Origin: a virus
Strand: one strand, 5' to 3'
DNA: 42,984 nucleotides
IMG/VR virus record: IMGVR_UViG_3300032820_001953
Span: 1 to 42,984 of that record
The position numbers and the translations under genes are program-made. The notes beneath the pieces are model-generated. The model was not told the origin of the DNA, made no database searches, and was given only the letters and a program-made list of their open reading frames with translations. Shown piece by piece: positions 1 through 42,984 of this stretch. The number at the start of each line of letters is the position of its first letter. Positions within the stretch are counted from its first letter, which is position 1.

Positions 1-2
1 AT

Positions 3-305
3 GCAATTAAAATGCAAAATGATGTACCTCAAGGATTAAGTTCTTGCATTTTTACAGAAAATTTAAGAGAAGCTGAAACATTTATATCTTCAGTTGGTTC
101 TGATTGCGGAATTGTAAATGTTAATATAGGACCATCAGGTGCAGAAATAGGTGGAGCATTTGGTGGAGAAAAAGATACAGGTGGTGGCAGAGAATCTGGA
201 TCTGATGCTTGGAAATCTTATATGAGAAGAACTACAGTTACAATTAATTATGGTAGAAAATTACCTTTAGCACAAGGTATAACTTTTGCATCTGATAAAA
301 AATAA
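3..305 (+). CDS. ALDH7-family aldehyde dehydrogenase, C-terminal part (5' end outside window)
   Basis: This is the last ~100 residues of an NAD(P)-dependent aldehyde dehydrogenase, closest in my recognition to the ALDH7 group (antiquitin / alpha-aminoadipic or piperideine-6-carboxylate dehydrogenase). Signatures seen are [48 protein letters not shown] and the C-terminal [12 protein letters not shown]. The frame is open to the window edge, and the three in-frame codons before the first ATG (position 12) continue the family consensus, so ATG 12 is internal. The catalytic cysteine and most of the NAD domain lie upstream and cannot be checked. Its stop overlaps the next ATG (TAATG), so it is co-transcribed with the downstream oxygenase. 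An enzyme of this family is unexpected in a T4-like phage; a host metabolic gene carried by the phage is the likely explanation. Confidence 0.85.
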
Positions 306-931
306 TGCCTAAAGGATTTTATAGAGATCAAGACATTTGTTTTGATATTAAAAAACTGCAAAATGCAATTAAAGAAGTAGATTCAAGAGTAGCAAGACAA
401 TCCCCATTAGGAAAAAATGACCTTACTGCAATTTGTTTAACACAAATACCTGAAGATCCAAATTCAATTACAGGCGGTAATGTTAGAGGTCTATATTGGA
501 CAAAACCAGATAGCACATATAAAGAAGTAGAAAGAGAAGCACCTATTAATGAATCACAATATTCAGAATTTGTTAAACTGTTTGAAGATACATATTTTAA
601 AGAAGTATACGATAAATTAACAACCAAATATGAATTAGGTAGAGTTAGATTACTTTGGAAAATGCCACGTACAACATTAAGTTGGCATAGAGACCCTGAA
701 CCCAGAATACATATTCCTATCATAACAAATTTTGGTGCTCGTATGTGTATAGGTGAAGTAGTTCATCATATGCCTGCAGATGGATCTGTATGGGTTACTA
801 ATAATACAAAATATCATAACGCATTTAACGGTGGAGAAGAAGATAGAATACATTTAGTTGCTACTGTTTTAAATTGCGATATGAAAATTTTTGATAGTTA
901 TCCAAATTCTTCTCTTAATCAAATTTGGTAA
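305..931 (+). CDS. Aspartyl/asparaginyl beta-hydroxylase-like 2OG-Fe(II) oxygenase
   Basis: This 208-residue protein carries the metal-binding pattern of the aspartyl/asparaginyl beta-hydroxylase family. There is an H-x-D pair in SWHRDPEPRIHIPI (His128, Asp130), a distal histidine in TKYHNAFNGG (His171), and a following arginine in EEDRIHLV that would hold 2-oxoglutarate. Family members use Fe(II), O2 and 2-oxoglutarate to hydroxylate protein side chains; the substrate here is unknown. It starts at the ATG that overlaps the stop of the aldehyde dehydrogenase. It ends shortly before a strong promoter, so it closes its transcription unit. It is one of two unrelated-looking 2OG oxygenases within 4 kb. 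Confidence 0.75.
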   Translation: MPKGFYRDQDICFDIKKLQNAIKEVDSRVARQSPLGKNDLTAICLTQIPEDPNSITGGNVRGLYWTKPDSTYKEVEREAPINESQYSEFVKLFEDTYFKEVYDKLTTKYELGRVRLLWKMPRTTLSWHRDPEPRIHIPIITNFGARMCIGEVVHHMPADGSVWVTNNTKYHNAFNGGEEDRIHLVATVLNCDMKIFDSYPNSSLNQIW

Positions 932-941
932 TCTACTCTAC

Positions 942-970
942 TTGACAATACAACCAATTTCCTTTATTAT
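942..970 (+). promoter_or_regulatory. Sigma-70 promoter (early type)
   Basis: TTGACA at 942-947 and TATTAT at 965-970 are separated by exactly 17 bases. Predicted transcription start is near 977, giving a leader of about 40 bases with a strong AAGGAG ribosome site at 1001-1006 ahead of the ATG at 1016. This is the best promoter in the window and drives the small gene that follows. Confidence 0.8.
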
Positions 971-1015
971 AGTACTAACATTGATAACAATTAATTATTT
1001 AAGGAGATATCTTCA

Positions 1016-1264
1016 ATGACAATTACTATACAAGAAAAAGTCCTTAATGCTTTAAACAACGGACAGGCTCTTTCTTCAGCAACGATCAAAAATAGATTTG
1101 GTGCTGGAAATCCAGGCTCTGTAATCCAATCTTTAAGATTTAAAGGATATCCAGTGTTTTTAAACACAAACAGTAAAACTGGTTGTAAAGTTTATAGAAC
1201 TGGTAAAGCACCACGAAAAGTAGTAGGTGCAGGATATAAAGCATTAGCAAAAGGCTTAATATAA
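1016..1264 (+). CDS. Small winged-helix-like phage protein
   Basis: This 82-residue basic protein has a predicted helix-turn-helix layout: IQEKVLNALNNGQAL, then SSATIKNRFGAGNPGSVIQSLRF, then a beta wing around GYPVFLNTN..GCKVYRTG. I recognise the pattern (IQEKVLNAL..., RFGAGNP...) as a conserved small protein of marine T4-like phages with no assigned role. The winged-helix fold is my inference; it may bind DNA. The gene stands alone between a near-consensus promoter with a strong ribosome site (AAGGAG, 9 bases upstream) and a hairpin plus a rho-independent terminator. That arrangement suggests abundant expression, perhaps from early in infection. Confidence 0.75.
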   Translation: MTITIQEKVLNALNNGQALSSATIKNRFGAGNPGSVIQSLRFKGYPVFLNTNSKTGCKVYRTGKAPRKVVGAGYKALAKGLI

Positions 1265-1291
1265 TATTAAGAACTCTGTTAGTTCTAATAT
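1264..1291 (+). other. Stem-loop after the small winged-helix gene
   Basis: AGAACT (1270-1275) pairs with AGTTCT (1281-1286) around a 5-base loop. The stem extends through a single bulged A into ATATT (1264-1268) pairing with AATAT (1287-1291). There is no U-tract, so it is more likely an mRNA 3'-end stabiliser or processing site than a terminator by itself. The real terminator follows a few bases later. Confidence 0.55.
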
Positions 1292-1294
1292 ACT

Positions 1295-1337
1295 AAAGGT
1301 CGTCTGTAACCTACGTAATAGGGGGCGACCTTTTTTT
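1295..1337 (+). terminator. Rho-independent terminator
   Basis: AAAGGTCG (1295-1302) pairs perfectly with CGACCTTT (1326-1333), followed by a run of T to 1337. The intervening bases contain a short inner stem (CCTA / TAGG). It separates the small winged-helix gene from the AAA ATPase gene, which has its own promoter. Confidence 0.85.
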
Positions 1338-1376
1338 ATGGCTAATGACCCGCTATTTTACTCGTTTCTTAGGCTA

Positions 1377-1405
1377 TTGACTTTTTGGCTTAAAGGCTTT
1401 ATTAT
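1377..1405 (+). promoter_or_regulatory. Sigma-70 promoter (early type)
   Basis: TTGACT at 1377-1382 and TATTAT at 1400-1405 with a 17-base spacer. A second candidate -10, TATAAT at 1406-1411, is too far from this -35 box. The predicted start near 1412 gives a leader of about 24 bases with a purine-rich ribosome site (GAAGGG) before the ATG at 1436. It would drive the AAA ATPase, ligase and downstream small genes. Confidence 0.7.
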
Positions 1406-1435
1406 TATAATAAAGGCAACAGAAGGGCAAAATAA

Positions 1436-2440
1436 ATGAATAAACAAATCTACGTTTTAGAAGGAAGTTACCGAAATAGAAAAGTCGAAAATACTACTTT
1501 TAAATTAGTTAAACCATACCAACCATATCCACATAAAGAAGGTGGATTCATCACAGTAAAAATAAACGATCTCACACAATATCCGGGTGCTACAAAAGAT
1601 CATATAAGAATTAGTTTAAACAACGAAAATCAATTAAGAGATAAACCACCAGAATCTCGTAAAGAAGAAACTGACGCAGAAGTTGTTGAAAGAATGCGTA
1701 AACGTTTTGAAATTTTAGATTCAATGACTAAAGCAACCAAAAAAGGAGACATCAGAGCAATGATAGTATCTGGCCCTCCAGGTGTTGGTAAGTCATATGG
1801 TGTTGAAAAAGTTTTAGAAAGATATGGAGTTATATCTACATTAGGAGATTCTAAAAAGAAATATGAAGTTGTCAAAGGTGCCATGAGTGCTATTGGACTA
1901 TATGTCAAATTATACAATTTTCAAGAAAAAGATTGTGTTGTAGTATTTGATGATTGCGATAGTGTTTTATTAGATGACCTATCTTTAAACTTATTAAAAG
2001 CGGCTTTAGATTCTAAACGAACTAGAAGAATATGTTGGAATACAGATTCACATATGCTACGTAGGGAGAATGTACCAGATCATTTTGAATTTAGAGGTTC
2101 TGCTATATTCATTACTAACATTAAATTTGATAATGTAAAATCTAAAAAATTAAGAGACCATTTAGATGCATTAGAATCTAGATGTCACTACATAGATTTA
2201 ACAATTGATACTATGAGAGAAAAAATCTTAAGAATTAAACAAATCGTAGGAGACGGTATGTTAAATGAATATGCTTTACCAGAAGATGTTAAGCAAGAAA
2301 TAATTCAATGGATAGAAGGTCATAAAAGAAGACTTAGAGAAGTAAGTCTTAGAACTGTACTTAAAGTAGCAGACTTGGCTAAAAGTTTTCCAGATAATTG
2401 GAAAGCAATGGCTGAAAATACAATTTTAAAACCGAGGTAA
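1436..2440 (+). CDS. Phage AAA ATPase
   Basis: This 334-residue protein has a Walker A motif GPPGVGKS near residues 118-125, preceded by the strand AMIVS. Walker B is VVVFDDCD, and an arginine-rich sensor region (GSAIFITNIKF, ALESRCHYIDL) follows. The first ~95 residues have no domain I recognise. The core resembles AAA proteins carried by marine T4-like phages. Its place directly before DNA ligase (one base between the genes) suggests a DNA-replication or repair role, perhaps helicase- or remodeller-like. The specific substrate is not evident. It should be transcribed from the promoter at 1377-1405. Confidence 0.75.
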   Translation: MNKQIYVLEGSYRNRKVENTTFKLVKPYQPYPHKEGGFITVKINDLTQYPGATKDHIRISLNNENQLRDKPPESRKEETDAEVVERMRKRFEILDSMTKATKKGDIRAMIVSGPPGVGKSYGVEKVLERYGVISTLGDSKKKYEVVKGAMSAIGLYVKLYNFQEKDCVVVFDDCDSVLLDDLSLNLLKAALDSKRTRRICWNTDSHMLRRENVPDHFEFRGSAIFITNIKFDNVKSKKLRDHLDALESRCHYIDLTIDTMREKILRIKQIVGDGMLNEYALPEDVKQEIIQWIEGHKRRLREVSLRTVLKVADLAKSFPDNWKAMAENTILKPR

Positions 2441-2441
2441 T

Positions 2442-3776
2442 ATGAGAACACAACCACAAGAAGTAATAGCAAAACTAGAAGCAGATAATTCTAGACTTAA
2501 AAAAGAAGCAATAGTTTTAGATGCAATGAAAGAAGGATTGGACGAATTCTTTGAAGGTCTAAAAATGTGTTTAGACAAACTATACACATTTGGAGTTAAA
2601 CAAGTACCTACTAAAGATGACGTTATATCAGCTCAAGGCTGTGAATGGAAAGTGTTTAAAAAATTAGCTGAACAACTTTATAATAGAGAACTTACAGGAC
2701 ACGCGGCTCGTGATGCAATTAAACTTGTAATGAGTTCTGCAACGCCAGAACAATGGAATGGCTTTTATAGAAGAATCTTAATTAAAGATTTAAGATGTGG
2801 TGTTACAGAAAAAACTGTAAACAATGTTGCAAAGAAAAACAAATTTAAACAATATACAATTCCAGTATTCACTTGTCAATTAGCACAAGACTCTGCAAAA
2901 CACGATAAGAAACTTACTGGTAAGAAAATGTTAGAAGTTAAATTAGATGGTGCTAGAGTTGTATCAATTGTTTATCCAGATGGCAAAGTTGATATGTTTA
3001 GCAGAAATGGAAAAGAGCTAAACAACTTTGGACATATTGCAGATGAAATAAGTGAAGTAGTTAAAAATTCTCCACCACCTTATCCTTTAATTTTAGACGG
3101 TGAAGTAATGAGTGATAACTTTCAAGACTTAATGAAACAAATTCATAGAAAAAGTTCTGCAACAGCCAAAGATGCTAAACTGCATTTATTTGATTTTATT
3201 CCATTAGCAGATTTCAAAAAAGGCATTTGGAATAAAAGCCAAAAGGATAGAACAGAAATGGTTAAGGCTTGGTACGAACAACATAAGGCAAGTCTAACAA
3301 CTGTAGAAGTGTTAGATCATGAAATAGTTGACTTGGACACAGAAGAAGGGCAAAAGACGTACACAGCGATTAATAAGAGGGCAGTAGACGGGGGATATGA
3401 AGGTATCATGATAAAAGACCTAGACGCTCCATATGAGTGTAAAAGAACTACGTCTTGGTTAAAATTAAAACCATTTATTGAAGTATCATTGAAAGTAATT
3501 GACACAGAAGAAGGTACAGGTAAAAATGTAGGTAAATTAGGAGCACTTATTGTTGAAGGTACAGATGATGGCAAGTTTATTAAAACGAATGTAGGATCTG
3601 GTTTAACTGATGAAAATAGAGAAGAATTTTGGAAAGCAAAAGGAAAACTTACAGGACAAATAGTAGAAGTTAGAGCAGATGCAATTACACAGAATCAAGA
3701 TACAAAAAATGAATGGAGTCTTAGATTTCCAAGGTTCTTAAGATTTAGAGGATTTGATGTCGGAGAAAAAATTTAA
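2442..3776 (+). CDS. ATP-dependent DNA ligase (T4 gp30 type)
   Basis: The 444-residue protein has the nucleotidyltransferase motifs in order. Motif I is EVKLDGARV, with the AMP-accepting Lys at residue 167. Motif III is LILDGEV, motif IV is YEGIMIKD and motif V is SWLKLKP. A C-terminal OB-fold region (EGTGKNVGKLGALIVE ... RFPRFLRFRG) follows. It seals nicks in phage DNA during replication, recombination and repair using ATP. The first ~150 residues form the helical DNA-binding domain expected of T4-type ligases. It follows the AAA ATPase by one base and overlaps the start of the next gene, so it is part of an operon. Confidence 0.93.
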   Translation: MRTQPQEVIAKLEADNSRLKKEAIVLDAMKEGLDEFFEGLKMCLDKLYTFGVKQVPTKDDVISAQGCEWKVFKKLAEQLYNRELTGHAARDAIKLVMSSATPEQWNGFYRRILIKDLRCGVTEKTVNNVAKKNKFKQYTIPVFTCQLAQDSAKHDKKLTGKKMLEVKLDGARVVSIVYPDGKVDMFSRNGKELNNFGHIADEISEVVKNSPPPYPLILDGEVMSDNFQDLMKQIHRKSSATAKDAKLHLFDFIPLADFKKGIWNKSQKDRTEMVKAWYEQHKASLTTVEVLDHEIVDLDTEEGQKTYTAINKRAVDGGYEGIMIKDLDAPYECKRTTSWLKLKPFIEVSLKVIDTEEGTGKNVGKLGALIVEGTDDGKFIKTNVGSGLTDENREEFWKAKGKLTGQIVEVRADAITQNQDTKNEWSLRFPRFLRFRGFDVGEKI

Positions 3777-4431
3777 AGATACTTTAGCTATGGACTTGTG
3801 GTTTCCTACAATTGTATGGAACGACAACTTAAAACACATCGATAATAAGATGTTAAATAATTATGTCTTAAATCTTAAAGAAAAAGATAAAGGACGAATT
3901 GTAACTAATTATGGTGGTTGGCAAAGTAACATGATTAAAAGCAAAATTCACGAAGATTTATCACCAAGTGAAAATACTGATATAATAGAAAAATTTATTG
4001 AATCATTACAAAATGCAATTAACCAATGTGTTAAAATGGCAGGGTTAATGGATTTACAAATATGTGACTATTGGTGGAACATAAATTATAAAGGTGATTA
4101 TAATAAACCACACCATCACAGTGATAGTATTTTAAGTGGTGTTTATTATATTGATATACCAGAAGACAATATGGGAGATATTCACTTTGAAAGAGAAGAC
4201 CCAGCACAATATTTTCTTCCTAGATATATGCCTACGCGAAATAAATTAACTTCTACTAGAGCTACGTATAAACCTAAAACAGGTGGTTTATTAATTTTTC
4301 CTAGTTGGGTTACGCATAGTGTAGATGGTAATAAAACAGATAAACCTAGAATATCAATGAGTTTTAATACAACTATTGCCCGAACACCTGCTAATGACGA
4401 ACTAGCAAGAATGAATGGATTTAAAATATGA
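3757..4431 (+). CDS. 2OG-Fe(II) oxygenase of the PF13759 type
   Basis: The protein (224 residues from ATG 3757) has the family pattern HHHSDSILSGVYYIDIP, with metal ligands in the HHHSD stretch at residues 119-123. The distal half reads GGLLIFPSWVTHSVDGN, with the second metal histidine at residue 187, then an arginine in PRISMSFNTT for 2-oxoglutarate. Such small oxygenases are common in marine T4-like phages; the substrate is unknown. I chose ATG 3757 over the TTG three bases before and over ATG 3790 because AGAGGA sits at ribosome-site distance from it. It overlaps the ligase end by 20 bases and is followed by an ATGA-type overlap. Confidence 0.82.
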   Translation: MSEKKFKDTLAMDLWFPTIVWNDNLKHIDNKMLNNYVLNLKEKDKGRIVTNYGGWQSNMIKSKIHEDLSPSENTDIIEKFIESLQNAINQCVKMAGLMDLQICDYWWNINYKGDYNKPHHHSDSILSGVYYIDIPEDNMGDIHFEREDPAQYFLPRYMPTRNKLTSTRATYKPKTGGLLIFPSWVTHSVDGNKTDKPRISMSFNTTIARTPANDELARMNGFKI

Positions 4432-4682
4432 GAAATCAATGGTACATTAAAATATATGCAATAACAATTATTGTTTTAGCATTGTTATTTTTTGCTTATA
4501 ACTCAAATGCTGAAGATAAAAAACCTGGATTACAAGGGTGGGGTAATAAGTTATTTGAAGTATTAGACCAAGAAGTTCAAGACACTAAATCTTACCAAAA
4601 GAAACAATGGGAAAAGATGAAAAGACAGTTTAAAAATTTATTTAATAGAAGCGAAAAAGAGTGGAATGAATTAGATGAGTGA
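4428..4682 (+). CDS. Small exported protein
   Basis: This 84-residue protein has a clear signal peptide: a basic N-terminus (MRNQWYIK), a hydrophobic stretch IYAITIIVLALLFFAY and a likely cleavage site after NSNA. The mature part is charged and helical (KKQWEKMKRQFKNLF), with no conserved domain I recognise. It would be secreted to the periplasm or tethered in the inner membrane. It overlaps both neighbours by a few bases, so it is translated within the ligase-oxygenase operon. Function unknown. Confidence 0.65.
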   Translation: MRNQWYIKIYAITIIVLALLFFAYNSNAEDKKPGLQGWGNKLFEVLDQEVQDTKSYQKKQWEKMKRQFKNLFNRSEKEWNELDE

Positions 4683-4971
4683 AGACATTAAAACAAAATA
4701 TGACAGACTAGAGCACCCAGCTTTTGGACGTAAAGAACCTAAGCCAATGACTTTAGAACAAGAAAAAGAAGAATGGGATTTTTGTATGGACCAAGCAGAT
4801 CACGATACAATGTTAAGAAGAGAAATGGCAAGAATTAGAAGAGAATGGGCACCTTGGAAAGAAAAAGATGTAACAGATACACATAAAGTTATCTATGAGG
4901 CAGAAAGAAGAGTTAAATTATTGCCTAAGAAAGATATTAATAAACATAAGCCTGGTGCACATGAAATATAG
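4675..4971 (+). CDS. Conserved-type hypothetical protein, highly charged
   Basis: This 98-residue soluble protein is rich in Glu, Lys, Arg and Trp, with a probable long helix over residues 25-65 (EQEKEEWDFCMDQ ... MARIRREWAPW). No signal peptide, membrane segment or catalytic motif is visible. It starts inside the end of the exported-protein gene (8-base overlap) and overlaps the next small gene by 11 bases. It therefore appears to be part of a translationally coupled chain of small genes. I do not recognise the family. Confidence 0.6.
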   Translation: MSEDIKTKYDRLEHPAFGRKEPKPMTLEQEKEEWDFCMDQADHDTMLRREMARIRREWAPWKEKDVTDTHKVIYEAERRVKLLPKKDINKHKPGAHEI

Positions 4972-5176
4972 GGCCAGTACACTTAAAAAATATCAACTAT
5001 TATCAGATAAAATTAATGATGAGCAATGGAGTACTCCTCGACTTAAAGAATTTTGGAAAAAAAATCGAAAATTTGAAAAATGGTTTAAGGAAAATGTTTT
5101 AGATGATTATTCAAAAGAGTCTGGTCATAGATTTTTTCCTTCAAAGTTTAGGGGAGAATATGGTGAAGGAAAATGA
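4961..5176 (+). CDS. Small basic hypothetical protein
   Basis: A 71-residue, Lys/Arg-rich soluble protein (MKYRASTLKKYQLL ... FPSKFRGEYGEGK). The open frame extends 22 codons further upstream to 4895. I prefer ATG 4961 because it gives the same short overlap (11 bases) used between all neighbours and avoids a 77-base overlap. It has no recognisable domain. The composition suggests nucleic-acid or protein binding, but that is only a guess. Confidence 0.55.
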   Translation: MKYRASTLKKYQLLSDKINDEQWSTPRLKEFWKKNRKFEKWFKENVLDDYSKESGHRFFPSKFRGEYGEGK

Positions 5177-5406
5177 ATGAATTAATATTTGGTATATTAT
5201 TAATATTTGGATTAGGTATAATAGTTGGCTGGTATATGTCTAATACAATAAACAAAACTAGATACGAAAGTATATTAAAAAATAGTGCAATGATGATGGG
5301 TATGACTAGAGAAGTTTGGGAAAGAATTATTAAAGCAAAAAGGATGGAACATGGCGTTCAAAAAAAGAATGTTCAACAAGACTCCGAGAAGAATACATCG
5401 GAATAA
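5173..5406 (+). CDS. Small single-span membrane protein
   Basis: A 77-residue protein with one N-terminal transmembrane helix (IFGILLIFGLGIIVGWYM, residues ~5-22), followed by a charged tail ending in KKNVQQDSEKNTSE. It has no cleavage site, so it probably stays anchored in the inner membrane with the tail in the cytoplasm. It overlaps its upstream neighbour by 4 bases (ATGA). A second small gene begins out of frame inside its 3' end at 5351. Function unknown. Confidence 0.6.
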   Translation: MNELIFGILLIFGLGIIVGWYMSNTINKTRYESILKNSAMMMGMTREVWERIIKAKRMEHGVQKKNVQQDSEKNTSE

Positions 5407-5485
5407 AGGTGGACGTAAAAAAGGAACAGTTTCCATCAAACCTATCAAAATAAAAAAACCAAAACAATCGGTCTGGTTTCCTTAA
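5351..5485 (+). CDS. Tiny basic protein (44 aa), overlapping gene
   Basis: An ATG at 5351 opens a 44-codon frame to TAA 5483-5485. The product (MAFKKRMFNKTPRRIHRNKG ... PKQSVWFP) is extremely basic: about 40% of its residues are Lys or Arg. It overlaps the last 56 bases of the membrane-protein gene in another frame and uses the otherwise empty stretch before the next gene. A weak purine-rich site (AGGATGGAAC) precedes it. It could be a nucleic-acid-binding or host-takeover peptide. Its reality rests on position and composition only. Confidence 0.45.
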   Translation: MAFKKRMFNKTPRRIHRNKGGRKKGTVSIKPIKIKKPKQSVWFP

Positions 5486-5527
5486 ATCACTATTTTTCTT
5501 TACTCAAGACTATATAAGAAATATAGC

Positions 5528-6349
5528 ATGACTGAAAAAACGGAAATTCAAAAACCCTCAATACAGGAACGAGTTGCAAAAAGAGTACAACAAATTGCTC
5601 AACCAATTGAACTATGGTTAGACAGATTAGTTGCAAAACCTGAAAAATTTAATCCTGAAAATTACAAATTACTAGATCATCTTAAAAAAGAAAAAACAAA
5701 AGGTCAACACGCAAGAAAACTTAAAGAATTATATCAAGGACAATATGATGAAATCTTTTTTTATTATAAAGCAAAAAAGAAACCATTTGAAGAACTTAAT
5801 GATGATGATCAACAGTTGGTAGAGTCATATAACGAATTTAGTAAAGAAGAACTTCAATTACACATTAAAACATACGAACATATATTCAAGGCTTGTGATT
5901 ATATGATAGGTATAGCTAATGCTAATAGAAAATCAAGGAAAAGAAAACCTATTAGTAAAACAAAAGCAATTTCAAAATTAAAATATAAACGTGAAGATGA
6001 CAGGCTAAAATTGATTAGTATAAATCCAGAAGATATAATAGGTTGTGAAGAACTATGGGTTTATAACACTAAAACTAGAAAACTAGGATACTATGTAACA
6101 TCTACATTTGATCCAAGAGGTATGGAGCGAGAGGGCACTGGATTAGGTGTTAAAGGTACTTCGATATTTAGGTTTAATGAAGAAATTAGTGTACAAAAAA
6201 CACTAAGAAAACCCCCAGAACAGCTTCCACACTTTATAAACGGTCCTAAGACTAAATTAAAAGAAGACCTTGATAATATTAAAGCAATGGGCTTAAAATT
6301 AAATGGACGTATTAATCCAGACGTTATATTACTTCGGGCTATTAGATAA
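5528..6349 (+). CDS. Conserved hypothetical protein (273 aa)
   Basis: A soluble, Lys/Glu-rich protein. The first half is helical (IQERVAKRVQQIAQPIELWL, then KEKTKGQHARKLKELYQGQYDEIFFYY). The second half is richer in beta strands, ending in QKTLRKPPEQLPHFINGPKTK. I recall similar proteins in marine T4-like phages but not a function. It begins a new unit after a 42-base gap that has no clear promoter; a TATATAAG stretch at 5511-5518 lacks a matching -35 box. The next gene's late promoter is built on its stop codon. It may be a virion or assembly component, judged by its place before fibre genes. Confidence 0.6.
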   Translation: MTEKTEIQKPSIQERVAKRVQQIAQPIELWLDRLVAKPEKFNPENYKLLDHLKKEKTKGQHARKLKELYQGQYDEIFFYYKAKKKPFEELNDDDQQLVESYNEFSKEELQLHIKTYEHIFKACDYMIGIANANRKSRKRKPISKTKAISKLKYKREDDRLKLISINPEDIIGCEELWVYNTKTRKLGYYVTSTFDPRGMEREGTGLGVKGTSIFRFNEEISVQKTLRKPPEQLPHFINGPKTKLKEDLDNIKAMGLKLNGRINPDVILLRAIR

Positions 6350-6352
6350 ATA
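6345..6352 (+). promoter_or_regulatory. T4-type late promoter (GATAAATA), leaderless
   Basis: The GATAAATA box contains the TAA stop of the preceding gene (6347-6349). It is followed by exactly 5 bases and then the ATG at 6358. In T4 the late octamer ends at about -6, so the A of this ATG is the predicted +1. There is no ribosome site in the spacer. Confidence 0.7.
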
Positions 6353-6357
6353 ATTGC

Positions 6358-7236
6358 ATGAGTACAAAAGACGACATAATTCACATTAAAGCAGGACTAG
6401 TAACATTGGGTGATGCTATAGAAAAATTGACTGTTTCTGTAGATGATTCAGATGAAGTAGCTAATGTTAGCAAATCTATTAATTTTAAAGGTACTGCAGA
6501 TAACTCTATATATGGCAAGGGCTTATCTTGGAGTGGCTATGGTAATAAAAAACAACTAAACTACCAAACCAATCCTGATAGACTATGGAGTAGCGACATT
6601 ATAGACATTAATAAAGGCTCCCATTTTTCTGTAGATAATACATTTGTATTAAGTGAAGTAGAATTAGGGCCAACAGTTAAAACTTCTAATCTTAAAAAAG
6701 TTGGTATATTAGAAGGATTAGCAGTTAACGGAAATGTTAATTTTGACTCTTTTGTATTTTATGACTCAGGATTCAGTCGACTAGGAATAGGAACCGAACT
6801 TCCAAATGGACAATTATCGGTATCTTCTAACGACGTAGAATTTAGAGTACAACCAAATGAAGACAACGCAGAAATAGGAACCTACACAACTGCATCATTG
6901 AGGATCCAAACAGATAACACAGATAGAATTACTATAGGTGCTCATGGAGACGTTAAAATTGGAACACAAGGTGGTCAAACAACGTTAAATGTTTACGGCA
7001 AAGTTGGAATAGGCGTTACTAATCTTGATAACAACATATCTTTAGACGTTGACGGTCCAATTAGATTTCAAAGTAAAAAATTCCAAACAGGTACTGAAGC
7101 ACCAACAGAAGGTTCTCATTCCCAAGGAGATGTTACTTGGAATAGCAATCCTACTCCAGGAAACGTTATGGGTTGGGTATGCGTTCAAACAGGAACACCT
7201 GGCTTATGGAAATCTTTCGGAAATATCGGAAATTAG
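6358..7236 (+). CDS. Fibre-like virion structural protein
   Basis: This 292-residue protein is Gly/Asn/Thr-rich and beta-repetitive. Its modules are typical of phage tail-fibre shafts: SRLGIGTELPNGQLSVSSND, RITIGAHGDVKIGT and GKVGIGVTNLDNNISLDVDG. The C-terminus, GTPGLWKSFGNIGN, resembles the short caps seen at the ends of marine phage fibres. The N-terminal 60 residues differ and may be the attachment region. It should be made late, from the box at 6345-6352, with the ATG at the predicted transcript start. It is separate from the main fibre block by about 3.4 kb. Confidence 0.7.
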   Translation: MSTKDDIIHIKAGLVTLGDAIEKLTVSVDDSDEVANVSKSINFKGTADNSIYGKGLSWSGYGNKKQLNYQTNPDRLWSSDIIDINKGSHFSVDNTFVLSEVELGPTVKTSNLKKVGILEGLAVNGNVNFDSFVFYDSGFSRLGIGTELPNGQLSVSSNDVEFRVQPNEDNAEIGTYTTASLRIQTDNTDRITIGAHGDVKIGTQGGQTTLNVYGKVGIGVTNLDNNISLDVDGPIRFQSKKFQTGTEAPTEGSHSQGDVTWNSNPTPGNVMGWVCVQTGTPGLWKSFGNIGN

Positions 7237-7550
7237 AAAATCAACTTAACTTTTGGAATTGGGTGGGCAGAATTGCTCCTCTAGTTGCTCTTGTTATTGT
7301 TATTTTTCTAATTACATTTCAATTTAACACATTACTAGACTATACCATTGGTTTTATAAGCATTGCTTTCGCCTGTATTGCTTTTATATGGTGGTGGTGG
7401 GTAATTCAAACAATACATGATTTTTTAAAATTAAAAAATTATGCAAGTGGTAAATTTAAAGAAATTAAAAAAGAATTAGAAAGTATTAAAATAGATTTGC
7501 ATAAATCAAAATCTATTAGAAAAAAAGAACACAACAAACTTAAAAAATAA
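7206..7550 (+). CDS. Small membrane protein with two spans and a coiled tail
   Basis: Starting at ATG 7206 the product is 114 residues. Two adjacent transmembrane helices are visible (IAPLVALVIVIFLITFQF and IGFISIAFACIAFIWWWWVI). They are followed by a Lys/Glu-rich coiled-coil tail (FKEIKKELESIKIDLHKSKS). The frame is open further upstream to 7173, but only a non-ATG start is available there; ATG 7206 gives a 31-base overlap with the fibre gene. It could be a holin-like or superinfection-exclusion-like protein; a holin-like candidate also exists in the lysis cassette at 35.9 kb. Function unassigned. Confidence 0.55.
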   Translation: MEIFRKYRKLENQLNFWNWVGRIAPLVALVIVIFLITFQFNTLLDYTIGFISIAFACIAFIWWWWVIQTIHDFLKLKNYASGKFKEIKKELESIKIDLHKSKSIRKKEHNKLKK

Positions 7551-7552
7551 GT

Positions 7553-8011
7553 TTATGTGTTTAAAATTTCCTTAAGATATTCTTTATTCCAATAAGAATA
7601 GTAATCTGTTTTGCGTAAATTATCTCTTGCTTCTTCTAATTCTTTTCTTTTTTGACCTAATACAAAATTATATTTTCCATTATTTGTTTTTACTTTGTCT
7701 ATATACGTTTTTCTTTCTCGATGATCGGGCAAAAACACATAAGATGGATGTTCTTTATTAAGCAATTCACATAATTGATTTAATTGTGATATTGAAAAAT
7801 CATTATTAAACATAAAAATTGTAACATCTTTTTTAATATGTTTTTCTTCAACAAAACGAAAACAGTTTTCTAAAATACTTTCATCACAAATAACCAAATT
7901 CCATACTGCTTTTTTGGCATAAGGGCAGACAGAATGACCATTTAAACTTTCATTTACAACACCTAAATGTTGTATCCAATCCTCTATATGGCTGTAAATA
8001 CGTTGAGTCAT
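7553..8011 (-). CDS. Hypothetical protein on the reverse strand, next to sugar-enzyme genes
   Basis: A 152-residue soluble protein read on the - strand. I take the internal ATG at 8011 (MTQRIYSHIEDW) rather than the upstream in-frame start, which would overlap the divergent gene. Features are NGHSVCPYAKKAVWNLVIC near the N-terminus, ENCFRFVEEKH, and a later SYVFLPDHRERKTYID. No family is certain. It is convergent with the membrane-protein gene (2-base gap) and divergent from the MptE-like gene, with only 19 bases between starts. It is one of only two reverse-strand genes in the window. Confidence 0.6.
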   Translation of the reverse strand: MTQRIYSHIEDWIQHLGVVNESLNGHSVCPYAKKAVWNLVICDESILENCFRFVEEKHIKKDVTIFMFNNDFSISQLNQLCELLNKEHPSYVFLPDHRERKTYIDKVKTNNGKYNFVLGQKRKELEEARDNLRKTDYYSYWNKEYLKEILNT

Positions 8012-8030
8012 TATAATAACGATATTTAAT

Positions 8031-8615
8031 ATGGTAGTAATAGGAAACGGCGAAAGTAGAAAACTAATCAATCTAAGTGAAATTAAATCTGAAACGATTG
8101 GCTGTAATGCTATCTTTAGAGATTGTATAGTTGATCATTTGGTTTGTGTTGATCGAAGAACACTTAAAGAAGCAATTAATCACGAAAATACTAAACATAC
8201 AATGATATACACTAGGCCCGATTGGCTTAATATGTATACAAGTGTTTTTGAAGTACCAGAACTATTTTATGAAGGAAAAGAAAGACCCGATCAACCTATG
8301 CATTGGGGCAGTGGACAATTTGCTCTTTTAGTTGCAATTGACAATTGTAATAGTGAAAATATAGATATTATAGGATTTGACCTTTATGGAAATGACAATA
8401 AAATTAATAACATTTATAAAGGAACCAAAAGCTATGAAAATGATAATTCACACGCCGTAGATCCTCGTTATTGGATATATCAAAATAAAAAAATATTTGA
8501 GTATTTTTCTAAATTTACCTTCAATTACTACGTAAATAATAGTTTTAAAGTACCTGATAGTTGGACAGGTCTTAAAAATCTTAAAATTAAGGACATTAAA
8601 AAATATGAGTACTAG
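8031..8615 (+). CDS. MptE/DUF115-like Rossmann-fold protein
   Basis: A 194-residue protein opening with VIGNGESRKLINLSEI, like the GNGPS loop of the 6-hydroxymethylpterin-pyrophosphokinase-like (MptE/DUF115) fold. Further matches are ETIGCNAIFRDCIVDHLVCVD, then GSGQFALLVAI and DIIGFDLYG. In bacteria, relatives of this fold act in surface-sugar or flagellin glycosylation (Maf-type proteins). The next gene, a glycosyltransferase, overlaps it by 11 bases, which supports a shared role in modifying a sugar on the virion, the DNA or the host surface. The exact reaction is not deducible. Confidence 0.6.
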   Translation: MVVIGNGESRKLINLSEIKSETIGCNAIFRDCIVDHLVCVDRRTLKEAINHENTKHTMIYTRPDWLNMYTSVFEVPELFYEGKERPDQPMHWGSGQFALLVAIDNCNSENIDIIGFDLYGNDNKINNIYKGTKSYENDNSHAVDPRYWIYQNKKIFEYFSKFTFNYYVNNSFKVPDSWTGLKNLKIKDIKKYEY

Positions 8616-9321
8616 ATACGTTGTTTGTCTTAAACATGGATTTAAGTATGGCCCTGAATATGTAAACATTTTAGCTAAAATGGTTAAAAGAAACTGTACT
8701 CTTCCTTATGAATTTGTTTGTTATACTGAAAACACACATGGTATAGACAAAAATGGTATAACAATTTTACCATTACCTACTGCGTATCCAATGATTTCTG
8801 GATGGTGGTATAAACCTTTGTTATTCAATCCTTGGCAAAAACAATTAAATGGCACAATTCTTTATATTGATTTAGATGTAATTATATTTAGAAATATAGA
8901 TAAACTTTTTACATATAAAGAAGGATCTTTTTGTGTAATAAAAGATTTTAATAGATCCACCAATCCTGATTGGACTAGAATGAATTCTAGTGTAGTTAGA
9001 TGGCAACCAGGACAACAGTCTCAAGTATATACAGAATTTATAAAAGACCCAGGTCATACAGCACGAAGATTTCACGGAGATCAAGATTGGTTGTATGCTA
9101 ATGTAAAAAAAGATTTTGAATTTTGGCCTGATGAATGGATCCAAAGTTATAAATGGGAAATGAGAAATAGACCGCCTATGGTTAGACAGCCAAATGGTAT
9201 TAGGAATTTTAAATCACCCGGAGTTCCTATAATAAAAGAAAATACAAGTATTGCTGTTTTTCACGGTGACCCTAATCCTAAAGTATGTTGTGACCCATGG
9301 TGTAAAGAAAATTGGAAGTAA
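8605..9321 (+). CDS. Glycosyltransferase (GT-A fold, GT8-like)
   Basis: A 238-residue protein with a DxD metal-nucleotide-sugar motif in TILYIDLDVIIFRNIDKLF. It also has the acceptor-side signature RRFHGDQDWLYANV and a C-terminal SIAVFHGDPNPK. The start (RYVVCLKHGFKYGPEYVNIL) is the first Rossmann strand. These are features of GT-A enzymes that use nucleotide-sugars with Mn2+. No signal or membrane segment is present, so it acts in the cytoplasm. It overlaps the MptE-like gene. Donor and acceptor are unknown; candidates are phage DNA, virion proteins or host envelope sugars. Confidence 0.78.
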   Translation: MSTRYVVCLKHGFKYGPEYVNILAKMVKRNCTLPYEFVCYTENTHGIDKNGITILPLPTAYPMISGWWYKPLLFNPWQKQLNGTILYIDLDVIIFRNIDKLFTYKEGSFCVIKDFNRSTNPDWTRMNSSVVRWQPGQQSQVYTEFIKDPGHTARRFHGDQDWLYANVKKDFEFWPDEWIQSYKWEMRNRPPMVRQPNGIRNFKSPGVPIIKENTSIAVFHGDPNPKVCCDPWCKENWK

Positions 9322-9506
9322 TTAGTTTAAAAGAATTGTTTGAAGTAATACATTGGTGTAATACCATTTCAGAAACTACAGTATTACCAATGAATGTAGT
9401 AGAATATTGTTCTGCTGTTCACACATATACTCTTGGTGAACATTTTGACAATAATTTTGAAAATTTTAAAACCATGTATCAAACATATATAGGAAACCTA
9501 CAATGA
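9312..9506 (+). CDS. Small hypothetical protein (TTG start)
   Basis: A 64-residue frame with no ATG near its start. A TTG at 9312 overlaps the glycosyltransferase stop by 10 bases, the same coupling used by its neighbours. The first ATG (9390) would leave only about 38 residues. The product is acidic (TLGEHFDNNFENFKTMY), soluble and unrecognised. It ends 4 bases into the lipoprotein gene. The call rests on its snug fit between neighbours. Confidence 0.4.
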   Translation: MEVISLKELFEVIHWCNTISETTVLPMNVVEYCSAVHTYTLGEHFDNNFENFKTMYQTYIGNLQ

Positions 9507-9712
9507 TAATACGAAAATTGATACTCGTCATTTGTTTTTTTGTTCTTATAAGCAGTTGTGTTAGAGGAAATCATACGTTAACCTCAGTATGTTATAAAGA
9601 AAAATATCATACGTTACTATTAGATGGAGCAAGAACTGTTAAAAGAATAGTTGATGATGAATGCTATAAAAAGGAAGAAGTCCTACGTTGGAAGTGGCAT
9701 AAACAATTTTAA
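9503..9712 (+). CDS. Small lipoprotein
   Basis: A 69-residue protein with a type II signal peptide: MIIRK, hydrophobic LILVICFFVL and a lipobox ISSC, so the mature protein would start at Cys19 and carry a lipid anchor. The remainder (SVCYKEKYHTLLLDGARTVKRI ..., last residues WKWHKQF) is short, with two further cysteines. Phage lipoproteins of this size often act in superinfection exclusion or as outer spanins. This one has no inner-spanin partner next to it, so exclusion is the better guess. Confidence 0.6.
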   Translation: MIIRKLILVICFFVLISSCVRGNHTLTSVCYKEKYHTLLLDGARTVKRIVDDECYKKEEVLRWKWHKQF

Positions 9713-9729
9713 TAATACCAAAATAGTTC

Positions 9730-9758
9730 TTGATTATTAATTTAAAATATTATATAAT
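9730..9758 (+). promoter_or_regulatory. Sigma-70 promoter, predicted leaderless
   Basis: TTGATT at 9730-9735, a 17-base spacer, and a perfect TATAAT at 9753-9758. The next ATG begins at 9766, 7 bases after the -10 box, which is where transcription should start. No ribosome site lies between. It lets the small membrane-protein gene be expressed separately from the genes before it. Confidence 0.75.
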
Positions 9759-9765
9759 CATTGAA

Positions 9766-9966
9766 ATGATAGACACATATATTACCAAAATTAAAAATTG
9801 GATAGGCCATAGGCTAAAAGAAAGAACTACTGCTGATGGTATAGTTCTTATCGTAGCAGGTATTGTTTACTTAATTTTTAAACCTATAGCAAGTTTAGTG
9901 GCTTATGCCGCTATTTTCTATGGTGGTTGGACAATTTATAAAAAAGAAAATAAATCCGACAATTAA
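9766..9966 (+). CDS. Small membrane protein, leaderless
   Basis: From ATG 9766 the product is 66 residues: a charged amphipathic N-terminus (MIDTYITKIKNWIGHRLKER) and two short hydrophobic segments (GIVLIVAGIVYLIF and SLVAYAAIFYGGWTIY). A longer frame begins at a TTG at 9730, but that codon is part of the -35 box. It is expressed from a near-consensus host-type promoter and so is probably early. Its end overlaps the end of the convergent zinc-ribbon gene by 4 bases. The role is unknown; a membrane-targeting host-takeover protein is possible. Confidence 0.6.
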   Translation: MIDTYITKIKNWIGHRLKERTTADGIVLIVAGIVYLIFKPIASLVAYAAIFYGGWTIYKKENKSDN

Positions 9967-10250
9967 AAATCACTTACTCGCTTTGTACTAGATACAGGCA
10001 TATCTAAGAGTTTTCTTTGTTTAACACCTTGTTGTTGAGCAAACTTTTTAGGATCACATTTAGCACATACGTGCTTATAAAAATCTGTTAATCTCTTTAC
10101 TTCAATACTACCTCTAGGTCTGATAAATTTTTCAGAGCAAGAATCACATTTAAAAATGTAAAGGGTTTGTACCCTTTTACATTTGTGTTTTTTACCTAAT
10201 TTGCTGGTCCTTTCAGACCAAGTAGTTTTTTTCTCTTCACCAATAAACAT
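9963..10250 (-). CDS. Zinc-ribbon protein on the reverse strand
   Basis: This 95-residue basic protein is on the - strand. It has two CxxC pairs, FKCDSCSEKF and HVCAKCDPKK, which should bind one zinc. The N-terminus (WSERTSKLGKKHKCKR) is Lys/Arg-rich. I recognise this layout from small proteins of marine T4-like phages; some resemble the zinc part of HNH-type or NinG-like proteins, but no HNH catalytic motif is present here. It probably binds nucleic acid. Only a weak late-like box (TGTAAATA, 7 bases from the ATG) precedes it on its strand. Confidence 0.65.
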   Translation of the reverse strand: MFIGEEKKTTWSERTSKLGKKHKCKRVQTLYIFKCDSCSEKFIRPRGSIEVKRLTDFYKHVCAKCDPKKFAQQQGVKQRKLLDMPVSSTKRVSDF

Positions 10251-10284
10251 ATAATTTTATTTACATTAGGATTAATGGATTTAC

Positions 10285-10292
10285 CATAAATA
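10285..10292 (+). promoter_or_regulatory. T4-type late promoter (CATAAATA)
   Basis: CATAAATA lies 22 bases before the ATG of the Fe-S carrier gene. The predicted start near 10298 gives a short leader of about 17 bases containing AGGAAA. It would drive the Fe-S carrier and the long fibre gene that overlaps it. Confidence 0.6.
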
Positions 10293-10314
10293 GTGTTAAC
10301 AGGAAACATTAAAG

Positions 10315-10671
10315 ATGGCGATATTAACACTTACAGACTCGGCAAAGCAAAAAATTAAAGAACTTTGTACAGAAAATAGCAAATATGCTGTGAGATTAGG
10401 AATTAAAGGCGGCGGATGTGCTGGTTTTTCCTATGATTGGGGATTTGCAAATCAAGACCAAATAGAAACAAATGATGAATTAATTCAAGTAGATGGTGGA
10501 AATCTATTAATAGATTCTGGTAGTATAATGTTTCTACTTGGTTCAGAATTAAGCTACGTAAAAGAAGTATTTGGTTCACAATTTAATATTACAAGTCCTA
10601 AAGTAAAATCGTCATGTGGTTGTGGAGAAAGTGTAACTTTTGATATGGATAAGGTAACTGTAGATGTCTAA
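10315..10671 (+). CDS. A-type iron-sulfur cluster carrier (IscA/ErpA/HesB family)
   Basis: A 118-residue protein, the normal family length, with the three conserved cysteines: Cys35 in KGGGCAGFSYDW and Cys101 / Cys103 in SSCGCGESV. A-type carriers hold a [2Fe-2S] or [4Fe-4S] cluster, usually between subunits, and hand it to target apo-proteins. Such genes occur in marine T4-like phages. Here it sits under a late promoter and overlaps the giant fibre gene by 8 bases, so it is made together with virion proteins. That timing suggests a cluster needed for a late or structural protein, though simple co-transcription cannot be excluded. Confidence 0.9.
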   Translation: MAILTLTDSAKQKIKELCTENSKYAVRLGIKGGGCAGFSYDWGFANQDQIETNDELIQVDGGNLLIDSGSIMFLLGSELSYVKEVFGSQFNITSPKVKSSCGCGESVTFDMDKVTVDV

Positions 10672-13600
10672 ACAGATTATTAATATAGGTATAGAAGGTA
10701 ATGACGGTACGGGTGATGCGATAAGAGACGCATTTCGTAAAGCCAATGAAAACTTCACAGAATTATATGCAGTATTTGGTCAAGGTGGTCAAATTACTTT
10801 TTCTGCATTAAGTGATACACCTGCCTCACTAGGTTCTAAAAAAATCCCAATATCTAACGATGCCGGTAACGCCATCGAAATGAGAACAATAACAGGTGGC
10901 ACAGGAATAGCTGTTGACTTAACAACAAATTCCGATGCTATTATTTTAAACAGTACAGGAACCACAGTTGATTCTGACGCTACACCAGGATTAGGCGGTC
11001 CACTTAATGGTAATACTTTTCCTATAGGAAATATATCCATTACTGATCAAGCAGTAATAGATTACAATACAGCCCACGGGGCAAATATATCTATAGATGA
11101 TCTTGTAATTAATAAAAAATATGCAGATCAAAGATATTTAAAAGTTTCAGGAGGTCCTAGTGGAGCATCAGGACAACTTAGAGTTAGAAATGAACCTACA
11201 GACGGTTCAGAATATACATTAACAATAACTGCTTTTAATAATGGTGACCCTACAATAACTAATCACGGATTTGACGCAGGTTCAAATGGTTTAGCTTTCA
11301 TTTATAATTCTACGGCAACTGATGCAGTAAATTTAGTATCAGAGTCTATTTACTACATTAGATACATTGATGTTAATACTTTATCTCTTCACGCCAGTGT
11401 AGCAGAAGCTACAAATGATGATGACAGTACAAGAGTTAAAATTTCTGCTAGTGGTGGTTCAGGAACTCAAACACTTGCTGATAATGAATACGATAGTACG
11501 TTAACAGGTAATTGGTTAAGTTCAGAAGCTCTTCCTAGAAAAGCTATAGTTCGAAGACAAGGCGATACTATGGAAGGAATACTTAATTTATTTGACCATC
11601 CAGGAGCAATGGCTGGATTAGGAAGAACATATCCAGATGCTTACGCAAATATAGTTGCAAATAGAGAATTTTTAGCAGACGAAGTAATGGCTTGGTTTGA
11701 TACTGCTTATCCAAATGCTCACAATCAACTTTTTAGTGTATCAGCCGCAACATACTCTCCTGCATCAGGAGTAATGGAATTAACTGTTGGGTCACACACT
11801 TTACAAGCTGGTACTACTATTAAGATTGACGCAAATAGTTTAACATTTACTTGTGCTTTAGATAGTCATGCAACAAATCATACCTATCCAAGAGCAACTG
11901 GATCATCTGCACCAGGCGGATATGATCCTGTTTACAATACAGCAATTGCAATTACTGGAGTAACAGCAACAACAATTACTGTAAATGTTGGTATATCAAG
12001 TGATACGTCAGCACATACATTTGTAAGTGCTACTTCTAATTGTATATCTACTGAACGTCATGAAAAATGTGAACGTGATACAAAATTTAATATTGATGCA
12101 ATTGCACATGACGTAAAACATGGAGGTAATGCAGAAATAATTAGAGTATCAAAATATTATTGGGAAGGTGCATCATCACAACTTGCCGCTGGCGAAATAA
12201 ATTATGCTATTCTAATTAATAATAAATTAAGAGATTTTATTAATACTAATATTATACCTAATGTTGCACTTTCTACAAATCAAAATCCAGTAGTTACTAC
12301 ACAAACTACTACAACTAAAAATGGAGAAGCAGGAGCTGATACAAAAGTAACTTCGTTAGTTGCAACTATTAATAATATTACTGAAAACGGTTTAGATGTC
12401 ATACCAACACCAACACCTGCAGTAGATGTCGGTGATTTACAGGCGGCAACAAAAAAATATGTTGATTCAGCAGTTACACATTCAGCAACTAATTTATTTG
12501 TAAACACCAAAGGTGACGATTCAATGGAAGGGATACCTCAAGATAAATGGGGTAGAACTTTAGGTACTGCTTATGCTACAATAGGTGCCGCGGCGGCTAG
12601 AGCAGAAGAAATAATGAATACTACTCCTTTTGAACCAGGTCCTTGGAGACAAGTTATTACATATAATAATGGTGCTAATGATTCTACAATAACATCTTCC
12701 GGTGTTGACAATAGTAGCGGTTATGGTGATGTAAAATTATTAATTGATGCTAATAGACAATTTATAATTGAAGAAGCAGTTGCAAGTACAGAGGCATCAT
12801 ATCCTACTCACGTAAATTTTGGAACTTTATGTAGAAGAGATTTAGGTTATGCTCTTGATGGATTAATTATAGATATAATAAATGGATTAAATGCTAATTA
12901 CCAAGCAATTTTAGTAGGGCAAAGATTTTATAACAGTAATAGTGGATTGTATGCAATTACTACACAAAAAGATCAAACATTACACGCAATAGGTTATGCT
13001 AAACAACTTGTAAATTATATTTTAACTAATACATCACCAGGTAGTTTATTCCAAACAGATTATACTCAAACAATTAATAATTCTTGGACTGTAGATGCTA
13101 ATGGATTAGCTTCTGCTCAAGCAAAATTTACAATTATAGAAAATATTGTTACTAATGGTTTAAGTGTTTCTCCTGCTCTTGTTGATGGTAGTACTTGGGA
13201 AATTAAACTTGACAATGGTGGCACAGGTAACGTAGATCCTAATCCAACTAATAGTCCAGATTTAATTGCTGGAAAAATGGTTAGAGGTTTAACTACTCAC
13301 GCAACAGGAAAAGTAGTTTCTGTAACACAAGGAGCTTCTGTAGATACAGTCCTAGTTGATTTATTAGAACCAAAAACATTTGCAATAGGTGAAAAAGTAG
13401 AATTTGCTCAACCAATAAGAGAGAAACATATAGCTATAAAAGTTGAATCAGGCGTATATTACGAAGACCTTCCAATCAAATTACCTGATAACGTTTCTCT
13501 TCAAGGTGATGAAATGAGAAGAAGTATTATTAGACCTCGTGACAGAATTTCTCAATCTCCTTGGGTAAGAATGTATTTTTATAGAGATTTAACATTTGAT

Positions 13601-16600
13601 GGTTTAACAATTGCTACACAAAATTATGGTTATCACTATTTGTCAGATGCAAATGACAACGCCAGTACTCCTAAAAATAATAAAGAATTAGATATTCTTT
13701 TATTAAACAACTCAAGTATTATAAAAAATATAACATTCCAAGGACATGGAGGCTTTGCACAGGTATTAGATCCTGAAGGAGCAATTCTTACTAAATCTCC
13801 TTATACGTTTGACGCCGCTTGTTATTCTCAATCTATAAATGCTAAAGCATTTAGAGGTGGAATGTATATTGATGCATTCGCAGGTAATTTACCTACAAAA
13901 GTAACTAATGTTGTTAGTCCTTTTATTTTAGACGTAACAAGTGATGCAGGAACAGGTTTAAGAATTAGAAAACCAATGACACCTTGTCCTTTTTATATTG
14001 ATGGTGATAGATATCAAATTAATGCAATAAAAAATTATGATCAAGCAAACGGTACAGCTCAATTACTTCTTGACTCTACATCCAATAGTGGTAATGGTTG
14101 GACTGGTGCATATTCTCCACCTTATTCTATTAATGTTCAAACAGCAGGTAATAAATCAGCTTTAGGTCACGCATTTACTCAAATAAATGATTTAGGTTAT
14201 GGTATAGTTGTTACTAATAGTGGATTATCAGAATTAGTATCTTGTTTTACATATTTCTGTCAAACAGGTATGTATGCAAATCAAGGTGGAAAAATAAGAT
14301 CTTTAAATAGTTCTTGTTGTCATGGAACATACGGACTTGTTTCATCAGGCAGTGACCCTAACGAATCTGTTGATCCTATAACATTAACAAGTGACATGGT
14401 TCAAACAGCACTAGCCCGAGATGATGGTGCTAGTCTAACAAATCCTAGTGGAGCATTATCAATTTATGTTTTTGATTTAGATTATGTTGTTACTAATAAT
14501 TCTGAAGTAGAAGTAGATCACGGTGGAGTAACAGGTGTTATAAGATATGAAGTTACAACTATTGAAACAACTACGGAAACTGCTCCGGCAAGTACTAGAG
14601 ATTCAGCAATCTATAAAATTAATTTAGGAACAAGTGGTAAAAACGAAACATCTACAACAGGATTAAAACAAGCTATTGCAGATGATCAAACAATAACGAT
14701 TAGAGCAAATTCTCAATTTGTATTTGGTGCTGTAGATGATCCGTCCCCAACAAAACCTACTACTGCTATAGTTTTTGATGAAACTCCTACAGTAACATAT
14801 AGAAGTATTTCTTATTCAACATCTAACCCAGTTGGTGTTGCCTTACCAGCCAATAGTGCCTTAATTGCTTTTGATGATGTTTATGACTATATTAAAGTAG
14901 TTGTAAATGATGCAGAAGCTCAAAATAGCACTCACGCAGGTGCAGGAACAACAATGGGACATACAGTAGGTGATGTTGTAATTGCAATTGATAAAGTTGC
15001 AGAATCAGTAGATATTGCAAGATTAAACAATGGCGATATGACATTTGGTTGGGATGGTAAAACTCACAAAATTACAAGTTATACAGATAGAACAACATAT
15101 GCCACAATAGAAATTACAGATGTATCAAATATTAATCCTACTCCAATAGGTACAGGAATTCATAGTCCTATGTCAGGATATACTGGAAGTTCTGGTGCTC
15201 CTACATTAAGAGTTGGCTTGTCATCTACTGAACCAGCTACAATTACTGTATTTGTTTCTACACTAAGAGCATCAAATCATGATTTCTTAGATATAGGAAC
15301 TGGTGGTTGGAATAGTACTAACTTTCCTAATGTAATTTATGGAGCTCCAACAACAGCTCCAGCTCAAGCTAATGAAACTTTAGAATTAGATAAAGGAAGA
15401 ATTTACTATGTTAGTACTGATCAAGATGGTTTCTTTAGAGTAGGAAAATATTTTACAGTTGATCAAGCCACAGGAACAGTTTCTTTTGCGGCGGCAATTG
15501 CAATTAGTAATCTTGATGGTATAGGATTTAAAAGAGGTGTTGTTGTAGCAGAATTTAGTACAGACGGCTCAATGATTGACAATTCTACTGATACTGTACC
15601 AACAGAATCAGCTGTTAGACAATATGTTAATAGAAGATTAGGTTTTGACCATGCAAATACTTTAGTAGGTAATCCAATTGGTGCAGGTGCAGTTGCTAGA
15701 GATGGTTCTGCTCCATTTACAGCAAACGTAGGTGCAGGCGGACATAAATTAATTGACTTATCAGATCCTTCAGCAGATCAAGATGCCGCTACAAAAAGTT
15801 ATACAGATAGCATCATATATGAAACAGATCAAATTGAAGATATAAGAAATATTAATATTTCTAGTTTAGCTTCAGGTCACCTTTTAGTATTCAATGGAGC
15901 ATATAGATTATTTTCTAATCCAGCATCAGGTGGAAATTTTGCGGCAAGTGATGTAATCACTGGTTCTGTTACAGGTGCAACAGGAACAATAACAGAAGTT
16001 GAAGTTCTTGTATTACCTGGAGGCGTTAATGCTACTAGAATTACTTTTAATTGGACTTCTAGCCCAACAGCTTTCACAACAGCAGATATAATTGACACAG
16101 GTGGTGGAGTTACAGCTCAAGTTATTGATGCTCCTATGAATGAAGTAGCCAATGCTGTAATGTCTGCATCTAGTGATGTTAGTATAACTGCAACTAGAGG
16201 AGCAAATGATACTGAAATAGATTTCCAAATAGAATCAGATGTTATTGTAAATGCAGATGTTAAATCCGACGCCAACATATCACAAAGTAAATTAAACTTA
16301 AATGCGGCAACTACAAGAGCAAATGCTTCAGGAATTAGTCAAGCAGACTTAGGTGTTGCAAGTTTTGATAGTAGCACTTTTACTATTACTGATGGTTGGG
16401 TTGAAATTACTCCTAGTTCACTTACATTTAGTGACTTACCTAATTTAGCTCAAAATGAAGCATATGCTAGAACAGCCGTTGGTTCAGGTTCAGCAAGTGC
16501 AATTAGTTTTGATGATATAATTAGTGGAGGTGGTGCAGTTATTGATTCTGACTTTGTTACAGAAGTAGGACAAGCAGATGATCCTGGAGAAGCACTTATA

Positions 16601-17560
16601 AAAATTGGTGCAGGTCAATACAAAATTACTAATGTATCAAAAACAGGAGAATCAAACAGTATAATTAAATCAGATGGTTCTGGTGTAGTTAATATTTCAT
16701 CTTTGTCTATAGATAGTAATCCGACAATGGATGTTGTTTCAAGTACTCTTGAATTTCACACACCTGGCGGAATAAAATTTTTATCAGGAGTTGGAAGTAC
16801 ATCTGCTACTACTGTTGTTGATTTTATAGGAAAAGAATTTAGCCTTAATCATGTTTCTACTGGAGATGCTTCAGCAAGTAATTCTCAAGAAGCAGATGAC
16901 GCCGCTCTTGCAGTTAGTCATTTATATACAAAATTTATAGAATCAGAAGAAAAAGATACTGATCCAACTGGAATAGGTTTAGGTCAAAGTAGTGCATACG
17001 TTTCTGCCAGTGATACAGGTACAGAAGGTAGAATAGCACTTGTGGCTGACGGACTTGTTCCAGTATTAGTTACAGCAACAGGAATTATTCCTGATGCAGA
17101 TGTAACATATAACATTGGTACATCTACAAGAAAATATAATACAATGTATGCAACTACTTTTGAAGGTACAGCAACATCGGCACAATACGCTGACTTGGCG
17201 GAAAAATATATTGCCGATAATGAATATGATCCAGGCACAGTTATAATATTTGGTGGGGACAAAGAAGTTACTACTACACAATTATCTGAAGACACAAGAG
17301 TTGCTGGAGTTGTTTCGGACAAACCAGCATACTTAATGAATTCAGAACAAGAAGGTGGAACAGCAATTGCTCTTCAAGGTAGAGTTAAAGTTAAAATAGC
17401 TGGAATGTGTAGAAAAGGTGATATGTTAGTTACAAGTAGTATTAGAGGATACGCTTCATCTAGTCCTGATCCTAGAGTTGGAACAGTATTAGGTAAAGCA
17501 TTAGAAGATCATATGAGCCCAGGACAAGGTATGATAGAAATGGTAGTAGGTAGAGTATAA
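10664..17560 (+). CDS. Giant tail-fibre / virion structural protein (2298 aa)
   Basis: This is the largest gene in the window. It begins with an adaptor module (INIGIEGNDGTGDAIRDAFR ... NENFTELY) shared by three other genes here. Long Thr/Ser/Asn/Gly-rich beta regions follow. Around residues 925-1000 is a stretch resembling a right-handed beta-helix (GVYYEDLPIKLPDNVSLQGD). The C-terminus (YNIGTSTRKYNTMYATTFEG, then AQYADLAEKYIADNEYDPGT and a Gly-rich end) resembles the chaperone/cap domains of phage fibres that release a trimeric shaft. It overlaps the Fe-S carrier at its start and shares one base with the next start. It probably contacts the host surface. Confidence 0.85.
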   Translation: MSKQIINIGIEGNDGTGDAIRDAFRKANENFTELYAVFGQGGQITFSALSDTPASLGSKKIPISNDAGNAIEMRTITGGTGIAVDLTTNSDAIILNSTGTTVDSDATPGLGGPLNGNTFPIGNISITDQAVIDYNTAHGANISIDDLVINKKYADQRYLKVSGGPSGASGQLRVRNEPTDGSEYTLTITAFNNGDPTITNHGFDAGSNGLAFIYNSTATDAVNLVSESIYYIRYIDVNTLSLHASVAEATNDDDSTRVKISASGGSGTQTLADNEYDSTLTGNWLSSEALPRKAIVRRQGDTMEGILNLFDHPGAMAGLGRTYPDAYANIVANREFLADEVMAWFDTAYPNAHNQLFSVSAATYSPASGVMELTVGSHTLQAGTTIKIDANSLTFTCALDSHATNHTYPRATGSSAPGGYDPVYNTAIAITGVTATTITVNVGISSDTSAHTFVSATSNCISTERHEKCERDTKFNIDAIAHDVKHGGNAEIIRVSKYYWEGASSQLAAGEINYAILINNKLRDFINTNIIPNVALSTNQNPVVTTQTTTTKNGEAGADTKVTSLVATINNITENGLDVIPTPTPAVDVGDLQAATKKYVDSAVTHSATNLFVNTKGDDSMEGIPQDKWGRTLGTAYATIGAAAARAEEIMNTTPFEPGPWRQVITYNNGANDSTITSSGVDNSSGYGDVKLLIDANRQFIIEEAVASTEASYPTHVNFGTLCRRDLGYALDGLIIDIINGLNANYQAILVGQRFYNSNSGLYAITTQKDQTLHAIGYAKQLVNYILTNTSPGSLFQTDYTQTINNSWTVDANGLASAQAKFTIIENIVTNGLSVSPALVDGSTWEIKLDNGGTGNVDPNPTNSPDLIAGKMVRGLTTHATGKVVSVTQGASVDTVLVDLLEPKTFAIGEKVEFAQPIREKHIAIKVESGVYYEDLPIKLPDNVSLQGDEMRRSIIRPRDRISQSPWVRMYFYRDLTFDGLTIATQNYGYHYLSDANDNASTPKNNKELDILLLNNSSIIKNITFQGHGGFAQVLDPEGAILTKSPYTFDAACYSQSINAKAFRGGMYIDAFAGNLPTKVTNVVSPFILDVTSDAGTGLRIRKPMTPCPFYIDGDRYQINAIKNYDQANGTAQLLLDSTSNSGNGWTGAYSPPYSINVQTAGNKSALGHAFTQINDLGYGIVVTNSGLSELVSCFTYFCQTGMYANQGGKIRSLNSSCCHGTYGLVSSGSDPNESVDPITLTSDMVQTALARDDGASLTNPSGALSIYVFDLDYVVTNNSEVEVDHGGVTGVIRYEVTTIETTTETAPASTRDSAIYKINLGTSGKNETSTTGLKQAIADDQTITIRANSQFVFGAVDDPSPTKPTTAIVFDETPTVTYRSISYSTSNPVGVALPANSALIAFDDVYDYIKVVVNDAEAQNSTHAGAGTTMGHTVGDVVIAIDKVAESVDIARLNNGDMTFGWDGKTHKITSYTDRTTYATIEITDVSNINPTPIGTGIHSPMSGYTGSSGAPTLRVGLSSTEPATITVFVSTLRASNHDFLDIGTGGWNSTNFPNVIYGAPTTAPAQANETLELDKGRIYYVSTDQDGFFRVGKYFTVDQATGTVSFAAAIAISNLDGIGFKRGVVVAEFSTDGSMIDNSTDTVPTESAVRQYVNRRLGFDHANTLVGNPIGAGAVARDGSAPFTANVGAGGHKLIDLSDPSADQDAATKSYTDSIIYETDQIEDIRNINISSLASGHLLVFNGAYRLFSNPASGGNFAASDVITGSVTGATGTITEVEVLVLPGGVNATRITFNWTSSPTAFTTADIIDTGGGVTAQVIDAPMNEVANAVMSASSDVSITATRGANDTEIDFQIESDVIVNADVKSDANISQSKLNLNAATTRANASGISQADLGVASFDSSTFTITDGWVEITPSSLTFSDLPNLAQNEAYARTAVGSGSASAISFDDIISGGGAVIDSDFVTEVGQADDPGEALIKIGAGQYKITNVSKTGESNSIIKSDGSGVVNISSLSIDSNPTMDVVSSTLEFHTPGGIKFLSGVGSTSATTVVDFIGKEFSLNHVSTGDASASNSQEADDAALAVSHLYTKFIESEEKDTDPTGIGLGQSSAYVSASDTGTEGRIALVADGLVPVLVTATGIIPDADVTYNIGTSTRKYNTMYATTFEGTATSAQYADLAEKYIADNEYDPGTVIIFGGDKEVTTTQLSEDTRVAGVVSDKPAYLMNSEQEGGTAIALQGRVKVKIAGMCRKGDMLVTSSIRGYASSSPDPRVGTVLGKALEDHMSPGQGMIEMVVGRV

Positions 17561-17775
17561 TGGCACAACAAAATATAAATGTAGGTACAAGTGCAAACAA
17601 AGGTGATGGTGATCCATTAAGAACGGCGTTTACTAAAATAAACTCCAATTTTACTGACGCAGACACTAGAATAGTTGCATTAGAAGATGGAACAATTTCT
17701 TTAGCAACTTTAAAATCAGTAGTGGCGGCAAGTACAGATTTTAATGATTTTAAAACAAGGGTAGCGGCATTATAG
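17560..17775 (+). CDS. Stand-alone fibre adaptor module (71 aa)
   Basis: The whole protein is the adaptor found at the N-termini of the larger structural proteins: NINVGTSANKGDGDPLRTAF, TKINSNF, then a short helix ending TRVAAL and a TAG stop. It starts on the last base of the giant fibre gene (TAATG). The following gene begins 8 bases after its stop, in another frame, and lacks the adaptor. Either the two were once a single protein that has been split, or the adaptor works in trans as a connector between the tail and the fibre. The next gene has its own ribosome site (AGGA), which favours a true separate gene. Confidence 0.7.
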   Translation: MAQQNINVGTSANKGDGDPLRTAFTKINSNFTDADTRIVALEDGTISLATLKSVVAASTDFNDFKTRVAAL

Positions 17776-17783
17776 GATAGATT

Positions 17784-20700
17784 ATGGCAGATAGAATACC
17801 ACTTATAGTAGATACATCGGACGGTAATAAAATAAAAGAATTACCAGTAGGTGATAATTTAGATTTATCTAATTCATCATTAGTTAATGTTACATCTGTA
17901 ACAGCTACTAGTGTAAATGTAGGCGGAAATCTTTTTACTGGATCATATGCAGATCTTACAAACACTCCTACAATTCCAACAGATATTAGTGACTTAACAG
18001 ATACTCAAAGTTTGCTTGGTGCAGGAGGTGGTGGTACAACTATTATATCAGGCGGTGGTGCTGGACGATGGATGTTAACTGCTGATGACAGTACTCAAGT
18101 TGATATATTATCAGACAATACAGTAAAAATTGCAGGAGCAGGTAATATTACTACTGCTACATCTGATGTATCAGGTACTACTGTTCTTACTGTAACTGGA
18201 ACAGAATCAATAAGATGGGATTCCGGTTCAGGTTTATTTGAATTATTCACCGGTGTTGATTGGATCCCAATTATAGATACTACATATACATTTGAAGCAG
18301 GTGATGGTGATACCGCAACTTCTAAAAAAATTCGATTAACAGGTACTGGTCAATCTACTCAAGACGTAACAGTTAAAGAAGGAACAGGCGTTACTATAAC
18401 TAGAACAAGCAACGAATTAACATTTACAGCTACAGACACAGATACAACTTATTCTATATCAGCGGCTGAGGATGGTAATACAAATGCTGTACTAAGATTA
18501 ACCGCTTCTAGTCTTTTAACAGATGACGTTATATTTGCTCCAGGTTCAGGTATTGGTATTGCTAAAACAGATGATAACACATTAACTATTTCAAATACTG
18601 CGGCGGGAGCCAATGCTTTTGGAACTGTTACTGTTGGAGTAACTGATATTGAAGCAGATACTACTAATGATACTTTAACCATTGTAGGAGGAGCTAATAT
18701 TGATGTAACAGGAGATGCAGGAACTGATACTATCACAATTGCTAATACTCATGCTGATCAAAATCTTTTTAATCAAGTAGCAGGAGATACAGGAAGTAGA
18801 ATAGCTCAAACTACTACAGAAACTTTAACAATAGCCGGTGGCACAAATGTTACAACAACTGTTGCAGGTTCTACTGTAACTATTGACGCAACAGGTGGCG
18901 GCGGTTCACAAAATGTATTTGGAGTAATTGCAGTTAGTGGTCAAAGTAATGTAGTAGCAGATTCTACAACAGATACTTTAACTCTTGTTGCTGGTACAGG
19001 AATAACACTTACAACTAATCCTACGAATGATAGTATAACTGTTACAAATAGTTCTACGGGATCATCACAAAATTTATTCCAAACAGTTGCAGTTTCCGGA
19101 CAAAATAATATTGTTGCAGATTCGGCTACTGACACTTTAACTTTTGTAGGAGGTTCAGGAATAACACTTACAACTAATAGTACAACTGACGCTGTAACTA
19201 TTGTTAATGCAGATCCAAATGTAGATCAAAATATATTCCAATCAATTGCGGTTAGTGGTCAAGGTAATGTAGTAGCAGATTCTACAACAGATACATTAAC
19301 TTTCGTTGCTGGCAGTAATATGACAATTACTACTGATGTAGCAACTGATACTGTTACATTTGCTTCAAGTGGTGGAGGTGGATCTCAAAACGTATTTGAT
19401 AAAATTGCTGTTAGTGGAGAAACAGATGTTGTAGCAGATTCTACAACAGATACATTAACTTTCGTTGCTGGTGCTGGTATAGGAATTACAACTACTCCTG
19501 GTACTGATAGCGTAACTATTTCTGCCTCAGGTGGAGCAGGATCACAAAGTTTATTTGAAACAATTGCAGTTAGTGGTCAAAGTGATGTTGTAGCAGATAC
19601 AACAACTGACACATTAACTTTTGTTGCAGGTACTAATATGACAATTACCACTGATGCTGGAACTGATACTGTTACATTTGATTCAAGTGGTGGTGGAGGT
19701 TCTCAAGATTTATTCAAAACAATTACAGTTGCAGGACAAGATGATGTTGTTGCAGATTCAACTGCTGATGTTTTAACTTTTGTTGCTGGTACAGACATAT
19801 CAATAACAACTAATCAGGCGGCTGATAGTATTACAATTAATTCTACTGGTAGTGGTGGTGAAGATAATGAATTTTCATTTAAAACAATTGAAGTTTCAGG
19901 ACAAAGTGATGTTGTAGCAGATACAACAACTGATACATTAACATTTATTGAAGGTAGTAATATGACAATTACTACTAGTGGTGATTCAATTACATTTGCA
20001 TCAACAGGCGGTGGAGGCTCACAAAATTTATGGGCAACTGTGGCAGGAGATACAGGTAGTACAACAGCTAACACTACTACAGATATTTTAGGAATAGTAG
20101 GTGGAACAGATATTAGTACTTCTATTGTAGCAGATCTTTTAACAATTAATTACACAGGAGGAGCTAGTGCTCAAAATTTATTCAGTACAATTGCTATATC
20201 AGGACAAAATTCAATAGTAGCTGATGCTCCTACTGATACATTAACTATAGCGTCAGGGGCAGGTATAGTATTAGTAACTACTGCCGCTACAGATACTCTA
20301 ACTATTGCAAATTCGGCACCAAATATAGTTCAAGATGTATTCTCCGAAATTGCAGTTTCAGGACAATCAAGTCTTTTCGCAGATTCATCTGCAGATACGT
20401 TAAATGTGGCGGAAGGTGCAGGAATAGAAGTAACAACAAGTGCTGGTACCGACACTTTAACAATTACAAATACTGCTCCTAATGTAGTTCAAAGTCTATG
20501 GTCACAAATAAGTTCAGATTCAGGTAGCACAACAGCTAATACTTCTACAGACGCTTTAGCAATACTAGGTGGAACAGATATTAGTACTTCTGTATCCGGT
20601 GACACCTTAACTATTGCTTACACAGGGTCTAGTGGTTCTAATCAAAATTTATGGTATACTATAGATTCAGATTCAGGTTCTACAACAGCAAATTCAACAA

Positions 20701-21335
20701 CAGATACATTATCAATTGCCGGTGGTACAAGTATTGGAACATCTGTATCAGGAGATATTTTAACTATTACAAATCAGGCTCCAAATGTAGATCAAAATTT
20801 ATTCAATACAATTGCAGTCTCAGGACAAAGTGATGTTATTGCAGATACAACAACTGACACATTAACTTTTGTTGCTGGTACAGATATAACAATTACAACT
20901 AATGCAACAAATGATAGTATTACTATTAATTCTACTGGTGGAGGTGGAGCAGGAACTCCAGGTGGTTCTACAACAGAAGTTCAATATAATGACGGTGGAT
21001 CGTTTGCTGGTGATTCTGATTTAACATGGAACTCAGGCACTAATACATTATCAGCTAAAAATATTATTGCTGAAACTGTAGAAACAGAAACTATCGAAGC
21101 TCCTTCCAGTTTAGTAGGAACTTATACAATTTCTTCTCCAACAACTATTACTTTAGATCCAGTTAGTGAAGTTATACTTGATGCTCCAATAAAATTACTT
21201 GGAAAAACAGCGGCTCAATTAGCAACCTTCACTGCAAGTGCTGGAACAATAGTTGCTGTATCAGATAATAGTTATAAACCAGCATACTACGATGGTTCAA
21301 ATTGGAAATATGTTGCAACTGATGGAGGTGTATAA
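17784..21335 (+). CDS. Repetitive tail-fibre protein (1183 aa)
   Basis: N-terminal ~275 residues: a beta-rich head with the SYADLTNTPTIPTDISDL motif common in phage fibres and a Gly-rich hinge. Residues ~278-1055: about 15 tandem copies of a ~52-residue unit. C-terminal ~130 residues: GGSTTEVQYNDGGSF, then a cap ending YYDGSNWKYVATDGGV, similar to ends of marine phage fibres. No adaptor is present; it may come from the 71-aa gene just upstream. The repeat block should form a long triple-stranded beta shaft. Its end overlaps the protease start (TAATG). Confidence 0.85.
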   Translation: MADRIPLIVDTSDGNKIKELPVGDNLDLSNSSLVNVTSVTATSVNVGGNLFTGSYADLTNTPTIPTDISDLTDTQSLLGAGGGGTTIISGGGAGRWMLTADDSTQVDILSDNTVKIAGAGNITTATSDVSGTTVLTVTGTESIRWDSGSGLFELFTGVDWIPIIDTTYTFEAGDGDTATSKKIRLTGTGQSTQDVTVKEGTGVTITRTSNELTFTATDTDTTYSISAAEDGNTNAVLRLTASSLLTDDVIFAPGSGIGIAKTDDNTLTISNTAAGANAFGTVTVGVTDIEADTTNDTLTIVGGANIDVTGDAGTDTITIANTHADQNLFNQVAGDTGSRIAQTTTETLTIAGGTNVTTTVAGSTVTIDATGGGGSQNVFGVIAVSGQSNVVADSTTDTLTLVAGTGITLTTNPTNDSITVTNSSTGSSQNLFQTVAVSGQNNIVADSATDTLTFVGGSGITLTTNSTTDAVTIVNADPNVDQNIFQSIAVSGQGNVVADSTTDTLTFVAGSNMTITTDVATDTVTFASSGGGGSQNVFDKIAVSGETDVVADSTTDTLTFVAGAGIGITTTPGTDSVTISASGGAGSQSLFETIAVSGQSDVVADTTTDTLTFVAGTNMTITTDAGTDTVTFDSSGGGGSQDLFKTITVAGQDDVVADSTADVLTFVAGTDISITTNQAADSITINSTGSGGEDNEFSFKTIEVSGQSDVVADTTTDTLTFIEGSNMTITTSGDSITFASTGGGGSQNLWATVAGDTGSTTANTTTDILGIVGGTDISTSIVADLLTINYTGGASAQNLFSTIAISGQNSIVADAPTDTLTIASGAGIVLVTTAATDTLTIANSAPNIVQDVFSEIAVSGQSSLFADSSADTLNVAEGAGIEVTTSAGTDTLTITNTAPNVVQSLWSQISSDSGSTTANTSTDALAILGGTDISTSVSGDTLTIAYTGSSGSNQNLWYTIDSDSGSTTANSTTDTLSIAGGTSIGTSVSGDILTITNQAPNVDQNLFNTIAVSGQSDVIADTTTDTLTFVAGTDITITTNATNDSITINSTGGGGAGTPGGSTTEVQYNDGGSFAGDSDLTWNSGTNTLSAKNIIAETVETETIEAPSSLVGTYTISSPTTITLDPVSEVILDAPIKLLGKTAAQLATFTASAGTIVAVSDNSYKPAYYDGSNWKYVATDGGV
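18615..20950 (+). repeat. About 15 tandem ~52-residue (~156-base) coding repeats
   Basis: Each unit starts with an aromatic pair (LF, VF, LW), then TIAVSGQSDVVAD, TTDTLTFVAG, a TNMTITTD-like strand and a Gly/Ser linker. I count 15 copies. They fall into two subtypes: type A (IAVSGQ...VVAD), and type B (AGDTGSTTANTTTD ... GGTDISTSVSGD), of which clear examples are copies 10, 13 and 14. Copies are similar enough at DNA level that recombination could change their number. They are protein-coding, not CRISPR. Confidence 0.85.
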
Positions 21336-23107
21336 TGTCAATGCCCGATCGAGGTGCTCCACCTAAACAACCTGATAAAGAGTATGAAGATAAGATAGAA
21401 GAGATGAAAGCAAAAATGCGATCATCAAGTCCGGATGATAATTTTGAAGTTATTGTTACAGTAAAAGCCGGTGTTAACTGGGAAGTACTTCATAATGAAC
21501 TTACTAGAGATACTACTGCCGATCCAAGTGTAGATTCAAATATCATACCAGATAGAACTGTTGATGTTATTAAGTTAAAATCTACTAATAAAAGAAATAC
21601 TCATTATAATTTAAATTCTAACGAAATAAAAAAATTACAAAATGATCCAAGAATCGAAGCCGTTGAAGCACCGTTAAATCCAATGTTTATAATACAACGA
21701 AATTATCATGAGGGAGGATTTGAAAAAAGTGAGGATCATACTAGCAATTATAGAAGAGATAATTGGGGATTATTAAGACATACTAGTCAAACAAATAATT
21801 ATGGATCAAGTAGTTCAGATCCTGGTGGTACATATGATTATGTTTTAGATGGTACAGGTGTTGATGTTGTGGCTCAAGATTCTGGAGTTGTAATGGGACA
21901 TCCTGAATGGGAAGATTCAAATGGAGTTAGTAGATATGATATGCATGATTGGTATACGGTATCTGGAATATCTGGAACTCAAGCTAATGACTTTTATTCA
22001 TCAACCGATGGTTCTCATGGATCTCATGTTATGGGAACAATTGCAGGCAAAAACTTTGGTTGGGCAAAAAATTCTAAAATTTACAGTATGAGGGGCTTTG
22101 GATCTGGTAGCATTGATTTGTATGATGGTATGGACATAATGAGAGGTTGGCATAATAATAAAAATGATCCAAATCATGCTCTATGGACCGGTACACATAG
22201 ACCAACTGTAGTTAATATGAGTTGGGGTTCTAGCCAAAAATTTTATGGTTATGGTGTTGGCTTTAATATTATGGGTTTTCCAATAACCGGTGGAAGTTAT
22301 CGTGGAAATTCTTATTCTATTAATAGCAACAGTGATATGAGAAATAAAGGTTTAAGTTTTTATGGTTGGTCTGACGCAATGGACTCTTACCCTAATGCAA
22401 ATATTAATACTGTGGGTAAAAATGCCGAGCTCGAAGAAATGATTGATGATGGTATTATTGTATGTATTGCTTCAGGGAATGACGGTCAAAAATGGGATCT
22501 TCCTAGTGGAGCAGATTGGGACAATTACGTTACTTTTGGAGCAGATAGTAGCGGCTATCTTCCTGACCAATACAATTGGTCTTCTTGGGGAGGAAGCCCT
22601 GTCTCTGGAAATAAGTATTATTATAATAGAGGAGGCAGTCCTAATCCGAATTTTAATAGGGCAGGCCAGGCTTTTGTAGTTGGGTCAGTTAATAAAAATA
22701 CTTATAGTTCTACTAGGGATAGAAAAAGTTCTTTTAGTTCTCAAGGTCCAGGAGTTAATATTTGGACAGCAGGTGAGGCAATTATAAGTTGTTCTGACGG
22801 CAGTGCAGGCGGACCATACTACCATGATACCAGTTATTGGCAAGAGAAAATGCAAGGAACATCTATGGCTAGTCCTCAGGCGGCAGGAATGGCGGCTTTA
22901 GTATTACAAATGCACCCCGATTGGACACCTAAACAAGTTGTAAGTTTTATGATTCAAAATGCTATTCAAAGTAGCTTTCATTCTTCAAAAGCTAATAGTG
23001 GACAAGAAGATGATTATACTAATTATTGGTCTCTATTTGGTAGTGAAGGTGATCTTGCTTATATACCAATGGGTAGACGTGCACCTTGGAATTGGAGTTC
23101 AACTTAA
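21335..23107 (+). CDS. Subtilisin-like serine protease (S8 family) in the fibre block
   Basis: A 590-residue protein with the complete S8 triad: Asp182 in VVAQDSGV, His228 in DGSHGSHVMGTIAG and Ser510 in MQGTSMASPQAAG. The oxyanion Asn382 is in IASGNDG. Residues ~35-115 look like an I9-type pro-domain that would be removed on activation. The catalytic domain carries a long insertion rich in Tyr, Gly, Ser and Asn between the His and Ser regions. There is no signal peptide. A GGAGG ribosome site lies 9 bases before the ATG, which overlaps the fibre stop. Its place among fibre genes suggests a virion-borne protease that trims fibres or attacks host surface proteins. Confidence 0.88.
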   Translation: MSMPDRGAPPKQPDKEYEDKIEEMKAKMRSSSPDDNFEVIVTVKAGVNWEVLHNELTRDTTADPSVDSNIIPDRTVDVIKLKSTNKRNTHYNLNSNEIKKLQNDPRIEAVEAPLNPMFIIQRNYHEGGFEKSEDHTSNYRRDNWGLLRHTSQTNNYGSSSSDPGGTYDYVLDGTGVDVVAQDSGVVMGHPEWEDSNGVSRYDMHDWYTVSGISGTQANDFYSSTDGSHGSHVMGTIAGKNFGWAKNSKIYSMRGFGSGSIDLYDGMDIMRGWHNNKNDPNHALWTGTHRPTVVNMSWGSSQKFYGYGVGFNIMGFPITGGSYRGNSYSINSNSDMRNKGLSFYGWSDAMDSYPNANINTVGKNAELEEMIDDGIIVCIASGNDGQKWDLPSGADWDNYVTFGADSSGYLPDQYNWSSWGGSPVSGNKYYYNRGGSPNPNFNRAGQAFVVGSVNKNTYSSTRDRKSSFSSQGPGVNIWTAGEAIISCSDGSAGGPYYHDTSYWQEKMQGTSMASPQAAGMAALVLQMHPDWTPKQVVSFMIQNAIQSSFHSSKANSGQEDDYTNYWSLFGSEGDLAYIPMGRRAPWNWSST

Positions 23108-23111
23108 ATCT

Positions 23112-23119
23112 GATAAATA
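23112..23119 (+). promoter_or_regulatory. T4-type late promoter (GATAAATA)
   Basis: GATAAATA starts 5 bases after the protease stop. The predicted start near 23125 leaves an 11-base leader with AGGAGA directly before the ATG at 23136. Confidence 0.7.
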
Positions 23120-23135
23120 TGAGTAGGAGATAAAA

Positions 23136-23819
23136 ATGGCAGTTAGCAGTGTTAATATAGGTAATATAGCAAACGACGGTACAGGAGATGATTTAAGAGA
23201 AGCGTTTATTAAAGTTAATAATAATTTCGCTGACTTAGATGCTAGAAATCCTGAAAAAACTACAGCATCTAATTTATTACCCGACGATGCTAACACTAAA
23301 GGTTTATTTTCTACAGTAACAGATTTTGATTTAAAATTTAAAAGTCTTAAAGCAGGTACTAACGTTAGTTTTAGTTCTGATGCTAATCAAATTACTATAA
23401 CTTCTTCAGGTATTGTCAGTATTCAAGTTACTACTGATGCAGGTAGTCTTACTCCAATAGGTAGTACAGGGTTAGCTAGGTTTCTTGGTGCTGGTGGTGT
23501 TCTCACAACTGGTGGAGGAACTGACGTAACGATAGATTCAAGATTATCTAGAGAAACATCTCCATCTTTAGGAGGTACTCTAGACGCGGCGGCAAATAAT
23601 ATTAATAATGTAGGTACATTAACAGTTCAAAACGTAGATGGACTTGTAAAAGGTATAGATGTTGGTAATATTGATTCTGTTGTAGGCTTTGATATGGGTG
23701 GAATTGTTCCTACTGCTGTTAGTAACCTAATGCAATGGTTTGAAAGTTTAAAACCACTTGATATGGGTACTCCAGCTTCTCCAAACGCAACAAACATAGA
23801 TTTAGGCACTTTAGCATAA
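23136..23819 (+). CDS. Virion structural protein with fibre adaptor (227 aa)
   Basis: It begins with the adaptor module (SVNIGNIANDGTGDDLREAF, IKVNNNFADLDA). A Thr/Ser-rich beta segment (VSIQVTTDAGSLTPIGSTG ...) and two small fibre-like repeats follow. The C-terminus (MQWFESLKPLDMGTPASPN) is aromatic and Pro-rich and ends in IDLGTLA. The likely role is a short fibre or baseplate-attached spike component. It has its own late promoter and a good ribosome site. Confidence 0.75.
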   Translation: MAVSSVNIGNIANDGTGDDLREAFIKVNNNFADLDARNPEKTTASNLLPDDANTKGLFSTVTDFDLKFKSLKAGTNVSFSSDANQITITSSGIVSIQVTTDAGSLTPIGSTGLARFLGAGGVLTTGGGTDVTIDSRLSRETSPSLGGTLDAAANNINNVGTLTVQNVDGLVKGIDVGNIDSVVGFDMGGIVPTAVSNLMQWFESLKPLDMGTPASPNATNIDLGTLA

Positions 23820-23829
23820 TTGTTCTTAC

Positions 23830-23837
23830 GATAAATA
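23830..23837 (+). promoter_or_regulatory. T4-type late promoter (GATAAATA)
   Basis: GATAAATA lies 20 bases before the ATG of the first Ig-like structural gene. The predicted start near 23843 leaves a short leader with AAAGGA as the ribosome site. Confidence 0.7.
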
Positions 23838-23857
23838 TTAAAAAAGGACAATAATTC

Positions 23858-25624
23858 ATGAGTACATTATGGAGTGTTAGAACCGGTCATAATTTAGGAA
23901 CCTATCAAGAAAAGGTTCCGACTACCATCAATCTACCAACAGTTGGCACTATTGTTACTGAATTATTAGCAGGAACATTACCGGCAGGAACAAGATTAGA
24001 AAATAATACAATTACAGGTACATTTTTTGAAGTACCAAGAGATACAGAATATAAATTTGTTATAAGAGGAACAAAACTAATAATTGATAATCCAAGTGAA
24101 ACAGAAGATAGAACTTTTACTGTTAATGTCCAAGGACCAGATGTTCCATTATGGATTACCCCTGAAGGATCTTTACCTATTGGAGCAAATGCCCAATTAT
24201 TCATACTAGACAGTTCTTATGTAGATTTTCAATTACAAACTATTGATTCAGATTTAAGTACAGGTAGTACTTTAAAATATTACATTCCTAACGATGGAGG
24301 TGAGTTACCCCCAGGAATTACATTAAGCGAAGATGGAAAATTAAGTGGAATAGTAGATCCTATATTAGCATTAGACATTAATTCAAGTACAGGATTTTAT
24401 GATTCAAATAATTATTCAGTTTATCCATTTGACTTTGGTAATATAGGCGCCTATCCGGCTAGTAGTTATTATTTTGACGTTGAACAAAATTATGCATTCT
24501 TTAATCAAAATAATAAAATAAAATCTCCTAGAAAACTTAATAGATATTATGAATTTAAAGTAAATGTAACCGATGGTGATACTATTACAACTAGATTATT
24601 TCAAATATTTGTTATTGGTGATGATTTCCTAAGAGCAGATAATACTATTATGCAAGTTGGCTCTGGAATTTTTACTTCAGATGGAACATATTTAAGAGAA
24701 CCAAGATGGTTAACTCCTCGTGATATAGGTTATAAGAGAGCAAATAATTATGTAACTATTTTTCTTGATTTATATGATCCTAATACATTACCAGGAACAA
24801 TATCTTATATATTAGAACATAAAAATGATGATGATACTGATAGCAAATTACCTGAAGGTATGACCTTAGATGTTAAAACAGGAGAAATAGCTGGTCGAGT
24901 ACCTTACCAACCTACAGTTACAAAAGAATATAAATTTACTGTAACTGCATTAAGATATGACTTACAGTCAGAATTAGTTGCTGTTCCAATAAATCCATAT
25001 GAAGATCAATTACGAGGTTCAGGAGATTTAAAAATAGCAAAATTACCATTAGGAACTGCTGATGGTATAAAAGATTTAGAATCATTAAAAACTCAAACAA
25101 TAATGATTAATGGCAATGAATTTGTAGTTCAAGGAGTTAATGGTGAAAATGAAAAATATGATACATTATCTCTTGATAAAAGTTTAATTGGAGAAGAACT
25201 TCACGTTTATACAGGGATAGTGTATGAACCAGCGACTTACTTAACCAACCCTACAGAAATTACTAGAGCTAACAATGAAATTTTTGTTTATAATAGAGTA
25301 GACAAAGACAAGTACATTGGTAGAACATTAAAATTTAGCGATTCAGAAAAATATGAAATTGAAAGCATTGAAACGGTATTAGCTGAAGGGAAACCAGCAG
25401 ATCAAAATATTGCAAACGCAACTGCAATGGAAAAATTAGTTCTTAATACAAGTATTACTAGAAGTTTTGTAAACAATGAAAATATTAGTATTGGGGCATT
25501 CAAAGGAAAAACTACATTTAAACAATTTGTTGTAGGATCCACAGATACACAACCTCAAGCAACTAAAACATTTACAGTTAACATATTAGGAGAAATTGAC
25601 AGTACTATATCATGGGTGACGTAA
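23858..25624 (+). CDS. Structural protein with putative-Ig (He_PIG-like) repeats, first part
   Basis: A 588-residue protein with repeated LPxG-type Ig-like units: LPAGTRLENNTITGTFFEVP, GELPPGITLSEDGKLSGIV and KLPEGMTLDVKTGEIAGRVP, each followed by strands ending in YKFTVTA-like sequence. These beta-sandwich modules occur in phage tail and baseplate appendages and in bacterial adhesins. It ends abruptly with GEIDSTISWVT at a TAA. The reading continues smoothly in the next gene, in another frame, with TATNLGSIKANY and the same repeat type. My recollection is that marine T4-like phages carry this as one long protein, so this may be the front half of a split or frameshifted gene. Confidence 0.75.
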   Translation: MSTLWSVRTGHNLGTYQEKVPTTINLPTVGTIVTELLAGTLPAGTRLENNTITGTFFEVPRDTEYKFVIRGTKLIIDNPSETEDRTFTVNVQGPDVPLWITPEGSLPIGANAQLFILDSSYVDFQLQTIDSDLSTGSTLKYYIPNDGGELPPGITLSEDGKLSGIVDPILALDINSSTGFYDSNNYSVYPFDFGNIGAYPASSYYFDVEQNYAFFNQNNKIKSPRKLNRYYEFKVNVTDGDTITTRLFQIFVIGDDFLRADNTIMQVGSGIFTSDGTYLREPRWLTPRDIGYKRANNYVTIFLDLYDPNTLPGTISYILEHKNDDDTDSKLPEGMTLDVKTGEIAGRVPYQPTVTKEYKFTVTALRYDLQSELVAVPINPYEDQLRGSGDLKIAKLPLGTADGIKDLESLKTQTIMINGNEFVVQGVNGENEKYDTLSLDKSLIGEELHVYTGIVYEPATYLTNPTEITRANNEIFVYNRVDKDKYIGRTLKFSDSEKYEIESIETVLAEGKPADQNIANATAMEKLVLNTSITRSFVNNENISIGAFKGKTTFKQFVVGSTDTQPQATKTFTVNILGEIDSTISWVT

Positions 25625-26982
25625 CCGCAACAAATCTTGGAAGTATTAAAGCAAATTACATTAGTACTTTTAAAGTAGAAGCTACAAGTACAGTGCCAGA
25701 CGCTAAAATGAAATACTTTTTAACGTCGGGTGAATTGCCGCCTGGACTTGTTTTATCTATTAATGGTGAAATAATAGGTACTGTAAGACAATTTTCTTCA
25801 GGAAATTCAGGTGGGTTAACATTCTTTGAAGATAATTTAACTTTTGATGGTGATACTACGTCTATTGATAGAGTATTCACATTTACTATAACCGCTAGAG
25901 ATAGATATGGGTTTAGTGCTGTACCTAAAACTTTTTCAATATCTGTTATAGTCGAAGGAAGCACTTTATACAGTAATTTATATGTTCAACCTTCACTTCA
26001 GTCAACACAACGAGATGCATTTAAATCATTTATTTCAGATCCTAATATATTTAATCCTGCATCTGTTTATAGAGAAACTGATTCTACATTTGGAGTACAA
26101 AAAAAATTAAGAATGTTAATATATGCAGGAATAGAAAGAAAAACAATTGATCATTATGTTTCTGCAACTGCTTCAAATCATAAAAGAAAAAAATATAGAC
26201 TAGGTGAAATAAAAACTGCTGTAGCCAAATATCCTGGTACGCATGATATAGCCTATGAAGTAGTATATATAAATGTTATAGATCCAATGGATGACGGCTC
26301 AGGCAAAGTTCCAAAAACTGTTTTAACTCCAGAGGGACAAAAACTTTTAATAAATCATACTCAAATTGAAGTAAATGATGATTCTACAAAACTAAATGTA
26401 GGAGGTTCTTCATATACAATATTCCTTCAAAATAATGAAGCAATATCAACCCAAGCTATTGGGGAAGATTTACAAATTTATGCAAGAGCTGGTCGACTTT
26501 TCTTAGATGTAATTAATGGTACCCTTTCAGTTACATTAGTTGATGGTAGTACTGTACTAGATGTAGGAACTGTATCTATTAATAATGCAGATCCTTTTAG
26601 ATTCAGACCAAAAAATGGCGTAATAAAAGTGGATACAAATCTAATAAAAACAAATACACTTCACAACAACTTAAAATACCTTAGTAATACGTCTAATATG
26701 AGAAATACTATTAAAGGGATAGGAACTACAGCATCAGAATTTTTACCTCTTTGGATGAGAACTGCTCAAGAAGGTACAATTCAACAACTAGGGTATATAA
26801 CAGCTATTCCACTATGTTATTGTAAGACAGGTACTAGTCAAACCATAGCATCTGCTGTTAAAAATAGTAGTTTCGATTTTAGTCAATTAAACTTTGAAAT
26901 AGATAGATACATAGTAGATAATACTACAGGAAATGACACAGAACAATACGTACTCTTTCCTGATTATGACTATAACATATAA
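25612..26982 (+). CDS. Structural protein with He_PIG-like repeat, second part
   Basis: A 456-residue frame that overlaps the previous gene by 13 bases. It starts within an Ig-like unit (GSIKANYISTFKVEATSTVP, then GELPPGLVLSINGEIIGTV) and continues into a domain with KKLRMLIYAGIERKTIDHYV, NHKRKKYRLGEIKTAVAKYP and AYEVVYINVIDPMDDG. A long C-terminal part ends in EQYVLFPDYDYNI. The only purine-rich site (AGGAGA, 25588-25593) is 18 bases from the ATG, too far for normal initiation. That supports production by frameshifting or by reinitiation, or else an assembly error, over ordinary independent translation. Confidence 0.7.
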   Translation: MGDVTATNLGSIKANYISTFKVEATSTVPDAKMKYFLTSGELPPGLVLSINGEIIGTVRQFSSGNSGGLTFFEDNLTFDGDTTSIDRVFTFTITARDRYGFSAVPKTFSISVIVEGSTLYSNLYVQPSLQSTQRDAFKSFISDPNIFNPASVYRETDSTFGVQKKLRMLIYAGIERKTIDHYVSATASNHKRKKYRLGEIKTAVAKYPGTHDIAYEVVYINVIDPMDDGSGKVPKTVLTPEGQKLLINHTQIEVNDDSTKLNVGGSSYTIFLQNNEAISTQAIGEDLQIYARAGRLFLDVINGTLSVTLVDGSTVLDVGTVSINNADPFRFRPKNGVIKVDTNLIKTNTLHNNLKYLSNTSNMRNTIKGIGTTASEFLPLWMRTAQEGTIQQLGYITAIPLCYCKTGTSQTIASAVKNSSFDFSQLNFEIDRYIVDNTTGNDTEQYVLFPDYDYNI

Positions 26983-26990
26983 GATAAATA
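26983..26990 (+). promoter_or_regulatory. T4-type late promoter (GATAAATA)
   Basis: GATAAATA begins on the base right after the preceding stop codon. The predicted start near 26996 gives a leader of about 12 bases, with TAGGAT as the ribosome site for ATG 27008. Confidence 0.7.
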
Positions 26991-27007
26991 ATATTAGGAT
27001 ATAAAAT

Positions 27008-27565
27008 ATGGCAAGTAATATAGACACAACTAGCATAGATGCAACATTTCCAGTAGCTGGACAAGACAATAACAGCCAAGGATTTAGAGACAATTTCAAC
27101 GTTTCTAAGAACAATTTCACGGCGGCTAAATCAGAAATTGAAACTTTACAAACTAATACTGCAAAATTAAATGCATCAAACAACTTTGCAGGTAATGAAG
27201 TTAGTGGTGCTACATTTAAAGGCAATTATACAAAACATTTTGATGGTGGTAGTGTATCTGCCGGACAAAATGTAAGTATGTCTAGTGGTAATTTTCAAAC
27301 TTTTTCAATTAGTGCCGATCTTACATTAACATTAGCAGATTGGTCTACTCAAGAAGATGTTTCACAAAGTTTAATAGTTCAAGTAGTAAGTGATGGTTCA
27401 TCTCGTGCATTAACATGGGCCGCTGATGGCGGAAGTATAAAAGGTGAAACAAATTTTACCTCTACAACAGCTATTACTAGTGCAGGAGATCCTTTTATCT
27501 TTGAATTCTGGACATATGATAATGGTACAACTGTATTTGCTAGAAATCTTGGCGAATTTAGTTAA
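27008..27565 (+). CDS. Virion structural protein with divergent adaptor (185 aa)
   Basis: The N-terminus (ATFPVAGQDNNSQGFRDNFN, VSKNNFTAAKSEIETLQT) is a diverged copy of the adaptor module seen in the larger fibre genes. A beta-sandwich-like body follows: KHFDGGSVSAGQNVSMSSGN, then LTLADW, TWAADGGSIKG and ARNLGEFS at the end. The layout is familiar from small structural proteins of marine T4-like phages that sit at tail or fibre junctions. It has its own late promoter. Confidence 0.72.
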   Translation: MASNIDTTSIDATFPVAGQDNNSQGFRDNFNVSKNNFTAAKSEIETLQTNTAKLNASNNFAGNEVSGATFKGNYTKHFDGGSVSAGQNVSMSSGNFQTFSISADLTLTLADWSTQEDVSQSLIVQVVSDGSSRALTWAADGGSIKGETNFTSTTAITSAGDPFIFEFWTYDNGTTVFARNLGEFS

Positions 27566-27577
27566 TATGAATAATTT

Positions 27578-27823
27578 ATGCCAGATAATAACATCCATCC
27601 ATTAAACAACGACTTATCAAAACTTTCTATAGCACAAATAGAACAAAAATTAAGTGAATTAAGAACAAAATATTTTAGAGCTAAAAATCCTCAACTTCGA
27701 CAACAATTAAATTTCTTTATAATAGATTTTAATGAAGAATTAAAGACTAGAGTAGCCAAAGAACAAGCAAAATTGGCTAAGGAGTCTGGAAAAGATCTTG
27801 ACAATCTCATCAATATAGATTAA
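27578..27823 (+). CDS. Small coiled-coil protein (81 aa)
   Basis: An all-helical, highly charged protein. Helix 1 covers SKLSIAQIEQKLSELRTKYF. Helix 2 covers NPQLRQQLNFFIIDFNEELK, continuing into KTRVAKEQAKLAKE. It has no membrane segment or catalytic motif. I recall short proteins of this kind beside structural genes in marine T4-like phages. It may be an assembly chaperone or a fibre accessory protein. It follows the structural gene after 12 bases and has no promoter of its own. Confidence 0.6.
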   Translation: MPDNNIHPLNNDLSKLSIAQIEQKLSELRTKYFRAKNPQLRQQLNFFIIDFNEELKTRVAKEQAKLAKESGKDLDNLINID

Positions 27824-27832
27824 AATATATAA

Positions 27833-28354
27833 ATGCAAATAGATTCTTTAGGATTACCAAAATATGGTACGGATGATTTAATGGACCTTATCTATAAAGG
27901 TCAAGAAGACTTATTGTTTAATGTATTATCTGATGTTAATGAAGAAACAGAAAAATTTAATAAAGCTGTAGACTTAACAGGTGCAGGACAACATCTTAAA
28001 TTTTATAAATCACTAGATATAGATTTAAAATCATTTGATAAACTTTTACAAAATGAATGGTTTATGCCTAATAGCTATAAAAGTTTTGATATAGAAAAAT
28101 ACATTCGTAACGTATGTCCAAATAATCAAAATAGTATAAAAAGAGTAGAAGATGAGTTAAAAGCATTTAAAGAAATGGGTTATACAAATTTATTAAGATT
28201 TTTACACTATCTTGTAAATTTCATGAAAGAAAACAATGTAATATGGGGTGTAGGACGAGGAAGTTCAGTAGCAAGTTATGTATTATACTTGCTAGGTGTC
28301 CATAAAATAGATTCATTAAAATATAATCTAAATTGGCGTGAGTTCCTTCGATAA
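27833..28354 (+). CDS. DnaE/PolC-like fragment: stand-alone GRGS segment of a C-family polymerase
   Basis: The last ~45 residues (VIWGVGRGSSVASYVLYLLG, then VHKIDSLKYNLNWREFL) closely follow the nucleotide-binding GRGSxxxS segment of bacterial DNA polymerase III alpha subunits, including the following x-ID-L-x-Y-x-L pattern. In DnaE the catalytic PDFDxDF aspartates come right after this point, but this protein stops instead (173 residues, TAA at 28352-28354). It therefore cannot be a polymerase. The first ~125 residues are helical with no clear match. It may bind nucleotide or host polymerase parts, or be a relic. A late promoter is built on its stop codon. Confidence 0.65.
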   Translation: MQIDSLGLPKYGTDDLMDLIYKGQEDLLFNVLSDVNEETEKFNKAVDLTGAGQHLKFYKSLDIDLKSFDKLLQNEWFMPNSYKSFDIEKYIRNVCPNNQNSIKRVEDELKAFKEMGYTNLLRFLHYLVNFMKENNVIWGVGRGSSVASYVLYLLGVHKIDSLKYNLNWREFLR

Positions 28355-28357
28355 ATA
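28350..28357 (+). promoter_or_regulatory. T4-type late promoter (GATAAATA) on a stop codon
   Basis: The box includes the TAA stop of the DnaE-like gene (28352-28354). The predicted start near 28363 leaves a leader of about 22 bases with AGGAGA ahead of ATG 28385. Confidence 0.7.
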
Positions 28358-28384
28358 TATACATAATAATACTAGGAGAATAAA

Positions 28385-28744
28385 ATGGCAGTAAAGCAAA
28401 CAGGACAAAAAGTTTACCGTACAATGCAGGGAAAACCGGTTGATATGGATCTGTTAAGAAAAAGATATGAATTAACCCCAGCAGTAGGTAATGCTAAAGT
28501 TAATGCTAGAGGTGACGAATTGGGTGCCGGTGGCAAAATTATTCGTAAAAGAGAAGAAGTTTTAGCAGATTACTATAGAGATCATCCTAAAGCTGTTCCA
28601 GACGTTAAAATAGCTGAAGCAACACAACCAAAAACAAAAAAAGCCGAAGTAAAAGTCGAAGTAAAAGCCGAAGAACCAAAAACTGAAGCTAAAAAAGAAA
28701 ATGAATGGGTTGAAGATGCAGACGGTAATTTTGTTAAAAAATAA
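28385..28744 (+). CDS. Conserved marine T4-like phage protein, Lys/Glu-rich tail
   Basis: A 119-residue protein. The N-terminal half (VYRTMQGKPVDMDLLRKRYE, then PAVGNAKVNARGDELGAGGK) is a pattern I recognise as highly conserved in marine T4-like phages, with no known function. The C-terminal half is low-complexity, with alternating Lys-Ala-Glu-Val (KAEVKVEVKAEEPKTEAKKE), ending EDADGNFVKK. It has a late promoter and a strong ribosome site (AGGAGA), which points to an abundant late protein, perhaps a head-associated or scaffold-like one. Confidence 0.65.
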   Translation: MAVKQTGQKVYRTMQGKPVDMDLLRKRYELTPAVGNAKVNARGDELGAGGKIIRKREEVLADYYRDHPKAVPDVKIAEATQPKTKKAEVKVEVKAEEPKTEAKKENEWVEDADGNFVKK

Positions 28745-28760
28745 AGATTAAAATACTCTA

Positions 28761-29159
28761 ATGTTCGAACGCCAGAACAATCTTAAAATCTATAAAGGCA
28801 AAATAACACCTATCCATGACAGAGTTTTAGTTTCTGACATGGATTTCGGGGATCAAAAAACCAAAGGTGGACTTATTATTGCAAGTGACGACGGACATAC
28901 TCGAGGTATCAAACCTAGATGGTGTAAAGTAGTTTCTAAAGGTCACAAAAATAAAGACACATACAAAGAAGGAGACTGGATCTTAGTCGAACACGGACGA
29001 TGGTCAAGGGGTCTCCATTTTGAAAGTAAAAACGGAAAAGTCAAAGTTCTTCGAATTGTTGAAGCCAAAGCAGTAATGATGACTGGCAATTATAAACCAA
29101 AAGATTGGTACCAAGCCAGATTAAAATATAGCCCTGCCGGCGAACTCCTAGAAAAATAA
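28761..29159 (+). CDS. GroES-like co-chaperonin (T4 gp31 analogue)
   Basis: A 132-residue GroES-fold protein: TPIHDRVLVSDMDFGDQKTK, then GGLIIASDDGHTRGIKPRWCKV, GDWILVEHGRWSRGLHFES and KVKVLRIVEAKAVMM. The segment DMDFGDQKTKGGLIIASDD is in the position of the mobile loop that contacts GroEL. In T4, gp31 replaces GroES so the host GroEL chamber can fold the major capsid protein; the same role is expected here. A weak -10-like TAAAAT lies 6 bases before the ATG, but no matching -35 box is visible. The gene may also be read through from the one upstream. Confidence 0.85.
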   Translation: MFERQNNLKIYKGKITPIHDRVLVSDMDFGDQKTKGGLIIASDDGHTRGIKPRWCKVVSKGHKNKDTYKEGDWILVEHGRWSRGLHFESKNGKVKVLRIVEAKAVMMTGNYKPKDWYQARLKYSPAGELLEK

Positions 29160-29163
29160 TTAC

Positions 29164-29192
29164 TTGACTGTAGACATTCTTTATCATATACT
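29164..29192 (+). promoter_or_regulatory. Sigma-70 promoter, predicted leaderless
   Basis: TTGACT at 29164-29169, a 17-base spacer and TATACT at 29187-29192. The ATG of a 56-codon gene begins at 29199, exactly where transcription should start, with no ribosome site. It would also supply the clamp loader, PurF and ThyX genes with early transcription. Confidence 0.75.
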
Positions 29193-29198
29193 ACATAT

Positions 29199-29369
29199 AT
29201 GAGATTACCAGAGCCAAAAAATTCCGGAATTAACACAACAGGGTTAACAGGTATAGTATTAATGACTCTCCATTTAACTGGTGTAATTACTGGTTGGTAT
29301 TGGATTGTGTTATATGTTATACTAATACTATCTGGAATAGGACAAGAATACAAAAAGACGATATATTAA
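29199..29369 (+). CDS. Small membrane protein (56 aa), leaderless
   Basis: ATG 29199 opens a 56-codon frame to TAA 29367-29369, directly against the clamp-loader ATG. The product has a short polar start (MRLPEPKNSGIN) and two hydrophobic helices (GLTGIVLMTLHLTGVITGWY and WIVLYVILILSGIG), ending in EYKKTIY. Its ATG coincides with the predicted transcription start. The promoter, the full occupancy of the gap and the composition all support a real gene. Its function is unknown; it may be an early membrane protein. Confidence 0.65.
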   Translation: MRLPEPKNSGINTTGLTGIVLMTLHLTGVITGWYWIVLYVILILSGIGQEYKKTIY

Positions 29370-30284
29370 ATGCAAGAGTTATGGGTAGAAAAGTATAGAC
29401 CTAAAACTGTTGATCAATATGTTTTTAGAGATGATCATCAGAGGAAACAGGTCCACCAATGGTTGAAAGAAAAGACAATTCCACATCTTTTATTTTCAGG
29501 CACAGCAGGTATAGGTAAAACTACACTTGCAAAAGTTCTTTTAAATGAATTACAAGTTAATGATCTTGATGTAATAGAAATAAATGCAAGTAGAACAAAT
29601 TCTGTTGACGAAGTAAGAACGAGAATCATTAATTTTGTACAAATGATTCCGTTTGGTGAGTTTAAAGTAGTATTACTAGACGAAGCAGACTATCTAAGTC
29701 CAAATGCACAGGCGGCGTTACGTGGTGTAATGGAAGAATACCACACAACATCAAGATTTATATTAACTTGCAACTATCCTAATAGAGTTATACCAGCACT
29801 TCACAGCAGATGTCAAGGTTTTCATATAGAAAGAATTGATCAAACAGAATTTACAGCAAGGGTGGCAGAAATTTTAATGCAAGAAGGTGTTACACCCGAT
29901 CTTAACACATTAGACACTTATGTAAAAGCAACTTATCCTGATTTAAGAAAATGTATTAATACTGTACAAATGAATACGCAAGAAGGACAGTTAATTGAAC
30001 CACAAAAAGCAGATACAGGTGATTTAGATTACAAATTACAAATGGTTGAACTGTTTAAAGCAGGAAAAATAACAGAAGCAAGAAAATTAGTATGTAGTCA
30101 AGCAAGGCCAGACGAAATAGAAGACATATATAAGTGGTTATACGACAATATTAGTTTATTTGGGGACGAACAAAAACAAGAAAAAGCAATATTAATTATT
30201 AAACAAGGATTAGTGGATCATTCATTTGTTGCAGATCCCGAAATTAATTTATCTGCAACTATGATTAAGTTACAAAATCTCTAA
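29370..30284 (+). CDS. Sliding-clamp loader ATPase subunit (T4 gp44 / RFC-small type)
   Basis: A 304-residue AAA+ protein of the RFC-small / gp44 type. It opens with WVEKYRPKTVDQYVF. Walker A is GTAGIGKTTLAK (residues ~44-55), Walker B is VVLLDEADYLSPNAQAALRG and the SRC arginine-finger motif is LHSRCQGF. A C-terminal helical collar follows. With gp62 it opens the gp45-type clamp and loads it on primed DNA for the replicative polymerase. Its partner is not in this window. It is preceded with no gap by the small leaderless gene and followed with no gap by PurF, so all three are in one operon. Confidence 0.92.
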   Translation: MQELWVEKYRPKTVDQYVFRDDHQRKQVHQWLKEKTIPHLLFSGTAGIGKTTLAKVLLNELQVNDLDVIEINASRTNSVDEVRTRIINFVQMIPFGEFKVVLLDEADYLSPNAQAALRGVMEEYHTTSRFILTCNYPNRVIPALHSRCQGFHIERIDQTEFTARVAEILMQEGVTPDLNTLDTYVKATYPDLRKCINTVQMNTQEGQLIEPQKADTGDLDYKLQMVELFKAGKITEARKLVCSQARPDEIEDIYKWLYDNISLFGDEQKQEKAILIIKQGLVDHSFVADPEINLSATMIKLQNL

Positions 30285-31634
30285 ATGTGCGGAATAGTTG
30301 GAATATATAATGTTCCAGAGGCTTCTAAAATTGCAGTACTCGGAATTCATGCTTTGCAACACCGAGGACAAGAAGGAGCTGGTATTATTTCATACGATAA
30401 TGACTTTCATTTTCAAAATTCTTACGGTTTAGTTGATCATATTTTTAGTAAAAACAGAATTATAGAAAATCTACCAGGTAATATGGCAATAGGCCACGTT
30501 AGATACAGTACTACTGGTGGTACAGGTAAAAATAATGTTCAACCTTTATTTTATAATTTAGACTTTGGTGGTTTTGCTATTTCTCATAACGGAGATTTTA
30601 CTGATTCAGTATATTGGCGAGACAAATTAAGAAAAGATGGTGCAATATTTCAAACATCTACCGATACAGAAATTATTCCACATTTATTGGCCCGTACAAA
30701 AGGAACAGATCCTATTAATCGTTTACTTAAGGTATTAAATCAAGTAAATGGTGCATTTAGTATAGTGGCTTTGCTTAATAACAAGTTAATTGTTGCACGA
30801 GATACTCATGGCTTTCGTCCATTAGTTATAGGTCGTTATAAACAAGGTTATGCAGTAGCATCTGAGAGCTGTTCTCTTGATTTAATTGGTGCAACAAATA
30901 TTAAAGACGTTGACCCCGGAGAAGTACTTGTATTTGAAGATGAAAAAAAGAAAATTTATCATTTAGACAATAAAATTACAAAAAATTTTTGTATATTTGA
31001 ACACGTATATTTTTCTAGACCTGATTCTATTATAGATGACCAATTAGTATATGACGTTCGTAAAAGAATAGGTGAACAATTAGCAAAAGAAACTTATATT
31101 GACTCTGATATGGTTGTTCCTGTACCTGATTCAGGTTTAATATCTGCACTTGGATATGCTAAACAATCAAAAATTCCTTTTGAATTTGGACTTACGCGAA
31201 GTCACTACGTAGGAAGAACATTTATTCAACCCACTCAAACAATACGAGACTTAGGTGTAAAATTAAAACATAGTGCTATGCGATTATTTGAAGATAAAAC
31301 AGTTACCGTTATTGATGATTCTATTGTTCGAGGAACTACAGCAAAAAAAATTATAAAAATGATAAGAAAAGCAGGTGCTAAAAAAATTCATATGCGTATT
31401 GCATCTCCACCGGTTACTGGTCCATGTTGGTATGGTATAGATACACCAAATAGACAAGAACTTATAGCTGGAACCAGTAGTGAAAAAGAAATTAAAGAAT
31501 TTATAACGGCTGATTCACTAAAATACATATCAGTAGAAGGATTACATAAAGCAGTAAAAGGTAAAGGTTACTGTGATGCTTGTTTTAGTGGCAAATATCC
31601 TATTAATAAAAGGACTGAATTACATGAACGTTAA
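30285..31634 (+). CDS. purF: Amidophosphoribosyltransferase (PurF)
   Basis: A 449-residue enzyme of the first step of purine synthesis: PRPP plus glutamine gives phosphoribosylamine. The N-terminal nucleophile Cys2 is in MCGIVGIYN, followed by HALQHRGQEGAGI and GHVRYSTTGG of the glutaminase domain. The phosphoribosyltransferase domain has the PRPP loop VTVIDDSIVRGTTAKKI. Length is close to bacterial PurF. Cys2 has to be exposed by removing formyl-Met, and this phage also encodes a peptide deformylase. It is in one unit with the clamp loader and ThyX, so it probably raises nucleotide supply for phage DNA. Confidence 0.93.
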   Translation: MCGIVGIYNVPEASKIAVLGIHALQHRGQEGAGIISYDNDFHFQNSYGLVDHIFSKNRIIENLPGNMAIGHVRYSTTGGTGKNNVQPLFYNLDFGGFAISHNGDFTDSVYWRDKLRKDGAIFQTSTDTEIIPHLLARTKGTDPINRLLKVLNQVNGAFSIVALLNNKLIVARDTHGFRPLVIGRYKQGYAVASESCSLDLIGATNIKDVDPGEVLVFEDEKKKIYHLDNKITKNFCIFEHVYFSRPDSIIDDQLVYDVRKRIGEQLAKETYIDSDMVVPVPDSGLISALGYAKQSKIPFEFGLTRSHYVGRTFIQPTQTIRDLGVKLKHSAMRLFEDKTVTVIDDSIVRGTTAKKIIKMIRKAGAKKIHMRIASPPVTGPCWYGIDTPNRQELIAGTSSEKEIKEFITADSLKYISVEGLHKAVKGKGYCDACFSGKYPINKRTELHER

Positions 31635-32250
31635 ATTAATTGATAAAATGGGTACTGACCTAACAGTAGTAAATGCCGCTAGGGTTTCTTATGCAAAAAC
31701 TAAAGAACAATTTGAAGATAAAGACGAAAAACTAATTGCATTTTTGGCTAAACATAATCATTGGTCACCGTTTGGACACGCATCACTACAATTTAGAATA
31801 AAAGCACCTGTGTTTGTTGCAAGACAACTTGTTAAGCATCAAGTTGGACTAATATGGAATGAAGTTAGTAGACGTTATGTAGATTATCCACCTGAATTGT
31901 TTAATCCAGAGTCATGGAGAGGTCGTCCTATTAATTCTAAACAAGGTTCTGCTGGTGAAGTTAAACTTGATAGAACATTACAACATCTTTATTCAACTGC
32001 TATGGAACAATGTAAAATTTTATACCATGCTTTGATCGGAAAAAACATCGCACCCGAACAAGCACGAATGGTATTACCTCAATCAATGATGACTGAATGG
32101 TATTGGTCAGGAAGTTTATATGCATTTGCTAGAGTATGCAATTTAAGATGTAAACCTGACGTACAAAAAGAAACTAGAGAGGTTTGTGAGCAAATTTCTA
32201 CAGAATGCGGTAAGTACTTTCCTATTAGTTGGAAATATTTGAGAAATTAA
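31624..32250 (+). CDS. thyX: Flavin-dependent thymidylate synthase (ThyX)
   Basis: A 208-residue protein making dTMP from dUMP with FAD and methylene-tetrahydrofolate. The signature region reads KHQVGLIWNEVSRRYVDYPP. The usual RHR start of the motif is KHQ here, a variant I associate with marine phage ThyX. Other blocks are NHWSPFGHASLQFRIKAPVF and LPQSMMTEWYWSGSL. I take ATG 31624, an 11-base overlap with purF, instead of the longer frame start at 31573. It is in the same operon as the clamp loader and PurF, forming a nucleotide-plus-replication unit. Confidence 0.92.
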   Translation: MNVKLIDKMGTDLTVVNAARVSYAKTKEQFEDKDEKLIAFLAKHNHWSPFGHASLQFRIKAPVFVARQLVKHQVGLIWNEVSRRYVDYPPELFNPESWRGRPINSKQGSAGEVKLDRTLQHLYSTAMEQCKILYHALIGKNIAPEQARMVLPQSMMTEWYWSGSLYAFARVCNLRCKPDVQKETREVCEQISTECGKYFPISWKYLRN

Positions 32251-32252
32251 TA

Positions 32253-32573
32253 ATGTATAGACCATTACCAGACGGAATAACAATTAAAAATTCAAACGTA
32301 CAAGGCCTTGGCTTGTTTGCTACTAAAGATTTTGATGTTGATGTAATTCTCGGCGTGATTCACATTAAAAACAAAAATTTTCCACACGGTTATATTAGAA
32401 CTGCCTTAGGAGCATTTTATAATCATTCAGATGAGCCTAATTGTAAAAATACAGAAGGTTTCTGGCATCAATTACCTGTAAAATATCTTGTAACAATTAA
32501 ACCTATTAAAGCAGGAGATGAATTAACAGCCAATTATACTTTATATCGAGACTTTGACGAGAAAGGAGAATAA
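32253..32573 (+). CDS. SET-domain protein (putative protein-lysine methyltransferase)
   Basis: A 106-residue minimal SET domain. It has GLGLFATKDFDVDVIL at the start, the AdoMet-binding YNHSDEPNCKNT and the C-terminal GDELTANYTLY with the catalytic-type tyrosine. SET enzymes move a methyl group from AdoMet to a lysine in a protein. No pre-SET or post-SET domains are present, as in viral SET proteins. ATG 32253, two bases after the ThyX stop, is preferred to the longer frame. The target could be a host DNA-binding or ribosomal protein; this is not deducible from sequence. Confidence 0.75.
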   Translation: MYRPLPDGITIKNSNVQGLGLFATKDFDVDVILGVIHIKNKNFPHGYIRTALGAFYNHSDEPNCKNTEGFWHQLPVKYLVTIKPIKAGDELTANYTLYRDFDEKGE

Positions 32574-32680
32574 TGTTAGAAGAATGGATAATAAGAATTA
32601 TACTTGTTATTCTAGGAAGTATAGCATTGTTGGTTTTGATACAATTAATTGTCAATATAGTCACCGGTGTTTATGTATAA
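32573..32680 (+). CDS. Single-span membrane mini-protein (35 aa)
   Basis: A 35-codon frame whose ATG overlaps the SET stop (TAATG) and whose TAA (32678-32680) overlaps the next ATG region. The product is almost entirely one hydrophobic helix (IIRIILVILGSIALLVLIQL, then IVNIVTGVYV) after a short acidic start, MLEEW. GAGAAAGGAGA provides a strong ribosome site 5-8 bases upstream. Although very short, the ribosome site and the overlaps on both sides make it credible. Confidence 0.6.
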   Translation: MLEEWIIRIILVILGSIALLVLIQLIVNIVTGVYV

Positions 32681-32987
32681 AGCAAGTCACATACTAGTAA
32701 GCCATTCAGAAGCAGTAAGTTCTACAAGAACAATGTGTAGGGAAGAAGCATTGTTTTTAGCAGGTGCAATTAGTGAAGAAATAAGAACAGGCAAGTATAC
32801 TTTTGATCAAGCCGCAAAAATTTATAGTGATTGTCCTAGTGGACAGGCAAACAGTGGAAATTTAGGAACTTTTCCAGCCAATAGAATGGATAAAGATTTT
32901 ATAACATATTTAGATAACTTAAAACCTGGTGAAACTAGTGGTCCTTGCCCTACTATATATGGTTTTCACCTTATAAGAAGAAACTAA
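32673..32987 (+). CDS. Parvulin-type peptidyl-prolyl isomerase
   Basis: A 104-residue single-domain parvulin. It begins MYKASHILVSHSEAV, with the first active-site histidine in SHILV. It continues FDQAAKIYSDCPSGQANSGN, LGTFPANRMDKDF and LKPGETSGPCPTIYGFHLIRR, with the second histidine in GFHLI. It should speed cis-trans isomerisation of prolyl bonds during folding. No signal peptide is present, so it is cytoplasmic. I take ATG 32673 (overlapping the mini-protein stop) over GTG 32667. It adds to the window's set of protein-folding genes. Confidence 0.85.
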   Translation: MYKASHILVSHSEAVSSTRTMCREEALFLAGAISEEIRTGKYTFDQAAKIYSDCPSGQANSGNLGTFPANRMDKDFITYLDNLKPGETSGPCPTIYGFHLIRRN

Positions 32988-32993
32988 TCAATA

Positions 32994-33001
32994 GATAAAT
33001 A
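32994..33001 (+). promoter_or_regulatory. T4-type late promoter (GATAAATA)
   Basis: GATAAATA lies 18 bases before ATG 33020. The predicted start near 33007 leaves a 13-base leader with AAAAGG as a weak ribosome site. Confidence 0.65.
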
Positions 33002-33019
33002 GTAAAAAAGGTACCTTAT

Positions 33020-33550
33020 ATGCAAGATACAGTAGATGTTATAAAAACAGTTCAAAATGTGTTTGACAATGACACCGCTTTCACGGTACTCAAGGACTTT
33101 GAAAGAGTACTTGATGAATTAGACCTTTATGTATATGATAATTGGGAAAATGGTGAATTAGCATCAGGTCCAAACATTAAAAGACACTTTGTATCATGCA
33201 CTTTTATGTGGGATCGAGATAAAATGCCAGATCCTACAGGTGGTCAAAGATTAACTGATTACGATTGCAAAGTATATTACAAAAAAGATCAATTTGTTTT
33301 TCCTAGACAAATAATAGAGCCTGGAGATATGCGAACAGGAACTAAAAAAGGTAAAATGGATAAAAGACCTATATGGTTAGTAGAAATTATGATGCCTAAA
33401 GAATTAATCCGAAGCATATACAGTGGTTATGAAGCAGAAACTGACTACTCTAAAGACCCAGCAACAGCAGAAGAAATTCCAGTAGATCAAAATATAGATG
33501 CTGGTATAGAACCAGTAGCAGAACCCGATGCTCCTGAAGGAGAAATTTAA
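33020..33550 (+). CDS. Conserved hypothetical protein, likely late (176 aa)
   Basis: A soluble protein with an N-terminal helix (VDVIKTVQNVFDNDTAFTVL), then KDFERVLDELDLYVYDNWEN and a beta-rich middle (RHFVSCTFMWDRDKMPDPTG). The acidic, disordered tail ends EPDAPEGEI. I associate it with conserved proteins of marine T4-like phages of unknown function. It has its own late promoter and overlaps the next gene by one base, so the two probably work together in the virion or its assembly. Confidence 0.55.
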   Translation: MQDTVDVIKTVQNVFDNDTAFTVLKDFERVLDELDLYVYDNWENGELASGPNIKRHFVSCTFMWDRDKMPDPTGGQRLTDYDCKVYYKKDQFVFPRQIIEPGDMRTGTKKGKMDKRPIWLVEIMMPKELIRSIYSGYEAETDYSKDPATAEEIPVDQNIDAGIEPVAEPDAPEGEI

Positions 33551-34278
33551 TGGGTTTAAAAAAAGACGATTTAGCACATACTACTGATAGTATATTTGAA
33601 ATCGATTCCTATAAATCAAAAATGGGAGACGATAAAGATATTGTAGTTCTTAGTTTTACAGTTCTAGGAGAACAACCAGCAATAGATTTAGTAAATTTTA
33701 TAGAAAAAGGATACGATTACGTTTTAGATGCTGACAAAACTAGCGGAGAACAAGCTGATGGCAAATATAGAGTGTTTGTTGAATTAGAAAGAAACAATAA
33801 AATTTCAAATCAAATTACAGAAATACTAGGTGGTGTCGGAAAACTAGCAAATTTAGAAAATTTTAAATTTAGATACTATAAAAATTTTAAAAGTTTACCA
33901 GCAGATGAAAAAACTTTAGGAGAAGTTGTTCCTTTTGATTCTGACGCTTATGAAATTAAAATAGGTGAGGCTCCTATGGAGAATTATAAAAATTTCTTTC
34001 ATGATAGTTATGTAGATGACGTAATTATGGAAGATACAACATTAATTCTTAAAAAGCAACGTCATGATCCATTATTTTTCGAATTTTTGGAATATGGCAA
34101 TAAAGAAGATGTCTTAAAATCAATAAAAGAGTCATATCAGATTAATAAATTCCCAGAAGTAATTTTTTTAAGTAAGTATATAGGAGATTATAATATATCC
34201 ATTTATGGTAACAAGTATGTTCTTGAAAGCAAGAACTTCTGTATAGTACTTAAGAAAAAATATGAGACTATCAACTAA
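33550..34278 (+). CDS. Conserved hypothetical protein (242 aa)
   Basis: A mixed alpha/beta protein: DKDIVVLSFTVLGEQPAIDL near the N-terminus, KYRVFVELERNNKISNQITE in the middle, and SIYGNKYVLESKNFCIVLKK at the end. No catalytic motif, signal or membrane helix is seen. It starts on the last base of the previous gene and overlaps the M15 peptidase by 17 bases. That position, just before lysis genes and under a late promoter, suggests a structural or assembly role. I cannot name the family. Confidence 0.55.
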   Translation: MGLKKDDLAHTTDSIFEIDSYKSKMGDDKDIVVLSFTVLGEQPAIDLVNFIEKGYDYVLDADKTSGEQADGKYRVFVELERNNKISNQITEILGGVGKLANLENFKFRYYKNFKSLPADEKTLGEVVPFDSDAYEIKIGEAPMENYKNFFHDSYVDDVIMEDTTLILKKQRHDPLFFEFLEYGNKEDVLKSIKESYQINKFPEVIFLSKYIGDYNISIYGNKYVLESKNFCIVLKKKYETIN

Positions 34279-34723
34279 TTTTACACTAGAAGAATTCACA
34301 AGAAGTCAAACAGCAATACGTCAAAATATAGATAATACACCCACAGATGAGCATATTGAAAATATGCAACTTCTATGTGAAATGATTCTCCAACCAATTA
34401 GAGAACATTTTGGTCCAATAGCAATTAATTCAGGATATAGAGGAGTAGTTTTAAACAAAACTATTGGTGGTTCTTGGAAATCTCAACATTGTGAAGGTAA
34501 AGCGGCTGATATCGAATGCCCTGGTACAGGTAATCGTTATGTAGCTCAATGGATTTCAGATAATTGTACCTTCGATCAAGTAATTCTTGAATTTCATAAC
34601 CGAGAAATACCCGATTCAGGTTGGGTTCATGTTAGTTATAATCGTGGATCTAATCGAATGCAACGTCTACACACCTTAAAAGAAGACGGCAAAACTGTAT
34701 ACAAGCCTAACCTAATAGAATAA
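34262..34723 (+). CDS. M15-family peptidase (cell-wall hydrolase, likely endolysin)
   Basis: A 153-residue protein of the zinc D,D/L,D-carboxypeptidase type (M15). The zinc ligands are His76 and Asp83 in SQHCEGKAADIE and His123 in GWVHVSYN. The N-terminal region (NFTLEEFTRSQTAIRQNIDN) and INSGYRGVVLNKTIGG are typical of the family. It would cut peptide cross-links in peptidoglycan. No signal peptide is present, so it needs a holin to reach the wall. A spanin pair and a holin-like gene follow within 1.6 kb, so this is the probable endolysin. Confidence 0.85.
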   Translation: MRLSTNFTLEEFTRSQTAIRQNIDNTPTDEHIENMQLLCEMILQPIREHFGPIAINSGYRGVVLNKTIGGSWKSQHCEGKAADIECPGTGNRYVAQWISDNCTFDQVILEFHNREIPDSGWVHVSYNRGSNRMQRLHTLKEDGKTVYKPNLIE

Positions 34724-34725
34724 TC

Positions 34726-34733
34726 AATAAATA
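34726..34733 (+). promoter_or_regulatory. T4-type late promoter (AATAAATA), nearly leaderless
   Basis: AATAAATA begins 3 bases after the peptidase stop. The ATG at 34742 is 8 bases beyond the box, so the transcript would carry only about 3 bases before the start codon, with no ribosome site. Confidence 0.6.
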
Positions 34734-34741
34734 CAACTATA

Positions 34742-34873
34742 ATGAAAACCAAGTACTGCAATAATTGTGGCAGAAAAGCCCATTGTGACGAAGTTTTAAA
34801 AGAAACTCAGGTTGACTATGATGGCAGAAAATATGAAATCGTAGTGTGCGTGTACTGTAGGTGCGAGGAATAG
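34742..34873 (+). CDS. Small zinc-binding protein (43 aa)
   Basis: The ATG at 34742 opens a 43-codon frame to TAG 34871-34873. It carries two cysteine pairs, YCNNCGRKAHC and VVCVYCRC, arranged as a compact zinc knuckle around a short linker (VDYDGRKYEI). It fills the gap between the endolysin and the inner spanin and is preceded by a late box. Phage zinc knuckles of this size often bind nucleic acid or are virion proteins. Whether it takes part in lysis is unknown. Confidence 0.6.
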   Translation: MKTKYCNNCGRKAHCDEVLKETQVDYDGRKYEIVVCVYCRCEE

Positions 34874-34874
34874 T

Positions 34875-35360
34875 ATGTTTTTCTTTGGTCAAATAAAAAT
34901 GATTTTTACAATGCTAATTATTATCGGTATTGCCGGTGCTGGTATGTATGTAATGAAGCTACGATCTGACAACGCTATTCTTAAAACAAATCAAATAAAA
35001 CTAGAACAAAGTATTGAGTCACAAACTAAACTATTAGAGCAACAAAAAATAGATTTTGAAGCAATAATGGAACATAATAAGCAAATGAATATATTAGTTA
35101 AAAATTTACAAGAAGATTTAAGACAATTAGATAAAAGATTTACTAAAAAAGGTAGAGACTTTGGTAAACTTGCAATTAAAAAACCTAGTTTAGTTGAAAA
35201 AATTATAAACAAAGCTAGTGAACGTGCTCAACGATGTGTAGAAATTGCCTCAGGGGCACCATTAACTGAAGCAGAAATAAACGCTACAAAGAAATCAGAA
35301 ATTAATACTGAATGTCCTTCGATAGCTAACCCTAATTACAAAGCATACGCGGTAGAATAA
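34875..35360 (+). CDS. Inner-membrane spanin-like protein
   Basis: A 161-residue protein with one N-terminal transmembrane helix (IKMIFTMLIIIGIAGAGMYV) and a long coiled coil (ILKTNQIKLEQSIESQTKLL ... MNILVKNLQEDLRQLD) reaching into the periplasm. The Ala/Pro/Cys-containing tail ends YKAYAVE. This layout matches i-spanins of the Rz type. The following lipoprotein gene overlaps it by one base and supplies the outer partner. Spanins fuse the inner and outer membranes in the last step of lysis. The identification is by architecture and position. Confidence 0.72.
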   Translation: MFFFGQIKMIFTMLIIIGIAGAGMYVMKLRSDNAILKTNQIKLEQSIESQTKLLEQQKIDFEAIMEHNKQMNILVKNLQEDLRQLDKRFTKKGRDFGKLAIKKPSLVEKIINKASERAQRCVEIASGAPLTEAEINATKKSEINTECPSIANPNYKAYAVE

Positions 35361-35716
35361 TGAGAATACTTTTTATAATATTACTAGCATTTGCATTATC
35401 AGGTTGTACACTTGGAGCTGAGAAGAAAATAAAAATTTTTCAAGTAGAAGAACCTAGAGCAAACTTAAATCTTGAATCTCCTGAACCTTTAGACTTAGAA
35501 AAATTAAGATGGATTATTATTACTAGCAAAAATGCAGAAGAAGTATTTAAAAGATTAGAAGCAGAAGGTTATGATCCTGTATTATTTGGACTTACAGACA
35601 AAGATTATGAATTAATTGCAAAAAACTTTGCACAAATACGGTCATACTTAAAAGAACAAAACGCAATACTTGAAAAATATAGAGAGTATTACGAACCTGA
35701 AGAAAAAAATGAGTAA
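35360..35716 (+). CDS. Outer-membrane lipoprotein, o-spanin-like
   Basis: A 118-residue protein with a lipoprotein signal: MRILFIILLAFALSGC, lipobox LSGC, lipidated Cys16. The mature part is acidic and helical (LDLEKLRWIIITSKNAEEVF), with a C-terminal coiled coil ending YYEPEEKNE. It overlaps the i-spanin-like gene by one base, as expected for a two-component spanin. It is larger than many Rz1 proteins and not Pro-rich, so some doubt remains. Confidence 0.65.
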   Translation: MRILFIILLAFALSGCTLGAEKKIKIFQVEEPRANLNLESPEPLDLEKLRWIIITSKNAEEVFKRLEAEGYDPVLFGLTDKDYELIAKNFAQIRSYLKEQNAILEKYREYYEPEEKNE

Positions 35717-35918
35717 CATTTTACGCAAAATATGGTATTGGATTGTTGGTTACCCAGCTGAATTAACTTATTGGTTTGAAGGTAAAGAGTTTCTAGTTCA
35801 TGTACGTAAATTTAGAGAGCTTAAACCCAATCATATTACATTTATGAATGTAGAAACAGAGAAATATGTTGCAATAAAATCAGATACTCCAATAAAGTAC
35901 ATACTTAAACAAGAATAA
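35709..35918 (+). CDS. Small hypothetical protein in the lysis cassette (69 aa)
   Basis: From ATG 35709 the product is 69 residues: MSNILRKIWYWIVGYPAELT, then YWFEGKEFLVHVRKFRELKP and a C-terminal KYVAIKSDTPIKYILKQE. It has an aromatic, weakly hydrophobic N-terminus but no full membrane helix. It overlaps the lipoprotein gene by 8 bases, and its stop is part of the next gene's late promoter. I recall similar short proteins in marine phages. No function is assigned. Confidence 0.55.
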   Translation: MSNILRKIWYWIVGYPAELTYWFEGKEFLVHVRKFRELKPNHITFMNVETEKYVAIKSDTPIKYILKQE

Positions 35919-35921
35919 ATA
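35914..35921 (+). promoter_or_regulatory. T4-type late promoter (AATAAATA) on a stop codon, leaderless
   Basis: The box contains the TAA stop of the preceding gene (35916-35918). Five bases later comes ATG 35927, at the predicted +1. This is the same TAA-ATA-N5-ATG geometry as at 6347-6360. There is no ribosome site. Confidence 0.68.
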
Positions 35922-35926
35922 GCATT

Positions 35927-36250
35927 ATGTCAGACGATTTAATTAAAGTTAAAAAAACAACAGAAGAATACGAAGTATCAAAAAGTGATCTAATCCCAGA
36001 TACCGGAGATGACGCCCCTACTTGGTATAATAAAACAGCAGGCCTATTAGACAAATTTAGAATAATACCTAGATTAGTAATGTTGGCTTACATCTTTGCA
36101 TTTTATTCATCAGTAACTTGGTTTATGCAACTAACTGATCCCACAAATGCTCAAGCAATGTTTATATCAACAATAGTTGGTGCCGGTGCGGCATTCTTTG
36201 GACTATATGTTGGTAAACCGGGTGCTACACTTCCAAAAAATAAGAAATAA
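35927..36250 (+). CDS. Holin-like membrane protein
   Basis: A 107-residue protein with a charged N-terminal half (DLIKVKKTTEEYEVSKSDL). Two transmembrane helices follow (LVMLAYIFAFYSSVTWFM and AMFISTIVGAGAAFFGLYVG) with a short basic tail, TLPKNKK. Size, spans and tail are those of class II-type phage holins. It lies directly after the endolysin and spanin genes. It would form the hole that lets the M15 peptidase reach the wall and so set lysis time. It is expressed from a late, leaderless promoter. Confidence 0.68.
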   Translation: MSDDLIKVKKTTEEYEVSKSDLIPDTGDDAPTWYNKTAGLLDKFRIIPRLVMLAYIFAFYSSVTWFMQLTDPTNAQAMFISTIVGAGAAFFGLYVGKPGATLPKNKK

Positions 36251-36273
36251 TTCCCATTAAATACAATAACAAC

Positions 36274-36302
36274 TTGACTTTTTGGTAAAGAGTTGTTATA
36301 TT
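36274..36302 (+). promoter_or_regulatory. Sigma-70 promoter, predicted leaderless
   Basis: TTGACT at 36274-36279, a 17-base spacer and TATATT at 36297-36302. The dnaJ-like ATG at 36309 is the expected start of transcription. It would drive the DnaJ, deformylase and ClpA-like genes early, from host polymerase, inside an otherwise late-gene neighbourhood. Confidence 0.78.
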
Positions 36303-36308
36303 ATTATT

Positions 36309-37160
36309 ATGGCAGACTATTATGATATATTAGGGGTTAAAAAAGGCGCTTCCCAACAAGATTTAAAAAAAGCATATAAAAAACAAGCGATGAGATATCA
36401 TCCAGACAAGGGTGGAGACTCTAATAAATTTCAAAAAATAAACGAAGCATACGATACACTTAAAGACCCTCAAAAGAAAGCCATGTATGACCAATTTGGT
36501 GCTACTGGTAATCAAGGACCTTATTCAAGAACATATTCAACTGAAGAGTTTGAATTTCCTAATGACATAGGAGATATTTTTAATCAATTCTTTGGTGGAT
36601 CAAGATCACCGTTTACTCAAAGAAGACAAAGACAAAGAAATAAAGACATAGCAATTCAAACTCAAATAGATTTAGAAGATGTAATGAATGGTAAATCATT
36701 AATTGCAACATATACACTAACAAATGGTAAGCAACAGAGTGTAAACATTGATTTACCTCCGGGAGTAGAAACAAATACCACGATGAAATTTACAGGACTA
36801 GGAGATAATTTCATTCCAAGTATTTCTAGAGGTGATTTAATGGTAAGAATTAAAGTACGATCTCATTCAAGATGGCATAGAGATGGTGCAAATTTACATT
36901 GCGTAGAAAAAGTAAGTGTGTTTGATTTATTATTAGGAACTAAAAAGGAAATATCAACTGTAGATGGTAAAAAATTATCTATTACCATCCCTAAAGGATG
37001 TCAACCAGGTACAGTATTAAGTATTAGTGAACAAGGACTACCAAGATTGCATGGCAGAGGCAAAGGTAACATCTATATGACAGTTCAAGCCGATATACCT
37101 AACATATCTGATCCAGAAATGTTAAAGCTTCTTCAAAGGATAAAATATGGAACTAATTAA
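36309..37160 (+). CDS. DnaJ/CbpA-like co-chaperone without zinc finger
   Basis: From ATG 36309 the product is 283 residues. The J domain (DYYDILGVKKGASQQDLKKA ... RYHPDKGG) has the HPD motif that stimulates Hsp70 ATPase. A Gly/Phe-type linker (GDIFNQFFGGSRSPF) and two beta-rich C-terminal substrate-binding domains follow. The CxxCxGxG zinc-finger repeats of class A DnaJ are absent, so it is a class B (CbpA-like) protein. It would recruit host DnaK. A longer frame starts at 36282, but that start lies between the promoter boxes. It overlaps the deformylase gene by 14 bases. Confidence 0.9.
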   Translation: MADYYDILGVKKGASQQDLKKAYKKQAMRYHPDKGGDSNKFQKINEAYDTLKDPQKKAMYDQFGATGNQGPYSRTYSTEEFEFPNDIGDIFNQFFGGSRSPFTQRRQRQRNKDIAIQTQIDLEDVMNGKSLIATYTLTNGKQQSVNIDLPPGVETNTTMKFTGLGDNFIPSISRGDLMVRIKVRSHSRWHRDGANLHCVEKVSVFDLLLGTKKEISTVDGKKLSITIPKGCQPGTVLSISEQGLPRLHGRGKGNIYMTVQADIPNISDPEMLKLLQRIKYGTN

Positions 37161-37665
37161 ACACCCAAATGAATGGTTAGAGAAAAAAATAAAACCTTTC
37201 GACTGGGAAAATTTAGATTCAGAAAAAATTGAACAAGAAATGGTCTCTATTATGGAGGATAATAAAGGTATAGGTCTGGCGGCAAATCAAGTTGGGTTAG
37301 ATGCAAGAGTTGTAACAATATTGCCAAAAAATATAAAAGGAATTACTAAATCTTTTGCAATTATTGATCCTACAATAGAACAAATAAGTCTTAATAAAAT
37401 TGAAGATGTTGAAGGATGTCTTAGTTTTCCAAAATTATGGTTAAAAGTTAGAAGACCAGACAAGGTTACTGTAAAATTTCTTGACAGTAAACAAAAAGAG
37501 TGTATAATGGACTTTAGTGGTTATGATGCAAGATGTTTTCTTCACGAATATGATCATCTGGAAGGAATAACGTTCGTGAGTCCTTTACGAGTTAGCAAAT
37601 TAAGATTAGATATGGCAATAAAAAGACAACAAAAAATAATAAAAGAGGAACAACAAAATGGTTGA
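37147..37665 (+). CDS. def: Peptide deformylase
   Basis: A 172-residue metalloenzyme that removes the N-formyl group from new proteins. Its three motifs are present: GIGLAANQVG (residues ~41-50), EGCLSFP and LHEYDHLEG, which supply the Cys and two His metal ligands. The third motif has Tyr where bacterial enzymes usually have Ile or Leu. Deformylases are known in marine T4-like phages and may speed processing of phage or photosystem proteins. It is coupled by overlap to the DnaJ-like gene before and the ClpA-like gene after. Confidence 0.93.
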   Translation: MELIKHPNEWLEKKIKPFDWENLDSEKIEQEMVSIMEDNKGIGLAANQVGLDARVVTILPKNIKGITKSFAIIDPTIEQISLNKIEDVEGCLSFPKLWLKVRRPDKVTVKFLDSKQKECIMDFSGYDARCFLHEYDHLEGITFVSPLRVSKLRLDMAIKRQQKIIKEEQQNG

Positions 37666-39904
37666 GCCTAGCCAAGAACTCCAATTAGTTTTTGATAAAG
37701 CAGTTATAGATGCTAAAAAATTAAAGCATGAATATGTAACTGTTGAACACTTATTATTTGCAATGCTATGCACTGATAAATTTTCAAATATGATTAAAGG
37801 ATTCGGTGCAGATGTTGACGATTTAAAAACAGAAGTAGAAAATTATCTTAAAACTAAATTAAAAACTATAACACTTGAAAATATTTCAAAATATAAACCA
37901 AAAAAGACAACAAGTGTAGAAAGAATTCTAAATAGAGCATTTACCCAAGTATTATTCAGTGGTAGAAGCCATATAGACATCTCAGACGTGTTTCTTAGCA
38001 TGATGAGTGAAAAGAAAAGCTGGGCTTATTACTTTATAATGAAGACCGAAATAAGCAAAGACAAGTTTCAAGACTATCTACACGCCGAAATGGAATCATT
38101 ATATGAAGATGAAGTTGATCAATCCGCGGCAAAAAGAGCATTAGGTCTTTATACTACAAATTTAAACAATGAAGTTAAAAAAGAAAGAATAGATCCAGTT
38201 ATAGGAAGAGTAGAAGAATTAAATTCTATAGCTTTATCTTTAGGTAGAAGAACTAAAAATAATGTAATCCTAGTAGGAGATCCAGGTGTAGGAAAAACTG
38301 CTATTGCAGAAGGATTAGCATTTAATATTGAAAAGAATACTTGTCCTGATTTTTTAAAAGAATATAAAGTGTATAATTTAGACATTGGTGGAATGTTAGC
38401 TGGTTCTAAATATAGAGGAGATTTTGAAGAAAGATTTAAACTTGTATTATCTGCTTTAAAAAAGAAAGGCAAAACAATTTGTTTTATAGATGAAGCACAT
38501 AATATAAGTGGTGCAGGAGCAGGCGGAACTACAAATAGTAATGATTTAGCTAATTTATTAAAACCTGTATTAACTAAAGGTGATCTTAAAGTTGTAGCAT
38601 CAACTACTTGGGAAGATTATAGAAAATATTTTGAAAAAGACAGAGCTCTAATGAGAAGATTTCAAAGAATTGTAATTGATGAACCAGATAAAGATACTAC
38701 AGTTAAAATATTACACGGACTTAGAAAATACTATGAAAATTTTCATAATATTGCAATTACAGATCAAGCAATTAAAGAAGCAGTTAAAACTAGTGTCAAA
38801 TATCAAACTGATAAAAAATTACCTGACAAAGCAATTGATTTAATAGACTTGGCGTGTAGTAGATTTAATCTTAAAGACCCTACTGCTGAAAAAGTAATAG
38901 GTCAAGAAGAAATACAATATGAAGTAGCAAAAGCTGTGAAAATGCCTGTTGAAAACATTCAACAAAAAGAGTCTTCAGCACTTGCTAATTTAGATAAGAA
39001 TATGAAGAGTGGTGTATTTGGACAAGACAAAGCAATAGAGTCTGTTATTGATAAAATTATGGTGGCACACGCAGGATTAAAAAGAGAAAACAAACCAATA
39101 GGATCATTTGTGTTCATGGGCCCAACAGGTTGTGGTAAAACAGAAACAGCAAAACAACTTGCAAATCATTTAGGTGTTAAATTAGTCAGATTTGATATGT
39201 CAGAGTATCAAGAAAAACACGCAGTATCAAAACTAATTGGATCTCCTCCAGGATATGTTGGATTTGAAGAAAATACAGGATTGCTTATAACAAAATTACA
39301 AGAACATCCTAATTGCGTATTGCTATTAGATGAAATAGAAAAAGCACACCCTGATGTTAGTCAAATATTACTTCAAATAATGGATGAAGGAACTGTTATG
39401 GGTAATAATGGTAAAGAAGCAGACTGTAAAAATGTTACATTAATTTTAACTACTAATTTAGGTGCAGATCAATTAGATAAAAACGTAATGGGATTCACTG
39501 ACTCCTCATCTACTAGTGAATATGACGATAAAGAAATGAAAAAGTTCTTTCCACCAGAATTTAGAAACAGATTAGACGGAACTATTGTATTCCAAAAATT
39601 ATCAAAAGAAACTCTAATAAAAATTGTTGGTAAGTTTATGCTAGAGCTTAGATTGATGTTAAAAGACAAAGATACAGTACTAGAATTAACTGATGAAGCT
39701 ATTGACTACCTAGTAGACAAAGGATATGATGATAAAATGGGTGCTAGACCTATGCAAAGACTAATTGACAATGACATTAAAAGACCTCTATCCAAAGAAT
39801 TGCTATTTGGTAAGTTAAAAAATGGTGGTAAAGCTAAAATTGACTCAAAAGATAAGGGTATTACTATCATCTACGAAGAAGCAGTGAAACTAATCAAAAG
39901 TTAA
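37658..39904 (+). CDS. ClpA-like double-AAA+ unfoldase
   Basis: 748 residues, close to ClpA (758 in E. coli). It has an N-terminal Clp-N domain (VTVEHLLFAMLCTDKFSN). AAA-1 has Walker A GDPGVGKT (~207) and TICFIDEAHNI. AAA-2 has GPTGCGKTETAK (~487) and VLLLDEIEKAHPD. There is no long middle (M) domain, so it is ClpA/ClpC-like, not ClpB. A tripeptide MGF (~611-613) sits where ClpA has its IGL/IGF ClpP-docking loop. It therefore probably feeds substrates to host ClpP, redirecting host proteolysis. No ClpP is encoded here. Confidence 0.9.
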   Translation: MVEPSQELQLVFDKAVIDAKKLKHEYVTVEHLLFAMLCTDKFSNMIKGFGADVDDLKTEVENYLKTKLKTITLENISKYKPKKTTSVERILNRAFTQVLFSGRSHIDISDVFLSMMSEKKSWAYYFIMKTEISKDKFQDYLHAEMESLYEDEVDQSAAKRALGLYTTNLNNEVKKERIDPVIGRVEELNSIALSLGRRTKNNVILVGDPGVGKTAIAEGLAFNIEKNTCPDFLKEYKVYNLDIGGMLAGSKYRGDFEERFKLVLSALKKKGKTICFIDEAHNISGAGAGGTTNSNDLANLLKPVLTKGDLKVVASTTWEDYRKYFEKDRALMRRFQRIVIDEPDKDTTVKILHGLRKYYENFHNIAITDQAIKEAVKTSVKYQTDKKLPDKAIDLIDLACSRFNLKDPTAEKVIGQEEIQYEVAKAVKMPVENIQQKESSALANLDKNMKSGVFGQDKAIESVIDKIMVAHAGLKRENKPIGSFVFMGPTGCGKTETAKQLANHLGVKLVRFDMSEYQEKHAVSKLIGSPPGYVGFEENTGLLITKLQEHPNCVLLLDEIEKAHPDVSQILLQIMDEGTVMGNNGKEADCKNVTLILTTNLGADQLDKNVMGFTDSSSTSEYDDKEMKKFFPPEFRNRLDGTIVFQKLSKETLIKIVGKFMLELRLMLKDKDTVLELTDEAIDYLVDKGYDDKMGARPMQRLIDNDIKRPLSKELLFGKLKNGGKAKIDSKDKGITIIYEEAVKLIKS

Positions 39905-39912
39905 CCTTAGGG

Positions 39913-39934
39913 CATATAGATAAATATCTATATG
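39913..39934 (+). promoter_or_regulatory. Palindrome enclosing a late promoter and start codon
   Basis: CATATAGATA (39913-39922), two bases, then TATCTATATG (39925-39934): a perfect 10-bp inverted repeat. Inside it are the late box GATAAATA (39919-39926), 5 bases and ATG 39932. It could be an operator for a symmetric regulator or an RNA hairpin hiding the start. The transcript should begin at the ATG, which argues against the hairpin. Confidence 0.6.
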
Positions 39935-40282
39935 TCAGCATCAAGTGAAACAATTATGTCAGCAACTACCCATCCTGGGGATAGTACCGTCGAGACTGTC
40001 GAAGGTTCTAGCTTTAAGGGTGATGGTTACTATGGTAGATCGGACGGTGTTCATACTGTTCAATATAGTATTTCTGGTTTTACAGGAACCATTAAAATGC
40101 AAGCCACTTTAGCAACAATACCTACAGCAAGTGACTGGTTTGATGTTAGTGGAACAGAAATAGTATATGCAAGTACTACAACTACCAATGATTACAAAAA
40201 TTTTACCGGAAATTTTGTATGGGTGAGGGCACACGTGGTATATACTGATGGAGACATTAACGCCATTAGTTTAAATCATTAA
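39932..40282 (+). CDS. Small virion structural protein (116 aa)
   Basis: A Ser/Thr-rich, all-beta protein: MSASSETIMSATTHPGDSTV at the start, VQYSISGFTGTIKMQATLA in the middle, and WVRAHVVYTDGDINAISLNH at the end. The SGFTGTIKMQATLATIP ... DWFDVSGTE pattern is familiar from marine T4-like phage structural proteins. It is expressed from the late promoter inside the palindrome, apparently as a leaderless message. It is probably a head decoration or a fibre-junction protein; neither can be proven here. Confidence 0.65.
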   Translation: MSASSETIMSATTHPGDSTVETVEGSSFKGDGYYGRSDGVHTVQYSISGFTGTIKMQATLATIPTASDWFDVSGTEIVYASTTTTNDYKNFTGNFVWVRAHVVYTDGDINAISLNH

Positions 40283-40290
40283 GGAGAGTT

Positions 40291-40617
40291 ATGAAAATTA
40301 ACGAATTTACAACTGTAGACAAACCCAAGTTAGATTTTAACTTATTAGATGATATACATTATTTCATGATTAATGATTCTAGCTTTTATAGAAAACATTA
40401 CTTTCCAACAGTAGATAAAGCCAAACAAACAGGCGACAATTCAACCTTACAACCTCTGATCGATACAGCAATTAATGAATATTTTAAAACATTTAGATTA
40501 AAAATGAGACCTGAAAATGTAATTAAAGATGAAGACAAACAATCATTAAAACAAAGAATTATAGACAGTGAAAAAGAAGAAGACGATATCGAGAAAGAGC
40601 GGAAAGAGAATGAATAA
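40291..40617 (+). CDS. Hypothetical protein with an MKINEFT-type N-terminus
   Basis: A 108-residue charged, helical protein: MKINEFTTVDKPKLDFNLLD, then DDIHYFMINDSSFYRKHYFP and a highly acidic C-terminus with runs of Glu and Asp. Its first residues (MKxNEF) resemble those of two nearby genes and may be a shared targeting tag. A strong AAGGAGAG ribosome site lies before the ATG. It overlaps the nucleotidyltransferase gene by one base. Function unknown; an internal head protein is possible. Confidence 0.55.
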   Translation: MKINEFTTVDKPKLDFNLLDDIHYFMINDSSFYRKHYFPTVDKAKQTGDNSTLQPLIDTAINEYFKTFRLKMRPENVIKDEDKQSLKQRIIDSEKEEDDIEKERKENE

Positions 40618-41186
40618 TGAGATTAAAGGAGTTTACTGAAGCATTATCTAAACCTGCATCTTTCGCCTTTGGTCGAATGAATCCTCCTACCTTAGGACAT
40701 CAAAAATTAGTTAATACTATCCAATCTCAACCCGGCGATCATTTTTTATTTTTAACGCATACTCAAAATGCAAAGACAGATCCTCTAGCATTTGCTGAAA
40801 AATTGTTTTTTACTCAACAAATGTTTGCAGGAATTAAAATAGGTGACCCTAAAGTCAGAACAATAATCCAAGCCATGCAAAAATTAGAACAAATGGGGTA
40901 TACCGATATCACATATGTGGCTGGTAGCGACAGGGTCAATGAATTTAGAGAATTATTAAACAAATATAATGGTCAAGAATATACATTTGATTCTATTAAA
41001 ACCGTAAATGCAGGTACTAGAGACCCTGATTCACAAGGTGTAGAAGGTATGAGTGCAAGAATGGTAAGAGATTTAGCGGCTAGAGGTGATAAAATTGCTT
41101 TTATGAAAGCAATACCAGGTGATAGAAAATTAGCAACCATGATGTATGACAAACTTAGAAGTAAATTAAATGTACCAGCAATTTAA
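40617..41186 (+). CDS. Nucleotidyltransferase (cytidylyltransferase / NadR-like fold)
   Basis: A 189-residue protein of the HxGH nucleotidyltransferase superfamily. It has FAFGRMNPPTLGHQKLVNTI (the TLGH is the HxGH-type motif), a middle strand ITYVAGSDRVNEF, and the GMSARMVRDLAARGD motif equivalent to the ISSTxVR signature. Related enzymes join a nucleotide to NMN, phosphocholine or similar; the substrate here is open. NadM/NadR-like NAD synthesis is one option. It starts MRLKEFTEAL, resembling its neighbours' N-termini, so it may be packaged in the head. Its stop is inside the next late promoter. Confidence 0.78.
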   Translation: MRLKEFTEALSKPASFAFGRMNPPTLGHQKLVNTIQSQPGDHFLFLTHTQNAKTDPLAFAEKLFFTQQMFAGIKIGDPKVRTIIQAMQKLEQMGYTDITYVAGSDRVNEFRELLNKYNGQEYTFDSIKTVNAGTRDPDSQGVEGMSARMVRDLAARGDKIAFMKAIPGDRKLATMMYDKLRSKLNVPAI

Positions 41187-41192
41187 TAAATA
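41185..41192 (+). promoter_or_regulatory. T4-type late promoter (AATAAATA), leaderless
   Basis: The box overlaps the TAA stop of the nucleotidyltransferase (41184-41186) and is followed by 5 bases and ATG 41198, at the predicted +1. No ribosome site is present. Confidence 0.66.
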
Positions 41193-41197
41193 TACAT

Positions 41198-41404
41198 ATG
41201 GAAATAGCGAAATTAAAAAAATTAGCAGGCATTACGGACTCAGAGGCACCCTCAGAAACACAACTTAATATTAGTCATACAGCACAGGCATTAAAAGACA
41301 GAGAAAAGGCATTAGGTTTAAGACCCGGTGATCCAGGCTGGTTTAAATTATGGTTTAGTAGACCATTAATGCAACAAAGTAAAGGATATAAAAGTAGAAA
41401 ATGA
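41198..41404 (+). CDS. Small hypothetical protein (68 aa)
   Basis: A basic protein: MEIAKLKKLAGITDSEAPSE, then a helix (AQALKDREKALGLRPGD) and an aromatic end, WFKLWFSRPLMQQ..GYKSRK. I recall MxxxKLxKLAGI starts in other marine phage proteins. It is expressed from a leaderless late promoter, and an ATGA overlap couples it to the next gene. Function unknown; a structural or head-internal protein is likely from context. Confidence 0.55.
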   Translation: MEIAKLKKLAGITDSEAPSETQLNISHTAQALKDREKALGLRPGDPGWFKLWFSRPLMQQSKGYKSRK

Positions 41405-42984
41405 ACTTACGTGAATTCATAAAAGATTTTAGAGTTAATTCACTAGCTGAATTTAGACAAGTTGTTACTCCACGAGATGAAAAACATTATAGAGAATTAA
41501 TGAAACATCTTCATGCTATGGAATTAGACCCTGTAAATAGAAGTGATCCTGATCTTATGGGAGAAATCCGAAGAAGAAGAATGGAATTAAGAGGCTGGGC
41601 TGAAAAAAATATAAAAAGAGAAGATACTGTTAAAGAAGTTCCAGGAATGACACAATCGGCTAATACACAGGCGGCAGGTGTGAATCATTTAGGATTACCA
41701 TCAGATGATGTAGTAAAAGAAGATAACGAAGAATTTTCTTTTGGTCAAATAGCAAAAGCAAAAGCATATGCTAAATTATATGTAGATAATTATACAACCG
41801 CTGTAAAAAATATTGAAAGAATTGCAAAAGGATTATCAAGTCATCCAGATGTTGCTGATGCATTAAGAAAAGCAAACGAAGATGACGAACCACAAATAAC
41901 AGATTATACAGATGTAGTTTCACCAGAAGAAATGGCAAAAATATGGTATTATGATGAAAAACACGGTAGAGCTAAAGACTTACAAGCACGATTTAAAACT
42001 TGGCAAGATTATTACAAGTCAGATGACTTTGAATTAGATTTAGATCATTTAAGAAGTAAATTTGAAGATGACGATAAAGACGAATTAATGAAAAAATTTC
42101 TTGCTAAAGGTGGTAAAATTCAAAAATTAAAACCAGGAATTCCTAAAGGTGCAACTCATATGGATCGAAGAGGGGATTATAAGAAAAGTGACTTTCCTAA
42201 TGTAAAATTTCAAAATAGAAAAGACGTAGAAAAATCAAAAAGTAAAGCTCTAAGAAGTACACCTATAACAAGTCCAATGAGTGATGAATCAGTAAAAGAA
42301 GATTCTGAAGCAAGTTTATTAGGTGCCGCACAGGCTTCTTTAAGTCATGGATTAGAACTAGCTGATGCTGTACTTAAAGATGATAATAATATGGCAAAAG
42401 TTATATCTTCTACTATTAAAGAAAATTGGCCTCCTTTAATTGATAAAATTCAAAATGTATATAAAACTGATTCTGCAAAAGAAGAATTATCTAAAATACT
42501 AAATTTTGATAAAAAAGATTATGGATTGAAAGAAAGAATGCCAGCATCTATTATTAAACATAAACAAAAACTTGATATGATGACTGATAAAGAATTAGCA
42601 ATCAGATTTCAAGACAAAGATGAAAACACACTACGTCATATGGCTTGGAGACATGGTTACGGTAAAATGAGTTCACACTATTGGGATAGAGTTCAAGCAG
42701 GTAAACAAGAAACAACTGAAGATTTAGATCATCTAGGATTATCAATAAAAAAAGAAGATGACGAAAAATCTTGGGCGGCATATAAAGTAGCAAGAGATCA
42801 AAAAGTTGATTATGCCAATATAATGTTTCGTGGTAAAGAAATAGATCATAATAGCATAGACTATGAAATGCAGGATTTTAGTGATATGATTTTTCAATTA
42901 CTTGGAGCAAAATATATAGATGGCACACCTTTAACTGATGAAGAATTAGAAGAATTTGAAAAAACAGATGAACTTCTTGATTGG
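41401..42984 (+). CDS. Large hypothetical late protein, 3' end outside window
   Basis: The frame from ATG 41401 stays open to the window edge (528 codons). It begins MNLREFIKDFRVNSLAEFRQ, a tag-like start shared with nearby genes. The rest is very acidic and helical with many Lys/Glu/Asp clusters. Two copies of an NHLGLPSDDVVKED / DHLGLSIKKEDD-like segment occur near residues 97 and 444. No enzyme motif is visible. It is coupled to the preceding gene by ATGA. It resembles long, poorly characterised structural or internal-head proteins of marine T4-like phages. Confidence 0.65.
   Translation, partial: MNLREFIKDFRVNSLAEFRQVVTPRDEKHYRELMKHLHAMELDPVNRSDPDLMGEIRRRRMELRGWAEKNIKREDTVKEVPGMTQSANTQAAGVNHLGLPSDDVVKEDNEEFSFGQIAKAKAYAKLYVDNYTTAVKNIERIAKGLSSHPDVADALRKANEDDEPQITDYTDVVSPEEMAKIWYYDEKHGRAKDLQARFKTWQDYYKSDDFELDLDHLRSKFEDDDKDELMKKFLAKGGKIQKLKPGIPKGATHMDRRGDYKKSDFPNVKFQNRKDVEKSKSKALRSTPITSPMSDESVKEDSEASLLGAAQASLSHGLELADAVLKDDNNMAKVISSTIKENWPPLIDKIQNVYKTDSAKEELSKILNFDKKDYGLKERMPASIIKHKQKLDMMTDKELAIRFQDKDENTLRHMAWRHGYGKMSSHYWDRVQAGKQETTEDLDHLGLSIKKEDDEKSWAAYKVARDQKVDYANIMFRGKEIDHNSIDYEMQDFSDMIFQLLGAKYIDGTPLTDEELEEFEKTDELLDW

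Follow-up and report, generated by a model that had tools for sequence, protein, structure and literature searches.

Closest described systems

T4-type late promoters (TATAAATA; late sigma factor gp55, gp33 and the clamp gp45), including the cyanophage form NATAAATA, share their box sequence with the viral DNA described here (PMC2988020, PMC2984593). The T4 late box is numbered from -13 (PMC2988020) and spans -13 to -6, so that a box followed by exactly five bases and an ATG (an N5 spacing) would place the A of the start codon at +1. In T4 and Syn9 themselves, however, the box never lies five bases before a frame-opening ATG; their shortest spacers are 12 and, isolated exceptions aside, at least 15 bases, whereas relatives of the present sequence have a separate class with the predicted +1 on the ATG.

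A second precedent is provided by the TA-led leaderless genes of Actinobacteria, Deinococcus-Thermus and other bacteria (Zheng et al. 2011, PMC3160421). In these genes a -10-like signal lies approximately 10-12 bp before the start codon and the starts of transcription and translation coincide, as is likewise predicted here. TA-led genes are cellular and use host sigma factors, whereas the genes considered here belong to lytic phages and carry phage late and sigma-70-type promoters. Among phages, the lambda cI mRNA is translated from a 5'-terminal AUG (PMC9031893, PMC3160421), again as predicted here, but cI is a single lysogeny gene, whereas the genes at issue here, late structural ones and others, form a class spread over a phage clade. 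In bacteria, translation of leaderless mRNAs mostly proceeds through 70S binding at the 5'-terminal AUG (PMC9031893). AR9 was considered as a leaderless late-phage precedent and rejected, its leaders being 26-491 nt long. In the open-access literature searched, we found no account of T4-superfamily phages or pelagiphages making leaderless late transcripts as a class. The parts, T4 late promoters and TA-led leaderless genes, are known; what is apparently new is a leaderless class within the T4-type late promoters.

The window and its late boxes

The window, meaning the whole 42,984-base viral record analysed here, is a fragment of a marine T4-like phage genome with genes tightly packed on a single strand. 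Megablast of its positions 1-20000 against phage records returned no match. For its gp44-like clamp loader (55% identity) and ClpA-like protease (42%), the closest isolates are Pseudomonas jumbo phages of the PA5oct/Paride group, except that one Acinetobacter record (host unknown) ranks above them for the protease, with 46% identity; the gene order from clamp loader to protease is comparable in Paride. No gp55 was seen in the window, which is only a genome fragment, and the late timing of its genes is suggested instead by the box and by gp55 homologues in related genomes, which were detected in two related contigs (G001, 2e-6; G003, 4e-6), Paride (2e-4) and HTVC008M (7e-21). Elsewhere in the window, matches to Rz-like spanin families were obtained for each of two neighbouring ORFs at 34875-35716.

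The window contains 11 copies of ATAAATA against 34.5 expected, always on the + (coding) strand and always at a gene start (11/11), with no copy on the - strand. This roughly threefold depletion suggests selection against stray late boxes. The four ATAAATA-N5-ATG sites reported by the first-pass annotation are all present (6346-6360, 35915-35929, 39920-39934 and 41186-41200), all on the + strand, while dinucleotide shuffling of the window gave an expectation of 0.74 for both strands, and at least four sites in none of 100 shuffles. None of the four open frames has a possible start codon earlier than its N5 ATG. The boxes and their genes are as follows.

6345-6360, + strand: late box GATAAATA (6345-6352), N5, ATG 6358; holds the stop TAA (6347-6349) of ORF 5528-6349
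6358-7236, + strand: ORF of 292 aa, predicted leaderless; virion/tail-fibre-like by PHROG match
35914-35929, + strand: late box AATAAATA, N5, ATG 35927; stop 35916-35918 within the box
35927-36250, + strand: ORF of 107 aa, predicted leaderless; phrog_10198, unknown function
39919-39934, + strand: late box GATAAATA, N5, ATG 39932; best conserved of the four, no stop overlap (upstream stop 39904)
39932-40282, + strand: ORF of 116 aa, predicted leaderless; virion structural protein by PHROG match
41185-41200, + strand: late box AATAAATA, N5, ATG 41198; stop 41184-41186 of ORF 40617-41186 overlaps the first box base
41198-41404, + strand: ORF of 68 aa, predicted leaderless; no PHROG match

The gene upstream of the box at 35914 is doubtful, since the stop within that box ends an 82-aa frame that starts with TTG and has no PHROG hit.

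The other seven late boxes had been described as leadered and equipped with ribosome sites. This holds for six of them, which have spacers of 16-27 bases and an AGGA/GGAG-like site, but not for the box at 34727. Two leadered examples and the intermediate box are given for contrast.

23112-23138, + strand: leadered late box, spacer 16, GGAG
28350-28387, + strand: leadered late box, spacer 27, AGGAG; also on the upstream stop (ORF 27833-28354)
34726-34744, + strand: intermediate late box, 8-base spacer, ATG 34742, no Shine-Dalgarno site; predicted 3-nt leader

Spacings of N7 or N8 may give rise to leaders of 2-3 nt. The frame that opens at ATG 34742 is short and cysteine-rich.

Spacing of late boxes among relatives

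The related set comprised 94 IMG/VR loci in which a relative of either the protease or ORF 6358 is encoded, together with tiles over nearly all of four large related contigs; the isolates HTVC008M, Melnitz, Paride, T4, Syn9 and P-SSM2 were tiled as well. In the related set, box-to-start spacings fall into two modes, of which the first is a peak at 5 only one base wide and the second, leadered, spreads over approximately 16-36. Among 417 distinct boxes, 76 are at N5, 10 at N4 and six at N6, and the ranges 0-3 and 9-14 are nearly empty. Because orthologues inflate raw counts, proteins were clustered into families. Across 235 families from the related contigs and the six isolates, N5 accounts for 38, N4 for eight and N6 for three, against a mean of 3.4 families over the other spacings from 0 to 12; single-linkage clustering left a few clusters mixed, an effect that lowers the family count and does not inflate it. 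The comparison of N5 with other spacings in relatives, which the first-pass annotation had proposed as a check, therefore turns out strongly in its favour.

The peak is specific in several respects. At the same distance, no N5 peak is seen for ATGs that open no frame, control 7-mers give no comparable spacing peak unless they overlap the box, and when the 7-mers at -12 to -6 of start codons are counted blind, ATAAATA ranks first. The start codon at N5 in the related set is ATG in 76 cases, GTG in one and TTG in none, a strong AUG preference that is a trait of TA-led leaderless genes. Another such trait, a -10-type signal approximately 10-12 bp before the start beyond chance, is displayed by the N5 peak and by the sigma-70-type N6 peak described below. 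The base just before the ATG is a pyrimidine in 36/38 N5 families versus 97/193 leadered families, and at position -13 of the box G is preferred over T. A capsid-targeting-like N-terminal motif, tried as a mark of N5 genes, was not enriched (1/38 N5 versus 9/189).

Two other features of the four sites have lost their weight as evidence. Fusion of stop, promoter and start had been taken as the defining trait, and this is rejected: in the related set, 45/76 N5 boxes (59%) and 80/207 leadered boxes (39%) overlap an upstream stop, and since the leadered box at 28351 likewise sits on one, the overlap does not mark the N5 class and for the most part follows from genome compactness. A ribosome site is indeed missing at all four N5 starts. 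However, the box itself fills the Shine-Dalgarno position and forces its absence, and approximately 40% of plausible window genes have no recognisable site, so that this absence was discarded as independent evidence for a leaderless class.

A sigma-70-type counterpart

The class reaches beyond late promoters, to which it had first been assigned, and takes in promoters of the ordinary host type. In the same phages, sigma-70-type promoters with a -35 element at 16-18 bp show a sharp peak at TATAAT-N6-ATG (37 genes, 14 families), versus a shuffle mean of 0.93 per spacing. The spacing is N6 rather than N5 because the sigma-70 box ends at -7, one base earlier than the late box. Given the two box geometries, this one-base offset is needed for both to put +1 on the start codon. 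Two such promoters lie in the window.

27798-27835, + strand: sigma-70-type TTGACA-N17-TAAAAT-N6-ATG, ATG 27833, 173 aa, predicted leaderless; same arrangement before related genes of the related set
36274-36311, + strand: sigma-70-type TTGACT-N17-TATATT-N6-ATG, DnaJ-like gene, ATG 36309, 283 aa

For the window's DnaJ-like gene, the mechanical ORF list places the start at an upstream TTG (36282), between the -35 and -10 elements. Its family swaps promoters, with TTGACA...TATAAT-N6 in some phages and an ATAAGTA or GTAAATA box at N5 in others, yet the predicted +1 is kept at the same codon in nearly all members despite the swap. ATAAGTA-N5 was considered as a general class and rejected, 26 of its 30 hits coming from this one family.

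Leadered late promoters of the related set favour A at the predicted +1, where it stands in 60% of 207 boxes and in 52% when counted by family. This preference, the one-base-wide N5 peak, conservation among orthologues and the sigma-70-type N6 class agree in pointing to the A of the ATG as +1, and the prediction that N5 boxes form a distinct late-promoter subset with this start point is strongly supported. That core of the first-pass annotation survives; its stop fusion, its ribosome-site argument and its late-only scope do not.

Conservation and distribution among phages

Orthologues of ORF 6358 mostly retain an N5-N7 spacing. Conservation is clearest for gene 39932, where, counting only orthologues with a nearby box, N5 is found in 39/43, N4 in three and N7 in one, with varied spacers and flanks. 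The positional orthologue in Paride (31/97 residues identical, E 1e-13) has a 22-base leader and a Shine-Dalgarno-like site. Leadered and leaderless modes thus appear to interchange in evolution, and leaderlessness would not be essential, since orthologues of one gene can be leadered.

Among isolates, HTVC008M has nine N5 genes and at most two at any other spacing. In the annotated stretch examined, all of its N5 ATGs (7/7) coincide with deposited CDS starts; the N5 genes include homologues of the tape measure, gp2, gp48 and gp25, and the divergent pair 18916-/18943+ also carries N5. N5 ATGs of this phage include those at 6280, 7562, 19456, 31132 and 49760 and, on the minus strand, 16007 and 18916. 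Curli-like genes (CsgF, CsgG, CsgB) lie at 7562-9557 of this phage, and the leading one carries an N5 late box. In Mosig the N5 pattern matches eight times and its reversed control never; 6/7 of the matches checked are annotated CDS starts. The gp2 gene carries N5 in HTVC008M, Mosig and Melnitz. An earlier search for late promoters in pelagimyophages failed (PMC7029224), in contrast to the ease with which ATAAATA-N5-ATG is found in HTVC008M and Mosig.

The module is common to these pelagiphages and to the jumbo phages CM1 and XacN1. In Stenotrophomonas phage CM1, 7/7 N5 sites open long frames, as do 5/5 in Xanthomonas phage XacN1, two of the latter being near-identical copies. On the - strand of XacN1 (AP018399), an in-frame N5 ATG at 163334 lies 24 codons upstream of the annotated chitinase start (163262), and the deposited start may be wrong. 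Tiling of the T4 genome gave no N5 site. One of two sites in S-PM2 opens a frame, and P-SSM2 has two sites whose reality is uncertain. The hits in Atu_ph07 (0/5) and Syn9 (0/1) open no frame of 40 aa and were set aside as chance.

Proposed explanation and alternatives

The best explanation, which we consider very probable, is that the four window sites are T4-type late promoters whose transcription would begin at the A of the start codon. The resulting mRNAs would begin 5'-AUG and be translated without a Shine-Dalgarno site, presumably by 70S ribosomes that bind the 5' AUG directly, and the wider leaderless class in this phage clade would also draw on sigma-70-type promoters (TATAAT-N6-ATG). 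The fixed spacing with its enrichment and conservation, the ATG preference, the initiator context and the gp55 homologues are observed; the +1, deduced from T4 numbering, is inferred, as are translation of leaderless mRNAs, timing late in infection and any benefit for regulation. Counting against this explanation are the eight N4 families, which would need initiation one base earlier, and leadered orthologues such as the Paride counterpart of gene 39932.

The boxes could also be real late promoters whose genes are translated mainly from upstream read-through transcripts by stop-start coupling, the spacing reflecting compaction only. The tight packing of genes on one strand and the frequent overlap of N5 boxes with an upstream stop fit this reading, but compaction would not be expected to confine the peak to a single base or to move it from N5 to N6 when the promoter type changes, and N5 also occurs without stop overlap (39919) and at divergent genes (the HTVC008M pair); we regard it as improbable. 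Still less probable is a true start further downstream, with the N5 ATG merely initiator-like and the mRNAs short-leadered. An AGGA stretch does precede an in-frame TTG at codon 17 of ORF 6358, and the XacN1 gene is annotated downstream of its N5 ATG. In the 39932 and 6358 families, however, the proteins are similar from their first residues onward; the N5 peak is missing for ATGs that do not open a frame, and in HTVC008M and Mosig the N5 ATGs are the annotated starts.

The position of the motif, an A/T-rich stretch directly upstream of starts that lack a Shine-Dalgarno site, would also suit an A/T-rich translation enhancer or a binding element for ribosomal protein S1 that is no promoter at all. 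This seems very unlikely, given that the identical box, with its G preference at -13, is found at -40 to -20 of Shine-Dalgarno-leadered genes, where it can act only as a promoter, and that the sigma-70 form has a -35 element at 16-18 bp.

Implications

Leaderless mRNAs in phages are known from individual genes, lambda cI among them. With a reproducible class within the T4-type late promoters, lytic phages that infect very abundant marine bacteria would possess a defined programme of leaderless expression; many natural leadered and leaderless orthologues would be at hand for comparison, and the calling of start sites and late promoters would improve. As a tentative but not implausible extension, a large T4-superfamily clade, including SAR11 pelagiphages and several jumbo phages, may run two expression tracks, in which selected sigma-70 and late promoters are placed to give leaderless mRNAs and other late genes retain Shine-Dalgarno leaders. 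If true, part of the infection programme would be tied to 70S/leaderless initiation, for example where initiation factors or ribosomes change during infection.
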